Source: Bacteroidota bacterium (GTDB lineage Bacteria; Bacteroidota; Bacteroidia; UKL13-3). Taken from it: a stretch of DNA of 64,000 bases. The translations under genes were made by a program, and so were the position numbers. Below are positions 1-64,000 of this stretch, piece after piece; the first letter of the stretch is position 1; every line of letters begins with the position of its first letter. The stretch spans positions 1 to 64,000 of the forward strand of contig JAIXSO010000027.1 in assembly GCA_027484685.1 (NCBI GenBank), read 5' to 3'. The notes beneath the pieces were generated by a model. That model made no database searches and was not told where the DNA came from. It worked only from the letters and a program-made list of their open reading frames with translations.

Positions 1-109
1 AAGGTGTTGTAATCTTCTTTCTTAAAACTCATATTTTTTTTGATTATGAGTTCTGTTTAATAAAATTATTGCATATTATTGTTGTAGCAAAGGAGGCTAC
101 CGAAGGTTT

Positions 110-236
110 TGTTCAACAGCACATTTGCAATAGGCGGGGTGACGTGCTTCTATGACACATTTGTGGTTAAAGAAAGTGCAGTTCTCCGAATGCACATTTG
201 TGCTGAAAAGCCCGCCCATCGCAAATCTGCAAACCG
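110..236. repeat. attC-like imperfect inverted repeat
   Basis: The outer arms pair closely: GCACATTTGCAATAGGCGGG on the left matches the reverse complement of the right arm (CCCGCCCATCGCAAATCTGC) at 17 of 20 positions. The right arm is followed by AAACCGTTATCGG, a GTTA core. A second element with the same internal GTGCTTCTATGA and the same AAACCGTTAT end lies at 10090-10165. The layout (long imperfect hairpin, GTTA at the 3' end, a gene next door) resembles an integron attC site, but the core is not a clean GTTRRRY. A REP-like origin is equally possible. Confidence 0.5.
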
Positions 237-310
237 TTATCGGTAAGTTTAGGGCGACAGTGTAAACCTGACCTTTAGTGCAAAAATCAACTGACAGACG
301 AAGAAATTTT

Positions 311-1210
311 ATGAATGCGAAACAAGAGTTAATCAAAAAGACGACATACGAAAATTTGGACTGCATCGGCAGACCAGACATCTATATTAAATTAGAGTGT
401 AATCAGTTTGCTAACTCTTTTAAATCAAGAGGCATTGTAAATTTCCTATCGCACATTGACGATATAAAAGGACTTGTAACTTTTACGACAGGCAACCACG
501 GAATTTCAGTTTCAGCAATTGCAAGGCAGCTATCGCTGCCTGCAATTATTATTACGACTGACAAAATTAGTAATCATAAGCGAACAATAATTGAAAGTAA
601 TGGTGCAACGGTTCAGCTTATTGACTTTTACGACTTGGACAAAGCAACAACTTTGGCGAAACAAACGGCTATTGATTTGGGCTACACTTTTGTTCCGCTT
701 TTCGATAACGACAATTTACTTGACGGTTACAGCGAAATAGCAAATGAAATTTGCACCGACTTTGAAGGTAATTTGACGATATTTTTTCCGATTGGTAGCG
801 GTTCTCTTTTATATGCAAATGCAAAAAGAGCAAAAGCAATAAACCCAAACAACAAAGTAATTGGAGTTGAGCCAAAAGTATATCAGCGACTAAACGGAGT
901 TACACATCATAACAGCCCATCTTCAAGTATTGCAGACAGTTTAGCAATTGACAGAATTCCAACTTGCAATTTAGACCTTACAAAATATGCTGACTATATT
1001 TTAGCAATAGAGGAAACCGAAATTGCGGACGCAACGAAAATGATTTACGAGCAATTCAATTTAGTAACAGAAGCAGGTGGAGCTATAACATTAGCCGCAG
1101 CACTAAAAACAGAAAAAGACAACACAAATAAAATTGCAGTTATTACAGGCAAAAATATTTCGCCAGACAAATTTAATTTCATTAATTCTAATTTTCAGTC
1201 TGCAAAATGA
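311..1210 (+). CDS. PLP-dependent threonine dehydratase / serine racemase-like enzyme
   Basis: This is a fold-type II PLP enzyme that probably deaminates or racemises a hydroxy-amino acid in the cytoplasm. The Schiff-base lysine is K38 in NSFKSRG. TGNHG follows near residue 60, the family's substrate carboxylate loop. The glycine-rich phosphate loop is PIGSGSL rather than the usual GGGGL, and EAGGA plus ITGKN appear near the C-terminus. Length is 299 aa, close to the usual 310-330. The ATG at 311 was preferred over an in-frame GTG at 278 because homology-like sequence begins at MNAKQEL. The stop overlaps the next start by 4 nt (ATGA), so the two are probably co-translated. The altered phosphate loop makes the exact substrate uncertain. 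Confidence 0.75.
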   Translation: MNAKQELIKKTTYENLDCIGRPDIYIKLECNQFANSFKSRGIVNFLSHIDDIKGLVTFTTGNHGISVSAIARQLSLPAIIITTDKISNHKRTIIESNGATVQLIDFYDLDKATTLAKQTAIDLGYTFVPLFDNDNLLDGYSEIANEICTDFEGNLTIFFPIGSGSLLYANAKRAKAINPNNKVIGVEPKVYQRLNGVTHHNSPSSSIADSLAIDRIPTCNLDLTKYADYILAIEETEIADATKMIYEQFNLVTEAGGAITLAAALKTEKDNTNKIAVITGKNISPDKFNFINSNFQSAK

Positions 1211-1899
1211 AAACAGAAATTGTAAAATATACCGACTATCAAGACAATCAGCAATTGATTAAAAGTATCATGGACTTGATAGAGCCAAGTTACAAGACAG
1301 CAGGAAAGCACATTACAAAGGACATTGAAATTTGTAACGAGTTATATGTTATGCAATCCGACAGCGGACAAATGCTTGCTTTATTTATGATCGGCTATCA
1401 TAATATAGGCGACACCGACTTTTGTTATTTAGGTTTGAGTGCTTGCAAAGAGGAATACAAAAACAACGGCTTTGTGAAACGTTTATATTTAGAGTATGCA
1501 AAAGATTGTGTAAAAAAGGAACTTGAAACAAACAAACGCATTTACTCTTATTGGACGACAGCAACACCAATCGTATATCATTGGTTTGAAAAATACTTCA
1601 TTGAAGTTGAACCTAACAGACACGGAGTTTGCACAAGTGAGGGACTGCAAACACTTCAAAAAATTGCAACCGAAAAATATCACAACGCAAAATTTGAACT
1701 TACAACACCTTTTGTTTTAAGACAAGCTGCACATCAAATCAATTACTCTGACAACGAACGACAACGAATAGCAAAAGCAATTAAAGACCTTAACTTGACA
1801 GTATTTGACACATACAAACTTGACGAAACACAAGGCGACAGATTTTTAATGTTTGGTTTTTGCCCATCACTTGACAAAATAAATGAACTATTAAAATGA
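1207..1899 (+). CDS. GNAT-like acetyltransferase, hypothetical
   Basis: The protein has 230 aa. It is soluble and has no signal peptide. Residues 75-110 (LGLS, then KNNGFVKRLYLEYAKDC) look like the beta4-alpha3 acetyl-CoA region of a GNAT fold, but the canonical Q/RxxGxG/A is degenerate (KNNGFV). No other domain is recognisable. It is translationally coupled to the PLP enzyme through an ATGA overlap, which suggests the pair modifies related amino-acid substrates or was carried as one cassette. Assignment to GNAT is tentative. Confidence 0.55.
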   Translation: MKTEIVKYTDYQDNQQLIKSIMDLIEPSYKTAGKHITKDIEICNELYVMQSDSGQMLALFMIGYHNIGDTDFCYLGLSACKEEYKNNGFVKRLYLEYAKDCVKKELETNKRIYSYWTTATPIVYHWFEKYFIEVEPNRHGVCTSEGLQTLQKIATEKYHNAKFELTTPFVLRQAAHQINYSDNERQRIAKAIKDLNLTVFDTYKLDETQGDRFLMFGFCPSLDKINELLK

Positions 1900-1935
1900 C
1901 AGAAAAAAATAACTTTGCGGACAGAAAACCTACCG

Positions 1936-2070
1936 ATAACATATAAGGATTAAACGCAGCTTTGTTTTTCACAAAGGTGCGATTTTTCCGACACATCGGA
2001 ACTGTGTTGACAGATGCTTCGGCTTCGCTTAGTGACTAAGCATCGGCAGCCTGTTGCAACAAGGGTTTTG
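1936..2070. repeat. Intergenic repeat, left segment, copy 1
   Basis: It begins ATAACATATAAGGATTAAAC and contains GCGATTTTTCCGACACATCGG and GTTGACAGATGCTT. The same ordered blocks recur at 6580-6710 with few changes, and more degenerately at 11812-11940. It contains short internal hairpins (CCGACACATCGG and a GCTTCGG/AGC region). It is non-coding, lies directly after the GNAT-like gene and is followed by the right segment at 2241. Confidence 0.7.
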
Positions 2071-2180
2071 CTTCGACAGCCTCAGTGACCGTAAAATTTG
2101 TATTATGGGGTTTTATTTCGATGTGTTGGAAGTGTTTACATTTTGATAAAGGTGCTTAAGGCTTTTGATTTTATTGTTTT

Positions 2181-2213
2181 AAACGTAACAGTTCTTAAAA
2201 ACTGTTACGTTTT
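2181..2213 (+). terminator. 13-bp perfect hairpin, terminator-like
   Basis: AAACGTAACAGTT and AACTGTTACGTTT form a perfect 13-bp stem around a 6-nt loop (CTTAAA), followed by TTGCTTTTC. It sits inside the repeat-rich gap between the GNAT-like gene and the Crp/Fnr gene. It could end transcription of the upstream pair or be part of the mobile repeat. The U-run is interrupted, so terminator function is inferred only. Confidence 0.55.
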
Positions 2214-2240
2214 GCTTTTCTTGTACAAACATTTTTCCTT

Positions 2241-2320
2241 TGTTTTTTACACTTTTATGCGCATGTTTACATCCAATTTGTGAGTAGTTTTGATGTAGCG
2301 GGATTTACAGGCTGACGTTA
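2241..2320. repeat. Intergenic repeat, right segment, copy 1
   Basis: The blocks are TGTTTTTTAC, CTTTTATGCGCATGTTTACAT and an end in GGCTGACGTTA. Related segments with the same order end at 4800, 6816, 8050, 10960 and 13684, with a degenerate one near 12050. Consensus blocks are TTTGTTTTTTAT, CTTTTATSTGCATGTTTGAA and CTGACRTTAG. Most copies lie shortly upstream of a + strand gene; here the Crp/Fnr start is 85 bp away. Confidence 0.75.
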
Positions 2321-2404
2321 AGACAAGCCTAAAAGACATTTACACTAAACAGTTTATAAAGAAAACCAATTCTTCAAATGTATATTGCCTAACACTTACT
2401 AAAA

Positions 2405-2908
2405 ATGGAAACAACAAAAGTTTTAAAAGGTGAATTAGTGCAACTACCAAACGAAAAAAAACATAAAATTATACGGGTAATAAGTGGTTTGTTGAGAATG
2501 TATACTGTAGATGATAAAGGCAAAGAACATATATATATGTTTGCGCCAGAAAAGTGGACCCTTTCCGACTTTGAAGCTATAGCAGAAAATAAAACAAGCA
2601 TTTTTTTTATTGATGCCATTGAAAATTCTGAAATAGAAATAACTACAAAAGGCATAAATGAAAAACTAGCCAATACATTATACGAACAAACTAGCCAAAC
2701 CATTGACTTTATGGGAAGAAGAATTGCAACACTACAAAGTAGAATAATTATGTTATTAAGTTATTCTGCGCTAGATAGGTACAAACATTTTTTAATTACT
2801 TATCCTAATATTGTAGAAAGAGTTCCCCAAAAAATGATAGCCTCTTATCTAGGAATTACTCCTCAGGCTTTAAGTAAAATAAGAGGAAAAAAAAATACTA
2901 AACAGTAG
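2405..2908 (+). CDS. Crp/Fnr-family transcriptional regulator
   Basis: The protein is 167 aa, shorter than the usual 190-230. Residues 10-110 have the beta-rich character of the cyclic-nucleotide-binding domain, with no obvious nucleotide-binding arginine motif. Residues about 138-160 form the winged-helix recognition region (QKMIASYLGITPQALSKIR), which fits Bacteroidota Crp/Fnr proteins closely. No Fe-S cysteines are present. It precedes an SDR and a TspO-like gene on the same strand by 61 bp and probably regulates them. A separate -7 element before the SDR suggests that the SDR can also be transcribed on its own. Confidence 0.85.
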   Translation: METTKVLKGELVQLPNEKKHKIIRVISGLLRMYTVDDKGKEHIYMFAPEKWTLSDFEAIAENKTSIFFIDAIENSEIEITTKGINEKLANTLYEQTSQTIDFMGRRIATLQSRIIMLLSYSALDRYKHFLITYPNIVERVPQKMIASYLGITPQALSKIRGKKNTKQ

Positions 2909-2950
2909 ATTTATTAATCTAGGTGAACGTTAGTGAGATTTACCTTACTG

Positions 2951-2958
2951 TAATTTTG
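2951..2958 (+). promoter_or_regulatory. Bacteroidota -7 element before the SDR gene
   Basis: TAATTTTG matches TAnnTTTG and lies 12 nt before the SDR start codon. The matching -33 position holds only GTT rather than TTTG, so the promoter is partial. It would give a very short leader, consistent with control by the adjacent Crp/Fnr protein, which may compensate for the weak -33. Confidence 0.4.
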
Positions 2959-2969
2959 CAAAAAAAAAC

Positions 2970-3872
2970 ATGTCAAAAACAGCACTAATTACAGGGGGTT
3001 CTGGTGGTATAGGCAAACAAACCGCCATACACCTAGCAAAAGAAGGATATAGGGTAATCATTACAGGTAGAAGCCATTTATCGTGCACCAATGCAATCAT
3101 AGAAATAATAAAACAATCGAACAATCCTAATGTTGATTTTATTGTATCAGACTTTAATTCGTTAAAAAGCATAAAAGCATTAGCCGATGAATACCTAAGT
3201 AAGTACAATCATCTTGATATTTTAATTAACAATGTTGGAATCCTAAAAGAAACAAAAGAGTTTACCGATGATGGCTTAGAAAAAAACTTTGCCATTAATG
3301 TAATGGCTCCATATTTACTTTCTAAACTTTTATTTAATTTACTTTCAACCAGCAAATTAGGTAAAATTATTACATTAAGTGGGGGTGTGCATCCTACTGA
3401 AATTAATTTTAATAATCTGCAAGCTGAAAAAAGCTACTTAGGCATTGTAACCTATTCTCATTCTAAATTGGTTATGATGACATTAATGATTGCATTTGGA
3501 AAAACTATCATTCATCCAAATATAAAATCTAACATATGTTATCCGGGGCAAGCAAGCACCTCTATGACAAGGGCACTAACGCCTAAAATGTTTCCTTGGA
3601 TTTTTAGATTAGCCTTTCCTATTTTAAAATATGTGAATAGAATCGACAAAAATAATCCTGACAAATCAGCCCAAAAAGCATCTAGGTCAAGCATATTTTT
3701 AGCTTTAAACCCTAATGCAGAACAGCTTCATAATAGTTATATAAATTATAAATGTAAGAACGTTAAATTACCAAATGCTGTAACAGATTTTCATAATCAG
3801 CATCAAATTACAATTTATGCTAATAAAATTATAAAAGACAAACTTGGTATTGATATTAACAACCTAAAATAA
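2970..3872 (+). CDS. Short-chain dehydrogenase/reductase
   Basis: This is a classical-type Rossmann oxidoreductase of 300 aa. The NAD(P)-binding TGGSGGIG lies at residues 8-15, NNVG at 87-90, and the catalytic Ser137, Tyr162 and Lys166 (YSHSK) are in register. NNVG in place of NNAG, and the long C-terminal part, resemble retinol-dehydrogenase/WW-oxidoreductase-like SDRs. It is probably an NADP-dependent carbonyl or alcohol oxidoreductase, with the substrate unknown. Eight bp separate it from the TspO-like gene, so the two form one transcript. Confidence 0.88.
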   Translation: MSKTALITGGSGGIGKQTAIHLAKEGYRVIITGRSHLSCTNAIIEIIKQSNNPNVDFIVSDFNSLKSIKALADEYLSKYNHLDILINNVGILKETKEFTDDGLEKNFAINVMAPYLLSKLLFNLLSTSKLGKIITLSGGVHPTEINFNNLQAEKSYLGIVTYSHSKLVMMTLMIAFGKTIIHPNIKSNICYPGQASTSMTRALTPKMFPWIFRLAFPILKYVNRIDKNNPDKSAQKASRSSIFLALNPNAEQLHNSYINYKCKNVKLPNAVTDFHNQHQITIYANKIIKDKLGIDINNLK

Positions 3873-3880
3873 TTATAACT

Positions 3881-4522
3881 ATGACGACCAATTACTTATT
3901 TAATTTTTGGCTTTCTTTATCGGTATTTGTTGCACATATAATTACCAATTTTATTGTTACAAAACCCAATGTTGAACTTTTTACGAGACTTGAAAAACTA
4001 ACTCTTTTTCCACCAGGATGGGTTTTTGGAATTTGGTTTGTTATTTGGACTTTTCAATCTATACTTTTTTATAAAACTTTTGGTTCAGAGTTTTGGAGTA
4101 ATTCTAATACCTTATTTTTTATTTTGGTTTGTTTAGGAAATTTAGGTTCACAATATGCAGGTGCTAATAATTTAGGTTGGTTAATTTATATTATGCTCAT
4201 TATTTGTATGCTTGTAAGTTCCATAGTATTTATGGAGAAAGCTTCTGTTTACTATTCAACATTTTCAATAGCCAAATCTGCAACTCAACTTTATGTTGGT
4301 TGGGCATCTTTGGCGTTTTTAGTTGGTTTAGGTGTTGTTTTGGTAACAGACCAGCAAATTGTTAGCGACAAACTATTTACAATTATTGGTTCAATAATTT
4401 TGACAATAGTTCCAATTGTAATTTGGACTTTATGGTTTAAAGACAAAGCAGATTATAGAATAGTTACTACTCCTTATTTTATTTTATATTTTGCTTTTAC
4501 TTTAAGAATAATGCTAAGGTAA
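3881..4522 (+). CDS. TspO/MBR-like integral membrane protein
   Basis: The 213-aa protein is very hydrophobic, with about six or seven membrane segments. LFPPGWVFGIWFVIW near residues 42-56 resembles the PPGWVFGPVWT signature of TspO/MBR proteins, and tryptophan is frequent (GWLI, GWASLA, WTLWF). It is longer than canonical TspO (about 155 aa), like the extended tryptophan-rich sensory proteins of some bacteria. A role in tetrapyrrole or stress signalling is known for the family, but binding here is only inferred. It is the last gene of the Crp-SDR-TspO group. Confidence 0.6.
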   Translation: MTTNYLFNFWLSLSVFVAHIITNFIVTKPNVELFTRLEKLTLFPPGWVFGIWFVIWTFQSILFYKTFGSEFWSNSNTLFFILVCLGNLGSQYAGANNLGWLIYIMLIICMLVSSIVFMEKASVYYSTFSIAKSATQLYVGWASLAFLVGLGVVLVTDQQIVSDKLFTIIGSIILTIVPIVIWTLWFKDKADYRIVTTPYFILYFAFTLRIMLR

Positions 4523-4599
4523 GCGTTTATAAGGAATTCAAGGCTCAGTTTGTGGTGAAAATTCCACCTTCGCAAAACGGCAAAGCGCTAAAACTGTTA

Positions 4600-4800
4600 C
4601 CACTATCCGTAGTTAGCAAAGCGCACTAGGGATTTATAATGAATGCAGGGTCCTATAGCTATCGGACTGTAACACGGGCCTAAAAATACAGTTATTGTCA
4701 TAAAAACCAATTTAGGCACTTTGTTATTTATCCTTTTATCTGCATGTTTGAATGTAGATTGTGAATAGTCCCGATGTATCGGGATTCGCACTCTGACGTT
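4600..4800. repeat. Composite intergenic repeat, long copy A
   Basis: It is nearly collinear with 7864-8050. Shared blocks are CACTATYCGTAG, TTAGCAAAGCGC, GGATTTATAATGAATG, TGTAACACGGGCCT, AAAATACAGTTATTG, the right segment, TCCCGATGTATCGGGA and GCACTCTGACRTT. The spurious antisense translations of the two copies share the same peptide, which shows how close they are. It contains the palindrome CCCGATGTATCGGG and short hairpins typical of REP elements. Confidence 0.8.
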
Positions 4801-4822
4801 GTGTACAACTGCATAAAGACAA

Positions 4823-5095
4823 CTAAGCCTTGAATTTATTAAGATATTCAAAAGCCAAATCTTTAAACTTCAAATCAATGGTAAACGTATTAATAGGAAT
4901 CTCAGAGCATACAATAAGGCAGACATCCACTTCGAGTATTTTTGCCACTTCAACCAAGTGCTTTAGCTTCTTATCACTTGCATTTAACTCATAATAGGAA
5001 TAGGCTTGTTGTTTTATTCCTAATTTCATAGCAACATAAGATTGCTTCAACTTTCGGAGTTCTCTTATTACTTTTATTCTTTGACCATATATCAT
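4823..5095 (-). CDS. XRE-family helix-turn-helix regulator
   Basis: The protein is 90 aa from the ATG at 5095; an upstream in-frame ATG at 5146 would add 17 residues without domain similarity. Residues 1-60 fit a Cro/CI HTH: GQRIKVIRELRKLKQ, then a degenerate recognition helix (AMKLGIKQQAYSYYE), then VEVAKILEV. The C-terminal 30 residues are not recognised. It is the only minus-strand gene in the first 17 kb and lies immediately after a long repeat copy, so it may have arrived independently. It could be a lone antitoxin-type regulator; no partner is visible. Confidence 0.65.
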   Translation of the reverse strand: MIYGQRIKVIRELRKLKQSYVAMKLGIKQQAYSYYELNASDKKLKHLVEVAKILEVDVCLIVCSEIPINTFTIDLKFKDLAFEYLNKFKA

Positions 5096-5221
5096 AATTC
5101 GTACAAGCTTTGGTTTGTATTGTATAGAAGTATGAAAAAACTTCATTATGGTTGCATATACAGACCGGTGTTGATAATACCAAATTTAACAAGTGTTGGT
5201 TTGTTATAAAATGTTGTTAAC

Positions 5222-6505
5222 ATGAGAACTATTTTTATCTTATTTTATTTTATAATGAGTTTGGCTAATATTTGCCAAGCTCAATGGGTTACTACAAATT
5301 ATCCAAAATCTATAAATATTATTGACGACCACCTAAAATACTCATCAGGTAATAAAATATGGGGAATCGGCTTCGATTTGAATCAAATCTTCTTGAAGTA
5401 TGTAACTACTAGTAACGATGGCGGATTGACATGGCAATCTTATTCGGATAATGATTTTATGAACATAATTTCATTTGTTCCGATCTCAGATAATGAAGCT
5501 TATGTTTCTACCGATAAACTTTTTCATACAACAGATGGGGGAGTTACTTGGAGTGAAAAAAATACTCCTGATAGCGCATATTTGGGTTCTAATAATCTTG
5601 TTAGTTTCATGGCATTTGATTCTATTCATTTTTGCTTACTTACAGGAAGAAACAATTTTGGTTGTAATGAAATTTGGGTTACTGACAATGCCGGAAATTC
5701 TTGGACAAAAGTTGATTGTGCAAATATTAATAATTCAAGGTTAGTAACTGGACGATTCTTCGAACAATTTCAGATTGATTCAATAGCAAGTTTTAGAATT
5801 TCTAATTTTGTCTTTAGCACAAAAAACTTTGGTAAAACATGGCAGATAGATAGTAATGCAAACAGGTTTAATTGGACTCTTCCACTCAATCATTCCACTT
5901 ATCTTTCAACCAAAACATTTGGAACTGCTCCTAATATCTCAACAATTTTTTACCGTTCAAATAACCAAGGTGTATCATGGGACAGTGTTACAACAATACC
6001 AAGTGCCTATAATAGAGGCAGTGTTTTTCAACGCTTGCAAAGTTCAACTGGACGTAGAATATTACTTGCTAACTCTACAGGACTTATAAAAAGTGATAAT
6101 GATGGCCTAACTTGGGACAGAGTAGACAATGAAAACTACACTATTGTTCGCTTTTATGACAATGAGAATGGAATTGCATACACTCGCATTAGTTCAACAG
6201 AAAATCAAGTTTTAAGGTTTATAGGTCCTTTTACAAGCATTGGACAAGACCCTAACCAAACAACATCACCTTCTTTTTTATTCTTTCCAAATCCAGTTAA
6301 TGACCAATTAAATTTGGTTTACAAAACCTTGGACAGCGAGACAGAATTTATTATAACCGATTTAACAGGTAAGACTATTAAATCATTCAAGGTTAATAAC
6401 GTAAGTCAAGAAAACACTATTACTATGAATACTTCAGACATGGAAAAAGGTATATATTTTATTAATGCTGCTAATCTTGGTTGTTTCAAGTTAATTAAAA
6501 ACTGA
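5222..6505 (+). CDS. T9SS-secreted protein with BNR/Asp-box beta-propeller repeats
   Basis: A 427-aa exported protein. Residues 1-20 are a Sec signal peptide ending near CQAQ. Between about 60 and 315 there are at least six Asp-box-like motifs of the form S/T-x-D/N-x-G-x-T/S-W (NDGGLTW, TDGGVTW, DNAGNSW, KNFGKTW, NNQGVSW, DNDGLTW), as in sortilin/BNR propellers. The last 75 residues are a type A T9SS sorting domain (FFPNPVNDQ, then TDLTGK, then MEKGIYFI). It should cross the outer membrane through the type IX system and be attached to the surface or released. The ligand is unknown. Composite repeats flank it on both sides. Confidence 0.88.
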   Translation: MRTIFILFYFIMSLANICQAQWVTTNYPKSINIIDDHLKYSSGNKIWGIGFDLNQIFLKYVTTSNDGGLTWQSYSDNDFMNIISFVPISDNEAYVSTDKLFHTTDGGVTWSEKNTPDSAYLGSNNLVSFMAFDSIHFCLLTGRNNFGCNEIWVTDNAGNSWTKVDCANINNSRLVTGRFFEQFQIDSIASFRISNFVFSTKNFGKTWQIDSNANRFNWTLPLNHSTYLSTKTFGTAPNISTIFYRSNNQGVSWDSVTTIPSAYNRGSVFQRLQSSTGRRILLANSTGLIKSDNDGLTWDRVDNENYTIVRFYDNENGIAYTRISSTENQVLRFIGPFTSIGQDPNQTTSPSFLFFPNPVNDQLNLVYKTLDSETEFIITDLTGKTIKSFKVNNVSQENTITMNTSDMEKGIYFINAANLGCFKLIKN

Positions 6506-6579
6506 TCTTTACTTTTTTAAAATATCTTTTCCACTTAACATATTTCTACAAGACTAATCGTCAGAGAGAGCAGCGGTGT

Positions 6580-6816
6580 ATAACATATAAGTATTAAACG
6601 CTTGAAACCAAGTGGAGCTGCGATTTTTTCCGACAAATCGGCAATTTGTTGACAGATGCTTTGATTACATTCAGTAACCAAGTTTTGGGAGTCTGCTTCA
6701 ATAAGGGTTTTAATAATAAAATTTGCCACAAGGTGTAATTTTTGCTTTGTTTTTTATCCTTTTATGTGCATGTTTGAATATAGATTGTGAATAGTTATTT
6801 CACACTCTGACATTAG
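6580..6816. repeat. Composite intergenic repeat (left 6580-6710, right 6746-6816)
   Basis: The left part starts ATAACATATAAGTATTAAAC (20 of the first 21 bases match 1937 onward) and has GCGATTTTTTCCGACAAATCGG and GTTGACAGATGCTTTG. The right part has GCTTTGTTTTTTATCC, TTTTATGTGCATGTTTGAAT and ends CTCTGACATTAG. The CCCGAT palindrome of the long copies is missing, replaced by AGTTATTTC. The gene at 6891 begins 75 bp later. Confidence 0.75.
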
Positions 6817-6890
6817 ACTTTAGGCACAAAAACAAACACACAGGTAAAAATTACAGTTGATTGAAAAGAGAATTTTCATAAATTTACAAT

Positions 6891-7418
6891 GTGAAAAAAA
6901 GGAAAAACATAAATCTCGACTTCATTGTAGATAAATTAACAAATTCTATTCTGAATACAATTTCAGGTGACAGTTTTGATACCGAGGTTTTACGCCTAAC
7001 AAACGCGGATTTGAAACAAATAACAAAAAAGAACGGTTGGAATTTCAATTGGTCAGCAGAATTTAAAGACAATAAAAAAGAAGTTTTTAAATTGACAATT
7101 CCTCATAATTCAAATATAATTCAGGGCTTGCTTAGTTTGACTTTAGAACCCGACCACGTTTACATGCATTTACTTGAAAATGCACCATTCAATATTGGAG
7201 AGAATAAACTTTATGAAGGAGTTGCAGGAAATTTGGTTGCACATGCTTGTAAAGTATCTTTCCAGCAAGGATTAGATGGTTTTGTTGCTTTTACAGCTAA
7301 AACAAAACTCATTGAGCATTACCAAAAAACTTTAGGTGCTTATACCTTGGGTGGACATAGAATGATTATTCCTACCCAATCGGCACAAATTTTAATTGAC
7401 AAGTATTTTAAATCTTAA
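6891..7418 (+). CDS. GNAT-like acetyltransferase of a two-gene cassette
   Basis: The protein is 175 aa. The GTG start at 6891 is the only reasonable start because the preceding ATG is followed directly by a stop. The second half (IQGLLSLTLEPDHVYMHLLE, then NLVAHACKVSFQQGLDG, then HYQKTLGA) follows the beta-alpha pattern of a small GNAT fold, ending in a Y/LGA motif typical of the last strand. The N-terminal 60 residues are unassigned. A 57-aa gene follows after 4 bp. Such acetyltransferase plus small-protein pairs recur in Bacteroidota, sometimes as toxin-antitoxin-like units. The function here is inferred. Confidence 0.55.
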   Translation: MKKRKNINLDFIVDKLTNSILNTISGDSFDTEVLRLTNADLKQITKKNGWNFNWSAEFKDNKKEVFKLTIPHNSNIIQGLLSLTLEPDHVYMHLLENAPFNIGENKLYEGVAGNLVAHACKVSFQQGLDGFVAFTAKTKLIEHYQKTLGAYTLGGHRMIIPTQSAQILIDKYFKS

Positions 7419-7422
7419 AATT

Positions 7423-7596
7423 ATGGGACTTATAAAAGAACCGAAAGGAATTGATTTTATGATATCAAGCGACCCTTTGACAGACAATGCTCGCAAAGAA
7501 ATTAGTGAGTTTATTCGTAACTATAAAAACGCATCAAAAAATAAAAAGTCAAAACCTGTGACAATAAAAAAGAAAGCAAAAGTCCTTTATTCTTAG
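7423..7596 (+). CDS. Small basic partner protein (57 aa), putative antitoxin-like
   Basis: The start is the ATG at 7423, 4 bp after the acetyltransferase stop; the frame extends upstream without another good start. The N-terminus (MGLIKEPKGIDF, then SDPLTDNARKEISEFI) resembles a small conserved Bacteroidota family that I recognise only as hypothetical. The C-terminal 20 residues are lysine-rich, suggesting nucleic-acid or acidic-partner binding. Tight spacing to a GNAT-like gene suggests a functional pair. Confidence 0.6.
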   Translation: MGLIKEPKGIDFMISSDPLTDNARKEISEFIRNYKNASKNKKSKPVTIKKKAKVLYS

Positions 7597-7863
7597 CTTT
7601 TGAACTAAAAAATTTGACAGTGCCCAATGCCTAACAAATGACAAGCGTAAAAAGCACATTTGGGTTCGTATAAAACATTTTAGCAGTTTTGAACCTCATG
7701 GTTTAGTAAGAATTTTTTAGGTTGAAATGCTTTCTACGCCTGCCGTGGGAACATTAGGTTTTGAAAAAACTAAGCTTAAAATATCCTTTATTACGCGTTT
7801 AGCTAAATTTATAGAATAGCTAATTTTTAAGTGGTAAAAAAAGATATTTGCTAACTTATTTAC

Positions 7864-8050
7864 CCCACTATTCGTAGAGTTAGCAAAGCGCTCTACGGAT
7901 TTATAATGAATGTAGTGTTTGTAACACGGGCCTGAAAATACAGTTATTGCTATAAAAACAGCTTTATATGCTTTTTTTATGCTTTTATCCGCAAGTTTGA
8001 ATGTAGATTGTGAATAGTCCCGATGTATCGGGATTCGCACTCTGACATTA
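7864..8050. repeat. Composite intergenic repeat, long copy B
   Basis: It closely matches 4600-4800 block by block, including the hairpin GTAGAG/CTCTAC around TTAGCAAAGCG, GTAACACGGGCC, CGCAAGTTTGAATGTAGATT and the TCCCGATGTATCGGGA palindrome, and it ends CTCTGACATTAG. The protease gene starts 25 bp later. The rest of the 7597-8074 gap holds a GCCTAAC core at 7630 followed by AGCACATTTGGG, which echoes the element at 110-236. Confidence 0.8.
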
Positions 8051-8074
8051 GCAAGCAATTTAAACAGACAGACA

Positions 8075-8968
8075 ATGAATAATAAAAAAGTTTTACTTTC
8101 CGTATTAAGTGTTACTTTATTCCTGACCTTTTTCGCAGGTATTATAAGACACGATGTGGATGAAATAAAATATCTAAATCTTGCATCAGACAAACAGTTT
8201 GACTGTGTTGGAAGAGTTTATAAAGATACCTCTGCAAGTGGCTCTTGCGTTTTAATAAGTGACCGTTTTGTCTTGTCTGCAGCCCATGTATTTATTGATA
8301 GTGATACTCGACCAGACACAATGGAATTTAATGGTCAGACTGCCATAGCCTATGTTTCATACAATCATAGAGTAACCGATGTTACTAAACTATATTTGAT
8401 GTTTAATGGCCAAAAATTTAAAGTAAAAAAATTGTTTTTGCATCCTAACTATTTAAACAGCTTAACAAAGGGTTCATGTGACATAGCACTTTTAGAGTTG
8501 GAACAGCCCTTGAACAATATTACACCAGCAAAAATTAATAAATTATTTGACGAACTAAATTCAAATGTAGTGGGTGTTGGCTATGGTGCTTCTGGACCTG
8601 CTAATAGACCAGATTTAGTTGGTTTAAATAATAAAAAAATTGCAGGCGAAAATGTTATAGATAGCCTTGGAGGAGAAAAATATTTAGGCTATGAAACATT
8701 ACTCATTTGCGACTTTGATCATCCAAAACGCAAAGATTGTAATAAATTAGGAAGCACTATACCAAGACCACTGGAGTATATTTGTGCAGGCGGTGACAGT
8801 GGTGGCGGACTATTTAGACAAAAAAATAATACCTGGGAGTTAATAGGTATTTGCTCTGGTAGTGGTGTTGACATTAATCAACTAATGAAATCAGGATATT
8901 ACGGTCAGACCATGGATTGGACGAGAGTTTCATTGTTTACGAATTGGCTTAGCGTAAACACAAAATAA
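8075..8968 (+). CDS. Trypsin-like (S1) serine protease, exported
   Basis: A 297-aa chymotrypsin-fold protease. Residues 4-24 are a signal peptide or membrane anchor. The catalytic triad is complete: His71 in SAAH, Asp136 in CDIALLEL and Ser242 in GGDSGGG. Six cysteines (44, 58, 135, 212, 222, 237) could form disulfides in the periplasm or outside the cell. Secreted S1 proteases of this simple type are patchily distributed in bacteria and common in accessory DNA. There is no T9SS tail, so it is probably periplasmic or anchored. No inhibitor or partner gene is adjacent. Confidence 0.88.
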   Translation: MNNKKVLLSVLSVTLFLTFFAGIIRHDVDEIKYLNLASDKQFDCVGRVYKDTSASGSCVLISDRFVLSAAHVFIDSDTRPDTMEFNGQTAIAYVSYNHRVTDVTKLYLMFNGQKFKVKKLFLHPNYLNSLTKGSCDIALLELEQPLNNITPAKINKLFDELNSNVVGVGYGASGPANRPDLVGLNNKKIAGENVIDSLGGEKYLGYETLLICDFDHPKRKDCNKLGSTIPRPLEYICAGGDSGGGLFRQKNNTWELIGICSGSGVDINQLMKSGYYGQTMDWTRVSLFTNWLSVNTK

Positions 8969-8983
8969 ACTTCTTGCAACAAT

Positions 8984-9104
8984 GGTCTTGCACTATTGCC
9001 GTTAACGCACTAAAATGAGCAGTTAGTTTCGGATTATTTTTTATCTTAGTTGTCAGTTTTTGTATCGAAAACGGCAACTAGCGCAAGGCCTCGGAACGTT
9101 AGGA
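8984..9104. repeat. attC-like imperfect inverted repeat ending in GTTAGG
   Basis: The left arm GGTCTTGCACTATTGCCGTT pairs with AACGGCAACTAGCGCAAGGCC, with two mismatches and one bulged base. The left arm is followed by AACGCAC and the right arm by CGGAACGTTAGGAT. A long imperfect stem with an extrahelical base and a GTTAGG core at the end closest to the next gene is the layout of an integron attC, although about 65 bp separate the arms. It lies between the protease and TetR genes. Confidence 0.55.
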
Positions 9105-9125
9105 TAACTAAAAAAGCAACACTCA

Positions 9126-9674
9126 ATGACTGAAAAGACAGAAATATGGATAATTAAAGGGTACGAAACTTTTGCATTATTAGGTGAAAAAGGACTAATA
9201 ATAGAACAACTTGCAAAAGAAGTTGGAATAAGTAAATCATCTTTCTATCACCACTTTGCCGATTTGGACCTCTTTTTAGAAAAAATATTATTACATCACT
9301 TGTATAAATCGTCAATCATTGCCGAAAAGGAAAGAAAAGCAGAGAAAATTAATCCAGATTTGATCAATATTTTAATTGACCATAAAACTGATTTGCTTTT
9401 CAATAGACAGCTCAGGATAAACTCAAACATATCAAACTTTAAGGACACACTTATAAAATCAAATAAAATAATTGGTACAGATTTTATAAACCTTTGGCTG
9501 GCTGATACAAAAGTAAACTTGACACCAAAACAAACTGAAGGTATTTTTGAGTTAGCAATGGAAAATTTTTATCTTCAAATTAACCAAGACAACATCAACA
9601 AGGAATGGTTAACTACCTATTTTGACAATCTTATAAGGATTACACGAAACTTTGAAACAACCATTGTACGGTAG
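9126..9674 (+). CDS. TetR/AcrR-family regulator
   Basis: A 182-aa one-domain repressor. The N-terminal HTH spans residues 10-50 (GLIIEQLAKEVGISKSSFYHHF), a textbook TetR recognition helix with the typical SxFYxHF. The C-terminal ligand-binding region is helical and unassigned. The neighbouring membrane protein, 52 bp downstream on the same strand, is the likely target or passenger. The start ATG at 9126 is preceded by A-rich sequence. Confidence 0.85.
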   Translation: MTEKTEIWIIKGYETFALLGEKGLIIEQLAKEVGISKSSFYHHFADLDLFLEKILLHHLYKSSIIAEKERKAEKINPDLINILIDHKTDLLFNRQLRINSNISNFKDTLIKSNKIIGTDFINLWLADTKVNLTPKQTEGIFELAMENFYLQINQDNINKEWLTTYFDNLIRITRNFETTIVR

Positions 9675-9726
9675 CGACTAAAATGAAAGATGCTTAAGAA
9701 TTAAATTTGCCTAAATTTAAAAAATT

Positions 9727-10068
9727 ATGAGCAAAAACAATCTATTCAAAACTCTTCTAATGGTTCAGACAATTGGTCTATTAACATACACTTTATTTGC
9801 ATTTCAAAAAGAAGGTTCAGACTTATGGAGTGTATTTACCAATAATGTGTTATCATTAAATTGGTCGGGACAATTTAATCTTGACTTTATTTGTTACCTA
9901 ACACTTTCAGGTTTTTGGATAATGTGGAGAAACAAGTTTACAAACAAGTCAATTGTTTTGGGTTTAGTTGCAATGGTACTTGGTATAGTGTTATTTGCAC
10001 CATATGTGCTTTGGCTGACAAATAAAGAAAACGGAAACATAAAACGTGTATTAATTGGCGACAGATAG
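9727..10068 (+). CDS. Small membrane protein, DUF2834-like
   Basis: The 113-aa protein has three hydrophobic segments (about 10-25, 55-70 and 78-97). The FNLDF in a polar turn followed by a membrane segment resembles the DUF2834 pattern, though I cannot confirm membership. It follows the TetR gene and probably shares its promoter. No catalytic residues are visible. Confidence 0.5.
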   Translation: MSKNNLFKTLLMVQTIGLLTYTLFAFQKEGSDLWSVFTNNVLSLNWSGQFNLDFICYLTLSGFWIMWRNKFTNKSIVLGLVAMVLGIVLFAPYVLWLTNKENGNIKRVLIGDR

Positions 10069-10089
10069 AGAAAAAATGCAGGTAATAGC

Positions 10090-10165
10090 CTTTTAACAAT
10101 GGGGATTTTGTGCTTCTATGAAAGTTTAGTGCTAAAATATGCGCCTTCGTAAACCGTTATGAGGC
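10090..10165. repeat. Second copy of the GTGCTTCTATGA / AAACCGTTAT element
   Basis: It shares GTGCTTCTATGA (10110-10121) with the element at 110-236 and ends GTAAACCGTTATGAGG, as that one ends GCAAACCGTTATCGG. The internal part is shorter. It marks the end of the TetR/membrane-protein cassette. Confidence 0.5.
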
Positions 10166-10348
10166 ATTTTACAATGAAAGAAGGGATAAAAATATAGTTA
10201 TAAAAATTGACGATAAAATTAGACCACATGAGTGGTTTGACTTTCACATATTAAACTACAACGGTTTCAATCTTACAGTTACCAGTAGCTAGTAATAAAT
10301 TACACCTTAATTATAAAAGTTGGACTAAAAATTTATAAAACATTGTAG

Positions 10349-10534
10349 AAAGAAAGTGCTACATATTTCAAAAGAGCTGTATTTGCTTTTTGTGTTTTCT
10401 GAATCATTACAGTTGTTTGTATTTTTTACAAAACAATTCTAGGCACCTTTTCAAGCACAAATAATACTTTTTTGGATGGCCTTTTAATAACCATTGCGGT
10501 TTTTTATAAGCGCAATATTGGCTTTGTTTATTAA
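10349..10534 (+). pseudogene. Possible decayed membrane-protein gene
   Basis: One frame reads about 60 codons of hydrophobic, protein-like sequence interrupted by a single TGA and lacking a start (KESATYFKRAVFAFCVF, stop, then IITVVCIFY, then GTFSSTNNTFLDGLLITIAV). The composition suggests a membrane protein fragment. The rest of the 10.17-10.78 kb gap shows nothing I can name. Confidence is low, as AT-rich DNA often gives hydrophobic frames by chance. Confidence 0.22.
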
Positions 10535-10778
10535 GACATTTCTTTATTAAATAAATTGAACTAACCGAGAACCCAGAATAATTATGATTTGCGTATTGCT
10601 TTATGGAACAAATAGCACTATGACGAGAAGATTAATTAATAAAAATAGTAACGAAATGCCCCGAGTTTTTTGTTTTTACCAAACAACATTACTTTTTAGT
10701 TTTACTCAACATGTCATAAAAAAGCGATCCTATACCAAGGCTGTTTTTTATGTTCAATTAAATAATGTCTACAATAAA

Positions 10779-10841
10779 TTCAAATTTTAAATAAGTAGTA
10801 AAGATATAAAATCGTTTTTATTTGGAGATTATCCGGTCTAG
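10779..10841 (+). pseudogene. Remnant of an ADP-ribosylglycohydrolase gene start
   Basis: TTCAAATTTTAAATAAGTAG and the following bases match the 5' end of the intact gene at 16332, including about 10 bp upstream of its start codon. Codons from 10791 read ISSKDIKSFLFG, against MSNKDIKSVLFG in the intact gene, with several synonymous differences. The start is ATA and a TAG follows 16 codons on. It is a decayed partial duplicate, about 5.5 kb from its relative. Confidence 0.65.
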
Positions 10842-10876
10842 GCTTGTCTTCGCCAGCAATAAAACGTTTTTTTTAC

Positions 10877-10960
10877 TTTGTTTTTTATTCTTTTATCTGC
10901 AAGTTTGAATACAAAATGTATTAGGACCAATAAATCTAGCATTCACACACTGCCATTAGC
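10877..10960. repeat. Intergenic repeat, right segment, degenerate copy
   Basis: It contains CTTTGTTTTTTATTCTTTTA, CTGCAAGTTTGAATA and ends CACACTGCCATTAG. The middle differs from other copies (ATGTATTAGGACCAATAAAT). The metal-transporter gene starts 31 bp later. Confidence 0.65.
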
Positions 10961-10990
10961 AGTAATGGTGAGGTACTCTAACTGTAGACC

Positions 10991-11788
10991 ATGAAAAAAA
11001 CAACATTTAAAATATCAAAAATGGACTGCCCATCCGAAGAACAAATGATACGGATGAAACTTGCCGATTTGACAAATATTAATTTCTTGGACTTTGATAT
11101 AGCTAATAGACAACTAAACGTTTTTCACTCAGGTAACTACGACCAAATTTTTCAACGCCTTGATAGTTTAAAGTTTGACACGTTACTTATTGACAGCGTA
11201 TTGGCAGACAATTATATTTCAACAACCAATAACAAAGTACAAGAACGAAAATTACTTTGGCAAGTTTTAGCGATTAATTTTTTCTTTTTTGCACTTGAAC
11301 TTACAACAGGTTTTATGTCAAACTCAATGGGACTTACTGCCGATAGTTTGGATATGCTTGCTGACAGTATTGTTTACGGACTTGCACTTTTTGCAGTAAG
11401 TGGGACAATGACACGAAAAAAAAACATTGCAAAATCAGCAGGATATTTTCAGATAATACTTGCCATTTTTGGTTTTATTGAAGTTGTAAGGCGATTTATT
11501 GGACTTGAAACAGTTCCCTCGTTCAAAACAATGATAATTATTTCTACGCTTGCACTAATTGGCAATGGACTATGTTTGTTTTTATTACAAAAGAGCAAAA
11601 GTAAGGAAGCACATATGCAAGCAAGTATGATTTTTACATCAAATGACGTAATAGTAAACATTGGAGTTATAATAGCAGGAGGAATGGTTTATTTAACAAA
11701 CTCAAAATATCCTGACCTTTTGGTTGGGACAGTGGTATTTTTCATTGTTGGGCATGGCGCAATTAAAATATTGAAATTATCAAAATGA
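10991..11788 (+). CDS. HMA-domain / CDF-type cation efflux fusion protein
   Basis: A 265-aa membrane protein. Residues 1-75 form a ferredoxin-like HMA metal-binding domain with a single cysteine (KMDCPSEE) instead of CxxC. Residues 90-260 are the cation diffusion facilitator core: about six hydrophobic segments with LTADSLDMLADSIVYG, in which the aspartates sit where the CDF zinc site (HxxxD/DxxxD) lies. The usual cytoplasmic C-terminal domain of CDF proteins is absent. It probably exports a divalent metal from the cytoplasm. Repeats flank it on both sides and no regulator is adjacent. Confidence 0.75.
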   Translation: MKKTTFKISKMDCPSEEQMIRMKLADLTNINFLDFDIANRQLNVFHSGNYDQIFQRLDSLKFDTLLIDSVLADNYISTTNNKVQERKLLWQVLAINFFFFALELTTGFMSNSMGLTADSLDMLADSIVYGLALFAVSGTMTRKKNIAKSAGYFQIILAIFGFIEVVRRFIGLETVPSFKTMIIISTLALIGNGLCLFLLQKSKSKEAHMQASMIFTSNDVIVNIGVIIAGGMVYLTNSKYPDLLVGTVVFFIVGHGAIKILKLSK

Positions 11789-11811
11789 CAATGAAGAAAG
11801 AACCACTAAAG

Positions 11812-12050
11812 TTAACACATAAGGCTGATACTTAGCTCCGCCTTTTTGCGGAGATGCGATTTAAACACTGTAGTTATCAGCGCTTTGATGACAGTAACGA
11901 AATATATTTATCTTGGAGCATTTAACAACAAGTTTTCTTTGCTTAATTGATATTTAACTGCTACACCAACAGCTTATGAAAAATAAATTTTGCTTTGTTT
12001 TTTCAGGTTTAATAAAAATGTTTACAACCCTACAAAGAGATACAGTAACC
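11812..12050. repeat. Composite intergenic repeat, most degenerate copy
   Basis: The left part (GTTAACACATAAGGCTGATA, GGAGATGCGATTT, GCGCTTTGATGACAGTAAC) aligns with 1936-2070 and 6580-6710. The right part from about 11990 (GCTTTGTTTTTTCAGG, AAAATGTTTACAACC) aligns with 2241-2270. A 6-bp hairpin CTCCGC/GCGGAG lies near 11836. The following gene begins 80 bp downstream. Confidence 0.6.
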
Positions 12051-12129
12051 ATTACAGTACAAAAATGGAAATTAAATTGGAAGAATTTAGCTATAATATG
12101 TTCAATTTTGTTTTATATTTCAATTTTCA

Positions 12130-13533
12130 ATGAAACGATTATATTTAATTGCAATTCTTTTTATTAATGCTTTGTGTAATTCTTTTGCACAAAATGTAGC
12201 TGCTCCTGATAGTGTTATACATAAAGCCTTAGAGTGCTTTCAACCCAATAGAAAATTACCCGTTTTTTATTATGATAAAGGCAAAAGTACCAAGGCAGTT
12301 ACCGATACTTTCTGGATTTGGAATACCACCAAAAGAGATATTTCTGTTTATTTAAACCCATATTATCACAAAGATTGGAATATGCCCTGCATAGTAAAAG
12401 CCAATAGCAAAGCGCCTTTGGTGTACTACCAAGTATTTGAAAATTTTGAAGGTTATTATTCTCCTATTAATCAAATGGCAAGAATAGAATATGGCAATGA
12501 ACATTTAACTGTTACTTTATACACGCAACTTGCAAATAAAAATGCTGCTAAGCATAAAATGCCAGATGGTAGTTTGCAATTTACCCTTCCGTTAGACAGT
12601 TTAAAGCACAATTATTTATATACTTTTCCAAATGGTATAATGAAAGAAGCTGGCTGCAAACTAAATGCTGATAGCAGTAAAATTGGAGGAATTGTTACAA
12701 AAGCAAGATTTGGCGATGGCTATGATGTAGCATATCATGGTAAAGAATTTAGCTTTGAATTAATGAATGCAGACATCAAAGATTGTAAAGTATATTATAA
12801 AAATGAGTTGCACGCAAAAGACTATCCAATTTATATAACAAGCAATAAATTCAAATACCTATTTCCTGAAAAAGCCAGCGAACTAAAAATAGTAAAAGAT
12901 AGTAGCAGTGTTACTTACCCTTTGGTAGATGGGGCAAATAATAGAACTTTTCAATTGTACCTTATTAAACCTAACGAACCTTATATGATTGTAAATAATA
13001 TAAAGCGACCTGTGGATTACAAACACCATCAATATTGTGTATTTTATAATGCGCTGCCAAGTATAGAAAATAACACAACCACTTTTCGTGATTATCAAAA
13101 AGATTACCCTGATTTAAAAATATACAATATCCATTATAAAACCGTTTTTGATATAGAAAATTTAAGTGAAACCAGCAGAATAAATATCTTACAAGAGTTG
13201 CAAAAAGACAGTTCGGTAAGATGCATAATTAAACTAATTTCTAAAACAGATGGCAAAAATAATTTTCATATTTTTGATAATAGCATATACTGTATTTTAC
13301 CAACAACTGTGCAACAAGAAAATTTAATAGAAAAAGCAAAGAAATTTGGTTTTGAATATTTAACAACACAAGCTGTAAGCAGCTTTACGCATTTTTTTAA
13401 TTATAAAAATAAATTGTGGGACGAAAAAGCAATGCAGCAATTTAATAAGCTTTACCAAAACTATCCCTATTACGATTTTAAAATTAACTATTATCTAATT
13501 GCTGAACCTGACATAAACAATGTAGAAAAATAA
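12130..13533 (+). CDS. Exported protein of unknown function (467 aa)
   Basis: A signal peptide covers residues 1-20 (cleavage after SFA). The first 130 residues alternate in a beta-strand pattern with DTFWIWNTTKRDISVYLNP and an EGYYSP turn, reminiscent of Ig-like DUF1573 domains that occur in Bacteroidota exported proteins. The rest is unassigned. There is no T9SS tail and no lipobox, so it is probably periplasmic. It stands alone between two repeat copies. I do not recognise the family. Confidence 0.65.
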   Translation: MKRLYLIAILFINALCNSFAQNVAAPDSVIHKALECFQPNRKLPVFYYDKGKSTKAVTDTFWIWNTTKRDISVYLNPYYHKDWNMPCIVKANSKAPLVYYQVFENFEGYYSPINQMARIEYGNEHLTVTLYTQLANKNAAKHKMPDGSLQFTLPLDSLKHNYLYTFPNGIMKEAGCKLNADSSKIGGIVTKARFGDGYDVAYHGKEFSFELMNADIKDCKVYYKNELHAKDYPIYITSNKFKYLFPEKASELKIVKDSSSVTYPLVDGANNRTFQLYLIKPNEPYMIVNNIKRPVDYKHHQYCVFYNALPSIENNTTTFRDYQKDYPDLKIYNIHYKTVFDIENLSETSRINILQELQKDSSVRCIIKLISKTDGKNNFHIFDNSIYCILPTTVQQENLIEKAKKFGFEYLTTQAVSSFTHFFNYKNKLWDEKAMQQFNKLYQNYPYYDFKINYYLIAEPDINNVEK

Positions 13534-13604
13534 TGAAAATAATGACTAAGGTTGATATTTTTACCAATCATTTATTTACCAAAAGTTTAAAAACAAGTCC
13601 AAAA

Positions 13605-13684
13605 TATTTTTTATGCAGTTATTCGCATGTTTACATCCAGTTTAACAATCTTGATGCATTGGAATTCAAAGGCTGAACTAACAT
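13605..13684. repeat. Intergenic repeat, right segment, last copy
   Basis: It contains TTTTTTATGCAGTTATTCGC, CATGTTTACATCCAGTTT and ends GGCTGAACTAA. It most resembles the copy at 2241-2320 (both have GCATGTTTACATCCA). The next start codon is only 9 bp away, so the segment acts as that gene's leader. Confidence 0.65.
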
Positions 13685-13692
13685 AAATACCT

Positions 13693-14130
13693 ATGAGACC
13701 TATTTTTTTCATATTGATAATTTTTGTTTTACTTATTTCTTGTGTTGAAAATAATTCAAGCAATAAAACGCCAACCCTTTATCAAACGTGGATTTTGGAT
13801 AGTGCTTCCATTTTTCCAGTAATTATACCATCTTTTTGCGACAGTCTTTATAAAGGAGCATTATTAACTTTTACAAAAGACAATAAGTTTATTGTACATA
13901 ATAATGGCGACACTTGTGGAGAGTATTATTACACATTTGACAGCCTAACAAATACAATAAATGTGGCAGAATTTGACATGATTTTCAGCTTAGATTCCGT
14001 TACTTTTTCTAACGATAAATTAGAAATGAAAAGTGATTTTACCAAGTTTCCACACCATTCGGGAACACAGCATCTTTATATTATTGAACATGGAAATCAT
14101 TTATTTCTCAAAGCATACAAAAACCACTAA
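13693..14130 (+). CDS. Small lipoprotein, lipocalin-like
   Basis: The protein has 145 aa with a lipoprotein signal (lipobox LLISC, Cys17). The mature part is about 128 residues of predicted beta structure with the TWILDSAS, GALLTFTKDNKF and GEYYYTFD pattern common to lipocalin-like Bacteroidota lipoproteins. It should be anchored in the periplasm or on the outer membrane. No ligand can be inferred. Confidence 0.7.
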   Translation: MRPIFFILIIFVLLISCVENNSSNKTPTLYQTWILDSASIFPVIIPSFCDSLYKGALLTFTKDNKFIVHNNGDTCGEYYYTFDSLTNTINVAEFDMIFSLDSVTFSNDKLEMKSDFTKFPHHSGTQHLYIIEHGNHLFLKAYKNH

Positions 14131-14196
14131 ATTTCTCAGAAAAACCTTGCTTGCTAAATGAATAGCAGCTATAAACTATCGGAACACAAAAACTTT

Positions 14197-14652
14197 ATGG
14201 ATGCAGAAATAATTAAACTTAACCCAACAGATACAAACGATTTTTCATACTTAATAAAAGTATTTGAAGCTGTTTTTGAATGGGAAAACAGTTACCTTCT
14301 TAAAAGAGAACATTTAGAAAAACTATTAGGCAACTCAAAATTTTTAGTTTTTGTAGCCAAGATAGATAAGGAAATAATAGGTGAACTTACCGCACATGTT
14401 TTAGATAGGTACGATACAGAAAAATCATCTGTTTATATTTATGACCTAGCTATAACAACCCATTATCAGCGAAAAGGAATTGGCAAAAGGTTAATTGCTA
14501 CCTTAAATGACTATTGCACTAAGAATGGTTGTAATGAAGTTCTTGTTCAAGCAGAAACTGACGATTTTCAAGCTGTTAATTTTTACAGAACCACACCAAT
14601 AACTAGCGAACTAAAAGCAACACACTTTACCTATTCTTTTGACAATAATTGA
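14197..14652 (+). CDS. AAC(3)-I-like GNAT N-acetyltransferase
   Basis: From the ATG at 14197 the protein is 151 aa and aligns in layout with AAC(3)-I aminoglycoside acetyltransferases: FEAVFEWENSY, HLEKLLGNSKFLVFVA, TAHVLDRYDTEKSSVYIYDL and the acetyl-CoA loop HYQRKGIGKRLI (QxxGxG), then VLVQAE with DFQAVNFY. An in-frame ATG at 14158 would add 13 residues with no counterpart in the family. Enzymes of this group acetylate the 3-amino group of gentamicin-type drugs, but close non-resistance relatives exist, so resistance is not established. Classical AAC(3)-I genes travel as integron cassettes, which fits the repeat-rich setting. Confidence 0.75.
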   Translation: MDAEIIKLNPTDTNDFSYLIKVFEAVFEWENSYLLKREHLEKLLGNSKFLVFVAKIDKEIIGELTAHVLDRYDTEKSSVYIYDLAITTHYQRKGIGKRLIATLNDYCTKNGCNEVLVQAETDDFQAVNFYRTTPITSELKATHFTYSFDNN

Positions 14653-14967
14653 AAAAAGCAATGATTTAAAGTAAAAATAACCTTTAACAAAACAGTTCTA
14701 TTAGCTTAAAATTCAGTTTAGTTATTTATGTTTGTATAAGTTGCTTTAGTAATTTTAAATGTAGTAGAATGAGAAAACCCGCCATTAAGAAATAGAACAT
14801 CAGAATGGGCAGAAAGCATTTGTAAAATAAAAACAGAAACCGACCCCAAATGGAACCAAACTTTTAAATGCTGTAAAACAACGATTCTTGTAATAAAATC
14901 AATAAACAGCTTTTTCTTCAAGAAATATAAAATTTCTGAACCTATTTCTTATTTTTAAACCAAATCA

Positions 14968-15621
14968 ATGACACCTAAAAAACTTTGGCCAACTGCATTT
15001 ATTCTGTTGTTAATACATATGATAATTCAATATGTATTCTACATGAACTTAGACCTAACAAAAGATATTGATATTTATATCTTTGTCCTAGAATTTATTG
15101 GCCAATTAACAATAGCAATAATTGCTGGATTATTACTAGGTGTATTAATTGCATTCATACCATTTAAACAAAAAAGATTTAAAGAGAAGGTCAAAACAAC
15201 AGTTCCATTATTAACTAGTTTTGTGCTATTGGTTTTTATTTCAGTATTTGGTTATTCAATTTACTTAAAAAAAGTTAAAGGAATTGACTTAAGGCCATTG
15301 AATAAATACGAAGACATATCAATACCAGCAAATATTAACTGTTCCATGGTTCGTAGCGGTAAATTTGAGTCTGATAAAACGTTTATTGAAAGAATAGAAA
15401 ACAAACAAATTCAAACGGATAAAAAAACAGGCGAGAAAAAAGAATTTACAGTAGAATGGATAAACGATTGTGAGTATGTTTTAACCTCCACTAAAGATAG
15501 TTTGGAAATAATTAGGGTAAAAATAACGGAGGTAAACCCTAACGGTTATGGTTGTTATGTTATTTCAGACAAAAAAGTAGATAGATACCCAATTTATTTA
15601 ACAATTAAGCGAGTTAAATAA
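14968..15621 (+). CDS. Membrane protein with C-terminal soluble domain
   Basis: The protein has 217 aa. Three hydrophobic segments (about 8-26, 38-60, 73-93) are followed by a 120-residue soluble domain: NCSMVRSGKFESDKTF, then IQTDKKTGEKKEFTVEW, then NDCEYVLT. That domain closely resembles a small Bacteroidota family with conserved GKF, W and CEYxL residues, often left as hypothetical or mislabelled as topoisomerase. Two cysteines could form a disulfide. About 315 bp before it hold no recognisable gene or repeat. Confidence 0.6.
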   Translation: MTPKKLWPTAFILLLIHMIIQYVFYMNLDLTKDIDIYIFVLEFIGQLTIAIIAGLLLGVLIAFIPFKQKRFKEKVKTTVPLLTSFVLLVFISVFGYSIYLKKVKGIDLRPLNKYEDISIPANINCSMVRSGKFESDKTFIERIENKQIQTDKKTGEKKEFTVEWINDCEYVLTSTKDSLEIIRVKITEVNPNGYGCYVISDKKVDRYPIYLTIKRVK

Positions 15622-15672
15622 TTTAAAAACGAAAAATTTTAACCAATTTTATCACATAAATACAATTTACAT

Positions 15673-16302
15673 ATGATGGATGATGACTTTGCAAACGACA
15701 AAGAAAGTTTGGAGAAAAGAGCAATGGAAAAAGCTTACGAAGCAATGCAAGAAAGTTGTGTAGCTTTAATTTGTAAGGAGTTGAATTGTAAAGCGGCTTC
15801 ACCCATAAACCTTGAAAAGTTTCACATGTTTGAATCCTTAGACGCAACAAGCGTTCGGTCATTTAAATCAACCAATCAAAACAATGAATTAAGGGTGGAT
15901 TTGGTAGAATATTACTCCGAAGCACCAACAGCTAAATCGTCAAATGGGGGTACTGACGTGTATTTTTTTGGACATTTAGTGGTTAATACTAATTACCCCA
16001 AAACCTACATACACAAAGAAACCATTAAAGATAAAATAGAAGATATATTTTTAAAACAAGATGTTGATTTTTCAAATAACAAAAAGTTTTCAAAAAGATT
16101 TCAGGTGTTAACAGCAGATAGAGGGTGTTTACTAGATTTGTTGCAATTTAAACCATTGGATGACTTAGCGAACTTTCCTGAAATGGAAATTGAGTTATCG
16201 GGTAATATGTTATTATTCAGAAACTCGCGTAAGGCTATTTCTATGCTAGAAGCGGCTAATTTTTGTAAGTTGGCAAAGACAATTTTGGCAATATTTAATT
16301 AA
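15673..16302 (+). CDS. Hypothetical protein, weakly DUF3137-like
   Basis: The protein has 209 aa, is soluble and has no signal. The order of GHLVVNTNYPKTYI, then KFSKRFQVLTADRG, then EIELSGNMLLFRN recalls DUF3137 proteins (a kinked beta domain with an F-x-V core), but I regard this as weak. It follows the membrane protein by 51 bp and precedes the ADP-ribosylglycohydrolase by 29 bp, so all three may be co-transcribed. Function is unknown. Confidence 0.55.
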   Translation: MMDDDFANDKESLEKRAMEKAYEAMQESCVALICKELNCKAASPINLEKFHMFESLDATSVRSFKSTNQNNELRVDLVEYYSEAPTAKSSNGGTDVYFFGHLVVNTNYPKTYIHKETIKDKIEDIFLKQDVDFSNNKKFSKRFQVLTADRGCLLDLLQFKPLDDLANFPEMEIELSGNMLLFRNSRKAISMLEAANFCKLAKTILAIFN

Positions 16303-16331
16303 ATAATGACCACAAATAAAACAAGTTTTAA

Positions 16332-17276
16332 ATGAGTAATAAAGATATAAAATCAGTTCTGTTCGGAGTTGCAGTTGCCGATGCACTTGGCGTTCCTGTT
16401 GAGTTTAAAAGCCGAGATACAATACTTAAAAAGCCAGTAACCGATATGATAGGGTACGGAACATACAACTTACCACCAGGTACATGGTCAGACGATAGTT
16501 CCTTAACATTTTGTCTTGCTGAGGCTTTAACTCAAGATTTTGACTTAAATACAATTGGACACAATTTTGTAAAATGGTATCATGAAAATTATTGGACTCC
16601 TTATGGCAATGTTTTTGACATTGGCATTGCAACAAGAGCGGCCATTTTACTAATTGCAAAGGGCGAAAAACCTGAATTAGCTGGAGGGTTTGATGAAAAC
16701 GAAAACGGAAACGGTTCGCTTATGCGAATTTTACCGCTTGTGTTTTATTTGCTTAATAAACCAATTAACGAACGGTTTGACATTATAAAAAAAGTTTCAT
16801 CAATTACTCATGGACACATACGCTCAGTAATTGCGTGCTTTTATTATATTGAATTTGCAAAACAGCTTTTAGCACAAAAAGATAAGTTTGAAATTTATGA
16901 AAATCTTAAAACAGAAATTACAAATTATTTAATGAACCAATCAATTAATCCTAATGAAATCAAACTGTTTGACCGTTTACTAAAACAAAACATTTACGAG
17001 CAAACCGTTGAGAATATTTTTAGCGGTGGTTATGTGTTACATACGCTTGAAGCAAGTATTTGGTGTTTATTAACTACTGATAATTATAAAGATGCGGTTT
17101 TAAAAGCAGTAAACTTGGGAGAGGATACAGATACCACAGGTGCTGTTACTGGAGGGTTGGCAGGTTTGCTTTATGGATTTGATAATATTCCCCCAAGTTG
17201 GTTAAAACAACTAGCAAGGTATAACGACATTGAACAATTAGCAGAAAGACTTGCAGACACAATTGCTAGCCACTAA
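16332..17276 (+). CDS. ADP-ribosylglycohydrolase (DraG/ARH family)
   Basis: A 314-aa all-helical hydrolase that removes ADP-ribose from proteins or other substrates using two Mg ions. Metal ligands are present: GTWSDDSS (Asp54, Asp55) and GEDTDTTGAVTGG (Asp265, Asp267). The N-terminal FGVAVADALGVPVEF and the central NGNGSLMRILPL are family hallmarks. Length is typical. No ADP-ribosyltransferase gene is visible nearby, so its target is unknown. A decayed copy of its 5' end lies at 10779. Confidence 0.9.
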   Translation: MSNKDIKSVLFGVAVADALGVPVEFKSRDTILKKPVTDMIGYGTYNLPPGTWSDDSSLTFCLAEALTQDFDLNTIGHNFVKWYHENYWTPYGNVFDIGIATRAAILLIAKGEKPELAGGFDENENGNGSLMRILPLVFYLLNKPINERFDIIKKVSSITHGHIRSVIACFYYIEFAKQLLAQKDKFEIYENLKTEITNYLMNQSINPNEIKLFDRLLKQNIYEQTVENIFSGGYVLHTLEASIWCLLTTDNYKDAVLKAVNLGEDTDTTGAVTGGLAGLLYGFDNIPPSWLKQLARYNDIEQLAERLADTIASH

Positions 17277-17278
17277 CA

Positions 17279-17372
17279 CGGGTTTTTCTTCCAGAACGCT
17301 TATGCGTAAACAGAATCTAGTGCCATCAATGTTTTAGTAATGAATTGAAATTTTGTGTAGGTAAACCCGCCC
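17279..17372. repeat. Possible attC-like inverted repeat
   Basis: ACGGGTTTTTCTTCCAG and CTGAAG-type sequence near 17360 (AAACCCGCCCCTGAAG) form imperfect outer arms with ACGGGTTT/AAACCCGC at the tips. An inner ACGC/GCGT hairpin lies near 17298. It follows the last gene of the accessory block and could be its final junction element. The pairing is short, so confidence is low. Confidence 0.3.
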
Positions 17373-17529
17373 CTGAAGCTGAGTCAAGAAATGCTATCAT
17401 CAATACTGAAAAACAGAGAGGAATAATCTCCATAACCAATACAATAGTGCTTTAAAGAGCACCTTTTAGTGTAATTACTTAATAAAAACCAATATATATA
17501 ATATATAGTGCATTTTATCGCTCTTTTTG

Positions 17530-17559
17530 TTGTTTTTTTAAAATCTAGTATTATATTTG
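17530..17559 (+). promoter_or_regulatory. Bacteroidota promoter of the hip operon
   Basis: TTG at 17530-17532 and TATATTTG at 17552-17559 are separated by 19 nt, matching the -33/-7 consensus. The hipB start codon lies 19 nt after the -7 element. HipB-type proteins normally repress their own promoter, so operator half-sites are likely near here; TATATAATATATA at about 17492-17506 is an AT palindrome in the right area. Confidence 0.65.
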
Positions 17560-17578
17560 CACAAAATAATGCTTTATA

Positions 17579-17797
17579 ATGCACTTTTCGGAATTAATAA
17601 AAACCATAAAAGAACGTAGGGAGGCGCTACAAGTAACACAGGAGGGGTTGGCAGAACTATCAGGTGTTGGATTGAGAACTTTAAAACAGTTTGAAAGCGG
17701 AAAAGGAAACCCTACGCTGTCAACATTGCATAAAATATCGGATGTGTTGGGCATGGAGATTTGCCTAAAAATTAAAAATGTTACGCATACTAAATGA
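17579..17797 (+). CDS. hipB: HipB-like XRE antitoxin/repressor
   Basis: A 72-aa protein that is almost entirely a Cro/CI helix-turn-helix: IKERREALQVTQEGLAELSG, then VGLRTLKQFESGKGNP, then LHKISDVLGM. It matches Bacteroidota HipB proteins in size and order. It should bind the promoter just upstream and, with HipS or HipT, autoregulate the operon. Its last 4 nt overlap the next start (ATGA). Confidence 0.85.
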   Translation: MHFSELIKTIKERREALQVTQEGLAELSGVGLRTLKQFESGKGNPTLSTLHKISDVLGMEICLKIKNVTHTK

Positions 17798-18141
17798 GAA
17801 AAGCCAAAGTATTATTCAAGAATGAAGAAGCGGGTATCTTGACCCAACACGATGATGGTTCGTTTTCATTTCGTTATCACGAATACTGGGTAGCAAATAA
17901 CGATAAGCAAAGCATCAGTCTAACTTTACCTAAAACTGAAAAAGAATTTCATTCTAAGTACCTGTTCCCATTTTTTTTCAGCATGCTTCCTGAAGGTTCT
18001 AATAAGCAAGTGGTATGCAAATTAAATAGAATCGACAGAGAGGACTATTTCGGATTGTTGATGACTACCGCAAAAAATGACAGCATAGGTGCTGTGACGG
18101 TTAGGAAAATGGAAAATGGAGAATGGAGAATGGACAATTGA
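17794..18141 (+). CDS. hipS: HipS-like HipA N-terminal subdomain protein
   Basis: A 115-aa protein equivalent to the N-terminal subdomain of HipA (KVLFKNEEAGILTQ, then SFRYHEYWVA, then YLFPFFFSMLPEGSNK, then DYFGLLMT). In HipBST systems this separate piece acts as the antitoxin to the HipT kinase. The natural end appears to be near SIGAVTVRKM. The final residues (ENGEWRMDN) are encoded by a 7-bp tandem repeat that precedes the next gene, so the original C-terminus may have been replaced. Confidence 0.8.
   Translation: MRKAKVLFKNEEAGILTQHDDGSFSFRYHEYWVANNDKQSISLTLPKTEKEFHSKYLFPFFFSMLPEGSNKQVVCKLNRIDREDYFGLLMTTAKNDSIGAVTVRKMENGEWRMDN
18104..18138 (+). repeat. Five tandem 7-bp units, GGARAAT type
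   Basis: The units are GGAAAAT, GGAAAAT, GGAGAAT, GGAGAAT and GGACAAT, followed by TGATAATTATG. They overlap the last codons of hipS and lead directly to the start of the four-helix-bundle gene. Similar GGAGAAT tracts are, in my recollection, common before this gene family in Bacteroidota; that link is from memory, while the repeat itself is plainly visible. Confidence 0.8.
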
Positions 18142-18146
18142 TAATT

Positions 18147-18497
18147 ATGAAAGAGAATGTAATAAAAATAAAAAGCTTTGCATTTGCCCTCAACATTGTA
18201 AAACTCTATCAGTATTTGACAGATTCTAAGAAAGAGTATATTTTATCCAAACAGATGCTTCGTTCAGGCACTGCTATTGGTGCTATGGTGAGAGAAGCTG
18301 AACATGCAGAAAGTAAAGCCGATTTCATACATAAATTATCAATAGGATTAAAAGAAGCAAACGAAACAGAATACTGGTTAGAGTTGCTTTATCAATCTGA
18401 CTATATTGATAAAAACGATTTTGAATCTTATAAAACGGAGGTTGAAGAAATTTTAAGACTGCTCATTTCTATTATAAAATCTTCAAAACAAAAATGA
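18147..18497 (+). CDS. Four-helix-bundle protein (23S rRNA intervening-sequence type)
   Basis: A 116-aa helical protein of the S23/IVP four-helix-bundle family: KIKSFAFALNIVKLYQYL, then LSKQMLRSGTAIGAMVREA, then ADFIHKLSIGLKEANETEYWLELL. The SGTAIGAMVREAE segment is the family signature. Members are found both inside 23S rRNA intervening sequences and as free-standing, highly mobile genes of unknown function. The start is the ATG at 18147. It sits between hipS and hipT and overlaps hipT by 4 nt, so it is translated within the toxin operon. Confidence 0.88.
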   Translation: MKENVIKIKSFAFALNIVKLYQYLTDSKKEYILSKQMLRSGTAIGAMVREAEHAESKADFIHKLSIGLKEANETEYWLELLYQSDYIDKNDFESYKTEVEEILRLLISIIKSSKQK

Positions 18498-19501
18498 CCG
18501 AAAAACAAAAATATTTAGCTCAATTGTCAATTGAGGTTTGTCCCGGCACATTATCTGAAGGGTTTAATACGTACAGCAGAACAGCTTTGAATAGAGTTTT
18601 TCAGGGCAAGAGGGTTAATCATGTTTTGCCTTACGATTCTCCAGCATCCAGCCCCGAAGCAGATCAAATGTTTGAAGAGAATAGAAATCGTATGTCGATA
18701 TCAGGTGTACAAGAAAAATTTTCTGTATTGCTTGACAAAAATAAGTTAAGGCTTATTAATGAAAATGAACAAGGTACTTATATTCTGAAACCAATTCCTG
18801 GGGCTGGTAAAAAGTCAGATCAAATGCCTGCCAATGAGCATTTAACCATGCAAATTGCGCGTCAGGTTTATGGAATAGAAACGGCAGAAAATGCATTGAT
18901 ATTTTTTAAAGATGGCACACCAGCCTACATCACTAAAAGATTTGATGTAAAAGAGGATGGCTCAAAATTAGCGCAAGATGACTTTGCTTCCTTAGCAAAA
19001 AGAACCCCTCAAACCCATGGAGAACATTACAAGTATCTCGGGAGTTATTTAGATCTATTTGAACTAATGCGCAAATATTTAACAACGTACAAAATTGAAG
19101 CACCAAAACTTTTCAGAATAATTGTCTTTAATTATCTCTTTTCAAATGGAGATGCGCACGTTAAAAATTTCTCTATTTTAGAAACACCCTTTGGAGATTA
19201 TCGACTGAGCCCGGCTTATGACTTGCTAAATAGCCGCATACATATAGAAGATAAGGACTTTGCATTAGAGGATGGTCTATTGCCTAGAAATCTAGCTCAA
19301 GGTAAAATCGGTTTACAATTTGCTAAACTAGCAGAGAAAGCAGAAATCAGTGAAAAGACTTTTCAGGAAATTATGACATTGATGATTTCTAAATCAGAAT
19401 TAGTTGAAAAAATGATAGCTGCGTCTTTTCTAAATGAAACCACTAAAAGAAATTATTTCCAGTCTTTTCAAGGCCGTTTAAAACAACTAACCAAAGTATG
19501 A
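18494..19501 (+). CDS. hipT: HipT-like serine/threonine kinase toxin (HipA C-terminal type)
   Basis: A 335-aa kinase of the HipA family. Visible elements are the Gly-rich loop with the SIS autophosphorylation motif (SISGVQEKFS, residues 68-77), the ATP lysine Lys99 in YILKP, the catalytic NGDAHVKN (Asp220, Asn225) and the metal aspartate Asp243 in AYDLLNS. Known HipT and HipA enzymes phosphorylate aminoacyl-tRNA synthetases and arrest growth. The target here cannot be read from sequence. It appears intact, so its neutralisation by HipS must still work despite the inserted gene. Confidence 0.88.
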   Translation: MTEKQKYLAQLSIEVCPGTLSEGFNTYSRTALNRVFQGKRVNHVLPYDSPASSPEADQMFEENRNRMSISGVQEKFSVLLDKNKLRLINENEQGTYILKPIPGAGKKSDQMPANEHLTMQIARQVYGIETAENALIFFKDGTPAYITKRFDVKEDGSKLAQDDFASLAKRTPQTHGEHYKYLGSYLDLFELMRKYLTTYKIEAPKLFRIIVFNYLFSNGDAHVKNFSILETPFGDYRLSPAYDLLNSRIHIEDKDFALEDGLLPRNLAQGKIGLQFAKLAEKAEISEKTFQEIMTLMISKSELVEKMIAASFLNETTKRNYFQSFQGRLKQLTKV

Positions 19502-19723
19502 GATATTATGCGCATAAAGAATTAGTAATAAGTTGAAAAAAGAATAGCATTAATTTTATTGATTAGCTTCAAGTTTCTAATAAATTTTGCATAATGTAGA
19601 ATTAAAACTTTGATTAAAGTAAAAACAACATTTATAATCAGTTTATTTATAAAAGAAGCTCATAATAATTTATACATTGCGTTATCCAAAACTTATAAAT
19701 AGTAATCTAAACCTTATTTTTAT

Positions 19724-20002
19724 ATGGAAGAATTCAAAAAATTTCTTGTTGAATATAAAGCTGAAGTAGAATTTTGGATAGAGAATCCAACAGTTAATGC
19801 ACCATTAGGCATAATGAGAAAAGTTGTTGCTGCTATCGATTTATCGTTAGAAACAATAAGGATGAATAAGAAAGTTGCAAAAGAGGAAAAAGAATTGTTT
19901 GAAGGAAGTGTATTTCTTGCAAAATACTTTGAAGGATGGGGAGAAAACTATTTTTACAAATACTCAAAAATGGCTACTTTCATAAAAAGAAATCATTATT
20001 GA
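19724..20002 (+). CDS. Hypothetical protein (92 aa)
   Basis: A small, charged, helical protein (EEFKKFLVEYKAEVEFW, then MRKVVAAIDLSLETI, then FLAKYFEGWGENYFYKY). I do not recognise it. It is 222 bp from hipT, with no gene or repeat seen in the gap, and is followed by a gene remnant on the same strand. It may belong to the same decaying accessory segment. Confidence 0.5.
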   Translation: MEEFKKFLVEYKAEVEFWIENPTVNAPLGIMRKVVAAIDLSLETIRMNKKVAKEEKELFEGSVFLAKYFEGWGENYFYKYSKMATFIKRNHY

Positions 20003-20018
20003 TAAACTAAACTAAGAG

Positions 20019-20228
20019 TTTCTTGATATAGCTGCTTCTTTTAACTATGATGTGCAACACAAACGCACAATTCCCGAAAATCCTGACTATCCAAACAAAC
20101 TACGCAAAGCCATTGAATATGGTATTGGTCCCTATGCAGATATTTTTTCGGAACAACAACACAAGTTTGGTTCATACCAACCCATTATTGATTATTGGAA
20201 TAAAAATAACATGAAACCAATTTACTAG
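20019..20228 (+). pseudogene. C-terminal remnant of an unrecognised gene
   Basis: One frame is open for 69 codons with clear protein character (DIAASFNYDVQHKRTIPE, then NKLRKAIEYGIGPYADIF, then FGSYQPIIDYWNKNN) and ends in TAG, but it has a stop just upstream and no usable start codon. The balanced composition and proline/aromatic content argue against chance. It is probably the 3' end of a gene whose front was deleted. The remaining bases to 20377 show nothing I can name. Confidence 0.5.
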
Positions 20229-20377
20229 CAAAATGCAAATTAAATGAATAAGTTAAAGTAGATAAAAGTGCGGTTGCTCTATTTTGAAGCCATTTGGATG
20301 GTGAAATTTTTTTTAAAAAGTAATGAAGTTTTTTGTATTGTTGTTTTTAACTAAATAATAGCGTAAAACAGCTTTAA

Positions 20378-21256
20378 ATGAAGGCTTTTCTTTTAAATAT
20401 TACATCGTTAGTAAGAATGCATCATTGGGTAAAAAATGGATTTGTATTTTTACCTATTTTTTTTGCTGGAAAAATCCATTTAATGCTACAAGCAAGTATG
20501 CTTTGGTTGTTTTTTTCTTTTTGTTTGGCCTCATCGGCTATTTATATTTTAAACGATATAGTTGATGTAAATACCGATAAATTGCATCCCACCAAAAAGC
20601 TCCGACCAATTGCAAGTGGTTTTTTTGGTATCAAAACGGCCATTATTTTATTTGTAGTAATCTCGTTACTTTTCTTTTTATCTTTAATATTTTTAGGCTC
20701 TTCGGGTATTTACGTTTTAAGTTATTTTGTTTTAAATGTATTGTATTCATTTTACCTAAAACGTATTTCCATTGTTGATGTTTCTACCATAAGTGCAGGA
20801 TTTGTATTAAGAGAATTGGCGGGTGGTGCCGAAAGTGATGTTTATGTATCGCATTGGATGATTATAATGACCTTTCTGCTTACTGTTTCCATTGGTTTTG
20901 CAAAACGAAGAGACGACTTGGTATTAATACTTGAAAAGGAATCTACAATAAAATCGTTAGGCGGTTATACCATTACATTTTTAGATATAGCTAAAAGTAT
21001 TTCATTTTCTATTACTTTAATATCTTACATTTTATATTCTATATCGGCTGAAGTGATTGCAAGAATTGGTTCAGATAAACTTTATATTACTTCACTTTTT
21101 GTGTTTTTAGGAATAATGAGGTATATACAAATTACGGTGGTTGATAAAAATTCTGGGTCACCAATTGAAGTGCTTTGGAAAGATAAATTTTTGCAGATAA
21201 ACATATTCTTTTGGGCCTTCACATTTCTATTTATTATTTATGGAAAGAGTATGTAA
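20378..21256 (+). CDS. UbiA-family decaprenyl-phosphate phosphoribosyltransferase-like
   Basis: A 292-aa polytopic prenyltransferase. The first Asp-rich motif is ND-IVD-VNTD-KLHPTKKLRP (Asn59, Asp60, Asp63, Asp67), and the second region has YLKRISIVDV and KRRDDLVL. This pattern is that of DPPR synthase (mycobacterial Rv3806c type), which moves 5-phosphoribose from PRPP onto a polyprenyl phosphate, rather than quinone-pathway UbiA. The pairing with a DprE1-like oxidase (17-bp overlap) and a phosphatase supports this strongly. It acts in the inner membrane. Confidence 0.85.
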   Translation: MKAFLLNITSLVRMHHWVKNGFVFLPIFFAGKIHLMLQASMLWLFFSFCLASSAIYILNDIVDVNTDKLHPTKKLRPIASGFFGIKTAIILFVVISLLFFLSLIFLGSSGIYVLSYFVLNVLYSFYLKRISIVDVSTISAGFVLRELAGGAESDVYVSHWMIIMTFLLTVSIGFAKRRDDLVLILEKESTIKSLGGYTITFLDIAKSISFSITLISYILYSISAEVIARIGSDKLYITSLFVFLGIMRYIQITVVDKNSGSPIEVLWKDKFLQINIFFWAFTFLFIIYGKSM

Positions 21257-22547
21257 TTGGGGCTTGTACCCAAAGGTTGATGCTGTTCAATTTTCTGCTG
21301 CCAATTATAGTGAGATTGCAGACATTGTTAAGGCTAATGATACAATAATTGCACGAGGAAATGGGCGCTGTTATGGTGATAGCTCACTTCAGAAAAATAT
21401 ATTTTCTACTTTATCATTAAATAGCATCATTAATTTTAATGAAACCAATGGCATAATCAACTGTCAATCTGGAGTTTTTTTAAGCGAAATTTTGAATATA
21501 ATTATTCCTAAAGGATATTTTTTACCGGTAACTCCTGGCACTAAATTTATAACAATTGGCGGAGCTGTAGCGTCAAATATTCATGGAAAAAATCATCACA
21601 CAGAAGGTGCAATTGCCAACTTTATACATTCGTTTGAATTGCTAATTGATACAGGCGAAGTGCTGCATTGTTCTAAACAACAAAACAGCATCTTATTTGC
21701 AAATACAATTGGTGGAATGGGGCTTACAGGTATTATTATTGAGGTGCAATTGCAGCTAAAAAAAATTGAAACCAGTTATATTAATCAGCAAATTATAAAA
21801 GCACAAAACCTAGCTGAAATAATCAATTATTTTGAAAAATATAAAGACACAACGTATGCTGTAGCTTGGATTGATTGCTTGGCCAAAGGAAAAAATTTAG
21901 GAAAATCTATTTTGTATTTAGGTGAACACACCAAAATGGGAGAATTGAACAAAAACCCAATTCGAAATCCATTAATAATTCAACATAAAAGAGCTATAAA
22001 TATTCCATTTTATTTCCCCACATTTGTTATGAGTAGGCTACTTATTAAGGGATTTAATTTTTTATTTTATAATAAACATTTGCGTTCAAAAGCAAGCAAT
22101 ATTATTGATTATAACTCATTTTTTTATCCGCTTGATGGACTCCATAATTGGAACAAATTGTATGGAAAAAATGGATTTACTCAATATCAATTTGTTATTC
22201 CTTTTGAAAATGGCCTAGAAGGATTGACAGAAATACTAACTAAAATTTCAGAATCAAACTGTGGTGCTTTTTTAGGGGTTTTAAAAACATTTGGTCCAAA
22301 AGAAACTTTTTCATCACCACTTTCATTTCCAATGGAGGGATATACTTTAGCCGTTGATTTTAAAGTAAATAATAAGGTTTTTCAGTTGTTGAATCAATTA
22401 GACGAAATAGTGCTAAAATATAAAGGCCGTTTATACCTTACCAAAGATGCGCGAATGAAAGCAGATACTTTTGCTAAAAGTTACCCAAATGGTTTGGAGC
22501 ATCCTCATAAATTTAGTTCATTACAATCGCAAAGACTTAAAATTTAA
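21240..22547 (+). CDS. DprE1-like FAD-dependent oxidoreductase
   Basis: A 435-aa FAD oxidase of the VAO fold. The FAD-binding part shows ARGNGRCYGDSS (39-49) and NIHGKNHH (113-120); the C-terminal part shows LKTFGPKETFSSPLSFP, then GYTLAVDF, then GRLYLTKDARMKADTF, all in the order of mycobacterial DprE1. That enzyme oxidises the ribose C2 of decaprenyl-phosphoryl-ribose as the first half of epimerisation to arabinose. The position equivalent to the benzothiazinone-reactive Cys387 appears to be alanine (TLAVDF). No DprE2 reductase is adjacent. Confidence 0.82.
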   Translation: MERVCNWGLYPKVDAVQFSAANYSEIADIVKANDTIIARGNGRCYGDSSLQKNIFSTLSLNSIINFNETNGIINCQSGVFLSEILNIIIPKGYFLPVTPGTKFITIGGAVASNIHGKNHHTEGAIANFIHSFELLIDTGEVLHCSKQQNSILFANTIGGMGLTGIIIEVQLQLKKIETSYINQQIIKAQNLAEIINYFEKYKDTTYAVAWIDCLAKGKNLGKSILYLGEHTKMGELNKNPIRNPLIIQHKRAINIPFYFPTFVMSRLLIKGFNFLFYNKHLRSKASNIIDYNSFFYPLDGLHNWNKLYGKNGFTQYQFVIPFENGLEGLTEILTKISESNCGAFLGVLKTFGPKETFSSPLSFPMEGYTLAVDFKVNNKVFQLLNQLDEIVLKYKGRLYLTKDARMKADTFAKSYPNGLEHPHKFSSLQSQRLKI

Positions 22548-23213
22548 ATGGAGCAAAATAAGGAGCTAAAAAAGGGAGTGGCATTTTTTGATTTTGATGG
22601 AACCATCACTTTCAAAGATTCGTTCATTGAATTTATTAAGTTTACTTTTGGTACTGTTCTGTATTTAAAGTGCTTATTAATTAACGCACCATTTATTATT
22701 CTTTATTTTTTAGGATTGTATTCAAATCACCAATTAAAGGAACGGTTTTTTGGTTTTTTCTTTAAAAACAGCTCAGAAGCTGAAATAAAAGTAAAAGGAG
22801 GTTTATTTGTGAAAAACCAGCTTTTAAAAATTTGTTTTCCTAGTGCTATTAAGCTAATTCAGTGGCACCAAGCTCAAAATCACGATATTTATATTTTAAC
22901 GGCTTCTTCCAATATTTGGTTAAATGATTGGTGTAAAACCAATAATTTAACATTAATTGGAACTGAGTTTGAAACAATAAATGGAATTTATACGGGTAAA
23001 ATAGCAGGAAAAAATTGTCATGGACAGGAAAAAGCAAATAGAATAGAGGACTTGCTTAACCAATACAATAAAAATGAAACCTATGGTTATGGGAACGAAA
23101 AAGCGGATAATTTTTTTCTAAATAAATTGCAGTTTAAGCTAAATGCACCATTGAATGAGGAGAATGTAATATCATTTTTAAATTTACGTAATAAGGGAAC
23201 ATCAATAAATTAA
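22548..23213 (+). CDS. HAD-IB family phosphatase
   Basis: A 221-aa SerB-like HAD hydrolase. Nucleophile motif FDFDGTIT has Asp15 and Asp17. Motif II is LTASSN, the motif III lysine lies in GQEKANRI and motif IV is GYGNEKADNFF, a GN variant of GDxxxD seen in some HAD-IB proteins. It starts directly after the oxidase stop. In this operon it probably removes the 5-phosphate from polyprenyl-phosphoryl-5-phosphoribose, the step done by a PAP2 protein in mycobacteria. A hydrophobic stretch at 37-57 suggests membrane association. Confidence 0.78.
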   Translation: MEQNKELKKGVAFFDFDGTITFKDSFIEFIKFTFGTVLYLKCLLINAPFIILYFLGLYSNHQLKERFFGFFFKNSSEAEIKVKGGLFVKNQLLKICFPSAIKLIQWHQAQNHDIYILTASSNIWLNDWCKTNNLTLIGTEFETINGIYTGKIAGKNCHGQEKANRIEDLLNQYNKNETYGYGNEKADNFFLNKLQFKLNAPLNEENVISFLNLRNKGTSIN

Positions 23214-23220
23214 ATACAAT

Positions 23221-24750
23221 ATGTGGGAAGCTGCAAATAACAAATTTGGTAAATATTTTAAGGTTGGAACAAATAACTTCAATCAATTAATTTTTTTACT
23301 AATTATTATGTTTTCTATTGCATTAAGATTTTTGCATTTTGGCGAAATTATTGACGATCCGCATGGTTGGCGACAATGTGATACCGCAAATTATATTTGG
23401 GATTATTATAAAAATGGCGTTGATTTTTTGCACCCAGCTGTTTGTTGGATGGGAGGTTATAAAACACTGATTTTAGAGTTTCCATTAACTGAAGCAATTA
23501 TAGCTTGGTTATACCAAATTTTTGGTCCAAGTATCTCCATAGCTCGCTTGTTTTTCTTATCGTTTTATGTTTTAAGCATTTGTTATTTTTATAAAAATTG
23601 TAAGCTATTCCTTCCATTGAAAACCGCCATGTTTTCAACTGTTATTTACACTTTTTTACCTTTATCTTATTATTATTCAAGGGCCTTACACATTGATTTT
23701 TTTGCACTTTCGTTTGCTTTTGGTATGTTTTATTTTTATACCGTTGGTATAAAAACGCAAAGCATCAAAAAAATAGTTATGGGTAGTGTATTTGCAACTA
23801 TTGCGTTTTTGGTAAAAGCGCCTTATGCTTTATCATTTTTCTTGCCTATTATTTATATTATTACCAAAGAAAAGAAATGGTTATTCTGTTTAAAGTGGTC
23901 CATATTATTTATTTTACCCGTAGTCATTTTTGCCTGGTGGATTGTTAAATCAAAACAAATAAATGCCATGGCTCCTGATTGGTATTTTATTCCTGGTTAT
24001 CGCAAATTTGATGATAATACTAAGTGGTATTTTGGATTATTTGAACATAGATTTATACTTAGAAGTTGGCAAACACTTTTTGAAAGATTAATGACTGATA
24101 TGAGCTCAGGTTTTTTGGGTGCCGCCTTATTTTTGGTGGGTTTATTTGCTGCCTTTAAGAAAAAATATATTTTATTGTGGCTTTGGTTCATAGGGGTTAT
24201 TTTATACTTACTTTTGTTTTTCAATTTAAATGTAATTCATAACTACTACCAAATTCCTTTTGTTCCGCTATTGGCCATATTTATGGCCATTGGAATTGAT
24301 TTTTTGGCTACTTTTTTTGAACTTAAAAACAATTATTTTTCAGTGCAGAAATTTTTGCTTGCTACTTTAATTATTAGTTCAATTATGTATGCAGAAACCA
24401 ATTTTTTTAAACATGAAACCATTTATGAAAACATTGCCAAATGTATTGAAGATAATACCAAAGAAGATGATTTGGTGATTGTTTCATGCGGGGGACTGTC
24501 GGTTCATTGCCCAATAATTTTGCATAGAGCAAAGCGCAATGGATGGTCAATACCTGTTACAGTAATAAATGAAAAAATAGCCAATAGTTTAAAAAAAGAG
24601 GGTTGCAGGTATGTAGCATTTATTGAGAATGAAATACCACAAAATACTTTTGGCAACTTTTTGAAATTACACCCAATAAAAGATATACCAATTTCAAAAG
24701 GGAAACATCTTTTTTTAATTGATTTAAACAACACCAAGCTAAGACAATAA
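23221..24750 (+). CDS. GT-C glycosyltransferase, ArnT/PMT-like
   Basis: A 509-aa polytopic protein with roughly ten membrane segments. The first periplasmic loop carries DDPHGWRQCDTA (about residues 40-51), the acidic and WRQxDTA motif of GT39/GT83-type enzymes that use polyprenyl-phosphate sugars. A soluble C-terminal region of about 110 residues follows. It lies 7 bp after the HAD phosphatase and so may use the polyprenyl-phosphate pentose made by the preceding three genes. Acceptor unknown. Confidence 0.78.
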   Translation: MWEAANNKFGKYFKVGTNNFNQLIFLLIIMFSIALRFLHFGEIIDDPHGWRQCDTANYIWDYYKNGVDFLHPAVCWMGGYKTLILEFPLTEAIIAWLYQIFGPSISIARLFFLSFYVLSICYFYKNCKLFLPLKTAMFSTVIYTFLPLSYYYSRALHIDFFALSFAFGMFYFYTVGIKTQSIKKIVMGSVFATIAFLVKAPYALSFFLPIIYIITKEKKWLFCLKWSILFILPVVIFAWWIVKSKQINAMAPDWYFIPGYRKFDDNTKWYFGLFEHRFILRSWQTLFERLMTDMSSGFLGAALFLVGLFAAFKKKYILLWLWFIGVILYLLLFFNLNVIHNYYQIPFVPLLAIFMAIGIDFLATFFELKNNYFSVQKFLLATLIISSIMYAETNFFKHETIYENIAKCIEDNTKEDDLVIVSCGGLSVHCPIILHRAKRNGWSIPVTVINEKIANSLKKEGCRYVAFIENEIPQNTFGNFLKLHPIKDIPISKGKHLFLIDLNNTKLRQ

Positions 24751-24799
24751 GCAATTTCAAATTTTACAAATAAGTATATATTTGGTTTTTTTTACATTT

Positions 24800-26788
24800 A
24801 TGAAACAATTTAACACCATTTATTTTATTCTTTTCTTAGCCTGTATTTCAATTTTGGTTGTATTTCAAACTTCCAATGTAAAGCAAACCAGTGGCGATAG
24901 TCAATTAACGCTATTAACCTCACAAGCTATCATTGAAAATGGAAATGTGAATTTGTCAAAATATTATTCGCAGGTTCCACCAGAACAGTTCTCTAACGGT
25001 ACTTGGAAGTTTAGATTTAACAACGATAAAAATCAATTAGAATATGGCTATCCTATTGGTAACTCTATAATTTCAATTCCATTTGTTTTTGTTGCCAACA
25101 AACTAGGAATGAGCATGTTGGTTCAAGAGCATGATGCAAGTTTACAAATACTTATTGCCAGTTTATTGGCCATGATATTATTGTTATTAAATTTTAAACT
25201 AGCAAGGATGTTTGTAAGCGATTATTTGGCATTACTCATAACTTTAATATTTACGTTTGCCACCTCTTATATAAGTACTTGTGCCACAGCATTTTGGAGT
25301 TTTAACTCAGAACTTGTATTTATTGTATTATTATTAATTGAATTGTCAAAAACTGAATTAGATGAAACCTATAAGCCTCACTTTGGTTTATTAGGGCTAT
25401 ATCTTTTTGGGGCATGGTTTTGCAGACCCAGCTCAATGGTTTTTATAGCAGTATTTTTTGTATGGATGCTTTTAAAACAAAGAAGTTTAATTATTAAAAC
25501 CATTACCAGTTTTGCGATATTCATGCTTTTTTTCATGTCATTGTCATACAGTTGGTATGGAACATTTATTCCGTTTTATTATAATCCATTTATGTGGCAA
25601 AGCTTTGCTAAAACGGTAAGCATTTGGGAGGGTTTTTTACTTATTTTATTTAGCCCAAACAGAGGGTTATTTATTTATAGTCCATTTTTAATTTTCGCTT
25701 TTTTTTCGAGCTTTACTTTAGCAAGAAAAACAACTGTTTTTAAAATTTTAGTTGGGTGGTTTTTGGTTTATATTTTAAGTCTGGGAAATTTAAGTAATTG
25801 GTGGGGCGGCTGGAGCTTTGGAGCAAGGCTTTGTACCGACATTATTCCATGCTTATTTTTACTCTTACTTTTAGGACTTAAACACATAAATTTTACAATA
25901 ATTAGCCATAAAATTACTTCACTTATATTTCTTACAACCGCTGTTATTGGTTTTGCAATCAATACTTTTCAGGGGATTTACAATATAGAAACCTATAATT
26001 GGAATGATTATCCTGCTATAGATAAAAACTATCAGTTTTATAAATGGAACTGGCAATACCCACAGTTTTTAGCCAATAAAAGAAACAACGAAAACAAAAA
26101 AGTTGATTTTGAATTACATCAATACTATTCAAAATTTATATTGCAAACACCCGAAAATGCTAACATATTAATGGGTACGCCAGATGCAAGCTATAGAAAC
26201 ATATTGAATAGTTGGAATAAGCAAAAAATATATGGCAGCAGGCACTTTTTTAATTCGATAAATGATTCAATAAACAGCGATACATTTTATTTTTTTAGAC
26301 CAAGCCATGATTATGTAAGGTCGTTTAATAATTTAGATGTTGTATTTCAATCTAAAATTGAAATGGCTGAGTTTTTAAGTGAAAACATTGACAATATTAT
26401 TATCCTAACAGCTAGGGGTAATTGGAAAGGGAACATTTCTGAAAAACTAAAAACAAAGTTTTTTACAATGGGCTTGAAACTAAATGATTTAAACAATTTT
26501 TCGAGTTATTTAGCAGTGCTTAATAAAGAAAAAATAATGTATGAACTAAGCAACGAAACGGCTGAAGTTCGACAAGATTTTGCTATTAATGAAGCAAAGT
26601 TTGAAGTAGTTTCTTCAGCCAATATTGCCTCAACAAAAATGAATGGCAAAGAGTTAAACTTTAACTTAGACGGAATAAATATACTTGTACTTAAAGACAA
26701 TATGGAAATTGATAAATTAGGTTACGTTAACTTACAATCAAACGAAAACTACATTGACCTATTTTTGTATAAAGCGGTAAAAAAGTAG
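24800..26788 (+). CDS. Large GT-C-like membrane protein
   Basis: From the ATG at 24800 the protein has 662 aa; a TTG at 24782 is less likely. The first 380 residues hold about ten membrane segments, with SGDSQLTLLTSQAI in the first loop, where GT-C enzymes carry their catalytic acid. The last 260 residues are soluble and unassigned. The architecture matches glycosyltransferase-like membrane proteins of polysaccharide loci, but no family-specific motif confirms the activity. It is followed by 216 bp with no feature I recognise. Confidence 0.65.
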   Translation: MKQFNTIYFILFLACISILVVFQTSNVKQTSGDSQLTLLTSQAIIENGNVNLSKYYSQVPPEQFSNGTWKFRFNNDKNQLEYGYPIGNSIISIPFVFVANKLGMSMLVQEHDASLQILIASLLAMILLLLNFKLARMFVSDYLALLITLIFTFATSYISTCATAFWSFNSELVFIVLLLIELSKTELDETYKPHFGLLGLYLFGAWFCRPSSMVFIAVFFVWMLLKQRSLIIKTITSFAIFMLFFMSLSYSWYGTFIPFYYNPFMWQSFAKTVSIWEGFLLILFSPNRGLFIYSPFLIFAFFSSFTLARKTTVFKILVGWFLVYILSLGNLSNWWGGWSFGARLCTDIIPCLFLLLLLGLKHINFTIISHKITSLIFLTTAVIGFAINTFQGIYNIETYNWNDYPAIDKNYQFYKWNWQYPQFLANKRNNENKKVDFELHQYYSKFILQTPENANILMGTPDASYRNILNSWNKQKIYGSRHFFNSINDSINSDTFYFFRPSHDYVRSFNNLDVVFQSKIEMAEFLSENIDNIIILTARGNWKGNISEKLKTKFFTMGLKLNDLNNFSSYLAVLNKEKIMYELSNETAEVRQDFAINEAKFEVVSSANIASTKMNGKELNFNLDGINILVLKDNMEIDKLGYVNLQSNENYIDLFLYKAVKK

Positions 26789-27004
26789 AAGAGTTATTAA
26801 AACAAACTGAAATGCCCCATATTTTGTAAAACTTAAAAATTTTGGACAACTATAACTATTTGATTGTGTTTTTATTGTTATATTTAACCAATTATTTAAA
26901 TTGAAGTACTCACTTTTTTGTTTTTATATATAAAAAAAATAAGCTAATCTTAAAAAAGATTTTTAAAACCCAACTTGGGTAAATATATTAAGGAATTAAA
27001 TAGA

Positions 27005-27955
27005 ATGAAAGACCAACAAGAAAAAAATGACCTTTTGCAAATAATAAGGTTTATTTACATAAACTATAAAATTTATATAAAGTCAATAACAATCACATTG
27101 ATTTTAACTGTCGCAGTAACATTTTTATTACCTAAACAATATAAATCAACCGGAATTATTTTTCCAACATATTCTAATTCGCTAGAAGAAACATATAATA
27201 ACCCAATGTTTGGTTACGATATTGAGGCCGATAGAGTTTTACAGCTATTACAATCGCAAGAAATTCAAGACAGTATTACACGTAAATTTGATTTAGTGAC
27301 CTATTTTGAACTTGATACTTTAGATGAAAGATGGAGAGATGATTTAAGAAAAGAAATTATAGAAAATGTAAATTTTTCAAAAACACCTTTCATGTCAATC
27401 GAAATATCTGCAAAAACAAAAGACCCACAACTTTCAAGCGACCTAGTAAATACAATTATTGGTTTAATTGACCCAATAAGAAATCGGATATTAAAGCAGA
27501 ATATTATTGTGGCGCATAATTCAATTAGAAACGAATACCAAAATCAAAAGAATAACCTGGACTCGTTGGTAAATTTAATTAAAACCATGCGCGATGAATA
27601 TGGCAATCCCGCAATTAGTTTATTGGCAAATCAAGAATTTAATTTTGATAATAAAAGAACAGGTAACAATACCTTGTTGGAAGAAAAAATAGATAAATAT
27701 TTAATACAAAAAGTTATTTATAACGATATAAAAGTTAAATATGAGCGTGTAAAAACACAATTAGAAAGGCCTCTTCCTGGCATATACGTTATAAATCAGG
27801 GTATAAAATCAAATAAAAAAGTATCACCTTCATTTTTAATAAATATGGTAATTACTACTATATTAACAATTGTAATAGTTACTATGGTATTGGTTTTAAA
27901 AATTAAACTAAATGGTTTAAATGCTTACTTAAAGAATGATTCATTGAATGAATAA
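27005..27955 (+). CDS. Wzz/GumC-type chain-length determinant protein
   Basis: A 316-aa polysaccharide co-polymerase. Membrane segments lie near residues 30-48 and 280-302, enclosing a large, mostly helical periplasmic domain with a coiled-coil-like stretch (about 165-215). The start at ATG 27005 is preceded by AAGGAATTAAATAGA; a TTG at 26975 would add ten residues. No tyrosine-kinase domain is fused. It should set the length of the exported polysaccharide with the overlapping (8 nt) Wzy/ligase-like gene. Confidence 0.78.
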   Translation: MKDQQEKNDLLQIIRFIYINYKIYIKSITITLILTVAVTFLLPKQYKSTGIIFPTYSNSLEETYNNPMFGYDIEADRVLQLLQSQEIQDSITRKFDLVTYFELDTLDERWRDDLRKEIIENVNFSKTPFMSIEISAKTKDPQLSSDLVNTIIGLIDPIRNRILKQNIIVAHNSIRNEYQNQKNNLDSLVNLIKTMRDEYGNPAISLLANQEFNFDNKRTGNNTLLEEKIDKYLIQKVIYNDIKVKYERVKTQLERPLPGIYVINQGIKSNKKVSPSFLINMVITTILTIVIVTMVLVLKIKLNGLNAYLKNDSLNE

Positions 27956-29432
27956 AGTGATAACTTTTTTACAGAAACACCTTACATTCTCTATTATTCT
28001 ATTTTTAGTTGTTGTTATTAATTTGGCTTTGCTATCTAATAACTCATTAATTATTGCTATTGTTTTTTACGGTGTTTTAGGAATAGCACTTTTATTATCA
28101 TTAATTATTAATAAGGAAATATTTTTTGGTATAACTATTTTCTTTATTCCATTGTCGTTTATTCTGGAGCAAAGCGCTGGACCTTCTGTTTCATTTCCAT
28201 CAGAGCCTTTAGCAGGTATTTTATTAATGTATTTGGTTATCAATTTCTTTTCTAATGGAAAAAGTGATTTTACAATATTTAAACACCCAATTACTATTTT
28301 AATACTACTTGATTTTTTATGGATGATTATTACCAGTGTTACTAGTACAATGCCATTGGTTTCGTTTAAAAGAACGATTATTAAATTACTGTATATTAGT
28401 ATTTATTATTTTTATTCAATTGGTGTTTTTAAAAAACCAGAAAATATTTCTAAAGTATATGTTCTATATATTTTAGGCTTAATTTATCCAATTATTAATA
28501 CATTTATTTATCATACCAAGTACAATTTTAATATAGCAGCAGCTTATAAAATGACCTTACCGTTTTATAATGATCACACTATTTATGGGGCTTGTTTGGC
28601 TTTTTTAATACCATTTATTTTACTTTTTATAATTCAAAACAATAATTTTATTAAATACTTTTGGTTTTTAGTAATATTGGTATTTATTGGTGCTACTTTT
28701 TTATCGTTTTCAAGAGCAAGTTGGTTAAGTTTGGTATTAATCTTTTTGTTGTATTTAGCTATTCATTTTAAAATAAAAATACAATTTATAATTATGGTTT
28801 TGGTTAGCATTTCTTTAGTTGGCTACTTTAGTTATAATACACTCAAAATTAAATTTCAAAGTAATAAATCGGTAAGTAATAAAGATGTAGGTCAGCACTT
28901 AGAATCGATGGGGAATATTAAATCGGATGCTTCTAACGCTGAAAGATTAAACAGATGGTATTGTGCATGGCAAATGTTTTTAGATAAACCTGTATTTGGT
29001 TTTGGCCCTGGTACTTATCAATTTAATTATGGTCCATATCAAATAAAGGAAATGGTTACACGAATTAGCACCTACAAAGGAGATAGGGGAAACGCTCATT
29101 CAGATTATTTAGGCTATTTGTGTGAAACGGGATTGATAGGGTTGTTAATCTATTTAGGTCTTATTTATTCTGCACTAAAGTTAGGTTTAAAACACGTTCA
29201 TAATTTAAATAGTCCCTATAAAAACTTGTCTATGGTTTTATTATTAAGTTTAACCACATTTTTTATTCATGGTTTTTTTAATAGTTTTATTGATATAGAT
29301 AAAACAATGATGTTGGTACTTTGTGCAACTGCTGGATTGGTGGCTATTGATTTAAAGAATAAAGAATTAGATAATAACTCAAATGAAAATATTTTTGAAA
29401 ATCAAGCCAAAATTTTAGGGAAGAATGGGTAG
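27948..29432 (+). CDS. O-antigen ligase / Wzy-like polymerase
   Basis: A 494-aa protein with about a dozen membrane segments. The Wzy_C/WaaL-type periplasmic region is clear: NRWYCAWQMFLDKPVFGFGP, then AHSDYLGYLCETGLIG, whose histidine and GFGPG loop are conserved. It either polymerises glycan repeat units or ligates them to a lipid anchor; sequence alone does not separate these. Overlaps the chain-length gene by 8 nt, so both are made together. Confidence 0.85.
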   Translation: MNKVITFLQKHLTFSIILFLVVVINLALLSNNSLIIAIVFYGVLGIALLLSLIINKEIFFGITIFFIPLSFILEQSAGPSVSFPSEPLAGILLMYLVINFFSNGKSDFTIFKHPITILILLDFLWMIITSVTSTMPLVSFKRTIIKLLYISIYYFYSIGVFKKPENISKVYVLYILGLIYPIINTFIYHTKYNFNIAAAYKMTLPFYNDHTIYGACLAFLIPFILLFIIQNNNFIKYFWFLVILVFIGATFLSFSRASWLSLVLIFLLYLAIHFKIKIQFIIMVLVSISLVGYFSYNTLKIKFQSNKSVSNKDVGQHLESMGNIKSDASNAERLNRWYCAWQMFLDKPVFGFGPGTYQFNYGPYQIKEMVTRISTYKGDRGNAHSDYLGYLCETGLIGLLIYLGLIYSALKLGLKHVHNLNSPYKNLSMVLLLSLTTFFIHGFFNSFIDIDKTMMLVLCATAGLVAIDLKNKELDNNSNENIFENQAKILGKNG

Positions 29433-29563
29433 CTGATTACCAAAGCATTGTAAGCGGGTTATAGTAGTAAGCGGTATGGGCTGTTTGTTGTAATAATATA
29501 AGTTTTCTTGTTTTATTGATTTGTACATTTCATATTGCAGCCAATATTTTAAAATTAATATTT

Positions 29564-29716
29564 ATGTTAGATGTTATAAAAGAGCTGTTTTTATTAATGA
29601 AGGAACGAAAAAAATACTGGTTAGCACCTGTTATTATAATGCTTTTTTTCTTCGGATTATTAATAGTTTTTGGGGGTGGAAGTGCAGCAGCACCATTTAT
29701 TTATTCCTTATTTTAA
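29564..29716 (+). CDS. DUF5989 small membrane protein (50 aa)
   Basis: The start is the ATG at 29564 (an in-frame ATG 48 bp upstream gives an unsupported extension). The sequence pattern FLLMKERKKYWLAP, one membrane segment, then GSAAAPFIYSLF is that of DUF5989. Members usually sit next to SGNH hydrolases or carbamoyltransferases in glycan loci, and here an SGNH gene is encoded convergently 8 bp away. Function unknown. Confidence 0.85.
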   Translation: MLDVIKELFLLMKERKKYWLAPVIIMLFFFGLLIVFGGGSAAAPFIYSLF

Positions 29717-29723
29717 AGAAGAA

Positions 29724-30752
29724 TTAGTTTAATCTATATTTTAAGTGCTCTCCAATAAACCTTGCTAATACACCATTGCCCGTATTGTTTAAATGCAAGT
29801 CGTTTTTATAATAAAGGTCATTGCCAGTTCTTTCAGCATGTTGAAATGCTGATAAAGGATTTAATATTTCTAAATTTTTACCATAAAAATGTTTAGATAA
29901 ACGATTTATAAACGGATATAAAGTATCGTTTATGTTTTTACCACTAAAGTTAGCACCACATTTAGCTAAATTTTGTTTATATTCATTTGAAACTTGGCAG
30001 TTAGCTGGTATTACTATTATTTTTAAAGGAACATTTTGTTGTTTGCAAAGTGCTAAAAGATTATCTACTCCATTTAGAAAAACGTGATATCTTTCTTCAT
30101 AATCAGCACTTATGGTTATTGATTTTTCGTAATGATTAGCATCTGCTTTTATTAATAATTTTTCTCGCTTACTCATTTTATTTACAGAAAACGAATCGTT
30201 GTTTTGAAGCAATTCTGTTTCAACTGATTGACCAATAGAAGATTTAAATTGTCCTAATTTGTAGTTTATATAACGTAAGGAGTAAAGGTTATTGGATAAT
30301 AACCAAAAACAATTTCTTGCTAAATTAAGGGTTGACCAATTAATTGGTTTTTTAATATCAAGCAAGTCGTTGCCAACATAAAACTGAACCAATACCAAAT
30401 CAGGCTGGTATTCTTTAATTCTGTTTTTTGCAATTACATTTATTTCTTGAATTCCAATTCCTGGCATTGCCGAATTAATGAATTGAGTATTAGGGAAACT
30501 ATCATTTAGAATGGACAAATAGCTATGATTACTGGCGGTAAATGAATCACCAAAAACCAATATTTTCTTTTTGTTTTTTTTGTCTTTTAAGGAGCTATTT
30601 AAATAAGTTTTTTCAGTTTTGTAAAAATCAATAAGTTGATAACGATAAACAATTTCAATAATTAGCAAGCAAAAAACCAAGGACACTAACATTATTGCCA
30701 TGTTAATGGCCAATTGCCTTAATTTTATTGAATGAATAATTTTGGTGAACAT
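29724..30752 (-). CDS. Membrane-anchored SGNH/GDSL hydrolase
   Basis: From the ATG at 30752 the protein is 342 aa, with one membrane anchor at 14-36 and a periplasmic SGNH domain: FGDSF (Ser70), GND (Asn128) and NDLHLN (Asp318, His320). A frame extension to 30983 overlaps the divergent flippase gene and lacks domain sequence. Such proteins deacetylate or transfer acyl groups on polysaccharides. It is the only minus-strand gene of the glycan locus, divergent from the flippase with a 127-bp intergenic space. Confidence 0.82.
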   Translation of the reverse strand: MFTKIIHSIKLRQLAINMAIMLVSLVFCLLIIEIVYRYQLIDFYKTEKTYLNSSLKDKKNKKKILVFGDSFTASNHSYLSILNDSFPNTQFINSAMPGIGIQEINVIAKNRIKEYQPDLVLVQFYVGNDLLDIKKPINWSTLNLARNCFWLLSNNLYSLRYINYKLGQFKSSIGQSVETELLQNNDSFSVNKMSKREKLLIKADANHYEKSITISADYEERYHVFLNGVDNLLALCKQQNVPLKIIVIPANCQVSNEYKQNLAKCGANFSGKNINDTLYPFINRLSKHFYGKNLEILNPLSAFQHAERTGNDLYYKNDLHLNNTGNGVLARFIGEHLKYRLN

Positions 30753-30879
30753 AAAAATTTTGAGTTGGAATATAAACCATTTATAAGAATTGGCAAGGCT
30801 ATTAACTTTTGAATAAGTTGTATAATAATATAATTTTGATATTATTTGTAACCAACAATTTATAATTATAAGAGACAAT

Positions 30880-32070
30880 TTGAGTTTTTTAAAATCAAAG
30901 CAATTTGTACGTGCTGCTAACATATTGGCATACAGTTCAAACTTGTTTTTACCTAATATAACAAATATACTTACTTCAGCCATTGTTATTAGGTTGTTGG
31001 TTCCTGAATGGTGGGGTCAAATTACTATTTTGCAACTATACATGTACCTAGGTAACCAGTTTTGTGCTTGGGGCAATAAAGATTCGTTAGTAAAATCGTT
31101 TAGTGAATACCCGTCCCAAAGCAAGTTTTTATGGATGGAATCATTCAGCAGTCGTTTGTTTTTACTATTGCCCGTATTGGCGGGAACATATTTTATTTCC
31201 AATGATCTAGTTGTTGTTTTCCATTTGTCAAGTTGGATTATTTTGCGGTATTTTTTACAATCTTTCGAGGCAATTATTTTATTTTCAAGAAAGTTTGCGG
31301 TAAGCATTGTTACCGAAATTATTGGATTGATTCTAGTTGTTTTTGCACTAGTTGTGTTTAAAAATTATTTGTCATTTCATGATGTTTTATTCATCATCAC
31401 CATCAGTTATTTAATAAGAACAATTATCCTTGTTGTATATTTTGGGGCATACTTTAATTTTGGTGTTTCGTTTAAACCCAATATTAAAAATTTATTGCCT
31501 TTCCTTCCATTTATGATGATAGGTTTTTCGGGGGTTTTACAACAAAAGTCGGATATGATAAGTGTTGCATGGTTGTCATCAAAAATAGAAATTGCACAAT
31601 ACCAAGTTTTCAGTAGTTTTTTGCTTTTCGCACAAGCAATACCAGCATTGGTAATTGGCCCCTACGTAAAAAACTTATACCGACTACCTATCTCAACCTA
31701 TTCAAAACTCCAGCGATTGTTTACCATTTATGGTTTTTTTGTTTCTTTAGCTTCCACCTTATTTATATACATTGCAATCAAAATTATATATCAGTTTGAC
31801 TTCCCTTCTACCATTTATTTTCTAGGCTTTTTAAACGGATGGTTTACTTACTTTTACATGTTTAAAATATTTTTGATGTTTAAAAAACAAAAGCAAAAGC
31901 AAGTGATGATTATAAACGCTGGCACAATTGTGCTTAATTTTGTTTTTTGTTTTGTTTTTATTCAATTATGGGGAATACAAGGCGGAATTTTAGCTGCTGC
32001 AATAACTCAACTATTCACTTATTTTATTTATAAGTATTATTTAAAAAACAATTTAGCTATAAAGTTATAG
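30880..32070 (+). CDS. Wzx-like polysaccharide flippase
   Basis: A 396-aa protein with about twelve membrane segments in the pattern of MATE-like/MVF O-antigen flippases. It begins with a TTG at 30880, preceded by AAGAGACAA; the first ATG in frame lies about 50 codons further and would remove the first membrane segments. It should move the lipid-linked repeat unit across the inner membrane for the Wzz and Wzy-like proteins. The next gene follows after 5 bp. Confidence 0.75.
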   Translation: MSFLKSKQFVRAANILAYSSNLFLPNITNILTSAIVIRLLVPEWWGQITILQLYMYLGNQFCAWGNKDSLVKSFSEYPSQSKFLWMESFSSRLFLLLPVLAGTYFISNDLVVVFHLSSWIILRYFLQSFEAIILFSRKFAVSIVTEIIGLILVVFALVVFKNYLSFHDVLFIITISYLIRTIILVVYFGAYFNFGVSFKPNIKNLLPFLPFMMIGFSGVLQQKSDMISVAWLSSKIEIAQYQVFSSFLLFAQAIPALVIGPYVKNLYRLPISTYSKLQRLFTIYGFFVSLASTLFIYIAIKIIYQFDFPSTIYFLGFLNGWFTYFYMFKIFLMFKKQKQKQVMIINAGTIVLNFVFCFVFIQLWGIQGGILAAAITQLFTYFIYKYYLKNNLAIKL

Positions 32071-32075
32071 TTACT

Positions 32076-33488
32076 ATGAAAAGGGAAAATTATTTTTATT
32101 TAAAAGTGGTATTTTTAACCATATTGTTTTTAATTGTTCGTATTGCCATGCAATTCGATGGACTTTACGGACAAGACGCCTATGAATACTTAAGATATAC
32201 CAATGAAATGTATTCGTTTTTTGTAAATGGTACTTTGCTTGGCGATTATTTTTGGGGTATGGGTTACCCCTTTTTTGGTTGTATATTTAATTTTTTTGTG
32301 CATGATGGAGCAGTGGCTTTGCAATTGGTTTCATTGGCAGCAGCATTTACAACGTGGATATACATGGATAAAATGCTTGCACTTATTTATCCTGAAGAAC
32401 CCAATTACATCATTACATTTTTGTTTTTAGTATTATCACCCATATTCATCATTCAAAGTTTTTTAGTAATGAGTGATATGTTGGCTTGTAGTTTTATAAT
32501 AATGGCTATTTATTATTTCATTCAATTTATTATTCAATCTAAAAACAAACATTGTATGCTAGGGGTAATTTTCAGTATGCTATCTTTACAAACTAGGTAT
32601 GCATCAATTGTTATTTTGGTATTATTTTTTGTTTTAGTATTTATCAAATTAGTAAAATCAAAAAACTATAAAATGATTTTGTTTTCCGTTTTGATTGGTA
32701 TTACCATTTCCCTTCCTCATATTTATATTAGAGCAAACAATAGCTTACAGTTCTTATCGCATAATTTCCTTACGGAATGGAATATATTGAATTTATTTAA
32801 AAACAGTTTTATCAGTATAAATGGGGAGTCACAGAGTAAGCTGATTAATTTGGTTTATTGTTTATATTCTTTTTTTCATCCGCAATTTTTTGCTTTTGGG
32901 TGTTTAATTTTTGTATTGATATTCATAAATAAATACAAATTTTTTATTGGAAACCGTTTTCAAAATATAATACTAATATCCATACTAACTTATGCCATTT
33001 TTTTGGCTGGTATTCCCTTTCAAAACAAACGATTTTTAGCACTTTCTTTCCCATTGGTAATTATTGTTTGTTACCCTGTTTTAAAACAAATACTATCAGC
33101 TACTAAATGGAGTAAAAGTTTAATAATGGGTGTTTTGGTGTTGCAATTTGGATTTATTGTTTACTTTGGAAAGCCTATTTACCAAAGAAGCAAATTAGAA
33201 AAGACAATTGCCAATGATTTAATTGCTTTTTCTGGTAAAACTATCTACATATTTGATATAGATCTTGCTTTAAAAGGAAGAAATGTTCCATTAGATTATC
33301 AGAATATTTGGTACAAGGAGTATAAAAATTTTAAAAAAGGGGCTTTGGTTTTGTTAAATGCAGCGCAGTTAGAAAAGCAATGGATTGGATTGAATCCATT
33401 AATTAACTGGAATAAACTAAAAACAAATGAAACCCTTCAGGTTTTAAAACCCTATGGTGATGGTTGGAATTTGTATGAAATTCAATAA
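32076..33488 (+). CDS. GT-C glycosyltransferase, GT39-like
   Basis: A 470-aa polytopic protein. The first loop has DGLYGQDAYEYLRY (about 28-41), an acidic motif placed as in GT39/PMT-type enzymes, then a GMGYPFFG loop typical of related GT-C proteins. About ten membrane segments and a 110-residue soluble tail follow. This is the third GT-C protein of the locus, so several polyprenyl-linked sugars may be used. The donor and acceptor are unknown. Confidence 0.72.
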   Translation: MKRENYFYLKVVFLTILFLIVRIAMQFDGLYGQDAYEYLRYTNEMYSFFVNGTLLGDYFWGMGYPFFGCIFNFFVHDGAVALQLVSLAAAFTTWIYMDKMLALIYPEEPNYIITFLFLVLSPIFIIQSFLVMSDMLACSFIIMAIYYFIQFIIQSKNKHCMLGVIFSMLSLQTRYASIVILVLFFVLVFIKLVKSKNYKMILFSVLIGITISLPHIYIRANNSLQFLSHNFLTEWNILNLFKNSFISINGESQSKLINLVYCLYSFFHPQFFAFGCLIFVLIFINKYKFFIGNRFQNIILISILTYAIFLAGIPFQNKRFLALSFPLVIIVCYPVLKQILSATKWSKSLIMGVLVLQFGFIVYFGKPIYQRSKLEKTIANDLIAFSGKTIYIFDIDLALKGRNVPLDYQNIWYKEYKNFKKGALVLLNAAQLEKQWIGLNPLINWNKLKTNETLQVLKPYGDGWNLYEIQ

Positions 33489-33614
33489 ATGAATATATTT
33501 ATAAAAATACCAACAATAGAAACTCAAAATAGATATACTTTTGAAGATTTCAAATTAAAACCTAATCCAATATTTTGTAGATTTTGAGACCTTATATTTT
33601 GATTCTAAACAATT

Positions 33615-34601
33615 ATGTACAATTTTCAAAAAATAATACAACGCATCAAGTGGAAATGGCATGATTTGCGTTGTGCTTTTGGATTTGGAAAGTCGCTTAC
33701 AACAGAAAAGAAAAGAGATGTAATATTGGTGTACCATGGCATAGATGCAATAGGTTCAACAGCCTACAATACTCGCTTTATTAGCGAGGCCATGTTTGAG
33801 AAACAAGTAGCCTATTTTGCGCAAAATACCCATGTGCTTTCTTTAGATGACTTTTTTTTAGAGCGGTTTTCACCAAACAAAATGAACTTAGCTTTAACCT
33901 TTGATGATGGCTATCAAAATAATTTAACAAGGGCCTTACCCATTTTGGAAAAATATAAAGTTCCTGCCACTTTTTTCATTACCGGTATTCATAGTTTAAA
34001 TCAAAAGGTTTTATGGCCTGATGTGATAGATTTGACCATTCCTTATTTGCCAAAAGAAATAGATATACTTGGTATTCGTTTTTGTAAGAAAAGAAAAAAT
34101 CAACTACTGGCTAAGGAGACAGGGGAAAATGTCAAGCAGTTTCTGCAAAAAAAATCACAAGCAGAAATAGAATTGGTTTTATCTCAACTCAATACAGACT
34201 ATCCTTTTCCTTTAAATGCATACCATCCGGATTATTATCAAACATTGACTGATTTGGAAATAAAGTTTTTAGGGCAAAATCCTTTAATAACAATTGGTGC
34301 GCATGGGGTATTTCATACCGATTTGACTGTACTTTCGGAGCAGGAATGCTTAAATGAACTACAAAAAAGTAAAGACTATTTGGAAAAACTAATTCAAAAG
34401 GAGGTAAGCGCCATTGCTTTTCCATTTGGAACCTATAACAAAAAAGTACTTATAGCGGCTGAAAAGGTTGGTTTTACACAACTCTTGGCTTTAGATAAAA
34501 TGGGTAATATTTCACACCCTCAAATGCGAGAACGTTTTGGTATAAATCCTTTTATTTCGTACCAAAACCAAATACTTGCCATTATAGAAGGGAAATACTA
34601 G
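33615..34601 (+). CDS. Polysaccharide deacetylase (CE4, NodB-like)
   Basis: A 328-aa protein with the NodB fold. TFDDGY holds the catalytic base Asp97 and metal ligand Asp98, and GAHGVFH supplies His230 and His234. AFPFGTYN near residue 275 is motif 4. No signal peptide or membrane anchor is seen, so it may act in the cytoplasm on a lipid-linked or nucleotide-linked sugar, as some O-antigen-locus members do. The next gene starts 1 bp after its stop. Confidence 0.85.
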   Translation: MYNFQKIIQRIKWKWHDLRCAFGFGKSLTTEKKRDVILVYHGIDAIGSTAYNTRFISEAMFEKQVAYFAQNTHVLSLDDFFLERFSPNKMNLALTFDDGYQNNLTRALPILEKYKVPATFFITGIHSLNQKVLWPDVIDLTIPYLPKEIDILGIRFCKKRKNQLLAKETGENVKQFLQKKSQAEIELVLSQLNTDYPFPLNAYHPDYYQTLTDLEIKFLGQNPLITIGAHGVFHTDLTVLSEQECLNELQKSKDYLEKLIQKEVSAIAFPFGTYNKKVLIAAEKVGFTQLLALDKMGNISHPQMRERFGINPFISYQNQILAIIEGKY

Positions 34602-34602
34602 C

Positions 34603-35547
34603 ATGACAGAAACATACAAAGAATATTCCATTGTTCGCCTTGATGCGAGTAATATTAAACACTTACAAGCCTTAAGTAAAGCTGTTTGGGGCACTGAGCC
34701 AGAAGAGGATATGCTTTACTTAAAGTATCATCATCCAGAATCAGCACATGCTTTTTTAGGATATTTTGCTTTTGATGCAGAAGGCAATGCAGCTTGTTTT
34801 CAAGGGGCAACTCGGTTATCAATTGCTTACCAAAATGAAATACAAATTGTTGCACAAAGCACCGATTCCATGACACACCCTCAACATACTGGCAAAGGTT
34901 TGTTTTATTATATAGCCAGCAAAACGTATCAGCTATGTAAAGATAATGGAATGATAATGGTAATGGGTTATGCCAACCAGAATTCATTACCAATAGTAAC
35001 TGGAAAAATTGGTTTTAAAGTAGCTGATTACTTGCAAGGCTATTCTATTGCGGTAGGTACTTTACCATTGGCAAAATTGAGTTTAAAAATTCCTTTCTTA
35101 AAAAAAATTTATCAGCCTTACCAGCATATTATCTTTTCAACCTTCAAAATCCCTTATCAAATCCCTTATTCTTTTTCTAAAGAGGAATATCCTGTTTTAT
35201 TGCGCGAGGATACCTTAATTGCTTACAAACAAGCAAGGGGTGTTTTTAGCCTGAAAATTGAAGGGACTCTATTATGGATAAAAGTTACCAGAGACTTATT
35301 TATTGGCGATATGAAATGCCCAAATGAAGAGGAATGGCTGAGGGTAATGAAAAAACTCAAACAATTGTGTTTTTGGGCAGGTATTCGCACCATTCATTTT
35401 CAATCTTGTAAAGGCACTAAAGAGCAGGCCTATTTCGAGAAATACTATCCCGGTTTTGAGTCATTACCCCTATGTTATTTAGATTTTGGCTATTCATTCC
35501 CAATTGAAAAATACAAAGCTACTTTTGGCGATATAGATATTTTTTAA
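34603..35547 (+). CDS. GNAT-family acyltransferase, 314 aa
   Basis: The N-terminal half is a GNAT fold: DASNIKHLQALSKAVW, GYFAFDAEGN, STDSMTHPQHTGKGLFYYIA (the acetyl-CoA loop in the HPxxxGKGLF form) and NQNSLPIVTGKIGF. The C-terminal half is unassigned. GNAT proteins of this HPxxxGKGLF type are frequent in capsule and lipid A-like loci, where they acylate amino sugars. Being next to the deacetylase suggests deacetylation followed by re-acylation of the same amino sugar. That is inference. Confidence 0.8.
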   Translation: MTETYKEYSIVRLDASNIKHLQALSKAVWGTEPEEDMLYLKYHHPESAHAFLGYFAFDAEGNAACFQGATRLSIAYQNEIQIVAQSTDSMTHPQHTGKGLFYYIASKTYQLCKDNGMIMVMGYANQNSLPIVTGKIGFKVADYLQGYSIAVGTLPLAKLSLKIPFLKKIYQPYQHIIFSTFKIPYQIPYSFSKEEYPVLLREDTLIAYKQARGVFSLKIEGTLLWIKVTRDLFIGDMKCPNEEEWLRVMKKLKQLCFWAGIRTIHFQSCKGTKEQAYFEKYYPGFESLPLCYLDFGYSFPIEKYKATFGDIDIF

Positions 35548-35714
35548 GATTGTGCATCTTGTTAATTCAAGCTGTTTTGATAGTTTTGATTTATAGGAGA
35601 TTGACACATTCTATTTATTTTGAATTATAAGACAACGTATCTTTCAATTATTTCTCGTTATTTTGTGTTTTAGCTTTAAATTGTTTGAATGATTAAATTG
35701 TATAGAATATTATT

Positions 35715-36980
35715 TTGAGTAAAGATTTATTTATAAAAAAAAACCAAACAACATTGTTTAGACAGTACTTTTTAGTGGCAAGCATCAATATACTTGTCCT
35801 GATAGCCCTACTTGAAGTAACATTGCGCCTAATCCCAGCAAAGTACACGGAATATCCTGCAAGAATAAATTACAATAGCGATAAAGAACTCGGGTATTTT
35901 CCTGAACCATTGCAAGATGAGAGCTATATTATAAATTGTGTTGAAAATAGCCATATAAAAACTAATGAAATTGGAATGCGAATCACCCCTTCGTTTCCAA
36001 ATAGTCCAATAAAAATAGCATTATTGGGCGATTCATTTTTGCATGGTTTAACCGTATCAGATAGCTTACATATGGCAACAAAACTTTCACTTTATAGTAA
36101 AACAGAAGTAATGAATGGGGGCGTTTGCGGTTATGGAACCTATCAAGAGCTTTTATTATGGCGAAAGTATATGAAGCCACAAAAGCCTAAAATAACCATT
36201 TTGTTCTTTTTTATGGATAACGACATTAGAGACAATCAATGTGCACTGGAGAGGGGCGAGGGAGAGTTTTATAGTCCATGTTGTATTGTAGACAGCAATA
36301 AGGTAAAAGAAGTAAACGATTTTGAAATTAGGAAAAATGAGTCAAAAAGTTTTAAGGGCTGGTTTAAAAAAAATAGTTTTACGTACAGAGCCATAAAGAA
36401 TTTATTGAAAAGTGATAAGCGTAAATTTACCGGAAAAGAATTTTTTGCTCAAACTAGTTTTGCATACAATCTTTATATACCTGGTAATCATAAGGTATGG
36501 GATGATGGATGGAAAATTACAGAATGGTCTTTGGCTACATTAAAAAGGGAATGTGATGAGGTGGGGAGTAAATTATTGGTTGTAAAAGTGCCTGGTCCTA
36601 TTCAATGGACTTATAACTGGAAAAAGGAAATAGCCAAACAAATAAAAGATGATTATTTACCTTTAGATTTTAATATTGATTATCCCAGTAATCGTTTTCA
36701 ATCTATCATTAATCAAACAGGAGTTGAAGTGCTTGATTTAAAACCAGAGTTTATTTATTATAGAGACCATCACAATCTTCAAGAACCTATATTTGGCTGG
36801 TGCTGCGATGCGCATTGGAATCCACTTGGACATCAACTGGCAGCCGATTTAGTGTATAATCATTTAGTTAAATTGGGGTGGTTAAATGGAACAATTCGCG
36901 AAAACACCAAATCACCAAAAGAAGTTTTGGGCGATAATATGTTTGAAGATATATATACTTGTCAGCAAATAAAATTTTAG
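35715..36980 (+). CDS. Membrane-anchored SGNH hydrolase, second copy
   Basis: A 421-aa protein starting at TTG 35715; no upstream ATG fits. One anchor lies at 19-41. The periplasmic SGNH domain has LLGDSF (Ser107), NGGVCGYGT, MDND (Asn169) and CCDAHWNPLGH (Asp365, His367). It resembles the AlgX/DltD-like acyl-handling SGNH group in layout, but no MBOAT acyltransferase is present in the window. Together with the gene at 29724 it suggests ester decoration of the exported glycan. Confidence 0.8.
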   Translation: MSKDLFIKKNQTTLFRQYFLVASINILVLIALLEVTLRLIPAKYTEYPARINYNSDKELGYFPEPLQDESYIINCVENSHIKTNEIGMRITPSFPNSPIKIALLGDSFLHGLTVSDSLHMATKLSLYSKTEVMNGGVCGYGTYQELLLWRKYMKPQKPKITILFFFMDNDIRDNQCALERGEGEFYSPCCIVDSNKVKEVNDFEIRKNESKSFKGWFKKNSFTYRAIKNLLKSDKRKFTGKEFFAQTSFAYNLYIPGNHKVWDDGWKITEWSLATLKRECDEVGSKLLVVKVPGPIQWTYNWKKEIAKQIKDDYLPLDFNIDYPSNRFQSIINQTGVEVLDLKPEFIYYRDHHNLQEPIFGWCCDAHWNPLGHQLAADLVYNHLVKLGWLNGTIRENTKSPKEVLGDNMFEDIYTCQQIKF

Positions 36981-37006
36981 CATAAAAGCCGAAGAAGCTT
37001 TAAATA

Positions 37007-38062
37007 ATGATTTCAACACCACGTCATATCGTTTTTGTTACCCCTGGTTTTGCAATAGATGAGGCTGATACAACAAGTGTGCCTTATTTGCAGGTGTATT
37101 TTAAAGCACTACAAGAGCAAGGTTTTAAAATAAGCATTATTTCATTGCATTATCCATCATACAATACTTTGTATAAATGGAACAATTGTAATGTTTATTC
37201 TTTTGCTAAATATGCCAAATGGCAAAAACCGTTACTTTGGCTAAAAGCAATTAAAACCATTATGGCCATAAATAAAAAGGAATCTATTAGTTTCTTACAT
37301 AGTTTTTGGTTGGGTGAGTGCGCTTTGGTTGGTCATTGGGCGGCAAAAATTATTAAAGTAAAACACTTAAATACTTTGATGGGACAAGATGTATTGGAAG
37401 GTAATAAATTTTGTAAAATACTTCCAATAAAAAGTATGAATTTGGTAACGCTTTCTCATTTTCACCAACAAGTTTTTTTTAAAAACTATCAATTAAAACC
37501 ACCCATTATTTTTTTTGGAACCAATAAAAAAGATGTGATAAAAAATGAAATCAAAACAATAGATTTTATTGGGGTTGGCTCACTAATTCCAATTAAAAAT
37601 TACAGTTTATTTATTGATGTAATACATGAAATAAATAAAACCATTCCCGTTTCAGCTATAATTATTGGAGAAGGTGAAGAATTTGATTTGTTGGCTAAGA
37701 AAATAAAAGATTTGAATCCCGATCCATCGGGAGATAATGTAATTAAATTATTAGGCTTAATAAGTAATGAAAAAGTTTTAGGGTATTTAGCCCAATCAAA
37801 AATATTATTGCATACCAGTAATCACGAAGGTTTTGGGATGATATTTGCTGAGGCTTTGCAACAAGAAACAATGGTTGTTTCTACTCCAGTTGGTAGCATT
37901 TTTGAATCGCCAAATGTGATGTTAGCTAACAATAAAAGCGACTTAGTAAAGTCATGCCAAACAATGCTCACTAAAACTTTTGACCCCAATTTTCCGAATC
38001 CTTTTGATATTGAAAAAACGATTGAAAACTATAATTATTATTACAAGGATTTTAAACAATAG
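37007..38062 (+). CDS. GT4 glycosyltransferase
   Basis: A 351-aa GT-B enzyme. The N-terminal domain has FVTPGF and a glycine-rich start; the C-terminal domain has IGVGSLIPIKNY, then IIGEGEE, then HTSNHEGFGMIFAEAL with the E-x7-E pair (Glu274, Glu282). It transfers a sugar from a nucleotide donor in the cytoplasm. Residues 237-244 (NPDPSGDN) are encoded over a perfect TCCCGATCCATCGGGA palindrome that looks like an insertion. Confidence 0.88.
   Translation: MISTPRHIVFVTPGFAIDEADTTSVPYLQVYFKALQEQGFKISIISLHYPSYNTLYKWNNCNVYSFAKYAKWQKPLLWLKAIKTIMAINKKESISFLHSFWLGECALVGHWAAKIIKVKHLNTLMGQDVLEGNKFCKILPIKSMNLVTLSHFHQQVFFKNYQLKPPIIFFGTNKKDVIKNEIKTIDFIGVGSLIPIKNYSLFIDVIHEINKTIPVSAIIIGEGEEFDLLAKKIKDLNPDPSGDNVIKLLGLISNEKVLGYLAQSKILLHTSNHEGFGMIFAEALQQETMVVSTPVGSIFESPNVMLANNKSDLVKSCQTMLTKTFDPNFPNPFDIEKTIENYNYYYKDFKQ
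37717..37732 (+). repeat. TCCCGAT-nn-ATCGGGA palindrome inside a coding sequence
   Basis: This 16-bp palindrome differs only in the central two bases from those in the intergenic repeats at 4769-4784 and 8018-8033. In the glycosyltransferase it falls in a surface loop between a helix and the VIKLLG strand, where length varies among GT4 enzymes. The reading frame is kept. Confidence 0.7.
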
Positions 38063-38107
38063 TTACCATAACAGAACACGTTAATTTGTTAAAATAAAAT
38101 AACACCA

Positions 38108-39190
38108 ATGAATTTTATAAATACACTTAAATCAATCAATGCGAATGCATATCCCCAGCATTTATTTTATTCGCCAGAATGGCTGGTATTGGGAGTAAAC
38201 AATATTTGCAATCTGCATTGTAAAATGTGCGATGTGGGTAATGGAAATGCAGAAAGTAATTTTTCACAAAACTTGGTTGGAAGCAGACCATTACACATGC
38301 CCATGGAACTTATAAAAACCATATTTGATCAGGCAGCTTTATACTTTCCAAAAGTTAAAATAGGATATGCTTTTACAGAGCCTTTGGTTTATTTGCATTT
38401 AGAAGAATCGTTACAATACGCAAAAGAAAAAAAGCTTTATACATCCGTTACCACCAATGCGCTTACCCTACCACAAAAGGCTGAAATGCTTTGTGAAAAA
38501 GAAGTAAACGACATTTTTATTTCGTTGGACGGAACGGAAGAAATACACAATTATATTAGGGGGAATAAAAACTCTTTCCAAAAGGCTGTAGAAGGAATTG
38601 AAAAACTTTTATCCAAAAATAAACACCCTGATATTTCAGTTTTTTTTGTCATTACCGAATGGAATATTGGCAATATGAAAGCCTTTGCTGATTTTTTTGG
38701 CAAATACCCATTAAAGCAATTGGGATTTATGCATACCAATTTTACGCCATTGCATATAGCTGAAAAACACAATGAAACCTACGGTAATACTTATCATTCA
38801 ACGCTTTCTAATACAACAGAAATAGATATAGACAAAATGAATTTAGATGAATTGTTCCATCAAATTTCTCAAATAAAATCAGCATCATATCCTTTTCCTG
38901 TAAGTTTTTCGCCCGCAATCAACACAAAGGAGGAGCTTAAGCAATTTTATTTAAAGCCAGAGATTTTGATGGGAAAAGGATGCAATGATGTTTCTCGCAA
39001 TATCATGATTAAATCGAATGGAACGGTAATTCCAGCACATGGCAGGTGTTACAATTTAGAAATTGGCAATATATACCAAGAAAATTTAAAGGACATTTGG
39101 AATAGCAAAGTGATTAGTAAGTTTAGGAGTGATTTAAAGAATGCAGGTGGTTTGTTGCCTGCTTGCAGTAGGTGTTGTAGTGCGTTTTAA
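38108..39190 (+). CDS. Radical SAM enzyme with SPASM-like C-terminus
   Basis: A 360-aa enzyme. The SAM-binding cluster motif is CNLHCKMC (Cys34, Cys38, Cys41). A TNAL segment (about 117) and SLDGTEEIHN near 140 fit MoaA/PqqE-type radical SAM folds. The C-terminal cysteines (GKGCND, GRCYN, CSRCC) fit a SPASM or twitch domain with auxiliary Fe-S clusters. No short precursor-peptide gene is visible nearby, so a RiPP role is unsupported; members also act on sugars and cofactors. It opens the co-directional radical SAM block. Confidence 0.88.
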   Translation: MNFINTLKSINANAYPQHLFYSPEWLVLGVNNICNLHCKMCDVGNGNAESNFSQNLVGSRPLHMPMELIKTIFDQAALYFPKVKIGYAFTEPLVYLHLEESLQYAKEKKLYTSVTTNALTLPQKAEMLCEKEVNDIFISLDGTEEIHNYIRGNKNSFQKAVEGIEKLLSKNKHPDISVFFVITEWNIGNMKAFADFFGKYPLKQLGFMHTNFTPLHIAEKHNETYGNTYHSTLSNTTEIDIDKMNLDELFHQISQIKSASYPFPVSFSPAINTKEELKQFYLKPEILMGKGCNDVSRNIMIKSNGTVIPAHGRCYNLEIGNIYQENLKDIWNSKVISKFRSDLKNAGGLLPACSRCCSAF

Positions 39191-39319
39191 TTATTTCATA
39201 AAACTCTTACGGTATAAAATAGTTTCTTGAACCAAATTTGTGGTTAGCCTTGGGAAAATATTTTTAAAATGTTTATCATTGTCAGAGTTAAGAAATGTTG
39301 TTGTAACTTTAAATTATTA

Positions 39320-40732
39320 ATGAAGAAAACGGTTGTTTTATATAATCCTTATGCTGTATTTTATACTATGCCTTTAGCATTGATTGCAATAGGGTCTTAT
39401 TTAGACACTGATAAATACAAAATAGAAATTATAGATGCAAGGATTGAGAAAAACCCACTTGAAAAAATAAAACAAGCTTTATCAAATAACGGTATTTGTT
39501 TTGCTACCACCGTGTTAACAGGCGCACCCATAAAAGATGCACAAAAAATTTCACAAGAGGTAAAAAAAATGTTTCCTCAAATTCCAGTGGTTTGGGGAGG
39601 TTGGCATCCATCATTGTTTCCGGAACAAACATTGAAAGAACCGTCAATTGATGTAGTGGTAAAAGGACAAGGAGAAATTATCTTTAAAGAATTATTGGAA
39701 CGTTTTGAAACCAATACTTCATTAGATGGATTGCAAGGAATTAGCTATAAAAATAAGGAAAACCAAGTCGTTACCAATCCAGAAAGGACCATGGTTGACA
39801 TCAATGATTTTCCAGCATTTAATTATGATCTGATTGATGTTCCCGCTTACATGAAGTTAAGTGGCAGAAAACAATTGGATTATATTTCCTCTCAGGGTTG
39901 CCGGTTTAGGTGTTCGTTTTGTGCCGATCCGTTTATGTATAAAAGAGGGTGGTATGGTTTTAGCGCAGAAAGAATGGGCGATGAAATAGAAGCCCTTTGG
40001 AAAAAGTATAAATTTGAGCATGTTCATTTTCAAGATGAAACCTTTTTTACCAATAGCAAAAGGGTAAAAGCCATAGCAGAAGAGTTTATTAAAAGAAAAC
40101 TTCCTATATCTTGGTTTGGAACCATGCGTGCTGACCAAGGAGTAAGATTGGATGAAGAAGTTTGGGAAATTTGTAAAAAATCGGGTTTAGAAAAAGTAAT
40201 GATTGGAATGGAAGCGGGCTCCCAAGAAATGCTTGATTATATTCAAAAAGATATTAAACTTCATCATATTTATGACTCTGCTGCCAAATGCATTAAATAC
40301 GATATAGGTATTAACTTCAGCATAATCATAGGTTTTCCAGACGAGTCGGAACAAAGCGTTAATGCAACACTTGCTATGGTTAAGGAGCTTAGGAAAATGA
40401 GCAGTAAATTTAACATGGGCATATTTTATTATAAACCATATCCAGGCAATAAAATTGCAGATGAACTAACGACTAAAGGCTTTAAATTTGCAACCACACT
40501 TGAGGAGTGGAGCGATTTTGACTACGTAAGTACCAAGAAAAGCGACTGGCTTAGTGAAACCCAAATAAAAGAAATTGAAAACTTTAAGTTTTACCAACAA
40601 TTGGCATTTAATAGACGAGAAATCCCGGTTCTTAAAAACATTGCTAAATGGCGAATAGAAAAAAAAATGTACGCTTTTCCTATAGAACGAAAATTAAAGG
40701 AATGGCTAATGCCAACACCTAGGATGGCATAA
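39320..40732 (+). CDS. Cobalamin-binding-type radical SAM enzyme 1
   Basis: The start at ATG 39320 gives 470 aa; an in-frame ATG 51 bp upstream adds a cysteine-rich stretch with no similarity. Residues 1-135 form the B12-binding Rossmann-like domain (PVVWGGWHPSLFPEQ, then VVVKGQGE), without the DxHxxG histidine. The radical SAM cluster is CRFRCSFC (Cys194, Cys198, Cys201), followed by FQDETFF and GMEAGSQ. Class members catalyse radical methylation or ring and carbon-bond rearrangements. It is first of four related but distinct enzymes here. Confidence 0.88.
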   Translation: MKKTVVLYNPYAVFYTMPLALIAIGSYLDTDKYKIEIIDARIEKNPLEKIKQALSNNGICFATTVLTGAPIKDAQKISQEVKKMFPQIPVVWGGWHPSLFPEQTLKEPSIDVVVKGQGEIIFKELLERFETNTSLDGLQGISYKNKENQVVTNPERTMVDINDFPAFNYDLIDVPAYMKLSGRKQLDYISSQGCRFRCSFCADPFMYKRGWYGFSAERMGDEIEALWKKYKFEHVHFQDETFFTNSKRVKAIAEEFIKRKLPISWFGTMRADQGVRLDEEVWEICKKSGLEKVMIGMEAGSQEMLDYIQKDIKLHHIYDSAAKCIKYDIGINFSIIIGFPDESEQSVNATLAMVKELRKMSSKFNMGIFYYKPYPGNKIADELTTKGFKFATTLEEWSDFDYVSTKKSDWLSETQIKEIENFKFYQQLAFNRREIPVLKNIAKWRIEKKMYAFPIERKLKEWLMPTPRMA

Positions 40733-40768
40733 TACCTAATTTGTAAATTATATATAAAACAAACTAAA

Positions 40769-42280
40769 TTGACAAATTTTACTAAAAACGAAGTTATTAT
40801 TTTTAATCCCAAAAGTGCTGATATAAAATACAGAATACCTAATTCTGTTATTCAAGTAGCAGCATCAATAGATGGGGATTATGATTGGCTAATTATTGAT
40901 GGAAATAGAGAAAAAGACCCATTAAATAAAATATTAGATAGTATAACTCCAGCTACAAAGTATTTTGGATTATCGGTTATGCCTGGCCCTCAGTTGCGAC
41001 AAGCAATTCCTTTTTCAAAATTTATAAAGCAAAAATTCCCCCATATTATAGTTATTTGGGGCGGCTATTTTGCATCTAATCAATACAAAGTTGTACTTGA
41101 ATCGGGTTATATTGATTATGTAGTAAATGGCCCTGGTGATTATGCATTTCCTGCCTTGTTAAAAGCATTAGACAATGATTTGCCTGTTGATGAAATACAA
41201 AATTTGATATTTATAAAGGATAAGCAAATAATAAAAACACCTAAAGGCGAACTTGTAAATTACGATGATTTAAAACCAATGCCATATTTAAAATTTGATA
41301 CTATGTATAGTATTGAAAAGTATTTAGTAAAAACATATTTAGGAAAAAGAACATTTGGATATCATAGTAGCTTTGGCTGCCCTTTTACTTGTTCTTTTTG
41401 TGCTGTGGTCCCTATTTACAATGCTAAATGGAAAGGGATGTCTGCTGCCAATATTTACAAGGATATTTTATTCGCAAAAAACAAATGGAATATTGATTCA
41501 ATAGAATTTCACGATAATAATTTTTTTGTTTCGGAAAGAAGAGTCATTGAGTTTTGTAATTTGGTTAAGAATGATAATATTATTTGGTGGGGCGAAGGGC
41601 GAATAGATACCATTAATAAATACAAAGATGAAACCTTAGCTTTAATGCGAGAGTCGGGTTGTAAAATGATATTTTTTGGAGCCGAAACAGGTAATGATGC
41701 AGTGCTTAAAAAAATGGATAAAGGTGGAACTCAAACGGGAAAACAAATTTTAGAATTTGCTGCTCGCATGAAAAAATTTGATATTATTCCTGAATACTCA
41801 TTTGTACTTGGAACACCAGCAGACACTGAGCAAGAAGTGATGGCCCAAATAGATGAAGACATTGAATTTATTAAAAAAGTTAAAGCAATAAACCCTGCTA
41901 CAGAAATAATTATTTATGTATACAGCCCTGTACCAACCGAGGGGTCAGATATGTATAATAAAGTATTGGCAAGTGGTTTTAAGTTTCCTGAAACATTAGA
42001 AGATTGGTTGGAAAATGAATGGAAAAATTTTGACTTACGTAAAAACCCGCTAACACCATGGTTAACTCCTAAAATGGTGGATAAAATAAAAAATTTCGAA
42101 ACAGTTTTAAACGGATATTATCCTACAGTTTCAGATGTGAGAATGGGAAATATTAAAAGAGGTATTATCAAGCAAATTTCAAAATGGAGATACCATTACA
42201 ATGTATTTAAACTGCCTTATGAAATAAAGTTATTACATAAAGTTTGGAAATACCGTCAACCAGAAATTGAAGGATTTTAA
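40769..42280 (+). CDS. Cobalamin-binding-type radical SAM enzyme 2
   Basis: A 503-aa protein starting at TTG 40769; no nearby ATG fits before the conserved NEVIIFNPKSA. The B12-type domain includes VIWGGYFASN and VVNGPGDYA (the usual G-E replaced by G-D). The cluster motif is CPFTCSFC (Cys204, Cys208, Cys211), with FHDNNFFVSE and FFGAETGND downstream. It differs from enzyme 1 in most of its sequence, so the two are probably not redundant. The stop and the next start share one base (TAATG). Confidence 0.87.
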   Translation: MTNFTKNEVIIFNPKSADIKYRIPNSVIQVAASIDGDYDWLIIDGNREKDPLNKILDSITPATKYFGLSVMPGPQLRQAIPFSKFIKQKFPHIIVIWGGYFASNQYKVVLESGYIDYVVNGPGDYAFPALLKALDNDLPVDEIQNLIFIKDKQIIKTPKGELVNYDDLKPMPYLKFDTMYSIEKYLVKTYLGKRTFGYHSSFGCPFTCSFCAVVPIYNAKWKGMSAANIYKDILFAKNKWNIDSIEFHDNNFFVSERRVIEFCNLVKNDNIIWWGEGRIDTINKYKDETLALMRESGCKMIFFGAETGNDAVLKKMDKGGTQTGKQILEFAARMKKFDIIPEYSFVLGTPADTEQEVMAQIDEDIEFIKKVKAINPATEIIIYVYSPVPTEGSDMYNKVLASGFKFPETLEDWLENEWKNFDLRKNPLTPWLTPKMVDKIKNFETVLNGYYPTVSDVRMGNIKRGIIKQISKWRYHYNVFKLPYEIKLLHKVWKYRQPEIEGF

Positions 42281-42939
42281 TGGGAAAAATTAAAAAAAGA
42301 ATCATTCGAACGGTTGGATACTTTGTGCTTTGGTATTTAAGAAAAGACAGGTATTATTCTCACGAAGGCACTAAGATACTTGTGAAGAAAGGTGTTTTTC
42401 ATCCGGGATTTTTTTTTAGTACCAAGTTGTTGCTTTCTACCCTTGCTTCATTTATTATTAAAAACACGTATTTTTTAGAATTAGGAGCAGGTAGTGGTCT
42501 TATTTCATTTATTGCAGCAAAAAGAGGGGCCATTGTTACTGCTACCGATATTAGTCCAATTGCGATTAAAGGATTGGTTGAAAATAATATACAATTGAAA
42601 ACTAACCTAACCATAATTGAAAGCGATTTGTTTGATAAAATTCCAAATCAAGTATTTGATTTTATAATTATAAATCCCCCATATTATCCTAAAAACCCCA
42701 AAAACGATTCGGAAAAGGCATGGTTTTGTGGCGAAAACTTTGAGTATTTTGAAAAACTTTTCTATCAATTAAACAACTTTATTAAATCGGAAACCACTGT
42801 AATGATGTCTCTTTCGGAAGATTGTGACTTTGAGAACATAAAAAATATAGCCATAAAAAATAATTTATTGATGGAGGAACTTAGAAATAAAATGACATTA
42901 TGGGAGCGTAATTATATTTTTAATATTGTATCAAAATAA
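42280..42939 (+). CDS. Class I SAM methyltransferase, PrmC/HemK-like
   Basis: A 219-aa methyltransferase. Motif I is LELGAGSGL (about 67-75), the acidic loop is ATDISP and the catalytic motif is INPPYY, the NPPY signature of enzymes that methylate amide or amino nitrogens in a planar group. It lacks the N-terminal substrate domain of real PrmC (about 70 residues), so release-factor methylation is unlikely. Its overlap with a radical SAM gene ties it to that pathway. Confidence 0.8.
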   Translation: MGKIKKRIIRTVGYFVLWYLRKDRYYSHEGTKILVKKGVFHPGFFFSTKLLLSTLASFIIKNTYFLELGAGSGLISFIAAKRGAIVTATDISPIAIKGLVENNIQLKTNLTIIESDLFDKIPNQVFDFIIINPPYYPKNPKNDSEKAWFCGENFEYFEKLFYQLNNFIKSETTVMMSLSEDCDFENIKNIAIKNNLLMEELRNKMTLWERNYIFNIVSK

Positions 42940-42963
42940 AAAATATTCATATTTTCGACACTA

Positions 42964-43899
42964 ATGAATACTACCTCTTCATCAAAGTTAACGCTATTAC
43001 AAAGTTGCATTGTTAAAACACTCATTTATTTTGATGTGTTTAGCTACCCCTTAACAGTTGGTGAGTTGTTTAAATATATGCAGATTGAGCTAAAAAATGA
43101 AACGGCATTTTTATTCGAGTTAAATAGCTTATGTGAAAAGCAATTTGTATATAATCTTAATGGATATTATTCGCTAAAAAACCAACATGAACAGGTAGAA
43201 AAAAGGTTAACTGGAAATAAATACGCTGAAACATTTGTTCCAAAAGCATTTAAAAATGCCAAACTAATTGGATCGTTTCCTTTTGTACGAGGTGTTGGCA
43301 TATCTGGCTCTTTATCTAAAGGTTATATGGACGAAAGTGGCGATATTGACTTTTTTATTATTACAGAACCAGAAAGATTATGGATAGCAAGAACCCTATT
43401 AATTTTGTACAAAAAGATATTTTTATTGAATAGTAGAAAATATTTTTGTGTTAATTATTTTATTGATACCAACCATTTGGAAATTCCTGACAAAAACATT
43501 TTTACTGCTACCGAAATTTTAACTTTAATTCCTGCTTATAATTCAAACTTATTTAAAGATTTTTTGGATATAAATAATTGGGCAATGAACTATTTGCCTA
43601 ATAAACCTTTGGCGCAAAATGAAGCTAGTAAAATGAGACATCATTTTATTAAAAATAAAGTGGAAAAAATATTAAACAATAAACTAGGAGATTATTTTGA
43701 TGCTTTGTTTATGAAACTAACACTAAGAAAATGGAAAAGCAAGTTTAAATACATAGAGTCAATTGATTTTGAGCTTGCCATGAGAACACGAAAGTACGTT
43801 TCTAAGCACCATCCACAAGGGTTTCAGCAGCGAGTACTTTCAAAAATTGAAGAGAAAATTAGTGAATTTGAATTTAAAAACAACCTTAAACTAAACTGA
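42964..43899 (+). CDS. Pol-beta-fold nucleotidyltransferase with N-terminal helical domain
   Basis: A 311-aa protein. Residues 10-75 look like a winged-helix or helical region (YFDVFSYPLTVGELF). The nucleotidyltransferase core has SGSLSKG (Gly115, Ser116) and GDIDFFII (Asp127, Asp129), the GS and DxD of the Pol-beta fold. It would transfer a nucleoside monophosphate to a protein or small molecule. Its place between a methyltransferase and a radical SAM enzyme suggests activation or tagging of a pathway intermediate. Function unknown. Confidence 0.75.
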   Translation: MNTTSSSKLTLLQSCIVKTLIYFDVFSYPLTVGELFKYMQIELKNETAFLFELNSLCEKQFVYNLNGYYSLKNQHEQVEKRLTGNKYAETFVPKAFKNAKLIGSFPFVRGVGISGSLSKGYMDESGDIDFFIITEPERLWIARTLLILYKKIFLLNSRKYFCVNYFIDTNHLEIPDKNIFTATEILTLIPAYNSNLFKDFLDINNWAMNYLPNKPLAQNEASKMRHHFIKNKVEKILNNKLGDYFDALFMKLTLRKWKSKFKYIESIDFELAMRTRKYVSKHHPQGFQQRVLSKIEEKISEFEFKNNLKLN

Positions 43900-43906
43900 G
43901 CAAATA

Positions 43907-45361
43907 ATGGCCGATATTTTAATAACACATTCTTATTTACTAAAGTTTGATCCAAAGCAGTTTAAGGCACAACAACCTTATCCGCCTTTAGCTACTTTAT
44001 TTGGCTCTGCAGTTTTACTAAACGAAAATCATAGTTTGGTTTTTCATGACATGATGTTTGCTGATAAAGCAAACGAAATAGAAAAAATTATAACTGAAAA
44101 CAAGCCAAAACACTTTGTTATTTACGATGATGGTTTTAATTATTTAACCAAAATGTGTTTAACCAATATGCGCGATGCTGCTTTTGAAATGGCGAGTATT
44201 GCCAAAAAGTATGGCTGTAAGGTTATTGTTTCTAGCTCTGATTCTACCGACCATAGTCATGATTATTTAAACTCAAATTTTGATTTTGTAATTGTTGGCG
44301 AGGCAGAACAAACCCTGAAGGAATTAATTAATGCATTAGATAATAATTTAGTTGATTATACCGCCATTAATGGATTACGCTTTAAGTTAAACAATGAAAT
44401 AATAGAAACAACTAAACGTGAAAATTTAAAAGATTTAGATTTGTTGCCCATGCCAGCATGGCAATTACTAGATATTAAACCATATAAAACAGCTTGGTTA
44501 AAAAGCAAAGGTTTTTTCTCTATTAACATAGCTACTACGCGCGGTTGTCCTTATAAGTGTAATTGGTGTGCCAAACCAATTTATGGCAATAGGTATAATT
44601 CTCGCTCACCTCAAAATGTGGTGAATGAGTTATTGTTTTTAAAAGCACATTTTGGTTTTGACCATATTTGGTTTTGCGATGATATATTTGGTTTAAAGCC
44701 AAATTGGGTAACAGAGTTTGCAAATTTAATTGAGCAAAATAATTTAAAAATAAAATACAAAATCCAATCTCGGGTTGATTTATTGTTAGAGGAAAGTTTA
44801 GCATCAAATACCAAGGAAACACAAATAGAAGCTTTAGCACGCTCGGGCTGCGATGAAGTTTGGGTTGGAGCAGAAAGTGGCTCGCAAAAAATTTTAGATG
44901 CCATGGATAAAGGTACCAAAATTGAGCAAATAGCAAAAGCAACACAATTAATGAAACAACATCATATAAAACCATGTTTCTTTTTGCAGTTTGGCTATTT
45001 AAATGAAACTTATGATGATATAAAACTAACTTTAAAAATGTTATTTGAACTAATGCCGCATGATATAGGTATTTCAGTTTCATATCCATTACCAGGAACT
45101 AAGTTTTACAATATAGTAAAAGAACAAATGAAAGGGAAAACCAACTGGACTGACTCTGACGAATTAGCCATTATGTTTAATGCCACCTACCCTGCCGACT
45201 TTTATAGAAAGTTACAACGTTTTGTGCATTATAAATTCAGACAAAAACAAGCTTTTCTTGCACTTAAAAACACAGGAAGTATTGCCAAAGGAACTAGTTT
45301 GTTTTATAGATTTCCTCAAACATTATTAGCAGAATGGAGTATAAAAAAGTATGTTAACTAA
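43907..45361 (+). CDS. Cobalamin-binding-type radical SAM enzyme 3
   Basis: A 484-aa enzyme. The B12-type domain (1-145) has PYPPLATLFGSAVL and VIVGEAEQT. The cluster motif is CPYKCNWC (Cys214, Cys218, Cys221), with WFCDDIFG and WVGAESGSQ downstream. It and enzyme 4 share CPYxCxWC, a WFxDDxF segment and WxGAESGSQK, so they form a subgroup apart from enzymes 1 and 2. It overlaps the next methyltransferase gene by 11 nt. Confidence 0.88.
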   Translation: MADILITHSYLLKFDPKQFKAQQPYPPLATLFGSAVLLNENHSLVFHDMMFADKANEIEKIITENKPKHFVIYDDGFNYLTKMCLTNMRDAAFEMASIAKKYGCKVIVSSSDSTDHSHDYLNSNFDFVIVGEAEQTLKELINALDNNLVDYTAINGLRFKLNNEIIETTKRENLKDLDLLPMPAWQLLDIKPYKTAWLKSKGFFSINIATTRGCPYKCNWCAKPIYGNRYNSRSPQNVVNELLFLKAHFGFDHIWFCDDIFGLKPNWVTEFANLIEQNNLKIKYKIQSRVDLLLEESLASNTKETQIEALARSGCDEVWVGAESGSQKILDAMDKGTKIEQIAKATQLMKQHHIKPCFFLQFGYLNETYDDIKLTLKMLFELMPHDIGISVSYPLPGTKFYNIVKEQMKGKTNWTDSDELAIMFNATYPADFYRKLQRFVHYKFRQKQAFLALKNTGSIAKGTSLFYRFPQTLLAEWSIKKYVN

Positions 45362-46145
45362 TGCAAGTTTTGATGCTTTGGCCAATACTTACGATACTGA
45401 TTTTACCCATAGTTTAATTGGTTCCATGCAGCGTAAAGTTGTTTGGAAATTTACCGAAGAGCAATTGATAGGTAAAAAGGAGTTGAGTATTCTTGAAATT
45501 AATTGCGGAACAGGTGAAGATGCTGTATGGCTTGCAAAAAAAGGGCATCAAGTTTTAGCTACAGATATAAGTAAGGATATGGTGGACATTGCAGAGCAAA
45601 AAGCCAATCAACAGCAATTGAAAGTTAAAACAGTGGTATGTAGTTTTTCTGATTTAGAGAATAAGCTAGTTGGTCAAAAATTTGATGTAATTTTCTCCAA
45701 TTTTGGTGGTTTAAATTGTGCCAATGCCAATGAACTAAAGCAGCTCAATATAGATTTTAGCAAATTGTTAAAGCCAAATGGAAAGTTAATTATGGTTTTG
45801 CTTGGCAAAAAATGTTTTCTCGAAAAGTTGTATTTTTTATTTCGTTTTGATTTTAAAAAAATGAACAGGAGGAAAAAGGAAGCATCTGCTTATTTAAGCC
45901 CGGATAATTTTATAAGTACTTGGTATTTTAATTACCAAGAGATTAGAGGATTATTCACCCAATTTAACCTAACTAAAAAAAAGCCTATTGGGTTATTTAT
46001 TCCGCCATCGTATTTAGAACCATTGCTTCAAAAAAATAAACTATTTTTACCCATTATTAAATTATTGGATAAAACTTTTGGTAACATAAGTTTTTTGGCT
46101 AATTATGGTGACCATATTTTTATTACACTAGAAAAGAAACAATGA
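45351..46145 (+). CDS. Class I SAM methyltransferase, UbiE-like
   Basis: A 264-aa protein. Motif I is LEINCGTGEDA (about 46-56), then VLATDISKDMVDIA, then FDVIFSNFGGLN. This is the Methyltransf_11/25 arrangement used for small molecules. The C-terminal 100 residues carry a basic patch (KKMNRRKKEA) and hydrophobic segments, so it may work at the membrane. Overlaps both neighbours (11 nt and 4 nt), so three genes are co-translated. Confidence 0.83.
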   Translation: MLTNASFDALANTYDTDFTHSLIGSMQRKVVWKFTEEQLIGKKELSILEINCGTGEDAVWLAKKGHQVLATDISKDMVDIAEQKANQQQLKVKTVVCSFSDLENKLVGQKFDVIFSNFGGLNCANANELKQLNIDFSKLLKPNGKLIMVLLGKKCFLEKLYFLFRFDFKKMNRRKKEASAYLSPDNFISTWYFNYQEIRGLFTQFNLTKKKPIGLFIPPSYLEPLLQKNKLFLPIIKLLDKTFGNISFLANYGDHIFITLEKKQ

Positions 46146-47527
46146 AAGTAGTACTTACACACGGATATTTTATAAACGAAGATGCCAAGGAGCAAGAAAT
46201 TATGCGCCCTTACATTCCACTTGGTATTTTGTACATATCTGCTTGGTTGCAAAAACACCAATACGATAATGAAATATTCGACTCTACTTTTCAAAGTTTT
46301 GAAAAACAAAAGACATTTATTTTAGCACATAAACCCAATGTAATTGGGCTTTACACTAATTTAATGACTAAACTAAATGTACTGCGTTTAATTCAATTTG
46401 TAAAAAGCGAAGCCAGTTTAAGTCACACCAAAATTGTACTTGGTGGTCCTGAAGTTCGTAACCATGTAAAAAACTTTTTAACCCATGGTGCTGATTATAT
46501 AGTACTTGGCGAAGGTGAAGAAACCATGTTAGAATTGGTTCAGTTTTTAGATGGAAAAACCAATAAAACCATTGAAGAAATAGAAGGAGTTTCGTTTTTA
46601 AATGAAAAGGGTGAAGTGGTTCAAAATAAAGAAAGAGCTAAATTAAAAGAATTAAGTGATTTGCCATTTCCCAACCGCAGTAAAGTTAACCTACAACTTT
46701 ATTTTGATGCTTGGAAACAAAAACATGGAACAAGTGCTATTTCTATTAACACCATGCGAGGCTGCCCTTACAGTTGCAAATGGTGCAGCCGTGCTGTTTA
46801 TGGGCAAAGTTACAGACGCAGAAGTGCAAAAAATGTGGTTGATGAGATAGAATGGATTCAAAGCAATTATGAAGTTGATTCTGTTTGGTTTGTAGATGAT
46901 GTGTTTACAGTGAGCCATAAATGGCTTAAGGAATTTAACGAAGAACTGCAAAGCCGCAATATTTCAATGCCTTACGAGTGCATAACCCGAGCTGATAGAA
47001 TGAACGAAGCCGTAATTTTAGACTTAAAAGCAAGTGGTTGTTTTAGGGTTTGGATTGGTGCAGAAAGTGGTTCGCAAAAAGTAATTGATTTAATGGATAG
47101 GCGTGTAGATGTGAACCAAGTTCGCAATATGATTCAATTGGCTCAATTACATGGAATACAGGCTGGTACTTTTATTATGGTGGGTTATCCTGGCGAAACC
47201 GAAGCCGATATTTTTGAAACAGTCAATCATTTAAAAGTATCAAACCCTGATATTTTTACCATTACAGTAGCTTATCCCATTAAAGGAACGCCACTTTACC
47301 AAGAAGTAGAGGATAGGTTTATTGAAGACTTGCCTTGGGAAACCAGCACTGATAGAGATATTGATTTTAAACGCACCTATTCGCGCAAGTATTATAATTA
47401 TGCAGTAAGTATGATTGTAAACGAGGTAAATGCTTTTAAAGCACAGCAAAAAGGCGAAATTTTAAAAATGACTAAGGCTAAAGTAAAGGCAGTTATTCAA
47501 AGAAGCCGAATGTATTTGGCTAAGTAA
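46142..47527 (+). CDS. Cobalamin-binding-type radical SAM enzyme 4
   Basis: A 461-aa enzyme. The B12-type domain has YIPLGILYISAWLQ, IVLGGPEV and VLGEGEET, again without DxHxxG. The cluster motif is CPYSCKWC (Cys208, Cys212, Cys215), then RRRSAKNVVDEI, then WFVDDVF and WIGAESGSQK. It is the last gene of the block. It is followed by about 100 bp without a gene and then an unrelated lipoprotein, so the operon probably ends here, although no clear terminator hairpin is seen. Confidence 0.88.
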   Translation: MKVVLTHGYFINEDAKEQEIMRPYIPLGILYISAWLQKHQYDNEIFDSTFQSFEKQKTFILAHKPNVIGLYTNLMTKLNVLRLIQFVKSEASLSHTKIVLGGPEVRNHVKNFLTHGADYIVLGEGEETMLELVQFLDGKTNKTIEEIEGVSFLNEKGEVVQNKERAKLKELSDLPFPNRSKVNLQLYFDAWKQKHGTSAISINTMRGCPYSCKWCSRAVYGQSYRRRSAKNVVDEIEWIQSNYEVDSVWFVDDVFTVSHKWLKEFNEELQSRNISMPYECITRADRMNEAVILDLKASGCFRVWIGAESGSQKVIDLMDRRVDVNQVRNMIQLAQLHGIQAGTFIMVGYPGETEADIFETVNHLKVSNPDIFTITVAYPIKGTPLYQEVEDRFIEDLPWETSTDRDIDFKRTYSRKYYNYAVSMIVNEVNAFKAQQKGEILKMTKAKVKAVIQRSRMYLAK

Positions 47528-47626
47528 TAAAGGGCCAATAAAAATTATTGTTAAAAGTAATTACAACGGTTTTTAAAATACAAGTGTTTTAAAATATTTT
47601 CATTACGAATTTTACTTATAAAATAA

Positions 47627-48115
47627 ATGAAACTAACAATTAAAAGTGTCGCTATCTTAATATTTGTGCTATTTATATTACTTTCCATATCATGTAACTA
47701 TCAATCAAAAACCAATACCAATGATATAGAAAATACTAAAAAACTAAAGAAATCAAATCCCGTGGTTTACTTTGAAATTCCCGTTAATGACATGAATAGG
47801 GCTATGTTTTTTTATAAAAATGTTTTCAATTTTGATTTCACTCAGGAGATTGTTGATAGTAATAATATGGCCTTTTTTCCTTTTGAAAGTGAAAACACAG
47901 GTATAAGTGGAGCATTAGCAAAAGGAGCTATTTATAAACCCACCAATGATGGTGTGCTTATATATTTTACAACTGAAAACATAGATAAAACTTTAAAATT
48001 GGCAGTTTTAAAAGGAGGAAAAATTTTATACCATAAAACCAATAATGGAATTGGGTTTGTAGCAGAATTTGAAGATACAGAAGGGAATAGAATAGCCTTA
48101 TATCAAGCAAACTAA
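47627..48115 (+). CDS. Lipoprotein with a VOC (glyoxalase-like) domain
   Basis: A 162-aa protein. Residues 1-23 are a lipoprotein signal with lipobox LSISC (Cys23). The rest is a single VOC module: VVYFEIPVNDMNRAMFFYKN, then GISGALAKG, then GVLIYFTTENIDKTL, then FVAEFEDTEGNRIALYQ. A lipid-anchored VOC protein is less common than a cytoplasmic one; the metal-binding glutamate near the C-terminus (FEDTEGN) is present. Confidence 0.82.
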   Translation: MKLTIKSVAILIFVLFILLSISCNYQSKTNTNDIENTKKLKKSNPVVYFEIPVNDMNRAMFFYKNVFNFDFTQEIVDSNNMAFFPFESENTGISGALAKGAIYKPTNDGVLIYFTTENIDKTLKLAVLKGGKILYHKTNNGIGFVAEFEDTEGNRIALYQAN

Positions 48116-48212
48116 TTTTTGGGGATGCAAAAATATTGTATAAAAAAGTTTTCATGTGCAAAAAAGCAAGAAATGTCAAACTATATTTTAATGGAAAAAG
48201 TATTTTTACAAC

Positions 48213-49082
48213 ATGAGAACAGATACCAAAAACGCTTATCTTGAAGGTATTAACAAGGCGATTGCATTTATTGAAAATAACGCTTCAACTGATATTCAAC
48301 TTAAAGACATTGCTACGCAAGCAAATCTTTCCCAATACCATTTTCATCGGATTTTCAAATCGCTAACAGGCGACACCACAAAAAACTTTTTGACACGACT
48401 TCGACTTGAAAAATCGGCTCTGAAACTTAAACATACACAAACCGACATCGGACAAATTGCTTTTGATTGTGGTTATCAAAATCACGAAACATTTACAAGA
48501 GCATTTAAGGAATATTTTGGGCTGACTCCCTTGGAATATCGCAACGCTATTGCCGAGCTCACAACAAACAAACAAAAGGAGTATGAAAAAGCCAATATTG
48601 ACTTAAATACGCTCCATGTTCAAGGACCTATTATCAAAACAATGCCTGACCTTCATCTTGCATACATTAGGCACACAGGGTCGTACGATAAAGTAGGTAG
48701 TTCATTTCAACGACTCATGTTGTGGGCTGCAACTCATTTGGTATTGAAATTAAAGCCCGTAACTATTGGCATTGTTCACGACAATCCCGACCTAACTGAA
48801 GAACAGCATATTCGTTTTGATGCATGTGTTTTGCTCTCCAAAGAAATAAAGCCGATAGGAGAAATTGCTTATAAAAAAATTGAAGGCGGAAAGTTTGCCG
48901 TGTTTACTTACAAAGGAGCTTATGAAGGCTTTTATCCTGTTTACGACTACATTTATAATGTTTGTTTATTTGATAATAAGTTTGACTTAGCTGACAAGCC
49001 AGCACTCGAATGGTATGTTAAATCGCCACCATTCAATAAACCCGAAAATTTTATAACTGATTTTTACGTTCCGATAAAATAG
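48213..49082 (+). CDS. AraC-family regulator with GyrI-like ligand domain
   Basis: A 289-aa protein. Residues 10-110 hold two AraC helix-turn-helices (DIATQANLSQYHFHRIF and IAFDCGYQNHETFTRAFK). Residues 130-289 are a GyrI-like effector domain (LHLAYIRHTGSYDKVG, then FDACVLL, then GGKFAVFTYKGAYEGF). This Rob/SoxS-like architecture senses small hydrophobic molecules. The two genes downstream (SRPBCC and MGMT-like) are on the same strand with short gaps and are likely co-regulated. Confidence 0.9.
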   Translation: MRTDTKNAYLEGINKAIAFIENNASTDIQLKDIATQANLSQYHFHRIFKSLTGDTTKNFLTRLRLEKSALKLKHTQTDIGQIAFDCGYQNHETFTRAFKEYFGLTPLEYRNAIAELTTNKQKEYEKANIDLNTLHVQGPIIKTMPDLHLAYIRHTGSYDKVGSSFQRLMLWAATHLVLKLKPVTIGIVHDNPDLTEEQHIRFDACVLLSKEIKPIGEIAYKKIEGGKFAVFTYKGAYEGFYPVYDYIYNVCLFDNKFDLADKPALEWYVKSPPFNKPENFITDFYVPIK

Positions 49083-49145
49083 CAAAAAAAGTCAAACAAC
49101 ATTTGAATAAGAAACAGAAATTTGCAAAATAAAAAAACCTTAAAA

Positions 49146-49640
49146 ATGAAAAAAATGATAACTTATTTGCTTGTTTCTGTTGTTGCAATCATTGCAATCG
49201 TATTGATAATTGGGTTGTTTTTGCCCAAAGAAATAACATTTACCAAAACGGCTGTGCTTCATTCTGACGTAAGCAAAGTATTTAACATAGTAACTGATTT
49301 TAAAAATCAAACCACTTGGAGAAATGATGTTAAAGAAATTATCTTAATTGACAATAATACTTGGACAGAAGTTCCCCAAAATGGAACAGCCATTACTTTT
49401 AAAGTAAAGCAGAAAGTAGCAAACGAAATTTTTGAAATTGAAATCGTTGAACCAAAGAGCTTTAACGGATACTGGGTAGGCACTTTTAAGCAAACGAATG
49501 AAAATGAAACGTCCATAGCATTTAAAGAAGTCGTTACCATTTCAAATCCGTTTTTCAGAACATTGTCGTACTTATTTGTAGATTTGAATAAGACAATGGA
49601 CTTATACATTCAAAACTTAAAACTAAAATTAGAAGAATAA
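49146..49640 (+). CDS. SRPBCC-family protein with N-terminal membrane segment
   Basis: From the ATG at 49146 the protein is 164 aa; an upstream TTG at 49122 would add 8 residues. One hydrophobic helix (about 4-25) precedes a START-like SRPBCC domain (VLHSDVSKVFNIVTDFKNQT, then WTEVPQNGTAITF, then FNGYWVGTF), which binds hydrophobic ligands in a deep cavity. It follows the AraC/GyrI regulator by 63 bp and precedes the next gene by 1 bp, so it is an operon member. Confidence 0.8.
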   Translation: MKKMITYLLVSVVAIIAIVLIIGLFLPKEITFTKTAVLHSDVSKVFNIVTDFKNQTTWRNDVKEIILIDNNTWTEVPQNGTAITFKVKQKVANEIFEIEIVEPKSFNGYWVGTFKQTNENETSIAFKEVVTISNPFFRTLSYLFVDLNKTMDLYIQNLKLKLEE

Positions 49641-49641
49641 A

Positions 49642-50094
49642 ATGGCATCAAAAAAGACTTGGCTTGACAAATTGAACGAAAAGAAAGAACCTAAAATAAA
49701 ACACATAGATTTTGATTTTGCTGACATTCCTGCCAACAGCAATATGTATATTGCAACACCGCAAATAATCAACAATTACATTAAACAGATACCAAAAGGA
49801 ACTAAGGTAACAGTTCAAACCATGCGGAAAGACCTTGCTATTGAAAATAGAGCGGACTATACTTGCCCAGTTACAACAGGAATATTTTTACGAATAGTGG
49901 CAGAAGCAAATTTTGAAAAATACCAACAGGCTAATTCATTTAAAGACATCACACCATTTTGGAGAGTGGTAGAACCCAATTCTACTTTATCTAAAAAACT
50001 TACATTTGGGCAAGACTTTATTATTAACCAACAGCAAGCTGAAAAAATATTAAACGAAAATCCTGTTCTTAAAAGGAATAAAACTAAAAGTTAA
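49642..50094 (+). CDS. MGMT-family-like protein
   Basis: A 150-aa protein similar in layout to the short MGMT-family proteins of Bacteroidota: KKTWLDKLNEKKEPK, then INNYIKQIPKGTKVT, then a CPVTTGIF motif, then DITPFWRVVEPN. In real alkyltransferases the reactive cysteine is in PCHRV; here Cys75 in CPVTTG is the only candidate. It may be an alkyltransferase-like DNA-binding protein rather than a repair enzyme. It ends the AraC-SRPBCC-MGMT group. Confidence 0.65.
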   Translation: MASKKTWLDKLNEKKEPKIKHIDFDFADIPANSNMYIATPQIINNYIKQIPKGTKVTVQTMRKDLAIENRADYTCPVTTGIFLRIVAEANFEKYQQANSFKDITPFWRVVEPNSTLSKKLTFGQDFIINQQQAEKILNENPVLKRNKTKS

Positions 50095-50192
50095 TGTTGG
50101 CAAAGAATAACGAGTCGGTTTTTATTTTTTTACTTAAAGCTGTGTTTATAACAATAATTATTGCAATATTCGTATTTTAAAATACTGTATTC

Positions 50193-52418
50193 ATGATAAA
50201 AAAATATTTACCAGCTTTGGCATTAACTTTAGCTACATTTTGGGGTAATGCACAAGTAACTCAAACACATAAATTATCGGCTAATTTAATGCAATTGCTT
50301 AGCAAACCAAACGCTGTAAATAGCAGTAATAAAGCTGTTTTATCAAAAATAAAAGGGGAAACTTTTGTGAGTACTTTAATAAAAGTTACTCCACAAATAA
50401 ATGAAAAAAGCATTACACAATTAGGAGCGTTTATTGGCACAAAAGCGGGTAATATTTGGACTGTTCAAGTTCCTGTTTCGCAATTACAAAAATTTATTGC
50501 CATAACTCAAATTGATTATATTCAACTAGATGAACCCATTGCAAGTAATTTGGATGCAGCTATTAAATCGGCAAGAGCAGATTCTGTGCAAAATGGCATT
50601 AACTTGCCTTTAGCATATTCTGGTAAAGGGGTGGTTGTGGGTATTATTGATGCAGGTTTTGATTATACGCATCCTACATTTTACGATACATCAGGTATCA
50701 ATTTGCGCATAAAACGCGTTTGGGAACAACACAACGATGGCACGCCTCCAGTTGGTTATAATTATGGGAACGAAATAAGTGACAATGCCACCATGTTAGC
50801 CAAAGGTTTTGAAGTAAATAGTTTTTCACACGGCACGCACGTAGGCGGAATAGCTGCAGGTTCGGGCTATGGAACCAATAAAAAATACTGTGGTTTAGCT
50901 TATGAAAGCGATATTGTTATAGTAGGTATTAAACCAGAAAAAACAGAATGGAAAACATCTGGAATGGCCAGTATTTTAGATGGTATGAATTATATTTACA
51001 ACTATGCTAAATCGGTAAATAAACCTGCTGTTGTTAATTTAAGTTGGGGCAATTCAATTGGTCCAAATGATGGTAGTTCATTGTTCAGTCAAGCGTGTAA
51101 TAATATGGTTGGCGAAGGTAAAATATTTGTTTTATCAGCAGGAAATAATGGCGATGAAAATATCCATGTTCAAAAAACGTTTACCAATACCGATACTGCT
51201 TTACATAGCTTCGTTACATTCCCAACCATTAATGGCGAAAAGCGCAATTGGATTGATGTTTGGGGCGAAGTTGGTAAGCAATTTTGTTTAAAAATTAGTT
51301 TGTATAATGGCTCAACTGTGAGCAGTGCAACAACTAATATTTGTTTAAATAATAATACATTAGATACATTTTTAGTTGGCTCAAAAAATGACACTTGTTT
51401 TTTAACCATTACTGCTAAAGCCGCTGATTACAATGGCAAGCCACATATTTTAGTAGATGTATTTAGTAAAACAGCAGATAGGTTTTGTGTAAGTGTATTA
51501 GGACAAAATGGATTGGTACATATGTGGCAAGGTTTTGTAAACGATTATAATGGCTATTATGGAGCCTTTACATCAGGTGGTTTTGCGTGGGGAACCGCAG
51601 GAAATAGTAATTACACTTTAGGCGAAATGGCAAGTACACAATCAGCGATAACGGTGGCTGCTTATGCTTCTAAAATTGCATTTAAAAACTTAGCAGGCTC
51701 TAATCAAAGTTATTCGGGTTACGCTTTTCCGGGTCAAATTACACCGTTTTCAAGTAAAGGTCCTACGGTAGATGGCAGAATTAAGCCAGATATAGCCGCT
51801 CCGGGTATGACCATTGCTTCTGCTGTTAACTCGTTTGATGTTTCTTATTTATTGGGTGGAAGTAATTATGCGCAAAGTGTAGCAAAGTTTACTTTTGCTA
51901 AAAATAACCGCGATTATTATTATGCCGAAGCAAGTGGCACGTCTATGTCATCGCCAATGGTTACAGGCATTGTAGCCTTATTGTTGCAAGCAAACCCTAA
52001 ATTAACTCCTGCATTAATTAAAAACATTATTTTTAAAACAGCCATTACCGATATTTATACCAAACAACCTGTTGATTCAAGCAGATGGGGAGCTGGTAAA
52101 ATTAATGCTTATGCTGCCATTAAACGTACCATTGCTACTATTGGAGTAACTGAACAAAAGTTTATGCAAACTCAAATCAATTTGTTTCCAAATCCTACTT
52201 CGGGCAGTTTTCAGTTGTATTGCGAAGCAACCCAAAACAACGATTTACAAGTAACCATTACCGATATTATGGGCAAAACCATACAACAACGCAATTGGAC
52301 TGCAAGCGCTACCAATAATACGTTAACCATTGATTTAGGAAATGAAAACAAAGGCGTTTATTTTGTGAGTATTGGCAATGGTTTTAACACGGAGGTGCGC
52401 AAAGTATTGGTTTATTAA
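50193..52418 (+). CDS. Subtilisin-like (S8) protease with T9SS tail
   Basis: A 741-aa secreted protease. A signal peptide covers 1-20 (GNAQ), then a propeptide-like region to about 140. The triad is Asp153 (IIDAGFD), His213 (HGTHVGG) and Ser584 (GTSMSSP). Between His and Ser lies a long beta-rich insert (about 290-520). The last 80 residues are a type A T9SS sorting domain (NLFPNPTSG, ITDIMGK, NKGVYFVSIG). It should reach the surface or medium through the type IX system. Confidence 0.92.
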   Translation: MIKKYLPALALTLATFWGNAQVTQTHKLSANLMQLLSKPNAVNSSNKAVLSKIKGETFVSTLIKVTPQINEKSITQLGAFIGTKAGNIWTVQVPVSQLQKFIAITQIDYIQLDEPIASNLDAAIKSARADSVQNGINLPLAYSGKGVVVGIIDAGFDYTHPTFYDTSGINLRIKRVWEQHNDGTPPVGYNYGNEISDNATMLAKGFEVNSFSHGTHVGGIAAGSGYGTNKKYCGLAYESDIVIVGIKPEKTEWKTSGMASILDGMNYIYNYAKSVNKPAVVNLSWGNSIGPNDGSSLFSQACNNMVGEGKIFVLSAGNNGDENIHVQKTFTNTDTALHSFVTFPTINGEKRNWIDVWGEVGKQFCLKISLYNGSTVSSATTNICLNNNTLDTFLVGSKNDTCFLTITAKAADYNGKPHILVDVFSKTADRFCVSVLGQNGLVHMWQGFVNDYNGYYGAFTSGGFAWGTAGNSNYTLGEMASTQSAITVAAYASKIAFKNLAGSNQSYSGYAFPGQITPFSSKGPTVDGRIKPDIAAPGMTIASAVNSFDVSYLLGGSNYAQSVAKFTFAKNNRDYYYAEASGTSMSSPMVTGIVALLLQANPKLTPALIKNIIFKTAITDIYTKQPVDSSRWGAGKINAYAAIKRTIATIGVTEQKFMQTQINLFPNPTSGSFQLYCEATQNNDLQVTITDIMGKTIQQRNWTASATNNTLTIDLGNENKGVYFVSIGNGFNTEVRKVLVY

Positions 52419-52422
52419 TTAA

Positions 52423-52974
52423 GTGGTCTTACAACAATTAGATATTATAAAAAAACAAAAAGCAAACTGGGCATTGTTAATTATAACAGTGCCTAGTTTG
52501 TTTATACTGTTTTTATTTACTGCTACTATTATCTTTATTTTGTTTGATCAGCTCAATCTTTATTTATTTGGAATAGTTTTCGTATTAGAAATAGTTTGTA
52601 TCAATTGGCTAGTAATAAGTTCTCGTTTTAAAACGATTGGAACAATAAAATTTGCCGAGGATGGTATTACCATAACTCAAGAAAATGAACAATTAAAAGT
52701 ATTGCAGTGGAATGAGGTAAAAACTTTAAAGTGTTATTATAGAGGAGATAGTTTTTGGAAAATGAAGATTGGTTCTTTTACCATTAATAAAGGAATTTTT
52801 AGGTATGCAGGTTTAAAATGGGCTGGTGTAAATAACAACCAATTGATAGATAAAATAGAAATAAACAACCAAGAATTTTATATAAAAATAACCCAACAAA
52901 GCCATAAAAAAGCATATCAAAATTTAATTGAGATTGCCTTTAAAAATGGCTGCAAAGTGGATGTTTTTTATTAA
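52423..52974 (+). CDS. Membrane protein with PH-like domain, hypothetical
   Basis: A 183-aa protein starting at GTG 52423, 4 bp after the protease stop. Two membrane segments (about 18-40 and 45-67) are followed by a beta-rich soluble part (GTIKFAEDGITITQENE, then LQWNEVKTLKCYY), as in bacterial PH-like (bPH) proteins that follow two helices. It is convergent with the Mpo1-like gene, with 11 bp between stops. Confidence 0.65.
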   Translation: MVLQQLDIIKKQKANWALLIITVPSLFILFLFTATIIFILFDQLNLYLFGIVFVLEIVCINWLVISSRFKTIGTIKFAEDGITITQENEQLKVLQWNEVKTLKCYYRGDSFWKMKIGSFTINKGIFRYAGLKWAGVNNNQLIDKIEINNQEFYIKITQQSHKKAYQNLIEIAFKNGCKVDVFY

Positions 52975-52985
52975 GAAAAACCCAT

Positions 52986-53438
52986 CTAATACTTTATTCC
53001 AAATCTTTGGTAAACAAAGCCCAATAGCCAAGCAGGACCAATCAGTAAAAATTGTAAGTCTTTTAAAAACGATGGTTTTTTGCCTTCTAATTTATGTCCG
53101 TAAAATTGGCCTAGCCAAGCCAATACAAAAATGGCCAATGCTGTTTTCCAAAGTGCAATAGACAATTGGCTTAAAGCAATGGATCCCATAAAACAAACAA
53201 AGTAAAACAACAATAAACCAATTGCCAATTTGGGCGACAGTCGGGCATAAAATACGGTAGCAAATATCATTAGTATGCCAGCTAAATTAAGCACTCCCGC
53301 CACAGGAACTAACGAAAACAAGCACACAATACTAAAAAATATACTTGGCACACATATCCAATGAATTAATTTATTAGTTGGGTTTTGATGGCTTTCGCCA
53401 TATTCGTTAAACCAATCTTGTATTGTTTTTTGAGCCAT
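52986..53438 (-). CDS. Mpo1-like (DUF962) membrane protein
   Basis: A 150-aa four-helix membrane protein. Conserved parts are HQNPTNKLIHWI near residues 17-28 and WLGQFYGHKLEGKKPS near 108-123, with histidines that in yeast Mpo1 bind iron for 2-hydroxy-fatty-acid alpha-oxidation. It ends with GPAWLLGF, as family members do. Activity in this bacterium is inferred; sphingolipid-making Bacteroidota would have suitable substrates. Confidence 0.82.
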   Translation of the reverse strand: MAQKTIQDWFNEYGESHQNPTNKLIHWICVPSIFFSIVCLFSLVPVAGVLNLAGILMIFATVFYARLSPKLAIGLLLFYFVCFMGSIALSQLSIALWKTALAIFVLAWLGQFYGHKLEGKKPSFLKDLQFLLIGPAWLLGFVYQRFGIKY

Positions 53439-53510
53439 AATTATTGAATTAAAATGCTTGTTTTATAATCTTTGTTTTTATTAGTAACAAAATCGAATAT
53501 ACATTTGGTA

Positions 53511-54185
53511 CTAATTTTTTGTATAAACATATTTTACACCAACCGAAATACTAATACTGTAATGCTTTAAATTGGTATTTAAAAAGTAATTATCATTGCT
53601 AAAAGTAGTAAAACTCTTTTGTAAACCAAGTAGCGAATAAACTTGTGTTTTAGTACTGATATTTTTGCCAATGCCTAAGTTAACTTGTGCTGAAAAATCA
53701 AATGTGTTGGGTTGGTTACTTACATCAAAACTTTGTTCAGGTTTTTGTTTGCCATTGGTTTTATAGGCAGGCACATGCATATTGGCACTCATTAAAACAC
53801 TGGGAATTATGGCAACCGAAATTATTTTATTCCATTTTACACCTTTATTATAACCAATAGATATAGGAAAACTTAAGTAATTGTAGTTATAAATTATCTC
53901 GCCACTTTCGCCTGTAGGTTTGCCAAAATTATTTAGTATGGTAAAAGGTTCAATAAAGCCAAGCTTTTGATACATTAAGTCTATACCCCAAAAGTATTGT
54001 TTCTTAAAATCATGCTGATAAGTAATGCTGCCATTAAAGGTTGGGTTTATTTGGGTATTTTTGAAAGAGCCATTGCTGCTTACATTATTTAAACCAAGGC
54101 TTGTTTTAATACCAATATACTGCTGTTGCGCCATACAAAAGCAGTGTAGTAACATTATACCAAACAAACTAAAATAATACTTCAT
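53511..54185 (-). CDS. Outer-membrane beta-barrel protein, PorT-like
   Basis: A 224-aa protein. A signal peptide spans 1-19 (CMAQ). The rest alternates in short amphipathic strands (YIGIKTSLGLNNV, NGSITYQHDF, LSFPISIGYNKG, YSISISVGVKYVY), typical of an eight-stranded PorT/OmpW-like barrel. It is a single transcription unit. Role unknown. Confidence 0.75.
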   Translation of the reverse strand: MKYYFSLFGIMLLHCFCMAQQQYIGIKTSLGLNNVSSNGSFKNTQINPTFNGSITYQHDFKKQYFWGIDLMYQKLGFIEPFTILNNFGKPTGESGEIIYNYNYLSFPISIGYNKGVKWNKIISVAIIPSVLMSANMHVPAYKTNGKQKPEQSFDVSNQPNTFDFSAQVNLGIGKNISTKTQVYSLLGLQKSFTTFSNDNYFLNTNLKHYSISISVGVKYVYTKN

Positions 54186-54304
54186 GCAGCTTTTATAAAC
54201 TAATAAAAAGGAATATTACCAATACCAATTAAAGCTTGCAATGTATAAAATTTGTGAAGGATTTAAAGGGTGGATTTCTGTTGTGTTTAACTTTTTTCTT
54301 TATC

Positions 54305-54340
54305 AAAACGGCTGGTGATAGCACCGATTGCTAGTAGAAA
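54305..54340. repeat. REP-like hairpin element, degenerate copy
   Basis: CAAAACGGCTGGTGATAGCA and following CCGATTGCTAGTAG align with the elements at 55498 and 57516 (consensus AAAACGGYCAG, 8-10 nt, ACCGRCCGTRG). Pairing in this copy is broken. It lies between the PorT-like gene and the small membrane-protein pair. Confidence 0.5.
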
Positions 54341-54358
54341 ATCAATCTAAACTTTATC

Positions 54359-54730
54359 TTACCAAATTAGATAGAAAAATGAATAAAAAGAAATTACTAG
54401 ATACAAAATACCACAAACAATATAAAGTAATTTTGACTTAAAATAGCTATTGTTTTGTAACCATGAACGAATATTTTTTTTGTATAGATATCTGTTAATA
54501 AAATAAATAGAAAGAATAACTATTGAAAATATTAAGAAAAAAAGGAATCTCCCTGATGGCAAGTATGTATCTAATTTTGTTATTAATTGAAATGACAATA
54601 AGTTAAAAAACATGCTCATAGAAAACAGAATGATTGTTGATTCTTTTATTTCATCAACTTTTTTTTTAGGTGTTGTAAAAAAAATTAGTTTGTAAACTAA
54701 ATAATATAAAAAAATATATGGGTTCATCAC
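54359..54730 (-). CDS. Small four-helix membrane protein, paralogue 1
   Basis: A 123-aa protein with four hydrophobic segments. Its opening (IFLYYLVYKLIFFTTPKKK) and the IYFINRYLYKK turn match the next gene's NIYFILYYILYKFSR and LYYINRWVFIR. The two are tandem diverged duplicates. No known domain. Membrane proteins of this size often accompany polymorphic or immunity functions, but nothing here shows that. Confidence 0.6.
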   Translation of the reverse strand: MMNPYIFLYYLVYKLIFFTTPKKKVDEIKESTIILFSMSMFFNLLSFQLITKLDTYLPSGRFLFFLIFSIVILSIYFINRYLYKKNIRSWLQNNSYFKSKLLYIVCGILYLVISFYSFFYLIW

Positions 54731-54790
54731 AAATAGGGGTTAAAAGAAGCACCAGTTAACAAACTAAAACCACAACTTTTCTCATTTTCA

Positions 54791-55177
54791 TTATAGCAAT
54801 AATAAAAACGTAAAAAATGAGCCTAACATTATCAATAGTGAAATTATAATAATGCCAATATTATTCAATTTAATTTTCTCATCAAAAAATATTTCTATCT
54901 CAACATACTTTTCATTTCGTATAAAAACCCAACGATTAATATAATATAAAAGCAAGAGCAAAATTCCCAAAAACATCATTGAATTTTTATAAGAACCAAG
55001 TAATTCATTCCAAATATTAAAACGACTGAATATAGATAAGGATGTAAAAAAAACACATAATGTCAAAGACAAAAAGGCTGAATCAGCAAAGTCCCTTTTA
55101 TCATAGTACTTGGGTGCAACTATTCTACTAAATTTGTATAGAATATAATAGAGAATAAAATAAATGTTTAATTTCAT
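54791..55177 (-). CDS. Small four-helix membrane protein, paralogue 2
   Basis: A 128-aa protein with the same layout as its downstream neighbour, 60 bp apart on the same strand, and with the shared YINR turn. AT content is high even for this window. Upstream lies a 590-bp gap that holds repeats and the promoter of a divergent gene. Function unknown. Confidence 0.6.
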   Translation of the reverse strand: MKLNIYFILYYILYKFSRIVAPKYYDKRDFADSAFLSLTLCVFFTSLSIFSRFNIWNELLGSYKNSMMFLGILLLLLYYINRWVFIRNEKYVEIEIFFDEKIKLNNIGIIIISLLIMLGSFFTFLLLL

Positions 55178-55217
55178 TTCTTATTTGTTTGGTAATTGAT
55201 GCAATCATCAAAAGCAG

Positions 55218-55310
55218 CTCCGCTATTCGTAGAATTAGAGAAGCCTCGCTCTCGCAAGTGTTAGTGAAGCGGCACTTGTGAGGCAATATAATAGAAGTTT
55301 GTAACTTCCT
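55218..55310. repeat. Distant relative of the REP-like part of the cassette repeats
   Basis: CGCTATTCGTAGAATTAG matches CACTATTCGTAGAGTTAG at 7867, and GTTTGTAACTTCC matches GTTTGTAACACGG. Internal hairpins include GCACTTGTGAGGC-type pairing with GCCTCGCTCTCGCAAGTG. It shows that the repeat family is not restricted to the left arm of the window. The rest of the 55.18-55.77 kb gap holds another REP-like element and a promoter; the other parts show nothing I can name. Confidence 0.55.
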
Positions 55311-55497
55311 ATATAATTAGCAGCGTTAATAAGGTATTCTGCCAAGTAAAAATAGTACAAATTATTCTTGACATGTTTAGCTAAAAGCATTGTTTCAACA
55401 ATAAAAATAGTTTAGTTGAATAACAAACGCTTTTTATTTATGTATTTATAATTATCAATATAAACACCTACACGAAGTAAAAATTTTAGTTTAAACC

Positions 55498-55533
55498 AAA
55501 ACGGCCAGTGAAAACACCGGCCGTAGGCAAAAT
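55498..55533. repeat. REP-like hairpin element, intact copy
   Basis: AAAACGGCCAGTGAAAACAC and CGGCCGTAGGC: ACGGCC pairs with GGCCGT around a 12-nt loop. The same layout occurs at 57516 (ACGGTC/GACCGT), where the stem changed on both sides, a compensatory change that supports a real structured element. Confidence 0.6.
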
Positions 55534-55700
55534 GTCTTCGAGTTACAAACTCTTTTTTCATTTTAAATCCTTAGTCTTTTTGCATTAGCCTTGCTTGAGA
55601 CCAAGGATAGTTCAGTTTTAATTTTCTTTTCCTTGTACTGTATTTTTCCATCTTTTTTCATCAGCAAACCACTTTATTTTTACAATTTTAATAAATATTA

Positions 55701-55731
55701 TTTGGAACTTTAATTCCTTTTATTATGTTTG
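55701..55731 (+). promoter_or_regulatory. Canonical Bacteroidota promoter
   Basis: TTTG at 55701-55704 and TATGTTTG at 55724-55731 are separated by exactly 19 nt, a full match to the -33/-7 consensus. The monooxygenase start codon lies 38 nt further. It is the best promoter match found in the window and supports the phylum assignment. Confidence 0.75.
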
Positions 55732-55769
55732 CTGCTGTTTAGAATTAGTCTAAATAAGAATAATAAAAA

Positions 55770-56111
55770 ATGAATATGAGCAACTTAAAAGAATTTATTG
55801 CAATTAATTATATTGATTGTGAACCTGATTATGCTGAAAGATTTGAGCAATTATTTGGCACACGTGCACATGCCATTGATAGAATGGATGGGTTTATTAG
55901 CATGAACGTATTAAAACCTACCGATGGGCAAGGTTCTTATTTAATATTAAGCCGTTGGGAAACAGAACAACACTTTAAAGCTTGGGTTGGCTCTCCTGAA
56001 TTTGTTGAAGGGCATAAAAGAGGTTTTGAAGATATAACCAAAGCAAAACAAGAAGGCAAAACTCCTCCTATGAAATCAAGTTTTAAAACGTATAATACCA
56101 TAAGTAATTAG
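55770..56111 (+). CDS. Antibiotic-biosynthesis-monooxygenase / haem-degrading HmoA-like protein
   Basis: A 113-aa ABM-fold protein: FIAINYIDCEPDYAERFEQL, then RMDGFISMNVLKP, then YLILSRWETEQHFKAW and SPEFVEGHKRG. The W-x-F-xW-x-S-x-F-x-GH pattern matches HmoA/IsdG-type haem mono-oxygenases, with His94 a possible haem ligand (EGH). It might free iron from haem or act as a quinol monooxygenase. It has its own strong promoter. Confidence 0.83.
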   Translation: MNMSNLKEFIAINYIDCEPDYAERFEQLFGTRAHAIDRMDGFISMNVLKPTDGQGSYLILSRWETEQHFKAWVGSPEFVEGHKRGFEDITKAKQEGKTPPMKSSFKTYNTISN

Positions 56112-56120
56112 CAAGATAAT

Positions 56121-56243
56121 ATGAAACTGTTAACTAAAAATAATATAAAAAAAGCGGGTATTATTAGCTTTTTGTTTTTCTTAGTTAAAGGAATTGCTTG
56201 GATTTTTGTAGCCATTTATACTGTTTATTTATCGAAAAAATAA
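56121..56243 (+). CDS. Small single-pass membrane protein (40 aa)
   Basis: An ATG directly follows the monooxygenase by 9 bp. The peptide is basic (MKLLTKNNIKKAG), has one hydrophobic segment (IISFLFFLVKGIAWIFVAIY) and ends in SKK. Tight spacing, charge pattern and similar tiny KxxLxxLIKG-type membrane proteins in this phylum make it a real gene rather than noise. Confidence 0.6.
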   Translation: MKLLTKNNIKKAGIISFLFFLVKGIAWIFVAIYTVYLSKK

Positions 56244-56254
56244 TTAGTTGAATA

Positions 56255-56458
56255 ATGGACTACGCTATTGAAATACTGAGTAAACAAATTGAAGTTTGTG
56301 AAATGAATATAAAAGGAGTGGCAGGAATGTTTGATTCAAATATTCCAAAACAAGTGCAAAAGAACAAACTAAAAGATTTGAAACATGCTATAAAGCTATT
56401 AAGAAAAGAGGCGGTTAAGCAAAAACAAGGAACTATTAACACCTTTGGGCAGGAATAA
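56255..56458 (+). CDS. Small helical hypothetical protein (67 aa)
   Basis: Fully soluble, charged and helical (YAIEILSKQIEVCEMNIKG, then NKLKDLKHAIKLLRKEA), with a coiled-coil-like heptad pattern. It starts 11 bp after the 40-aa gene, so the three genes from 55770 form a likely operon. Function unknown. Confidence 0.55.
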   Translation: MDYAIEILSKQIEVCEMNIKGVAGMFDSNIPKQVQKNKLKDLKHAIKLLRKEAVKQKQGTINTFGQE

Positions 56459-56603
56459 TTACCTCAACTAATATATGAACCACTAAAACTATAAAACCAA
56501 TTATTAATAAAATAATAGGAAATAAATAAAAGTATTCAACTTTGTTAAGCGTTGTTTTTAAAAGGTTAAATACAATTATTATTTTACAGCCCAATTTTTT
56601 CAT
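56436..56603 (-). CDS. Small membrane protein (55 aa), tentative
   Basis: The antisense frame reads MKKLGCKIIIVFNLLKTTL, one strong hydrophobic helix (YLFPIILLIIGFIVLVVHIL) and ends PAQRC. The basic start and single helix are gene-like, and it fills an otherwise empty gap, overlapping the previous gene's 3' end by 23 bp. It could still be chance in AT-rich DNA. Confidence 0.35.
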   Translation of the reverse strand: MKKLGCKIIIVFNLLKTTLNKVEYFYLFPIILLIIGFIVLVVHILVEVIIPAQRC

Positions 56604-56690
56604 TTAAAATGCTTGTTTATGCCAATGCAATTTAACTTCCATAATTATAATATGGTTTGAGTTACCTTAGATTAGGCTTTAAATGACGTA

Positions 56691-57434
56691 ATGCTTACAG
56701 AATCAAAAAATAATTTTAACCAATTGGAAAGCAATTTTATATATAAACAAATTTTGGCTAGATATACTTTAAGTAGTTCTGAGCAATTGTATTTCGATGG
56801 ACTTAATCATTTAGAAATAAACAACGATTTTATTTTAAAATTGGTTGATGTTTTTAGGAATCCGGCTTCGTTTAAATTAGAAATGCTAGATGGTTTCCCG
56901 TTAGCAACTATTATAGAATATATTGAACGAACCCATAATTACTATATTACTAAAAAACTGCCCGAAATAGAGCAAAGCATTTATTTGTTTTTGCAAGGAT
57001 TTGAAACCAACCATCCTTTGTTAAAAACATTAAAGTTACTTTATACCAACTATTATAGCCATTTGGTTACACATATTTTAATGGAAGAAAAGTATTTATT
57101 GCCTTATGCTAAACACCTTTTGGCGGTATTAAACAATGGTTTTAATGCTAAGCTATATTTTAGCAAAAAATTTAACTGTTCACTTAACGATTTTGCTTCA
57201 AATCACAATGATAGCCACGAATTAGATTTAAGCTTGATACAAAAAATAGTTAATGAATATACTAATAACAAAACCAATAGTTCTATTTACCGAATATTAC
57301 AGTTGCAATTGGAATCGTTTAAAAAAGATTTAAGGGTGCATGAGCTAATTGAGGATTATATTTTAATTCCTAATACTCGAATTTTAGAGAGAAAATTGGC
57401 TCAAAAAGTAAAAATGTTAACCATGGTTAACTAG
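56691..57434 (+). CDS. Hemerythrin-like di-iron protein (RIC/ScdA type)
   Basis: A 247-aa helical protein. IIEYIERTHNYYITKKLPEI (about 74-93), YYSHLVTHILMEEKYLLPYA (about 121-140), NHNDSHELDLSL and LRVHELIEDYILIP place His and Glu ligands as in the hemerythrin-like domain of Fe-S repair proteins (RIC, YtfE, ScdA). The N-terminal ScdA_N domain, with its two cysteines, is absent. It may repair nitrosatively damaged Fe-S centres or store iron or oxygen. A terminator hairpin follows. Confidence 0.75.
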   Translation: MLTESKNNFNQLESNFIYKQILARYTLSSSEQLYFDGLNHLEINNDFILKLVDVFRNPASFKLEMLDGFPLATIIEYIERTHNYYITKKLPEIEQSIYLFLQGFETNHPLLKTLKLLYTNYYSHLVTHILMEEKYLLPYAKHLLAVLNNGFNAKLYFSKKFNCSLNDFASNHNDSHELDLSLIQKIVNEYTNNKTNSSIYRILQLQLESFKKDLRVHELIEDYILIPNTRILERKLAQKVKMLTMVN

Positions 57435-57485
57435 CTAATAGTATATTTACAACAATAATTCGCGACTATTCAAGGGTGATTCACT

Positions 57486-57509
57486 AATGCTGGCTTGCCA
57501 GCATTTTTT
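57486..57509 (+). terminator. Intrinsic terminator after the hemerythrin-like gene
   Basis: AATGCTGGC and GCCAGCATT form a perfect 9-bp stem (2-nt formal loop, opening to 4 nt), followed directly by TTTT. It lies 52 bp after the stop codon. Confidence 0.75.
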
Positions 57510-57515
57510 ATTGGC

Positions 57516-57552
57516 AAAACGGTCAGCCTGATAATACCGACCGTGGACCAAA
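57516..57552. repeat. REP-like hairpin element
   Basis: CAAAACGGTCAGCCTGATAA and TACCGACCGTGGACC: ACGGTC pairs with GACCGT. It differs from the 55498 copy by compensatory C/T and G/A changes in the stem. It lies in the space between a + gene's terminator and the 3' end of a convergent - gene, a usual site for REP elements. Confidence 0.6.
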
Positions 57553-57589
57553 TTTTAAATCTCATTAGTATTTGAATAAGCCTTAAACT

Positions 57590-58429
57590 TTAAAAATGAT
57601 AAACTACTCCAACATTAATTCCAAAACTGCTAAAGGGTAAATTAGGCGCTAATTCTTTCTCTGCTGTATTTGGGTCACTGTTCGCACTATCTTCAGTGTA
57701 TGAGTCTACAAACTCTGTTTTTTTCTGCTTAGTGGTTAATGAAGCTAAATTATCAACTCCATTTGAAGTACTTTCAGTAACCTCACTCTTTTTAGGAGTA
57801 TATGATAAATTGATAATGTTTAATTCGCCAAAAACCGAAAATTTATTATTTACTTTATAACTTAAACCAAAGGCTGTTTGTAAACCTAAGGCTACTCCAC
57901 CATCCATAATCCTTGTTTGATTAGTCTTATCGGAACTGCCCATAAATGTTGTTGAATTTTCTTGTTTAATGGTCAAAGTTGATACTCCAGCTATTACCCC
58001 AATTCTAACATAGGGATTGATTTTTTCTAAACCCGGAGTAAATACTATTGACGGAATAAAGCGTATCATAGTAGCTGAAAAATTAGAGGTTGAACTAAAA
58101 CTTGAAGAAGTTGAAACATCCGAATTTTTAACTTCAACACTTCCACCTTTGAAGTAAGAAATATTTAATTCCGTGCTAAAATATTTGTTAATATTAAAAC
58201 CTATTGAGCCTCCTACATTGATTCCTTTACCAAAAGCAAGATCTACTTTTTCGTAGCTTGTAATTGTGCCGTTCGAATTTCGATTACCAGGACTATATAA
58301 AGCTGAAGTTGTTCCCCAGTTATACCCTCCGTCAAGTTTGGCATAAAAACTCTTTTGGGCAATTGAGTTAAAGGTGAATAATGCCATTGCAAGGGCAATG
58401 GTTGTTTGTTTTGTTAAAATTGTTTTCAT
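57590..58429 (-). CDS. Outer-membrane beta-barrel protein (279 aa)
   Basis: A signal peptide spans 1-24 (SIAQ). The rest is amphipathic beta strands (FYAKLDGGYNWG, GINVGGSIGFNINKYFSTEL, MIRFIPSIVFTPG, VRIGVIAGVSTL) ending in FGINVGVVYHF, the aromatic C-terminus of a barrel. A serine/threonine-rich insert (about 210-255) is probably an extracellular loop. Similar to OmpW-type or PorT-family proteins. Role unknown. Confidence 0.8.
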   Translation of the reverse strand: MKTILTKQTTIALAMALFTFNSIAQKSFYAKLDGGYNWGTTSALYSPGNRNSNGTITSYEKVDLAFGKGINVGGSIGFNINKYFSTELNISYFKGGSVEVKNSDVSTSSSFSSTSNFSATMIRFIPSIVFTPGLEKINPYVRIGVIAGVSTLTIKQENSTTFMGSSDKTNQTRIMDGGVALGLQTAFGLSYKVNNKFSVFGELNIINLSYTPKKSEVTESTSNGVDNLASLTTKQKKTEFVDSYTEDSANSDPNTAEKELAPNLPFSSFGINVGVVYHF

Positions 58430-58536
58430 AAATTTATTTTAAGGTTTATTGTTTTCTACTTATTGGCTTTTTGGTTTTATATTATAACTGAGCTAACAGA
58501 AACTAAATTCTGCAAGACCAGTACTAATAGCATTTT

Positions 58537-58839
58537 TTACTTTTTAATAATCTTAAAAGTCTGTTTCAAATTATCTCCAATGGTAATGAAATATACTCCT
58601 GCCTGACTATTTTCTAGGTTTAATATTTCATTATTGGTTTTTATGGTTCCTATTATGATTGTTTTTCCTAAAATATCAATAACGGCATAATTGCTTCCTA
58701 CTAATTTAGTATCTATTTTCATATTAACAATACCTATTGTAGGATTTGGATAAATTTCAATATTATCATCGGTTTTAAACTCGCTTATTCCTGTGGCTGG
58801 GCCAACATTTAAAATCTCAATCCAAAATTGATATTTAAA
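58537..58839 (-). pseudogene. Remnant of a T9SS-secreted protein (sorting domain only)
   Basis: One minus-strand frame is open for 100 codons after a TGA and reads FKYQFWIEILNVGPATGIS, then NIEIYPNPT, then YAVIDILGKT, then AGVYFITIGDN, then FKIIKK. This is a complete type A T9SS sorting domain with its usual linker, but nothing precedes it. Only the last 61 codons have an ATG. Its first part overlaps, out of frame, the end of the barrel gene at 58809, which has its own proper ending. It marks a deletion or recombination scar. Confidence 0.7.
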
Positions 58840-59414
58840 TCAATGAGTGAACCTGGACTAATGAATGTTTGAAAATCGTTGCTCACATCAGCGCCAGAAG
58901 ATTGATATATATTGCATATTTTAACGCCTTCATTGAGTTGAAGAAAAAAAGTTTTAGATTTATTAAAGAAAAGCTCTTGACCAAAGCCTGCTCCCAATAG
59001 TACATAATTTCCAGCTGCACGTTTTGTTAAAGAGCCACCAAAAAGCAAAAATCCATTGTCCGTATTTTTGTAATTAAAATCGCCAATTCCTGTTTTTCCA
59101 TAAATAAAAATCTCACCTTGATCTCCTTTGGTTAAAGCATGTTGGTATTCAAAACATAATTGAATACCTGTAAATTCTATTTCTCCAAATAATAAAGGAA
59201 GGTTGCTATGAAAACTGGTAAAGCTTAATAAATAAGTACTGTTTTGTTCGGTTTTATACCCTGCCTTAAGCCTTACTTTATTCATAAAACCAAGTGGTTG
59301 ATTGATATAAATGGTAACACCTGCTCTGCTTGAAGAGTCAGGCTTGTTAGTGTTTTTGCCAACAGCACTTAAAGCGCCTAAAAAAATTATAAATATTGTA
59401 ATTGTTATTTTCAT
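58809..59414 (-). CDS. Exported beta-barrel-like protein (201 aa)
   Basis: A signal peptide spans 1-18. The mature part has alternating beta strands (GVTIYINQPLGFMNKVRLKA, YLLSFTSFHSNLPLLFGEIE, NYVLLGAGFGQELFF) and ends LNINFGLRF, a barrel-type aromatic terminus. It lies 15 bp after the XRE gene at 59430 (same strand), so the regulator and the barrel protein may be one unit. Function unknown. Confidence 0.68.
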   Translation of the reverse strand: MKITITIFIIFLGALSAVGKNTNKPDSSSRAGVTIYINQPLGFMNKVRLKAGYKTEQNSTYLLSFTSFHSNLPLLFGEIEFTGIQLCFEYQHALTKGDQGEIFIYGKTGIGDFNYKNTDNGFLLFGGSLTKRAAGNYVLLGAGFGQELFFNKSKTFFLQLNEGVKICNIYQSSGADVSNDFQTFISPGSLIDLNINFGLRF

Positions 59415-59429
59415 ATAGTTATTTAATTT

Positions 59430-59645
59430 TTAAAATGATTCGTTTTCTATATCTACCAAAAAAGTAATACTTACATCTAATGCTTGCGCTATTTTTAATA
59501 AAGTATCATAAGTTGATTTTGATGCATTTCTTTCAATTTGGCCGTATGCTGATGCACTCATTCCACACTTTGCCGCAACTTCTTCTTGCGTTAAGTTTTT
59601 AACCTCCCTAATTTTTCTAATTCTTTGATTTAAGGCACTCTTCAT
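59430..59645 (-). CDS. XRE-family regulator, tandem copy 1
   Basis: A 71-aa Cro/CI-type protein: LNQRIRKIREVKNLTQEEVA, then KCGMSASAYGQIERNASKS, then LLKIAQALDVSITFLVD. It is nearly the same as the upstream gene at 59706 in the HTH (CGMSASAYGQIERNA identical). It could regulate itself, the barrel gene downstream or the neighbouring XRE gene. Confidence 0.85.
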   Translation of the reverse strand: MKSALNQRIRKIREVKNLTQEEVAAKCGMSASAYGQIERNASKSTYDTLLKIAQALDVSITFLVDIENESF

Positions 59646-59705
59646 ATTAATGTTCTAAAAATATTATATACAAGAATAAAATGCACTATACTGTTAGTCA
59701 ACAAG

Positions 59706-59933
59706 CTATAACTTGTTTTTATCGTTGAACTGTGGGTTATTAATATCCACTAAAAAATTAATCGAAACACCTAGTGCCTCTGAAACTTTATAAAGCGTTT
59801 CAAACGTAGATTTGTGTGCGTTTCTTTCTATTTGGCCATAGGCCGATGCACTCATTCCGCAATTAAAGGCCGCATCTTCTTGTGTTAATTTTTTGGCCTC
59901 TCTAATTTTTCTTAATCGGTAAGCTAGTATCAT
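59706..59933 (-). CDS. XRE-family regulator, tandem copy 2
   Basis: A 75-aa HTH protein: YRLRKIREAKKLTQEDAA, then NCGMSASAYGQIERNAHKS, then YKVSEALGVSINFLVD. The recognition-helix region is identical to that of the 59430 gene, so both should bind the same DNA site. The two are a recent tandem duplication separated by 60 bp. The 470 bp upstream to 60405 contain no recognisable gene. Confidence 0.85.
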   Translation of the reverse strand: MILAYRLRKIREAKKLTQEDAAFNCGMSASAYGQIERNAHKSTFETLYKVSEALGVSINFLVDINNPQFNDKNKL

Positions 59934-60355
59934 AAATGTTGTTATTTAAGTTGGTTAATACAATTATTTTATTGCTTAATCGTTTTACAAAAATGGTAAC
60001 AACAAATGGGTTGTAATTATTGGTTTTTGCCAATGTTTTTTAAATAGTTGCAAAAACTGCAAAAGTGAGTGAGATTTCCTCAAACTTTTAACATACAAAA
60101 TGTATAAAATCCCAATTTTTAAAAAGTGTTTGGTATAAAATGCAAAAAGTATTTGCTCGTTTTGGTAATTTTTGCTAAAAAAATTATTGTTTCAAACAGC
60201 CTAAAAAAGTGTTTTAAATTCAATAACTCCAAACATCATATAAAAACGAATATTCTGCTGTACAGTGTCATATAGTTTTTTATACAAAACGAAAAAGCAA
60301 TATGCAATAATTTTATTTTCTGTATATCAGTTATTTAAAACAAAAAATAACCTTT

Positions 60356-60385
60356 GGGCAACTTTTACGTATCAAGTATCATTAT
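60356..60385 (+). promoter_or_regulatory. Possible ECF-sigma-dependent promoter
   Basis: GGGCAACTTTTACG lies 50 nt before the sigma gene. A GGCAAC-type box followed by a T-run resembles the -35 region of ECF promoters, and ECF genes often activate themselves. A clear -10 (GTC-type) is not evident; the GTATC at 60376 is the nearest candidate. Low confidence. Confidence 0.3.
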
Positions 60386-60405
60386 AGCAGTTATAAAATT
60401 TAAAA

Positions 60406-60954
60406 ATGCAAGTAACCAAGGCACATATTAAACTTTTAAAACAGGGGCATACCACTACACAAAAGTTGGTTTTTGAAAAATGCTTTGGTGCTATGTTTAG
60501 GGTTTGCCAGCGTTATGTTATACAAATAGATGAAGCCGAAGATTGTGTAATGAAAGGATTTTTAAAGGCTTTTCAGCAAATTGAAAAATTTGAATACCAA
60601 AACGATAATAGCTTTATGTACTGGTTAAAACGCATTATGGTAAATGAGGCATTGATGGCATTGCGTAAGCAAAATAATTTTAGCTTAGTAAGTATTGATA
60701 ACGCGCCAGATATTGGTTTTGACGATGATTTTATAAAACAAATGGATGCGCAATACTTATTTGATGCTATTTTAAAACTGTCCGTTGGTTATCGAACCGT
60801 GTTAAACATGTTTATAGTAGAAGGGTACAGCCACCAAGAAATAGCGCAAACGCTTGGCATTAACGAGAGTACCAGTAAAACTCAATTGGCTAAAGCCAAA
60901 GCCAAACTAAAAAATTTAATTAACCCCAAACTATACGGTTATGGAAACGCATAA
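60406..60954 (+). CDS. ECF-type RNA polymerase sigma factor
   Basis: A 182-aa sigma-70 family protein. Region 2 spans about 20-85 (FEKCFGAMFRVCQRYV, DEAEDCVMKGFLKAFQQIEKFEY, FMYWLKRIMVNEALMALRK) and region 4 about 122-175 (LSVGYRTVLNMFIVEGYSHQEIAQTLGINESTSKTQLAKAKAKL pattern, HTH at 140-160). There is no region 3, as expected for ECF factors. It overlaps the next gene by 14 nt, so expression is coupled to a membrane protein that is probably its anti-sigma partner. Confidence 0.93.
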   Translation: MQVTKAHIKLLKQGHTTTQKLVFEKCFGAMFRVCQRYVIQIDEAEDCVMKGFLKAFQQIEKFEYQNDNSFMYWLKRIMVNEALMALRKQNNFSLVSIDNAPDIGFDDDFIKQMDAQYLFDAILKLSVGYRTVLNMFIVEGYSHQEIAQTLGINESTSKTQLAKAKAKLKNLINPKLYGYGNA

Positions 60955-61603
60955 TATTATTAAGCAAAAAATAGATTCAATAAACAGTTTACCCTCAAAC
61001 TATGAACCTAATTTGGAAAGCAAGTGGGAGCTTTTGGAGGCAAGTTTAAAACCCAATAAGAAAAAGCCATTTATATTTTGGTTTAATAGAATTGGGGCTG
61101 TGGCTGCTGTATTTTTGTTATTTGGTGCCATAGGTATGTATGGCGTAAAACTGCTTAAACCTACCGATATAAAAAAGCCTACAACTGCTCAAGTTTACCC
61201 AGTTGAAAAAGAAAAACAGGCAGGAAAGGCAGATTTAACAAGAAACTTAAAAAACAAAATTCTACCAGTTGTTGCTCACCAAAAAGTAATTGCAAAGCAA
61301 AAAAAAGCAACTATTACTACAGAGCTAAAGTCGCCATTATTAACTGAAAAAAATCCAGTTGATACCCCAAACACATTTATGGCTGTAGTAGAAAAAAAAG
61401 TCGAACAAACTGTTAAAAAACTAAACCGCTTTACCGAAATTGATTTTGGTGAAACAACAGTAACCAAACCTTTGGAAATAAAGGTGGCCAGCACTCAAAA
61501 TATTAAATTTAAAATAGGCACAATATTGCCCAACAAAACGTTAACAGGAACCGCTGCCGATAACTCGAGCTTTGGTTTTACCAAACAAATTATACCATTT
61601 TGA
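60941..61603 (+). CDS. Single-pass membrane protein, putative anti-sigma factor
   Basis: A 220-aa protein. Residues 1-45 are a cytoplasmic helical part (ESKWELLEASLKP), followed by one membrane helix (IGAVAAVFLLFGAIGMYG, about 50-67) and a 150-residue periplasmic tail rich in Lys and Thr. The layout fits an anti-sigma factor, although the HxxxCxxC zinc motif is absent. The N-terminal part would bind the overlapping ECF sigma. Confidence 0.65.
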   Translation: METHNIIKQKIDSINSLPSNYEPNLESKWELLEASLKPNKKKPFIFWFNRIGAVAAVFLLFGAIGMYGVKLLKPTDIKKPTTAQVYPVEKEKQAGKADLTRNLKNKILPVVAHQKVIAKQKKATITTELKSPLLTEKNPVDTPNTFMAVVEKKVEQTVKKLNRFTEIDFGETTVTKPLEIKVASTQNIKFKIGTILPNKTLTGTAADNSSFGFTKQIIPF

Positions 61604-61718
61604 TTTACAAATTAGGCCAATGCTTTTGGTGTAAATCTTAGATGGTATTATGCCGCCACAAAATGTACTAGACCATATTATTTGTGAAAGCGATATTAAT
61701 TAAACCAATAACCCATTT

Positions 61719-62765
61719 ATGATTATGAAAAAATTACTGCTATTAGCTTGCGGGCTTGCTATGGCTTGCGCCAATCCATTGTTTGCACAAAAAGAAGGTG
61801 TAACACAAGTAGATTTACTTTATACTGATGATTCTCCATCGGACACGCTGGTAATTAAACTTAGTGGAAGCGATAAAATTTTGATTATTGGTGGAAACCT
61901 AAAAGACATGTATAAATACAAGCAAGCCGACTCTATTAAAACTTTGTTTTTAACCGATATTTTAGTGGCCCAAGCCAACAATACTTTAAATGCAGAAGCT
62001 ACTAAGGTTTATTATTTTGTAACCAATAATGGCAAGCGTAGATTGAAAGCTGAAAATGTAGATTTAACTGAAAATGCAGTGAATGTGGCCTATGAACTAA
62101 AGCGTTTGCAACTTGATTTACCTAAATATGAATACCATTTATTCGATTTAAAAAACGAGTATCAAATTCAAATATATTTAGCGGATGCCAAGCAATTAAA
62201 AACACAGCTTGAAAACACCAATTTGGGGAGTGCCATTAATTTTGTAAACACCAATGCCAAAAAAGATTTTAACCGAACTTTTAAGCTTGAATTGGCAACT
62301 GAAAACGGCTATAAAATTACCAATAAGACCCAAGGTAGAAGCGATGCATTGATGATTAATGGTTCATTAGGTGTAGGTTTAATTGGCAATACCATAGCTC
62401 CTGTAGCAGGTATTGATATGTTTTTATATTTGTCTAATAAGTATTCGGTTGGTCAATATAAATTAGGCTTAAGTTATAATGCTTTTTCGGTTGTAAATTC
62501 TATAAATGGCGATGTAAAAGGAGTTTCACTAATTAACTCATACTCAATTAAATTACTGCAAAACCTTAATGATGGAGATCCTATTAATCAACAATGGCTT
62601 GGATTACATGGCGGTATTACGAAAAGTAACGATTTGCAATCGTTTGATAACGCACTTAAATTTGGATTGTTATTTGGGAATAAAACAATGAATTACTCAT
62701 TTGATTTTATTCGCGACAGCAATAAAAATTGGGTTTACGGACTTACCGTTTATTTTCCATTTTAA
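61719..62765 (+). CDS. Exported protein, possibly barrel-ended (348 aa)
   Basis: A signal peptide spans about 1-24 (PLFAQ). The first 150 residues are soluble, and the last 140 look like amphipathic strands (LMINGSLGVGLIGNTIAPVAGIDMFLYLS pattern, then GQYKLGLSYNAFSV) ending VYGLTVYFPF, an outer-membrane barrel type terminus. It is 115 bp from the anti-sigma-like gene and is the likely regulated cargo of the ECF operon. Its 3' end overlaps the convergent SET gene by 23 bp. Confidence 0.68.
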   Translation: MIMKKLLLLACGLAMACANPLFAQKEGVTQVDLLYTDDSPSDTLVIKLSGSDKILIIGGNLKDMYKYKQADSIKTLFLTDILVAQANNTLNAEATKVYYFVTNNGKRRLKAENVDLTENAVNVAYELKRLQLDLPKYEYHLFDLKNEYQIQIYLADAKQLKTQLENTNLGSAINFVNTNAKKDFNRTFKLELATENGYKITNKTQGRSDALMINGSLGVGLIGNTIAPVAGIDMFLYLSNKYSVGQYKLGLSYNAFSVVNSINGDVKGVSLINSYSIKLLQNLNDGDPINQQWLGLHGGITKSNDLQSFDNALKFGLLFGNKTMNYSFDFIRDSNKNWVYGLTVYFPF

Positions 62766-63192
62766 GGTTTTGCCAATAAGTTTTTCCATAACTGCAAAAT
62801 ATTTCAGACAATGCTTTTATATTTTTTAAAGCCACCAAACAAACTTCGTTTTTATGGTTTAAAGTAATGAAAGCATTGTTTTTATAAACAATAGGCAAAC
62901 TGCCTTTTGCATCATTAGCGTATTTGGCAAAACTATCTGTTTGTTGCGCATCTAAAATTTTGCCATTGGGTAAGTTCATAAAGTAAGCGGTTTGCTTGTT
63001 AAGTGCTCTTGCCTCGGCTTCTTTTGTGCCAATTATTTCTCCTCTATAAGTGGCTATTATTTCGTTTTTATAAATATTTATGGCTGTAAACAAACCCAAA
63101 CCAGCATTTTCAATTCCCGAGGTTTTTACAAATAAATAATCAGCTTCTGGTGCTGAAATAATCTCGGGAAATGTATTGTTTTTTAAAAGCAT
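62743..63192 (-). CDS. SET-domain protein, putative protein-lysine methyltransferase
   Basis: A 149-aa stand-alone SET domain: AGLGLFTAINIYKNEIIATYRGEII (first SAM-binding region), then SFAKYANDAKG in place of the usual RFINHxC, then EIFCSYGKTYW (the YG of the C-terminal motif). The NH of RFINHxC is replaced by AN, so catalysis may be altered. SET proteins are rare but real in bacteria, Chlamydia and some Bacteroidota. Substrate unknown; it might methylate a lysine in a chromatin-like or ribosomal protein. Confidence 0.78.
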   Translation of the reverse strand: MLLKNNTFPEIISAPEADYLFVKTSGIENAGLGLFTAINIYKNEIIATYRGEIIGTKEAEARALNKQTAYFMNLPNGKILDAQQTDSFAKYANDAKGSLPIVYKNNAFITLNHKNEVCLVALKNIKALSEIFCSYGKTYWQNLKMENKR

Positions 63193-63247
63193 GTAGTTTA
63201 ATGGTCTGAATAATTGCTTGGTATTTTAGGAAACAATAATGCATAAA

Positions 63248-63284
63248 AAAACCTTGTTAAAGCAATAAAGTTTAACAAGGTTTT
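63248..63284. terminator. Strong bidirectional-type hairpin
   Basis: AAAACCTTGTTAAA and TTTAACAAGGTTTT form a perfect 14-bp stem around a 9-nt loop, with A-tract on the left and T-tract on the right. It can work as a terminator on both strands. In the minus direction it follows the aldehyde dehydrogenase gene and precedes the SET gene. Confidence 0.85.
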
Positions 63285-63339
63285 ATCTTCCCCTATAGAT
63301 AAGTGAATTAGTGCGGACACCAACAATAGACAAAAACAC

Positions 63340-63368
63340 AAAAGCCCGAATTATTAACTTGGGCTTTT
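63340..63368 (-). terminator. Intrinsic terminator of the aldehyde dehydrogenase gene
   Basis: AAAAGCCC and GGGCTTTT form an 8-bp stem with a 13-nt loop, 42 bp after the stop codon on the minus strand, with T-tracts in either direction. Together with the stronger hairpin at 63248 it gives double termination. Confidence 0.7.
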
Positions 63369-63409
63369 GACTATCAACTGACAACTAAATCACGCAAGGC
63401 GTGAACCAA

Positions 63410-64000
63410 CTAAAGGTCAAATTTAATACCTTGAGCTAATGGTAATTCTTTACCGTAGTTAATGGTATTGGTTTGTCTGCGCATATAAGCTTTCCAGCTA
63501 TCGCTGCCACTTTCGCGGCCGCCACCTGTTTCTTTTTCGCCACCAAATGCACCACCAATTTCAGCACCACTGGTTCCAATATTAACGTTTGCTATACCGC
63601 AATCGCTACCCCAATGTGCCAAAAATGCTTCTGCTTCTTGCAAATTGTCGGTAAATACGCTTGAGCTTAAACCTTGTTTAACACCATTTTGCATATCGAT
63701 AGCTTCATCAAAATCACTGTATTTCATAATGTAAAGAATAGGAGCAAAAGTTTCGTGTTGTACTATTTTAAAGCTGTTTTTAGCTTCGCAAATAGTTGGT
63801 TTTACATAACAACCACTTTCGTAACCTTCGCCTTGCATTACTTCTGCACCACAAAGTACATTGCCACCTTCGGCTTTTACTTGTTCAATTGCATTTAAGT
63901 AGGCATTTACTGCATCTTTATCTATTAATGGTCCAACTAAGTTTCCAGTTAACGGATTTCCAATGGTTAATTGCTTGTATGCATTAACCAATTTATCTTT
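63410..64000 (-). CDS. ALDH7-type aldehyde dehydrogenase, C-terminal part (runs off the window)
   Basis: The frame stays open to the right edge, so only the last 197 codons are seen; the catalytic cysteine lies outside. [14 protein letters not shown] holds the glutamate-phenylalanine NAD contact (ETFAP), and [19 protein letters not shown] and [14 protein letters not shown] are the signature of ALDH7 (alpha-aminoadipic semialdehyde/piperideine-6-carboxylate dehydrogenase). The reading frame suggests it catabolises lysine or a related amine. A TTG at 63991 is not the true start. Confidence 0.9.

Follow-up and report, generated by a model that had tools for sequence, protein, structure and literature searches.

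A predicted polyprenyl-phosphate-pentose operon with a DprE1-type oxidase and without DprE2 in a Bacteroidota genome

Introduction

What does a DprE1-type oxidase do in an operon that lacks the DprE2 reductase? The question is raised by a bacterium of the phylum Bacteroidota (GTDB lineage Bacteroidia; UKL13-3; assembly GCA_027484685.1), whose genes for a UbiA-type protein, a DprE1-type oxidase and a HAD-IB phosphatase form one run that is followed by a gene for a GT-C glycosyltransferase. Here we report an analysis of this locus in the window, i.e., the whole stretch of 64,000 nucleotides that was analysed (contig JAIXSO010000027.1, positions 1–64,000, forward strand), together with searches of the remaining genome and of related genomes. 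In tuberculosis bacteria, a related kit serves the arabinose coat; the genes of the mycobacterial DPA pathway are Rv3806c, Rv3807c and those of DprE1 (Rv3790) and DprE2 (Rv3791).

Three-component pentofuranose systems are known in Gram-negative bacteria (PMC11127046). They comprise a UbiA-type polyprenyl phosphoribose synthase (PPPRS) that bears a HAD phosphatase domain, together with a flippase of the MATE type, a GT-C protein (GT136) and optional epimerases; homologues of DprE1 and DprE2 are the auxiliary epimerase in the Araf-containing cases, and Rv3807c is unrelated to HAD (PMC11127046).

Results and discussion

The operon lies inside a contig of 110 kb (Table 1). By open reading frame calls, the run at 20378–23213 has the order PPPRS, DprE1-type oxidase, HAD-IB phosphatase, and its frames and junctions agree to the base with those of an earlier note on this DNA: the PPPRS and DprE1 genes share an overlap of 17 nt, the ATG of the HAD gene at 22548 abuts the TAA of the oxidase gene, and the GT-C gene starts at 23221, 7 bp past the HAD stop.

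Table 1. Features of the locus (positions in the window).
Feature	Position	Strand	Basis
PPPRS (UbiA-type, DPPR-synthase-like)	20378..21256	+	NF008977, PDB 8j8j, alignment, tree
DprE1-type FAD oxidase (polyprenylphosphoryl-ribose 2'-oxidase)	21240..22547	+	NF053785, PDB 4aut
HAD-IB phosphatase, probable 5'-phosphatase of polyprenyl-phosphoryl-ribose-5-phosphate (PRP role)	22548..23213	+	PF12710, TIGR01490
Junction holding dprE2 in sister operon, empty here	22547..22548	+	TAA then ATG directly
GT-C glycosyltransferase, ArnT/PMT-like, likely lipid-linked pentose user	23221..24750	+	PF13231, ArnT profile match
Second polytopic GT-C-like protein (LA_3751 family, weak)	24782..26788	+	NF047440 below cut-off
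Wzz-like chain-length and Wzy_C/O-antigen-ligase-like proteins, surface glycan assembly context	26975..29432	+	PF02706, PF04932
Candidate flippase (Polysacc_synt/Wzx-like family)	30880..32070	+	relatives' PF01943 matches
Third polytopic protein, EpsG/PMT_2-like below cut-off	32076..33488	+	family search

The PPPRS (292 aa) carries the motif NDxxDxxxDxxHPxKxxRP, and its residues N59, D60, D63, D67, H70, K73 and R76 are invariant columns in an alignment of 16 rows. Its top NCBIfam model is NF008977, decaprenyl-phosphate phosphoribosyltransferase (E 7.6e-57; 193 bits against a curated cut-off of 234), and the sole relatives found by PDB sequence search are the DPPR synthase entries 8j8j (E 2.9e-27) and 8j8k. 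A tree of UbiA proteins places it among operon-borne PPPRSs and apart from the genome's five further UbiA proteins, with a support of 92 for the outer split and the paralogues on very long branches. Model, PDB relatives and tree together rule out a quinone or haem prenyltransferase, the assignment that the earlier note had regarded as fatal to its proposal.

The oxidase matches NF053785 over residues 6–417 (E 1.5e-111; 373.8 bits, cut-off 500) and aligns to crystal structures of DprE1 (PDB 4aut, E 1e-72). Because their scores fall under the curated equivalog cut-offs, PPPRS and DprE1 are distant members of these families, not actinobacterial orthologues. The dprE1 frame is intact and keeps 73 of the 76 columns that are at least 95% conserved in other DprE1s (the changes at the other three are D113N, L264M and S343A), which rules out a decayed gene, and K402 of the LTKDAR motif is invariant in a 14-row alignment. 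The shortened C-terminal stretch was rejected as a sign of damage since the Weeksellaceae-type DprE1 of locus L054, which has dprE2, is equally shortened. Residue 371 is an alanine, as in most of the 14 DprE1 rows; in mycobacterial DprE1 the corresponding position is the cysteine that matters for benzothiazinones (Cys387, whose role is described in PMC3035642).

The HAD protein matches PF12710 (1e-24) and TIGR01490 (104.4 bits, over the cut-off of 98.3), and had no match in a PDB sequence search; from its family and position it is probably the 5'-phosphatase of polyprenyl-phosphoryl-ribose-5-phosphate. The family matches, the PDB sequence relatives and the UbiA tree thus lend good support to the polyprenyl-phosphate-pentose module that the earlier note had proposed.

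Both known kinds of pathway resemble the locus in part. The PPPRS and DprE1 are homologous to those of the mycobacterial DPA pathway and retain the conserved motifs, whereas the 5'-phosphatase in the window is of the HAD and not of the Rv3807c type, and DprE2 is lacking; no Emb/Aft-type arabinosyltransferase was identified in the window. The systems of Citrobacter youngae O1 and O2 combine a UbiA-family PPPRS and a HAD-type PRP phosphatase, which yield lipid-linked Ribf from PRPP, with an optional epimerase, a flippase and a GT-C user in a surface-polysaccharide locus (PMC11127046). The window likewise has a UbiA-family PPPRS with an adjacent HAD phosphatase, here encoded by a separate gene. 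It differs in that DprE1 stands without its reductase, with no DprE2-family partner in operon or assembly, that the GT-C protein is ArnT/PMT-like by profile, and that the flippase is a candidate.

Genes for PPPRS, DprE1, DprE2 and HAD lie within 9 kb of each other in 27 of 72 named loci from several phyla (80 loci were taken and 8 dropped where the ORF filter had lost the DprE1 frame; a HAD fused into PPPRS was not scored as HAD). Since the four genes co-occur repeatedly across phyla, the arrangement is not due to chance. The order PPPRS-DprE1-SDR-HAD is common in the sampled Bacteroidota (e.g., loci L054–L057, L059, L061, L062 and L094), and many other loci have a PPPRS of about 475 aa with a HAD-type motif at its start. 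Fusions of DprE1 and DprE2 occur in L096 (10337–12457; genome G428, 706 aa), L130 (9566–12064; a Cloacimonetes MAG) and L181 (9959–12076; a Flavobacteriales MAG), and therefore the two steps appear to be tightly coupled.

The observation of the earlier note that the operon contains no DprE2-like SDR was right, and a search of the genome assembly (72 contigs, 99.87% complete) by profile, motif and NCBIfam scan found no DprE2-family protein either. The profile was built from 21 SDRs located directly 3' of DprE1; in three operon DprE2s that were scanned, the DprE2 model NF053786 was second best, and NF053786 and NF005489 led the NCBIfam list. Against this profile, the SDRs of the window genome score at most 107 bits, mostly over part of its length, as opposed to 184–366 bits in 77 positive genomes; the match of the top SDR (106–107 bits) ends after roughly three quarters of the profile length, counted from its start. 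The genome has 17 SDR-family matches, 14 of which were included in the NCBIfam scan (the others, L021–L023, are long or partial). The RGR motif, invariant in all 21 aligned DprE2s, occurs in none of these 14, and for none of them do the 25 top-ranking NCBIfam models include NF053786 or NF005489. From the low or partial scores and the lack of the RGR motif, the assembly contains no DprE2-family protein; the genome's own SDRs were rejected as DprE2 also on the NCBIfam scan.

DprE1 was detected in 82 of 395 genomes of the phylum, DprE2 in 77 and both in 75, with at least 160 bits counted as positive for DprE1 and at least 180 bits for DprE2 (nine genomes at 158–172 bits without DprE1 were scored negative; Fisher p about 1e-69, a statistic that ignores relatedness). 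There are two DprE2-only genomes and seven DprE1-only genomes, i.e., the window's own (G000), three of one genus (G013, G034 and G131), G067, G212 and G340. Six DprE2 candidates were scored per genome, and this is the basis of the absence in G034, G131 and G067; all candidates were scored for G000, G013, G212 and G340. G067 and G212 are not firm cases because only about 0.7 kb or less separates their DprE1 from the end of its contig.

All three window proteins have their top-scoring relatives in one operon of Proteiniphilum acetatigenes DSM 18083 (L114; 51% identity for PPPRS, 49% for DprE1 and 49.5% for HAD), which is the tree sister of the window for both DprE1 (SH-aLRT 99) and PPPRS (SH-aLRT 100). 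Gene order and the overlap of 17 nt are identical to those of the window. The operon differs by a dprE2 gene (11348–12088) between dprE1 (10001–11314) and the HAD gene (12098–12751), and by a small GtrA-like ORF downstream (by eye). In the Weeksellaceae, the neighbouring clade in the DprE1 tree, dprE2 is found at the same place. Since this sister, in both trees and with the same overlap, and the Weeksellaceae hold dprE2 at this position, it was most likely dprE2 alone that was lost in the window lineage, from a co-inherited operon whose other genes stayed intact.

The alternative that dprE2 is present and merely falls into an assembly gap, so that the module is an ordinary split one, has little probability. 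An assembly in 72 contigs leaves room for it, and among 23 genomes searched, 17 have DprE2, several of them on another contig than DprE1 (e.g., G079, G253, G279 and G168); in G067 and G212, which are among the seven DprE1-only genomes, DprE1 is near the end of a contig. The window operon, however, is situated inside a long contig, the junction that holds dprE2 in the sister is closed, and the assembly is nearly complete.

The operon as a whole likely arrived by transfer because its distribution is sporadic, with a PPPRS match in none of nine other genomes of the genus and DprE1 in only 3 of 64 genomes across the order. The other two DprE1s of the order (G463 and G411) adjoin a divergent DprE2-like SDR (144 bits), and no PPPRS was found within the 20 kb read around them.

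We propose that the locus is a three-component pentofuranose module that has lost dprE2 and in which a non-dedicated SDR completes the formation of D-arabinose, a reading to which we give about even chances. The reactions, the substitute reductase, the flippase, the donor of the GT-C protein and the identity of the sugar are deduced from gene content. PPPRS would convert PRPP to polyprenyl-P-ribose-5-P, from which the HAD phosphatase would remove the 5-phosphate; DprE1 would then oxidise C2 of the lipid-linked ribose to a keto-sugar, which a non-dedicated cytoplasmic SDR might reduce to the arabino configuration, giving lipid-linked D-Araf. Once this lipid has been flipped, a step for which the Wzx-like protein at 30880 is a possible agent, the neighbouring ArnT-like GT-C protein would place D-Araf on the surface glycan made by the locus. 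A generic reductase seems the most likely answer because DprE2 is replaceable in other organisms: according to PMC3035642, the dprE2 orthologue of C. glutamicum can be disrupted, a functionally equivalent enzyme compensating for it, and dprE2 of M. smegmatis has also been disrupted. Against this, the only SDR of the genome that aligns over the full DprE2 profile (G000:C63:148173-148922; 98 bits) has a mycolate-reductase model as its best match, and its reaction could be of any kind. As regards the end sugar, the sequence is compatible with D-arabinose, ribose and an unreduced keto-pentose.

A module that now delivers ribofuranose, with PPPRS, HAD and GT-C adding ribose and DprE1 a leftover or engaged in futile oxidation, is unlikely, if worth attention. 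Two genomes of the same family, G413 and G417, carry PPPRS and gave no DprE1 in an order-wide search, and in G413 a HAD gene follows that of PPPRS directly; in C. youngae, loss of the epimerase gene is reported to distinguish O1 (Ribf) from O2 (Xylf) (PMC11127046). Yet a gene long useless would not keep 73 of 76 conserved columns, and the window operon is still tightly coupled.

Two further groups combine DprE1 with a lack of DprE2. The three species of the distant genus g61 (L082, L201 and L202 in G013, G034 and G131) encode HAD directly 3' of DprE1, and these two genes are neighbours of one that by eye resembles an aldehyde dehydrogenase gene; PPPRS is encoded elsewhere, and no DprE2 above threshold was found in their genomes. 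In Leptolyngbya sp. SIO4C5 (L172, 578–6116), PPPRS, a class-III aminotransferase, DprE1 and a HAD-LPG_synthase_TM fusion form one run, and no DprE2 was found on the 9-kb contig.

These loci and G340 would fit a lipid-linked 2-keto-pentose that is itself the product and is flipped and transferred or further processed to an unusual sugar. We consider this distinctly improbable for the window, in which no enzyme for such a step was identified; the DprE1 of G013 has diverged (6 of the 76 conserved columns are changed), and a keto-furanose on a phosphate lipid would be labile. Slightly less probable still is the wider version, in which the window organism and, independently, genus g61 and Leptolyngbya use a lipid-linked 2-keto-pentofuranose as a branch point or as a donor for glycans, so that the surface polysaccharide would receive a keto-pentose or one modified further.

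The first GT-C protein carries HGWRQCDTA and matches PF13231 (PMT_2; 4.8e-9), and its family profile matches ArnT (5ezm, E 1.1e-5), an enzyme with a lipid-linked pentose as substrate. Its tie to the pentose rests on the 7-bp spacing because the family is common, occurring in 74 of 295 genomes of the class irrespective of a pentose module. Of the three GT-C enzymes named in the earlier note, this one stands by its PMT_2 match, whereas the proteins at 24782–26788 (NF047440, 5.6e-11; no Pfam match) and 32076–33488 (EpsG/PMT_2) match glycosyltransferase families below cut-off only. Use of the pentose through all three is not supported, since only the first is adjacent to the operon and has an ArnT-related profile; it is the only one with a case as the likely pentose user. 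A phmmer search of the three against all ORFs of 130 PPPRS loci gave no match at 1e-3; a link of these proteins to the other loci was rejected on this result, which means that there is no conserved partner GT-C.

The surroundings point to surface glycan assembly, with matches at 26975–29432 to PF02706 (2e-5, just under cut-off) and PF04932 (2.1e-25). The flippase candidate lies 7.7 kb downstream, and one GtrA is encoded elsewhere in the genome. Three of 14 aligned members of the candidate's family match PF01943 (best 2.8e-6), while the protein encoded in the window matched nothing in Pfam or in a PDB sequence search; as a weak flippase candidate, it may export either the glycan or the lipid-linked pentose.

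The kind of pathway is known, and DprE1 without DprE2 is a real, uncommon variation of it. Such genomes provide natural cases outside the corynebacteria, where redundancy has been reported, in which to study the role of the oxidase by itself and to look for the SDR able to complete the epimerisation. In the sampled phylum, DprE1 and DprE2 make up a common route to lipid-linked pentofuranose, and from the frequency of DprE1 D-arabinofuranose is predicted in many of its surface glycans; in the open-licence literature, we found no paper on DprE1 or DprE2 in Bacteroidetes or Flavobacteria.

Two other features of the window lie on either side of these genes. Just upstream of the operon (17794–19501), a HipA-like toxin/kinase is split into a HipA N-terminal ORF, an ORF of 124 aa and a HipA_C ORF. 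Downstream of the glycan genes (38108–47527), five radical-SAM genes, starting at 38108 (SPASM), 39269, 40769, 43907 and 46142, are located amid two methyltransferase genes; the B12-binding domain is over cut-off in two of them, just under it in one, and at E 0.17 in another.

Follow-up and report, generated by a model that had tools for sequence, protein, structure and literature searches.

Eight consecutive open reading frames, here called genes A to H, occupy positions 38108-47527 of the window (the whole 64,000-nucleotide stretch of DNA analysed). All lie on the plus strand, and all were recovered at the coordinates of the initial annotation, which had described a run of same-strand genes with overlaps or short gaps. 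The intergenic distances from A to H are, in order, 78, 36, -1, 24, 7, -11 and -4 nt. Gene A is preceded by a GT4 glycosyltransferase gene (37007-38062), with 45 nt between them, so that the block runs directly on from glycan genes. The gene located 3′ of H begins 99 nt on and is unrelated to the block. The features of the region are as follows.

20378-29432, plus strand: further upstream glycan genes, encoding a UbiA-type DPPR synthase-like protein, a DprE1-like oxidase, a HAD phosphatase, two membrane glycosyltransferase-like proteins, a Wzz-like protein and an O-antigen ligase/polymerase (PDB matches; NCBIfam scores below cut-off)
30880-38062, plus strand: contiguous upstream glycan genes with short gaps, encoding flippase-like, GT-C-like (32076), polysaccharide deacetylase (33615), GNAT (34603), SGNH (35715) and GT4 (37007) proteins (open reading frames; Pfam Polysacc_deac_1, Acetyltransf_9, Glycos_transf_1)
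38108-39190, plus strand: gene A, SPASM-type radical SAM protein, sometimes found with C-D (Pfam Radical_SAM and SPASM)
39269-40732, plus strand: gene B, B12-binding radical SAM protein, sporadic member (Pfam B12-binding, 51.2 bits, and Radical_SAM)
40769-42280, plus strand: gene C, B12-type radical SAM protein, opening the conserved C-D pair (Pfam)
42280-42939, plus strand: gene D, MTS/PrmC-like methyltransferase with an NPPY motif, paired with C (Pfam MTS)
42964-43899, plus strand: gene E, winged helix and Pol-beta-fold nucleotidyltransferase, most widespread member (AlphaFold fold)
43907-45361, plus strand: gene F, radical SAM protein with a cobalamin-domain fold, core member (Pfam Radical_SAM and model)
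45351-46145, plus strand: gene G, UbiE-like SAM methyltransferase (Pfam Methyltransf_25, 65 bits)
46142-47527, plus strand: gene H, B12-binding radical SAM protein, paralogue of F with 32% identity (Pfam)

The base composition of the A-H block resembles that of its surroundings, and scans for sigma-70 promoters and terminators gave signals no higher than those of shuffled sequence. Further upstream, at 17794-19501, genes identified by eye as HipA-like are split into two halves, between which an ORF of the 23S-intervening-sequence type (four-helix) fits tightly, with short overlaps.

Domain content of the block

Pfam searches bore out the domain calls made earlier from the sequence: SPASM in A, B12-binding and Radical_SAM in B and H, and the PrmC-like and UbiE-like methyltransferases D (MTS) and G (Methyltransf_25). 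The claim of four B12-type enzymes is also supported. Radical_SAM is above cut-off in all of B, C, F and H, and the CxxxCxxC cluster motif is kept in most of their orthologues, whereas the B12-binding domain exceeds its Pfam cut-off in B and H, is borderline in C (30.5 bits for a cut-off of 32.1; 32.7 in a six-frame scan) and is recognized in F by fold only. None of the block enzymes reached the curated cut-off of any named NCBIfam family; assignment to a known pathway was therefore rejected, in agreement with the earlier remark that the block fits no standard class. For the named families BchE, HpnJ, PhpK, HpnR and AprD4 the best score was 165 bits, with cut-offs of 481-650, and the matches of gene A were all far under cut-off.

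A conserved E-F-G-H operon and a separate C-D pair

We searched 395 genomes of the class Bacteroidia for E, F and C, using a threshold of E <= 1e-100 for orthologues of F and C. Gene E was present in 62/395 genomes (leaving out a 63rd match at E 3e-4) and F in 57, with 56 genomes harbouring both (Fisher test, 6e-60, phylogeny ignored); six genomes of this sample possess E without F. Gene C was detected in 40 genomes, 39 of which also have E and F, and H in 30 of 50 E-positive genomes as compared to 0 of 20 E-negative controls. These genes thus show a nested dependency: E has the widest distribution, F depends on it, and H and C are hardly ever found without F.

Gene order was then compared in 115 distinct loci, 85 of them long. 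E and F are adjacent on one strand in 90/99 loci, F and G are adjacent in 77/84 and G and H in 57/64, and C and D adjoin in 26 of the 27 loci having both. By contrast, A was found in only 8/85 long loci and B in 4/85. The E-F(-G) arrangement was also found outside Bacteroidia, still within the phylum. We conclude that E-F-G-H is a conserved operon, that C-D is a second, separately moving pair and that A and B are occasional passengers. The earlier proposal that these genes form a system recurring in other Bacteroidota is therefore upheld for E-F-G-H, by the genomes sharing E and F and by the gene order kept across the phylum, but the eight genes do not behave as one unit. The same two observations lead us to reject a chance neighbourhood: the block is no accidental pile-up and contains a conserved module.

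Carriers are spread over many families with a patchy distribution. They include Tenacibaculum, Kordia, Aquimarina, Winogradskyella and Flavivirga, as well as many metagenome-assembled genomes from lakes, sludge and the sea. Pairwise distances in F, H and C are strongly correlated with each other (r 0.64-0.93), the correlation of E with F is lower (0.56), and the correlation with RpoB distances is 0.78 for C, 0.46 for F and 0.32 for E (n=12-30 in both cases). These values are consistent with exchange having contributed to the spread of the module, E and G being the members that evolve most rapidly. Spread by plasmids was rejected, since a tblastn search of a plasmid collection with E returned zero matches.

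Several additional genes accompany the module elsewhere. Another SAM methyltransferase, about 250 aa long and absent from the block of the window, occurs in 19 long loci (family c7; L153 and 18 others) and lies directly 3′ of H in 13 of the 14 loci having both. A different SPASM radical SAM protein lies beside F in some loci lacking H (for example L160:11798-12844). An amidohydrolase related to aminofutalosine/5′-deoxyadenosine deaminases is located beside a methyltransferase at L160:16131-17288, with similar genes in L056, L067 and L161; it might recycle 5′-deoxyadenosine from the radical SAM enzymes. Finally, a CxxCH lipoprotein of about 385 aa is encoded beside the module in 22/85 long loci (family c5; L044 and 21 others). 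It has no Pfam match and was unmatched in the genome of the window, in a search run without a positive control, so that it is not a required part.

Gene E encodes a winged-helix protein with a nucleotidyltransferase fold

The description of E as a Pol-beta-fold nucleotidyltransferase is supported by its fold, the Pfam NTP_transf_2 score being just below threshold (19.9 bits for a cut-off of 21). In the AlphaFold model (pLDDT 92), a VIA-align comparison placed winged helices at about residues 7-77 and the ANT(4′) match at residues 87-206. This second part adopts an ANT/MNT-type fold, with a Z score of about 8 over 110 residues for ANT(4′). The family keeps a GSL.K..D.D motif which, along with the fold, corresponds to the Pol-beta-fold signature hG[GS]...Dx[DE]. 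Catalysis by E is nevertheless not certain, because the strand that usually carries the third catalytic carboxylate bears an invariant asparagine (Asn164); Glu184 is also invariant and might substitute for the carboxylate. Neither sequence nor profile searches of the PDB detected a relative of E.

Radical SAM enzymes and their relatives

The sequence of F matches Radical_SAM only in Pfam, with B12-binding unmatched. However, its AlphaFold model displays a Rossmann domain N-terminal to the radical SAM barrel, and the closest PDB folds are the cobalamin-binding OxsB and TsrM, followed by MgmA and AprD4. F is thus predicted by its model to fold as a radical SAM enzyme with a cobalamin-binding domain, of the OxsB/TsrM/MgmA/AprD4 type. 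Its nearest relative within its own genome is H. AprD4 is the second-best PDB sequence match for both F and H, and the fourth distinct enzyme among the fold matches of F. AprD4 has the same overall fold, yet is not known to use cobalamin; a cobalamin domain in F, H, B and C is therefore no proof of cobalamin use.

Scores with the NCBIfam AprD4 model are only 50-80 bits (cut-off 500). The families scoring nearest, all below cut-off, are BchE, HpnJ and PhpK. Since these act on porphyrins, hopanoids and phosphinates, respectively, the sequences of the radical SAM enzymes do not by themselves point to sugars.

The module is associated with surface glycan genes

The gene families located upstream of the block recur, rearranged, in other module loci: GT4, GT-C-like, deacetylase together with GNAT, O-antigen polymerase and Wzz. 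Of 77 long loci containing F, 53 include one or more of the recurring glycan families; as only repeatedly seen families were counted, this figure is a minimum. In a raw tally of 79 first flanking genes, made with no random background, the commonest Pfam families were GT2, GT1, ABC, MFS and Wzz. As in surface-glycan loci, genes for glycosyltransferases, Wzz, polymerase and flippase thus recur beside the module.

In the six genomes of the class sample that possess E without F, E lies directly 3′ of a PF02397 sugar transferase gene in two loci (L169, L170), is fused to a PF02397 sugar-phosphate transferase in a third (L171) and adjoins Wzz- and O-antigen-ligase-like genes in the other three (L172, L173, L174). 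In three genomes outside the class (L223-L225), E makes up the C-terminal portion of a GT4 glycosyltransferase, and in L223 the next gene after this fusion is F. These two independent kinds of E-glycosyltransferase fusion are the strongest clue to function. On the other side, E stands alone or far from obvious glycan genes in some genomes, and in many Flavobacteriaceae the upstream neighbours are unrelated housekeeping genes; we count both observations against a role in glycan tailoring. Overall, the link of the module to glycan genes, already suspected from the window, is well supported.

Within 20378-23213, proteins match decaprenyl-phosphate phosphoribosyltransferase (8j8j, E 3e-27) and DprE1 (4aut, E 1e-72), next to a HAD-IB phosphatase-like protein. 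By their sequences, these genes resemble a route to polyprenyl-phosphate ribose/arabinose donors, which indicates that the locus of the window uses polyprenyl-linked sugars. The module is not generally accompanied by this route: one other module locus (L085) had a clear match to the DprE1-like oxidase nearby. D-arabinan is a possible product of a Bacteroidota glycan locus carrying such DPPR-synthase-like, DprE1-like and HAD genes.

Proposed function of the module

The explanation that we favour, with modest confidence, is that the A-H block serves to tailor a lipid-linked surface glycan: F, H and C would carry out radical chemistry, D and G methylation, and E would act on a glycan intermediate. 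We infer the substrate, the order of the steps and the type of reaction as follows. The upstream genes would assemble a glycan on polyprenyl-linked intermediates, with donors of the polyprenyl-phosphate-ribose/arabinose type, membrane glycosyltransferases, a flippase and a polymerase. E would act on, or dock to, the lipid-linked sugar, nucleotidyl transfer being the most likely activity. The lipid-linked sugar or its lipid would undergo radical modification first by F and next by H, with C (and B) acting separately; this would most likely be a C-methylation but possibly a deoxygenation or a rearrangement. G and D would add ordinary SAM-derived methyl groups. A bolder version, which we consider rather unlikely, is that E nucleotidylates the lipid-linked sugar (with AMP, for example) before cobalamin radical chemistry by F, H and C; Bacteroidota would then have, across the phylum, a pathway that gives their surface glycans a sugar with a branched carbon skeleton or some other radical modification.

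It could be instead that the radical SAM enzymes modify a lipid, polyprenyl or anchor, and not the sugar, like HpnJ and the ladderane and tetraether-type enzymes. B, C, F and H do score best with lipid and tetrapyrrole families (HpnJ, 105-141 bits; rSAM_ladder_B12, up to 134 bits), all far below the cut-offs, and the glycan locus employs polyprenyl carriers; however, no ketosynthase, ACP or terpene cyclase gene is present in the window or recurs in other loci, and E is fused to sugar transferases, which makes a lipid target improbable to us. Protein-level fusions of E to PGT and GT4 enzymes are also more in keeping with catalysis or docking than with regulation. The N-terminal winged helix of E, and its fold matches to MNT antitoxins as well as ANT enzymes, could indeed suggest a regulator or a stress-type nucleotidyltransferase controlling the locus, leaving the chemistry to F-G-H only, but the GS..D.D motif is conserved and we give this interpretation little credit.

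Runs of radical SAM and methyltransferase genes are typical of clusters for natural products, SPASM enzymes are often peptide maturases, and certain loci have no nearby glycan genes; the module might thus yield a free natural product or a RiPP, the glycan genes being there by coincidence. This is hard to reconcile with the recurring glycan genes and the E-glycosyltransferase fusions, and we regard it as very unlikely. As noted previously, no RiPP precursor is visible: gaps in the block do not exceed 78 nt and cannot accommodate such a gene, no RiPP family reaches its NCBIfam cut-off or comes near it, and the SPASM gene A occurs in just 8/85 long loci. A RiPP maturation system was accordingly rejected.

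Because the module travels beside sugar-polymer genes through Bacteroidota, it probably confers an uncommon chemical modification on a sugar of the cell surface. If this is true, many marine, freshwater and sludge Bacteroidota bear a surface sugar modification missed by ordinary glycan analysis. E and F together provide clear marker genes for the module, and the nested gene dependency makes the order of the pathway testable.

Comparison with known systems

No description of this cassette was found in the open-access literature and, as far as could be found, the combination of radical SAM enzymes with a nucleotidyltransferase is so far undescribed. The surroundings of the module are those of Wzx/Wzy-type polysaccharide loci of Bacteroidota, with flippase, Wzz, polymerase/ligase, glycosyltransferase, deacetylase and acetyltransferase genes, but no report of this radical SAM module in such loci was found in the open literature. 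E residues 87-206 share the fold of ANT/MNT-type nucleotidyltransferases, from which E differs by its extra winged helix, its C-terminal helical part, the fusion of its relatives to glycosyltransferases and the absence of PDB sequence matches.

OxsB, TsrM, TokK, CysS and MgmA include the closest folds to F and the sequence matches of F and H. They have in common with F a Rossmann-type N-terminal domain and a CxxxCxxC radical SAM core, but differ in gene context and share only 15-19% identity with it in structural alignments; we know of none from a surface-glycan locus. Radical carbon chemistry on sugars is known from a few aminoglycoside antibiotics, where AprD4 and the gentamicin methylases GenK and GenD1 act on sugars. 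GenK is a C-methylase of a sugar carbon (PMC4039129). AprD4 and GenK/GenD1 belong, unlike the module, to antibiotic (aminoglycoside) pathways, but AprD4 resembles F and H and works on a sugar ring.
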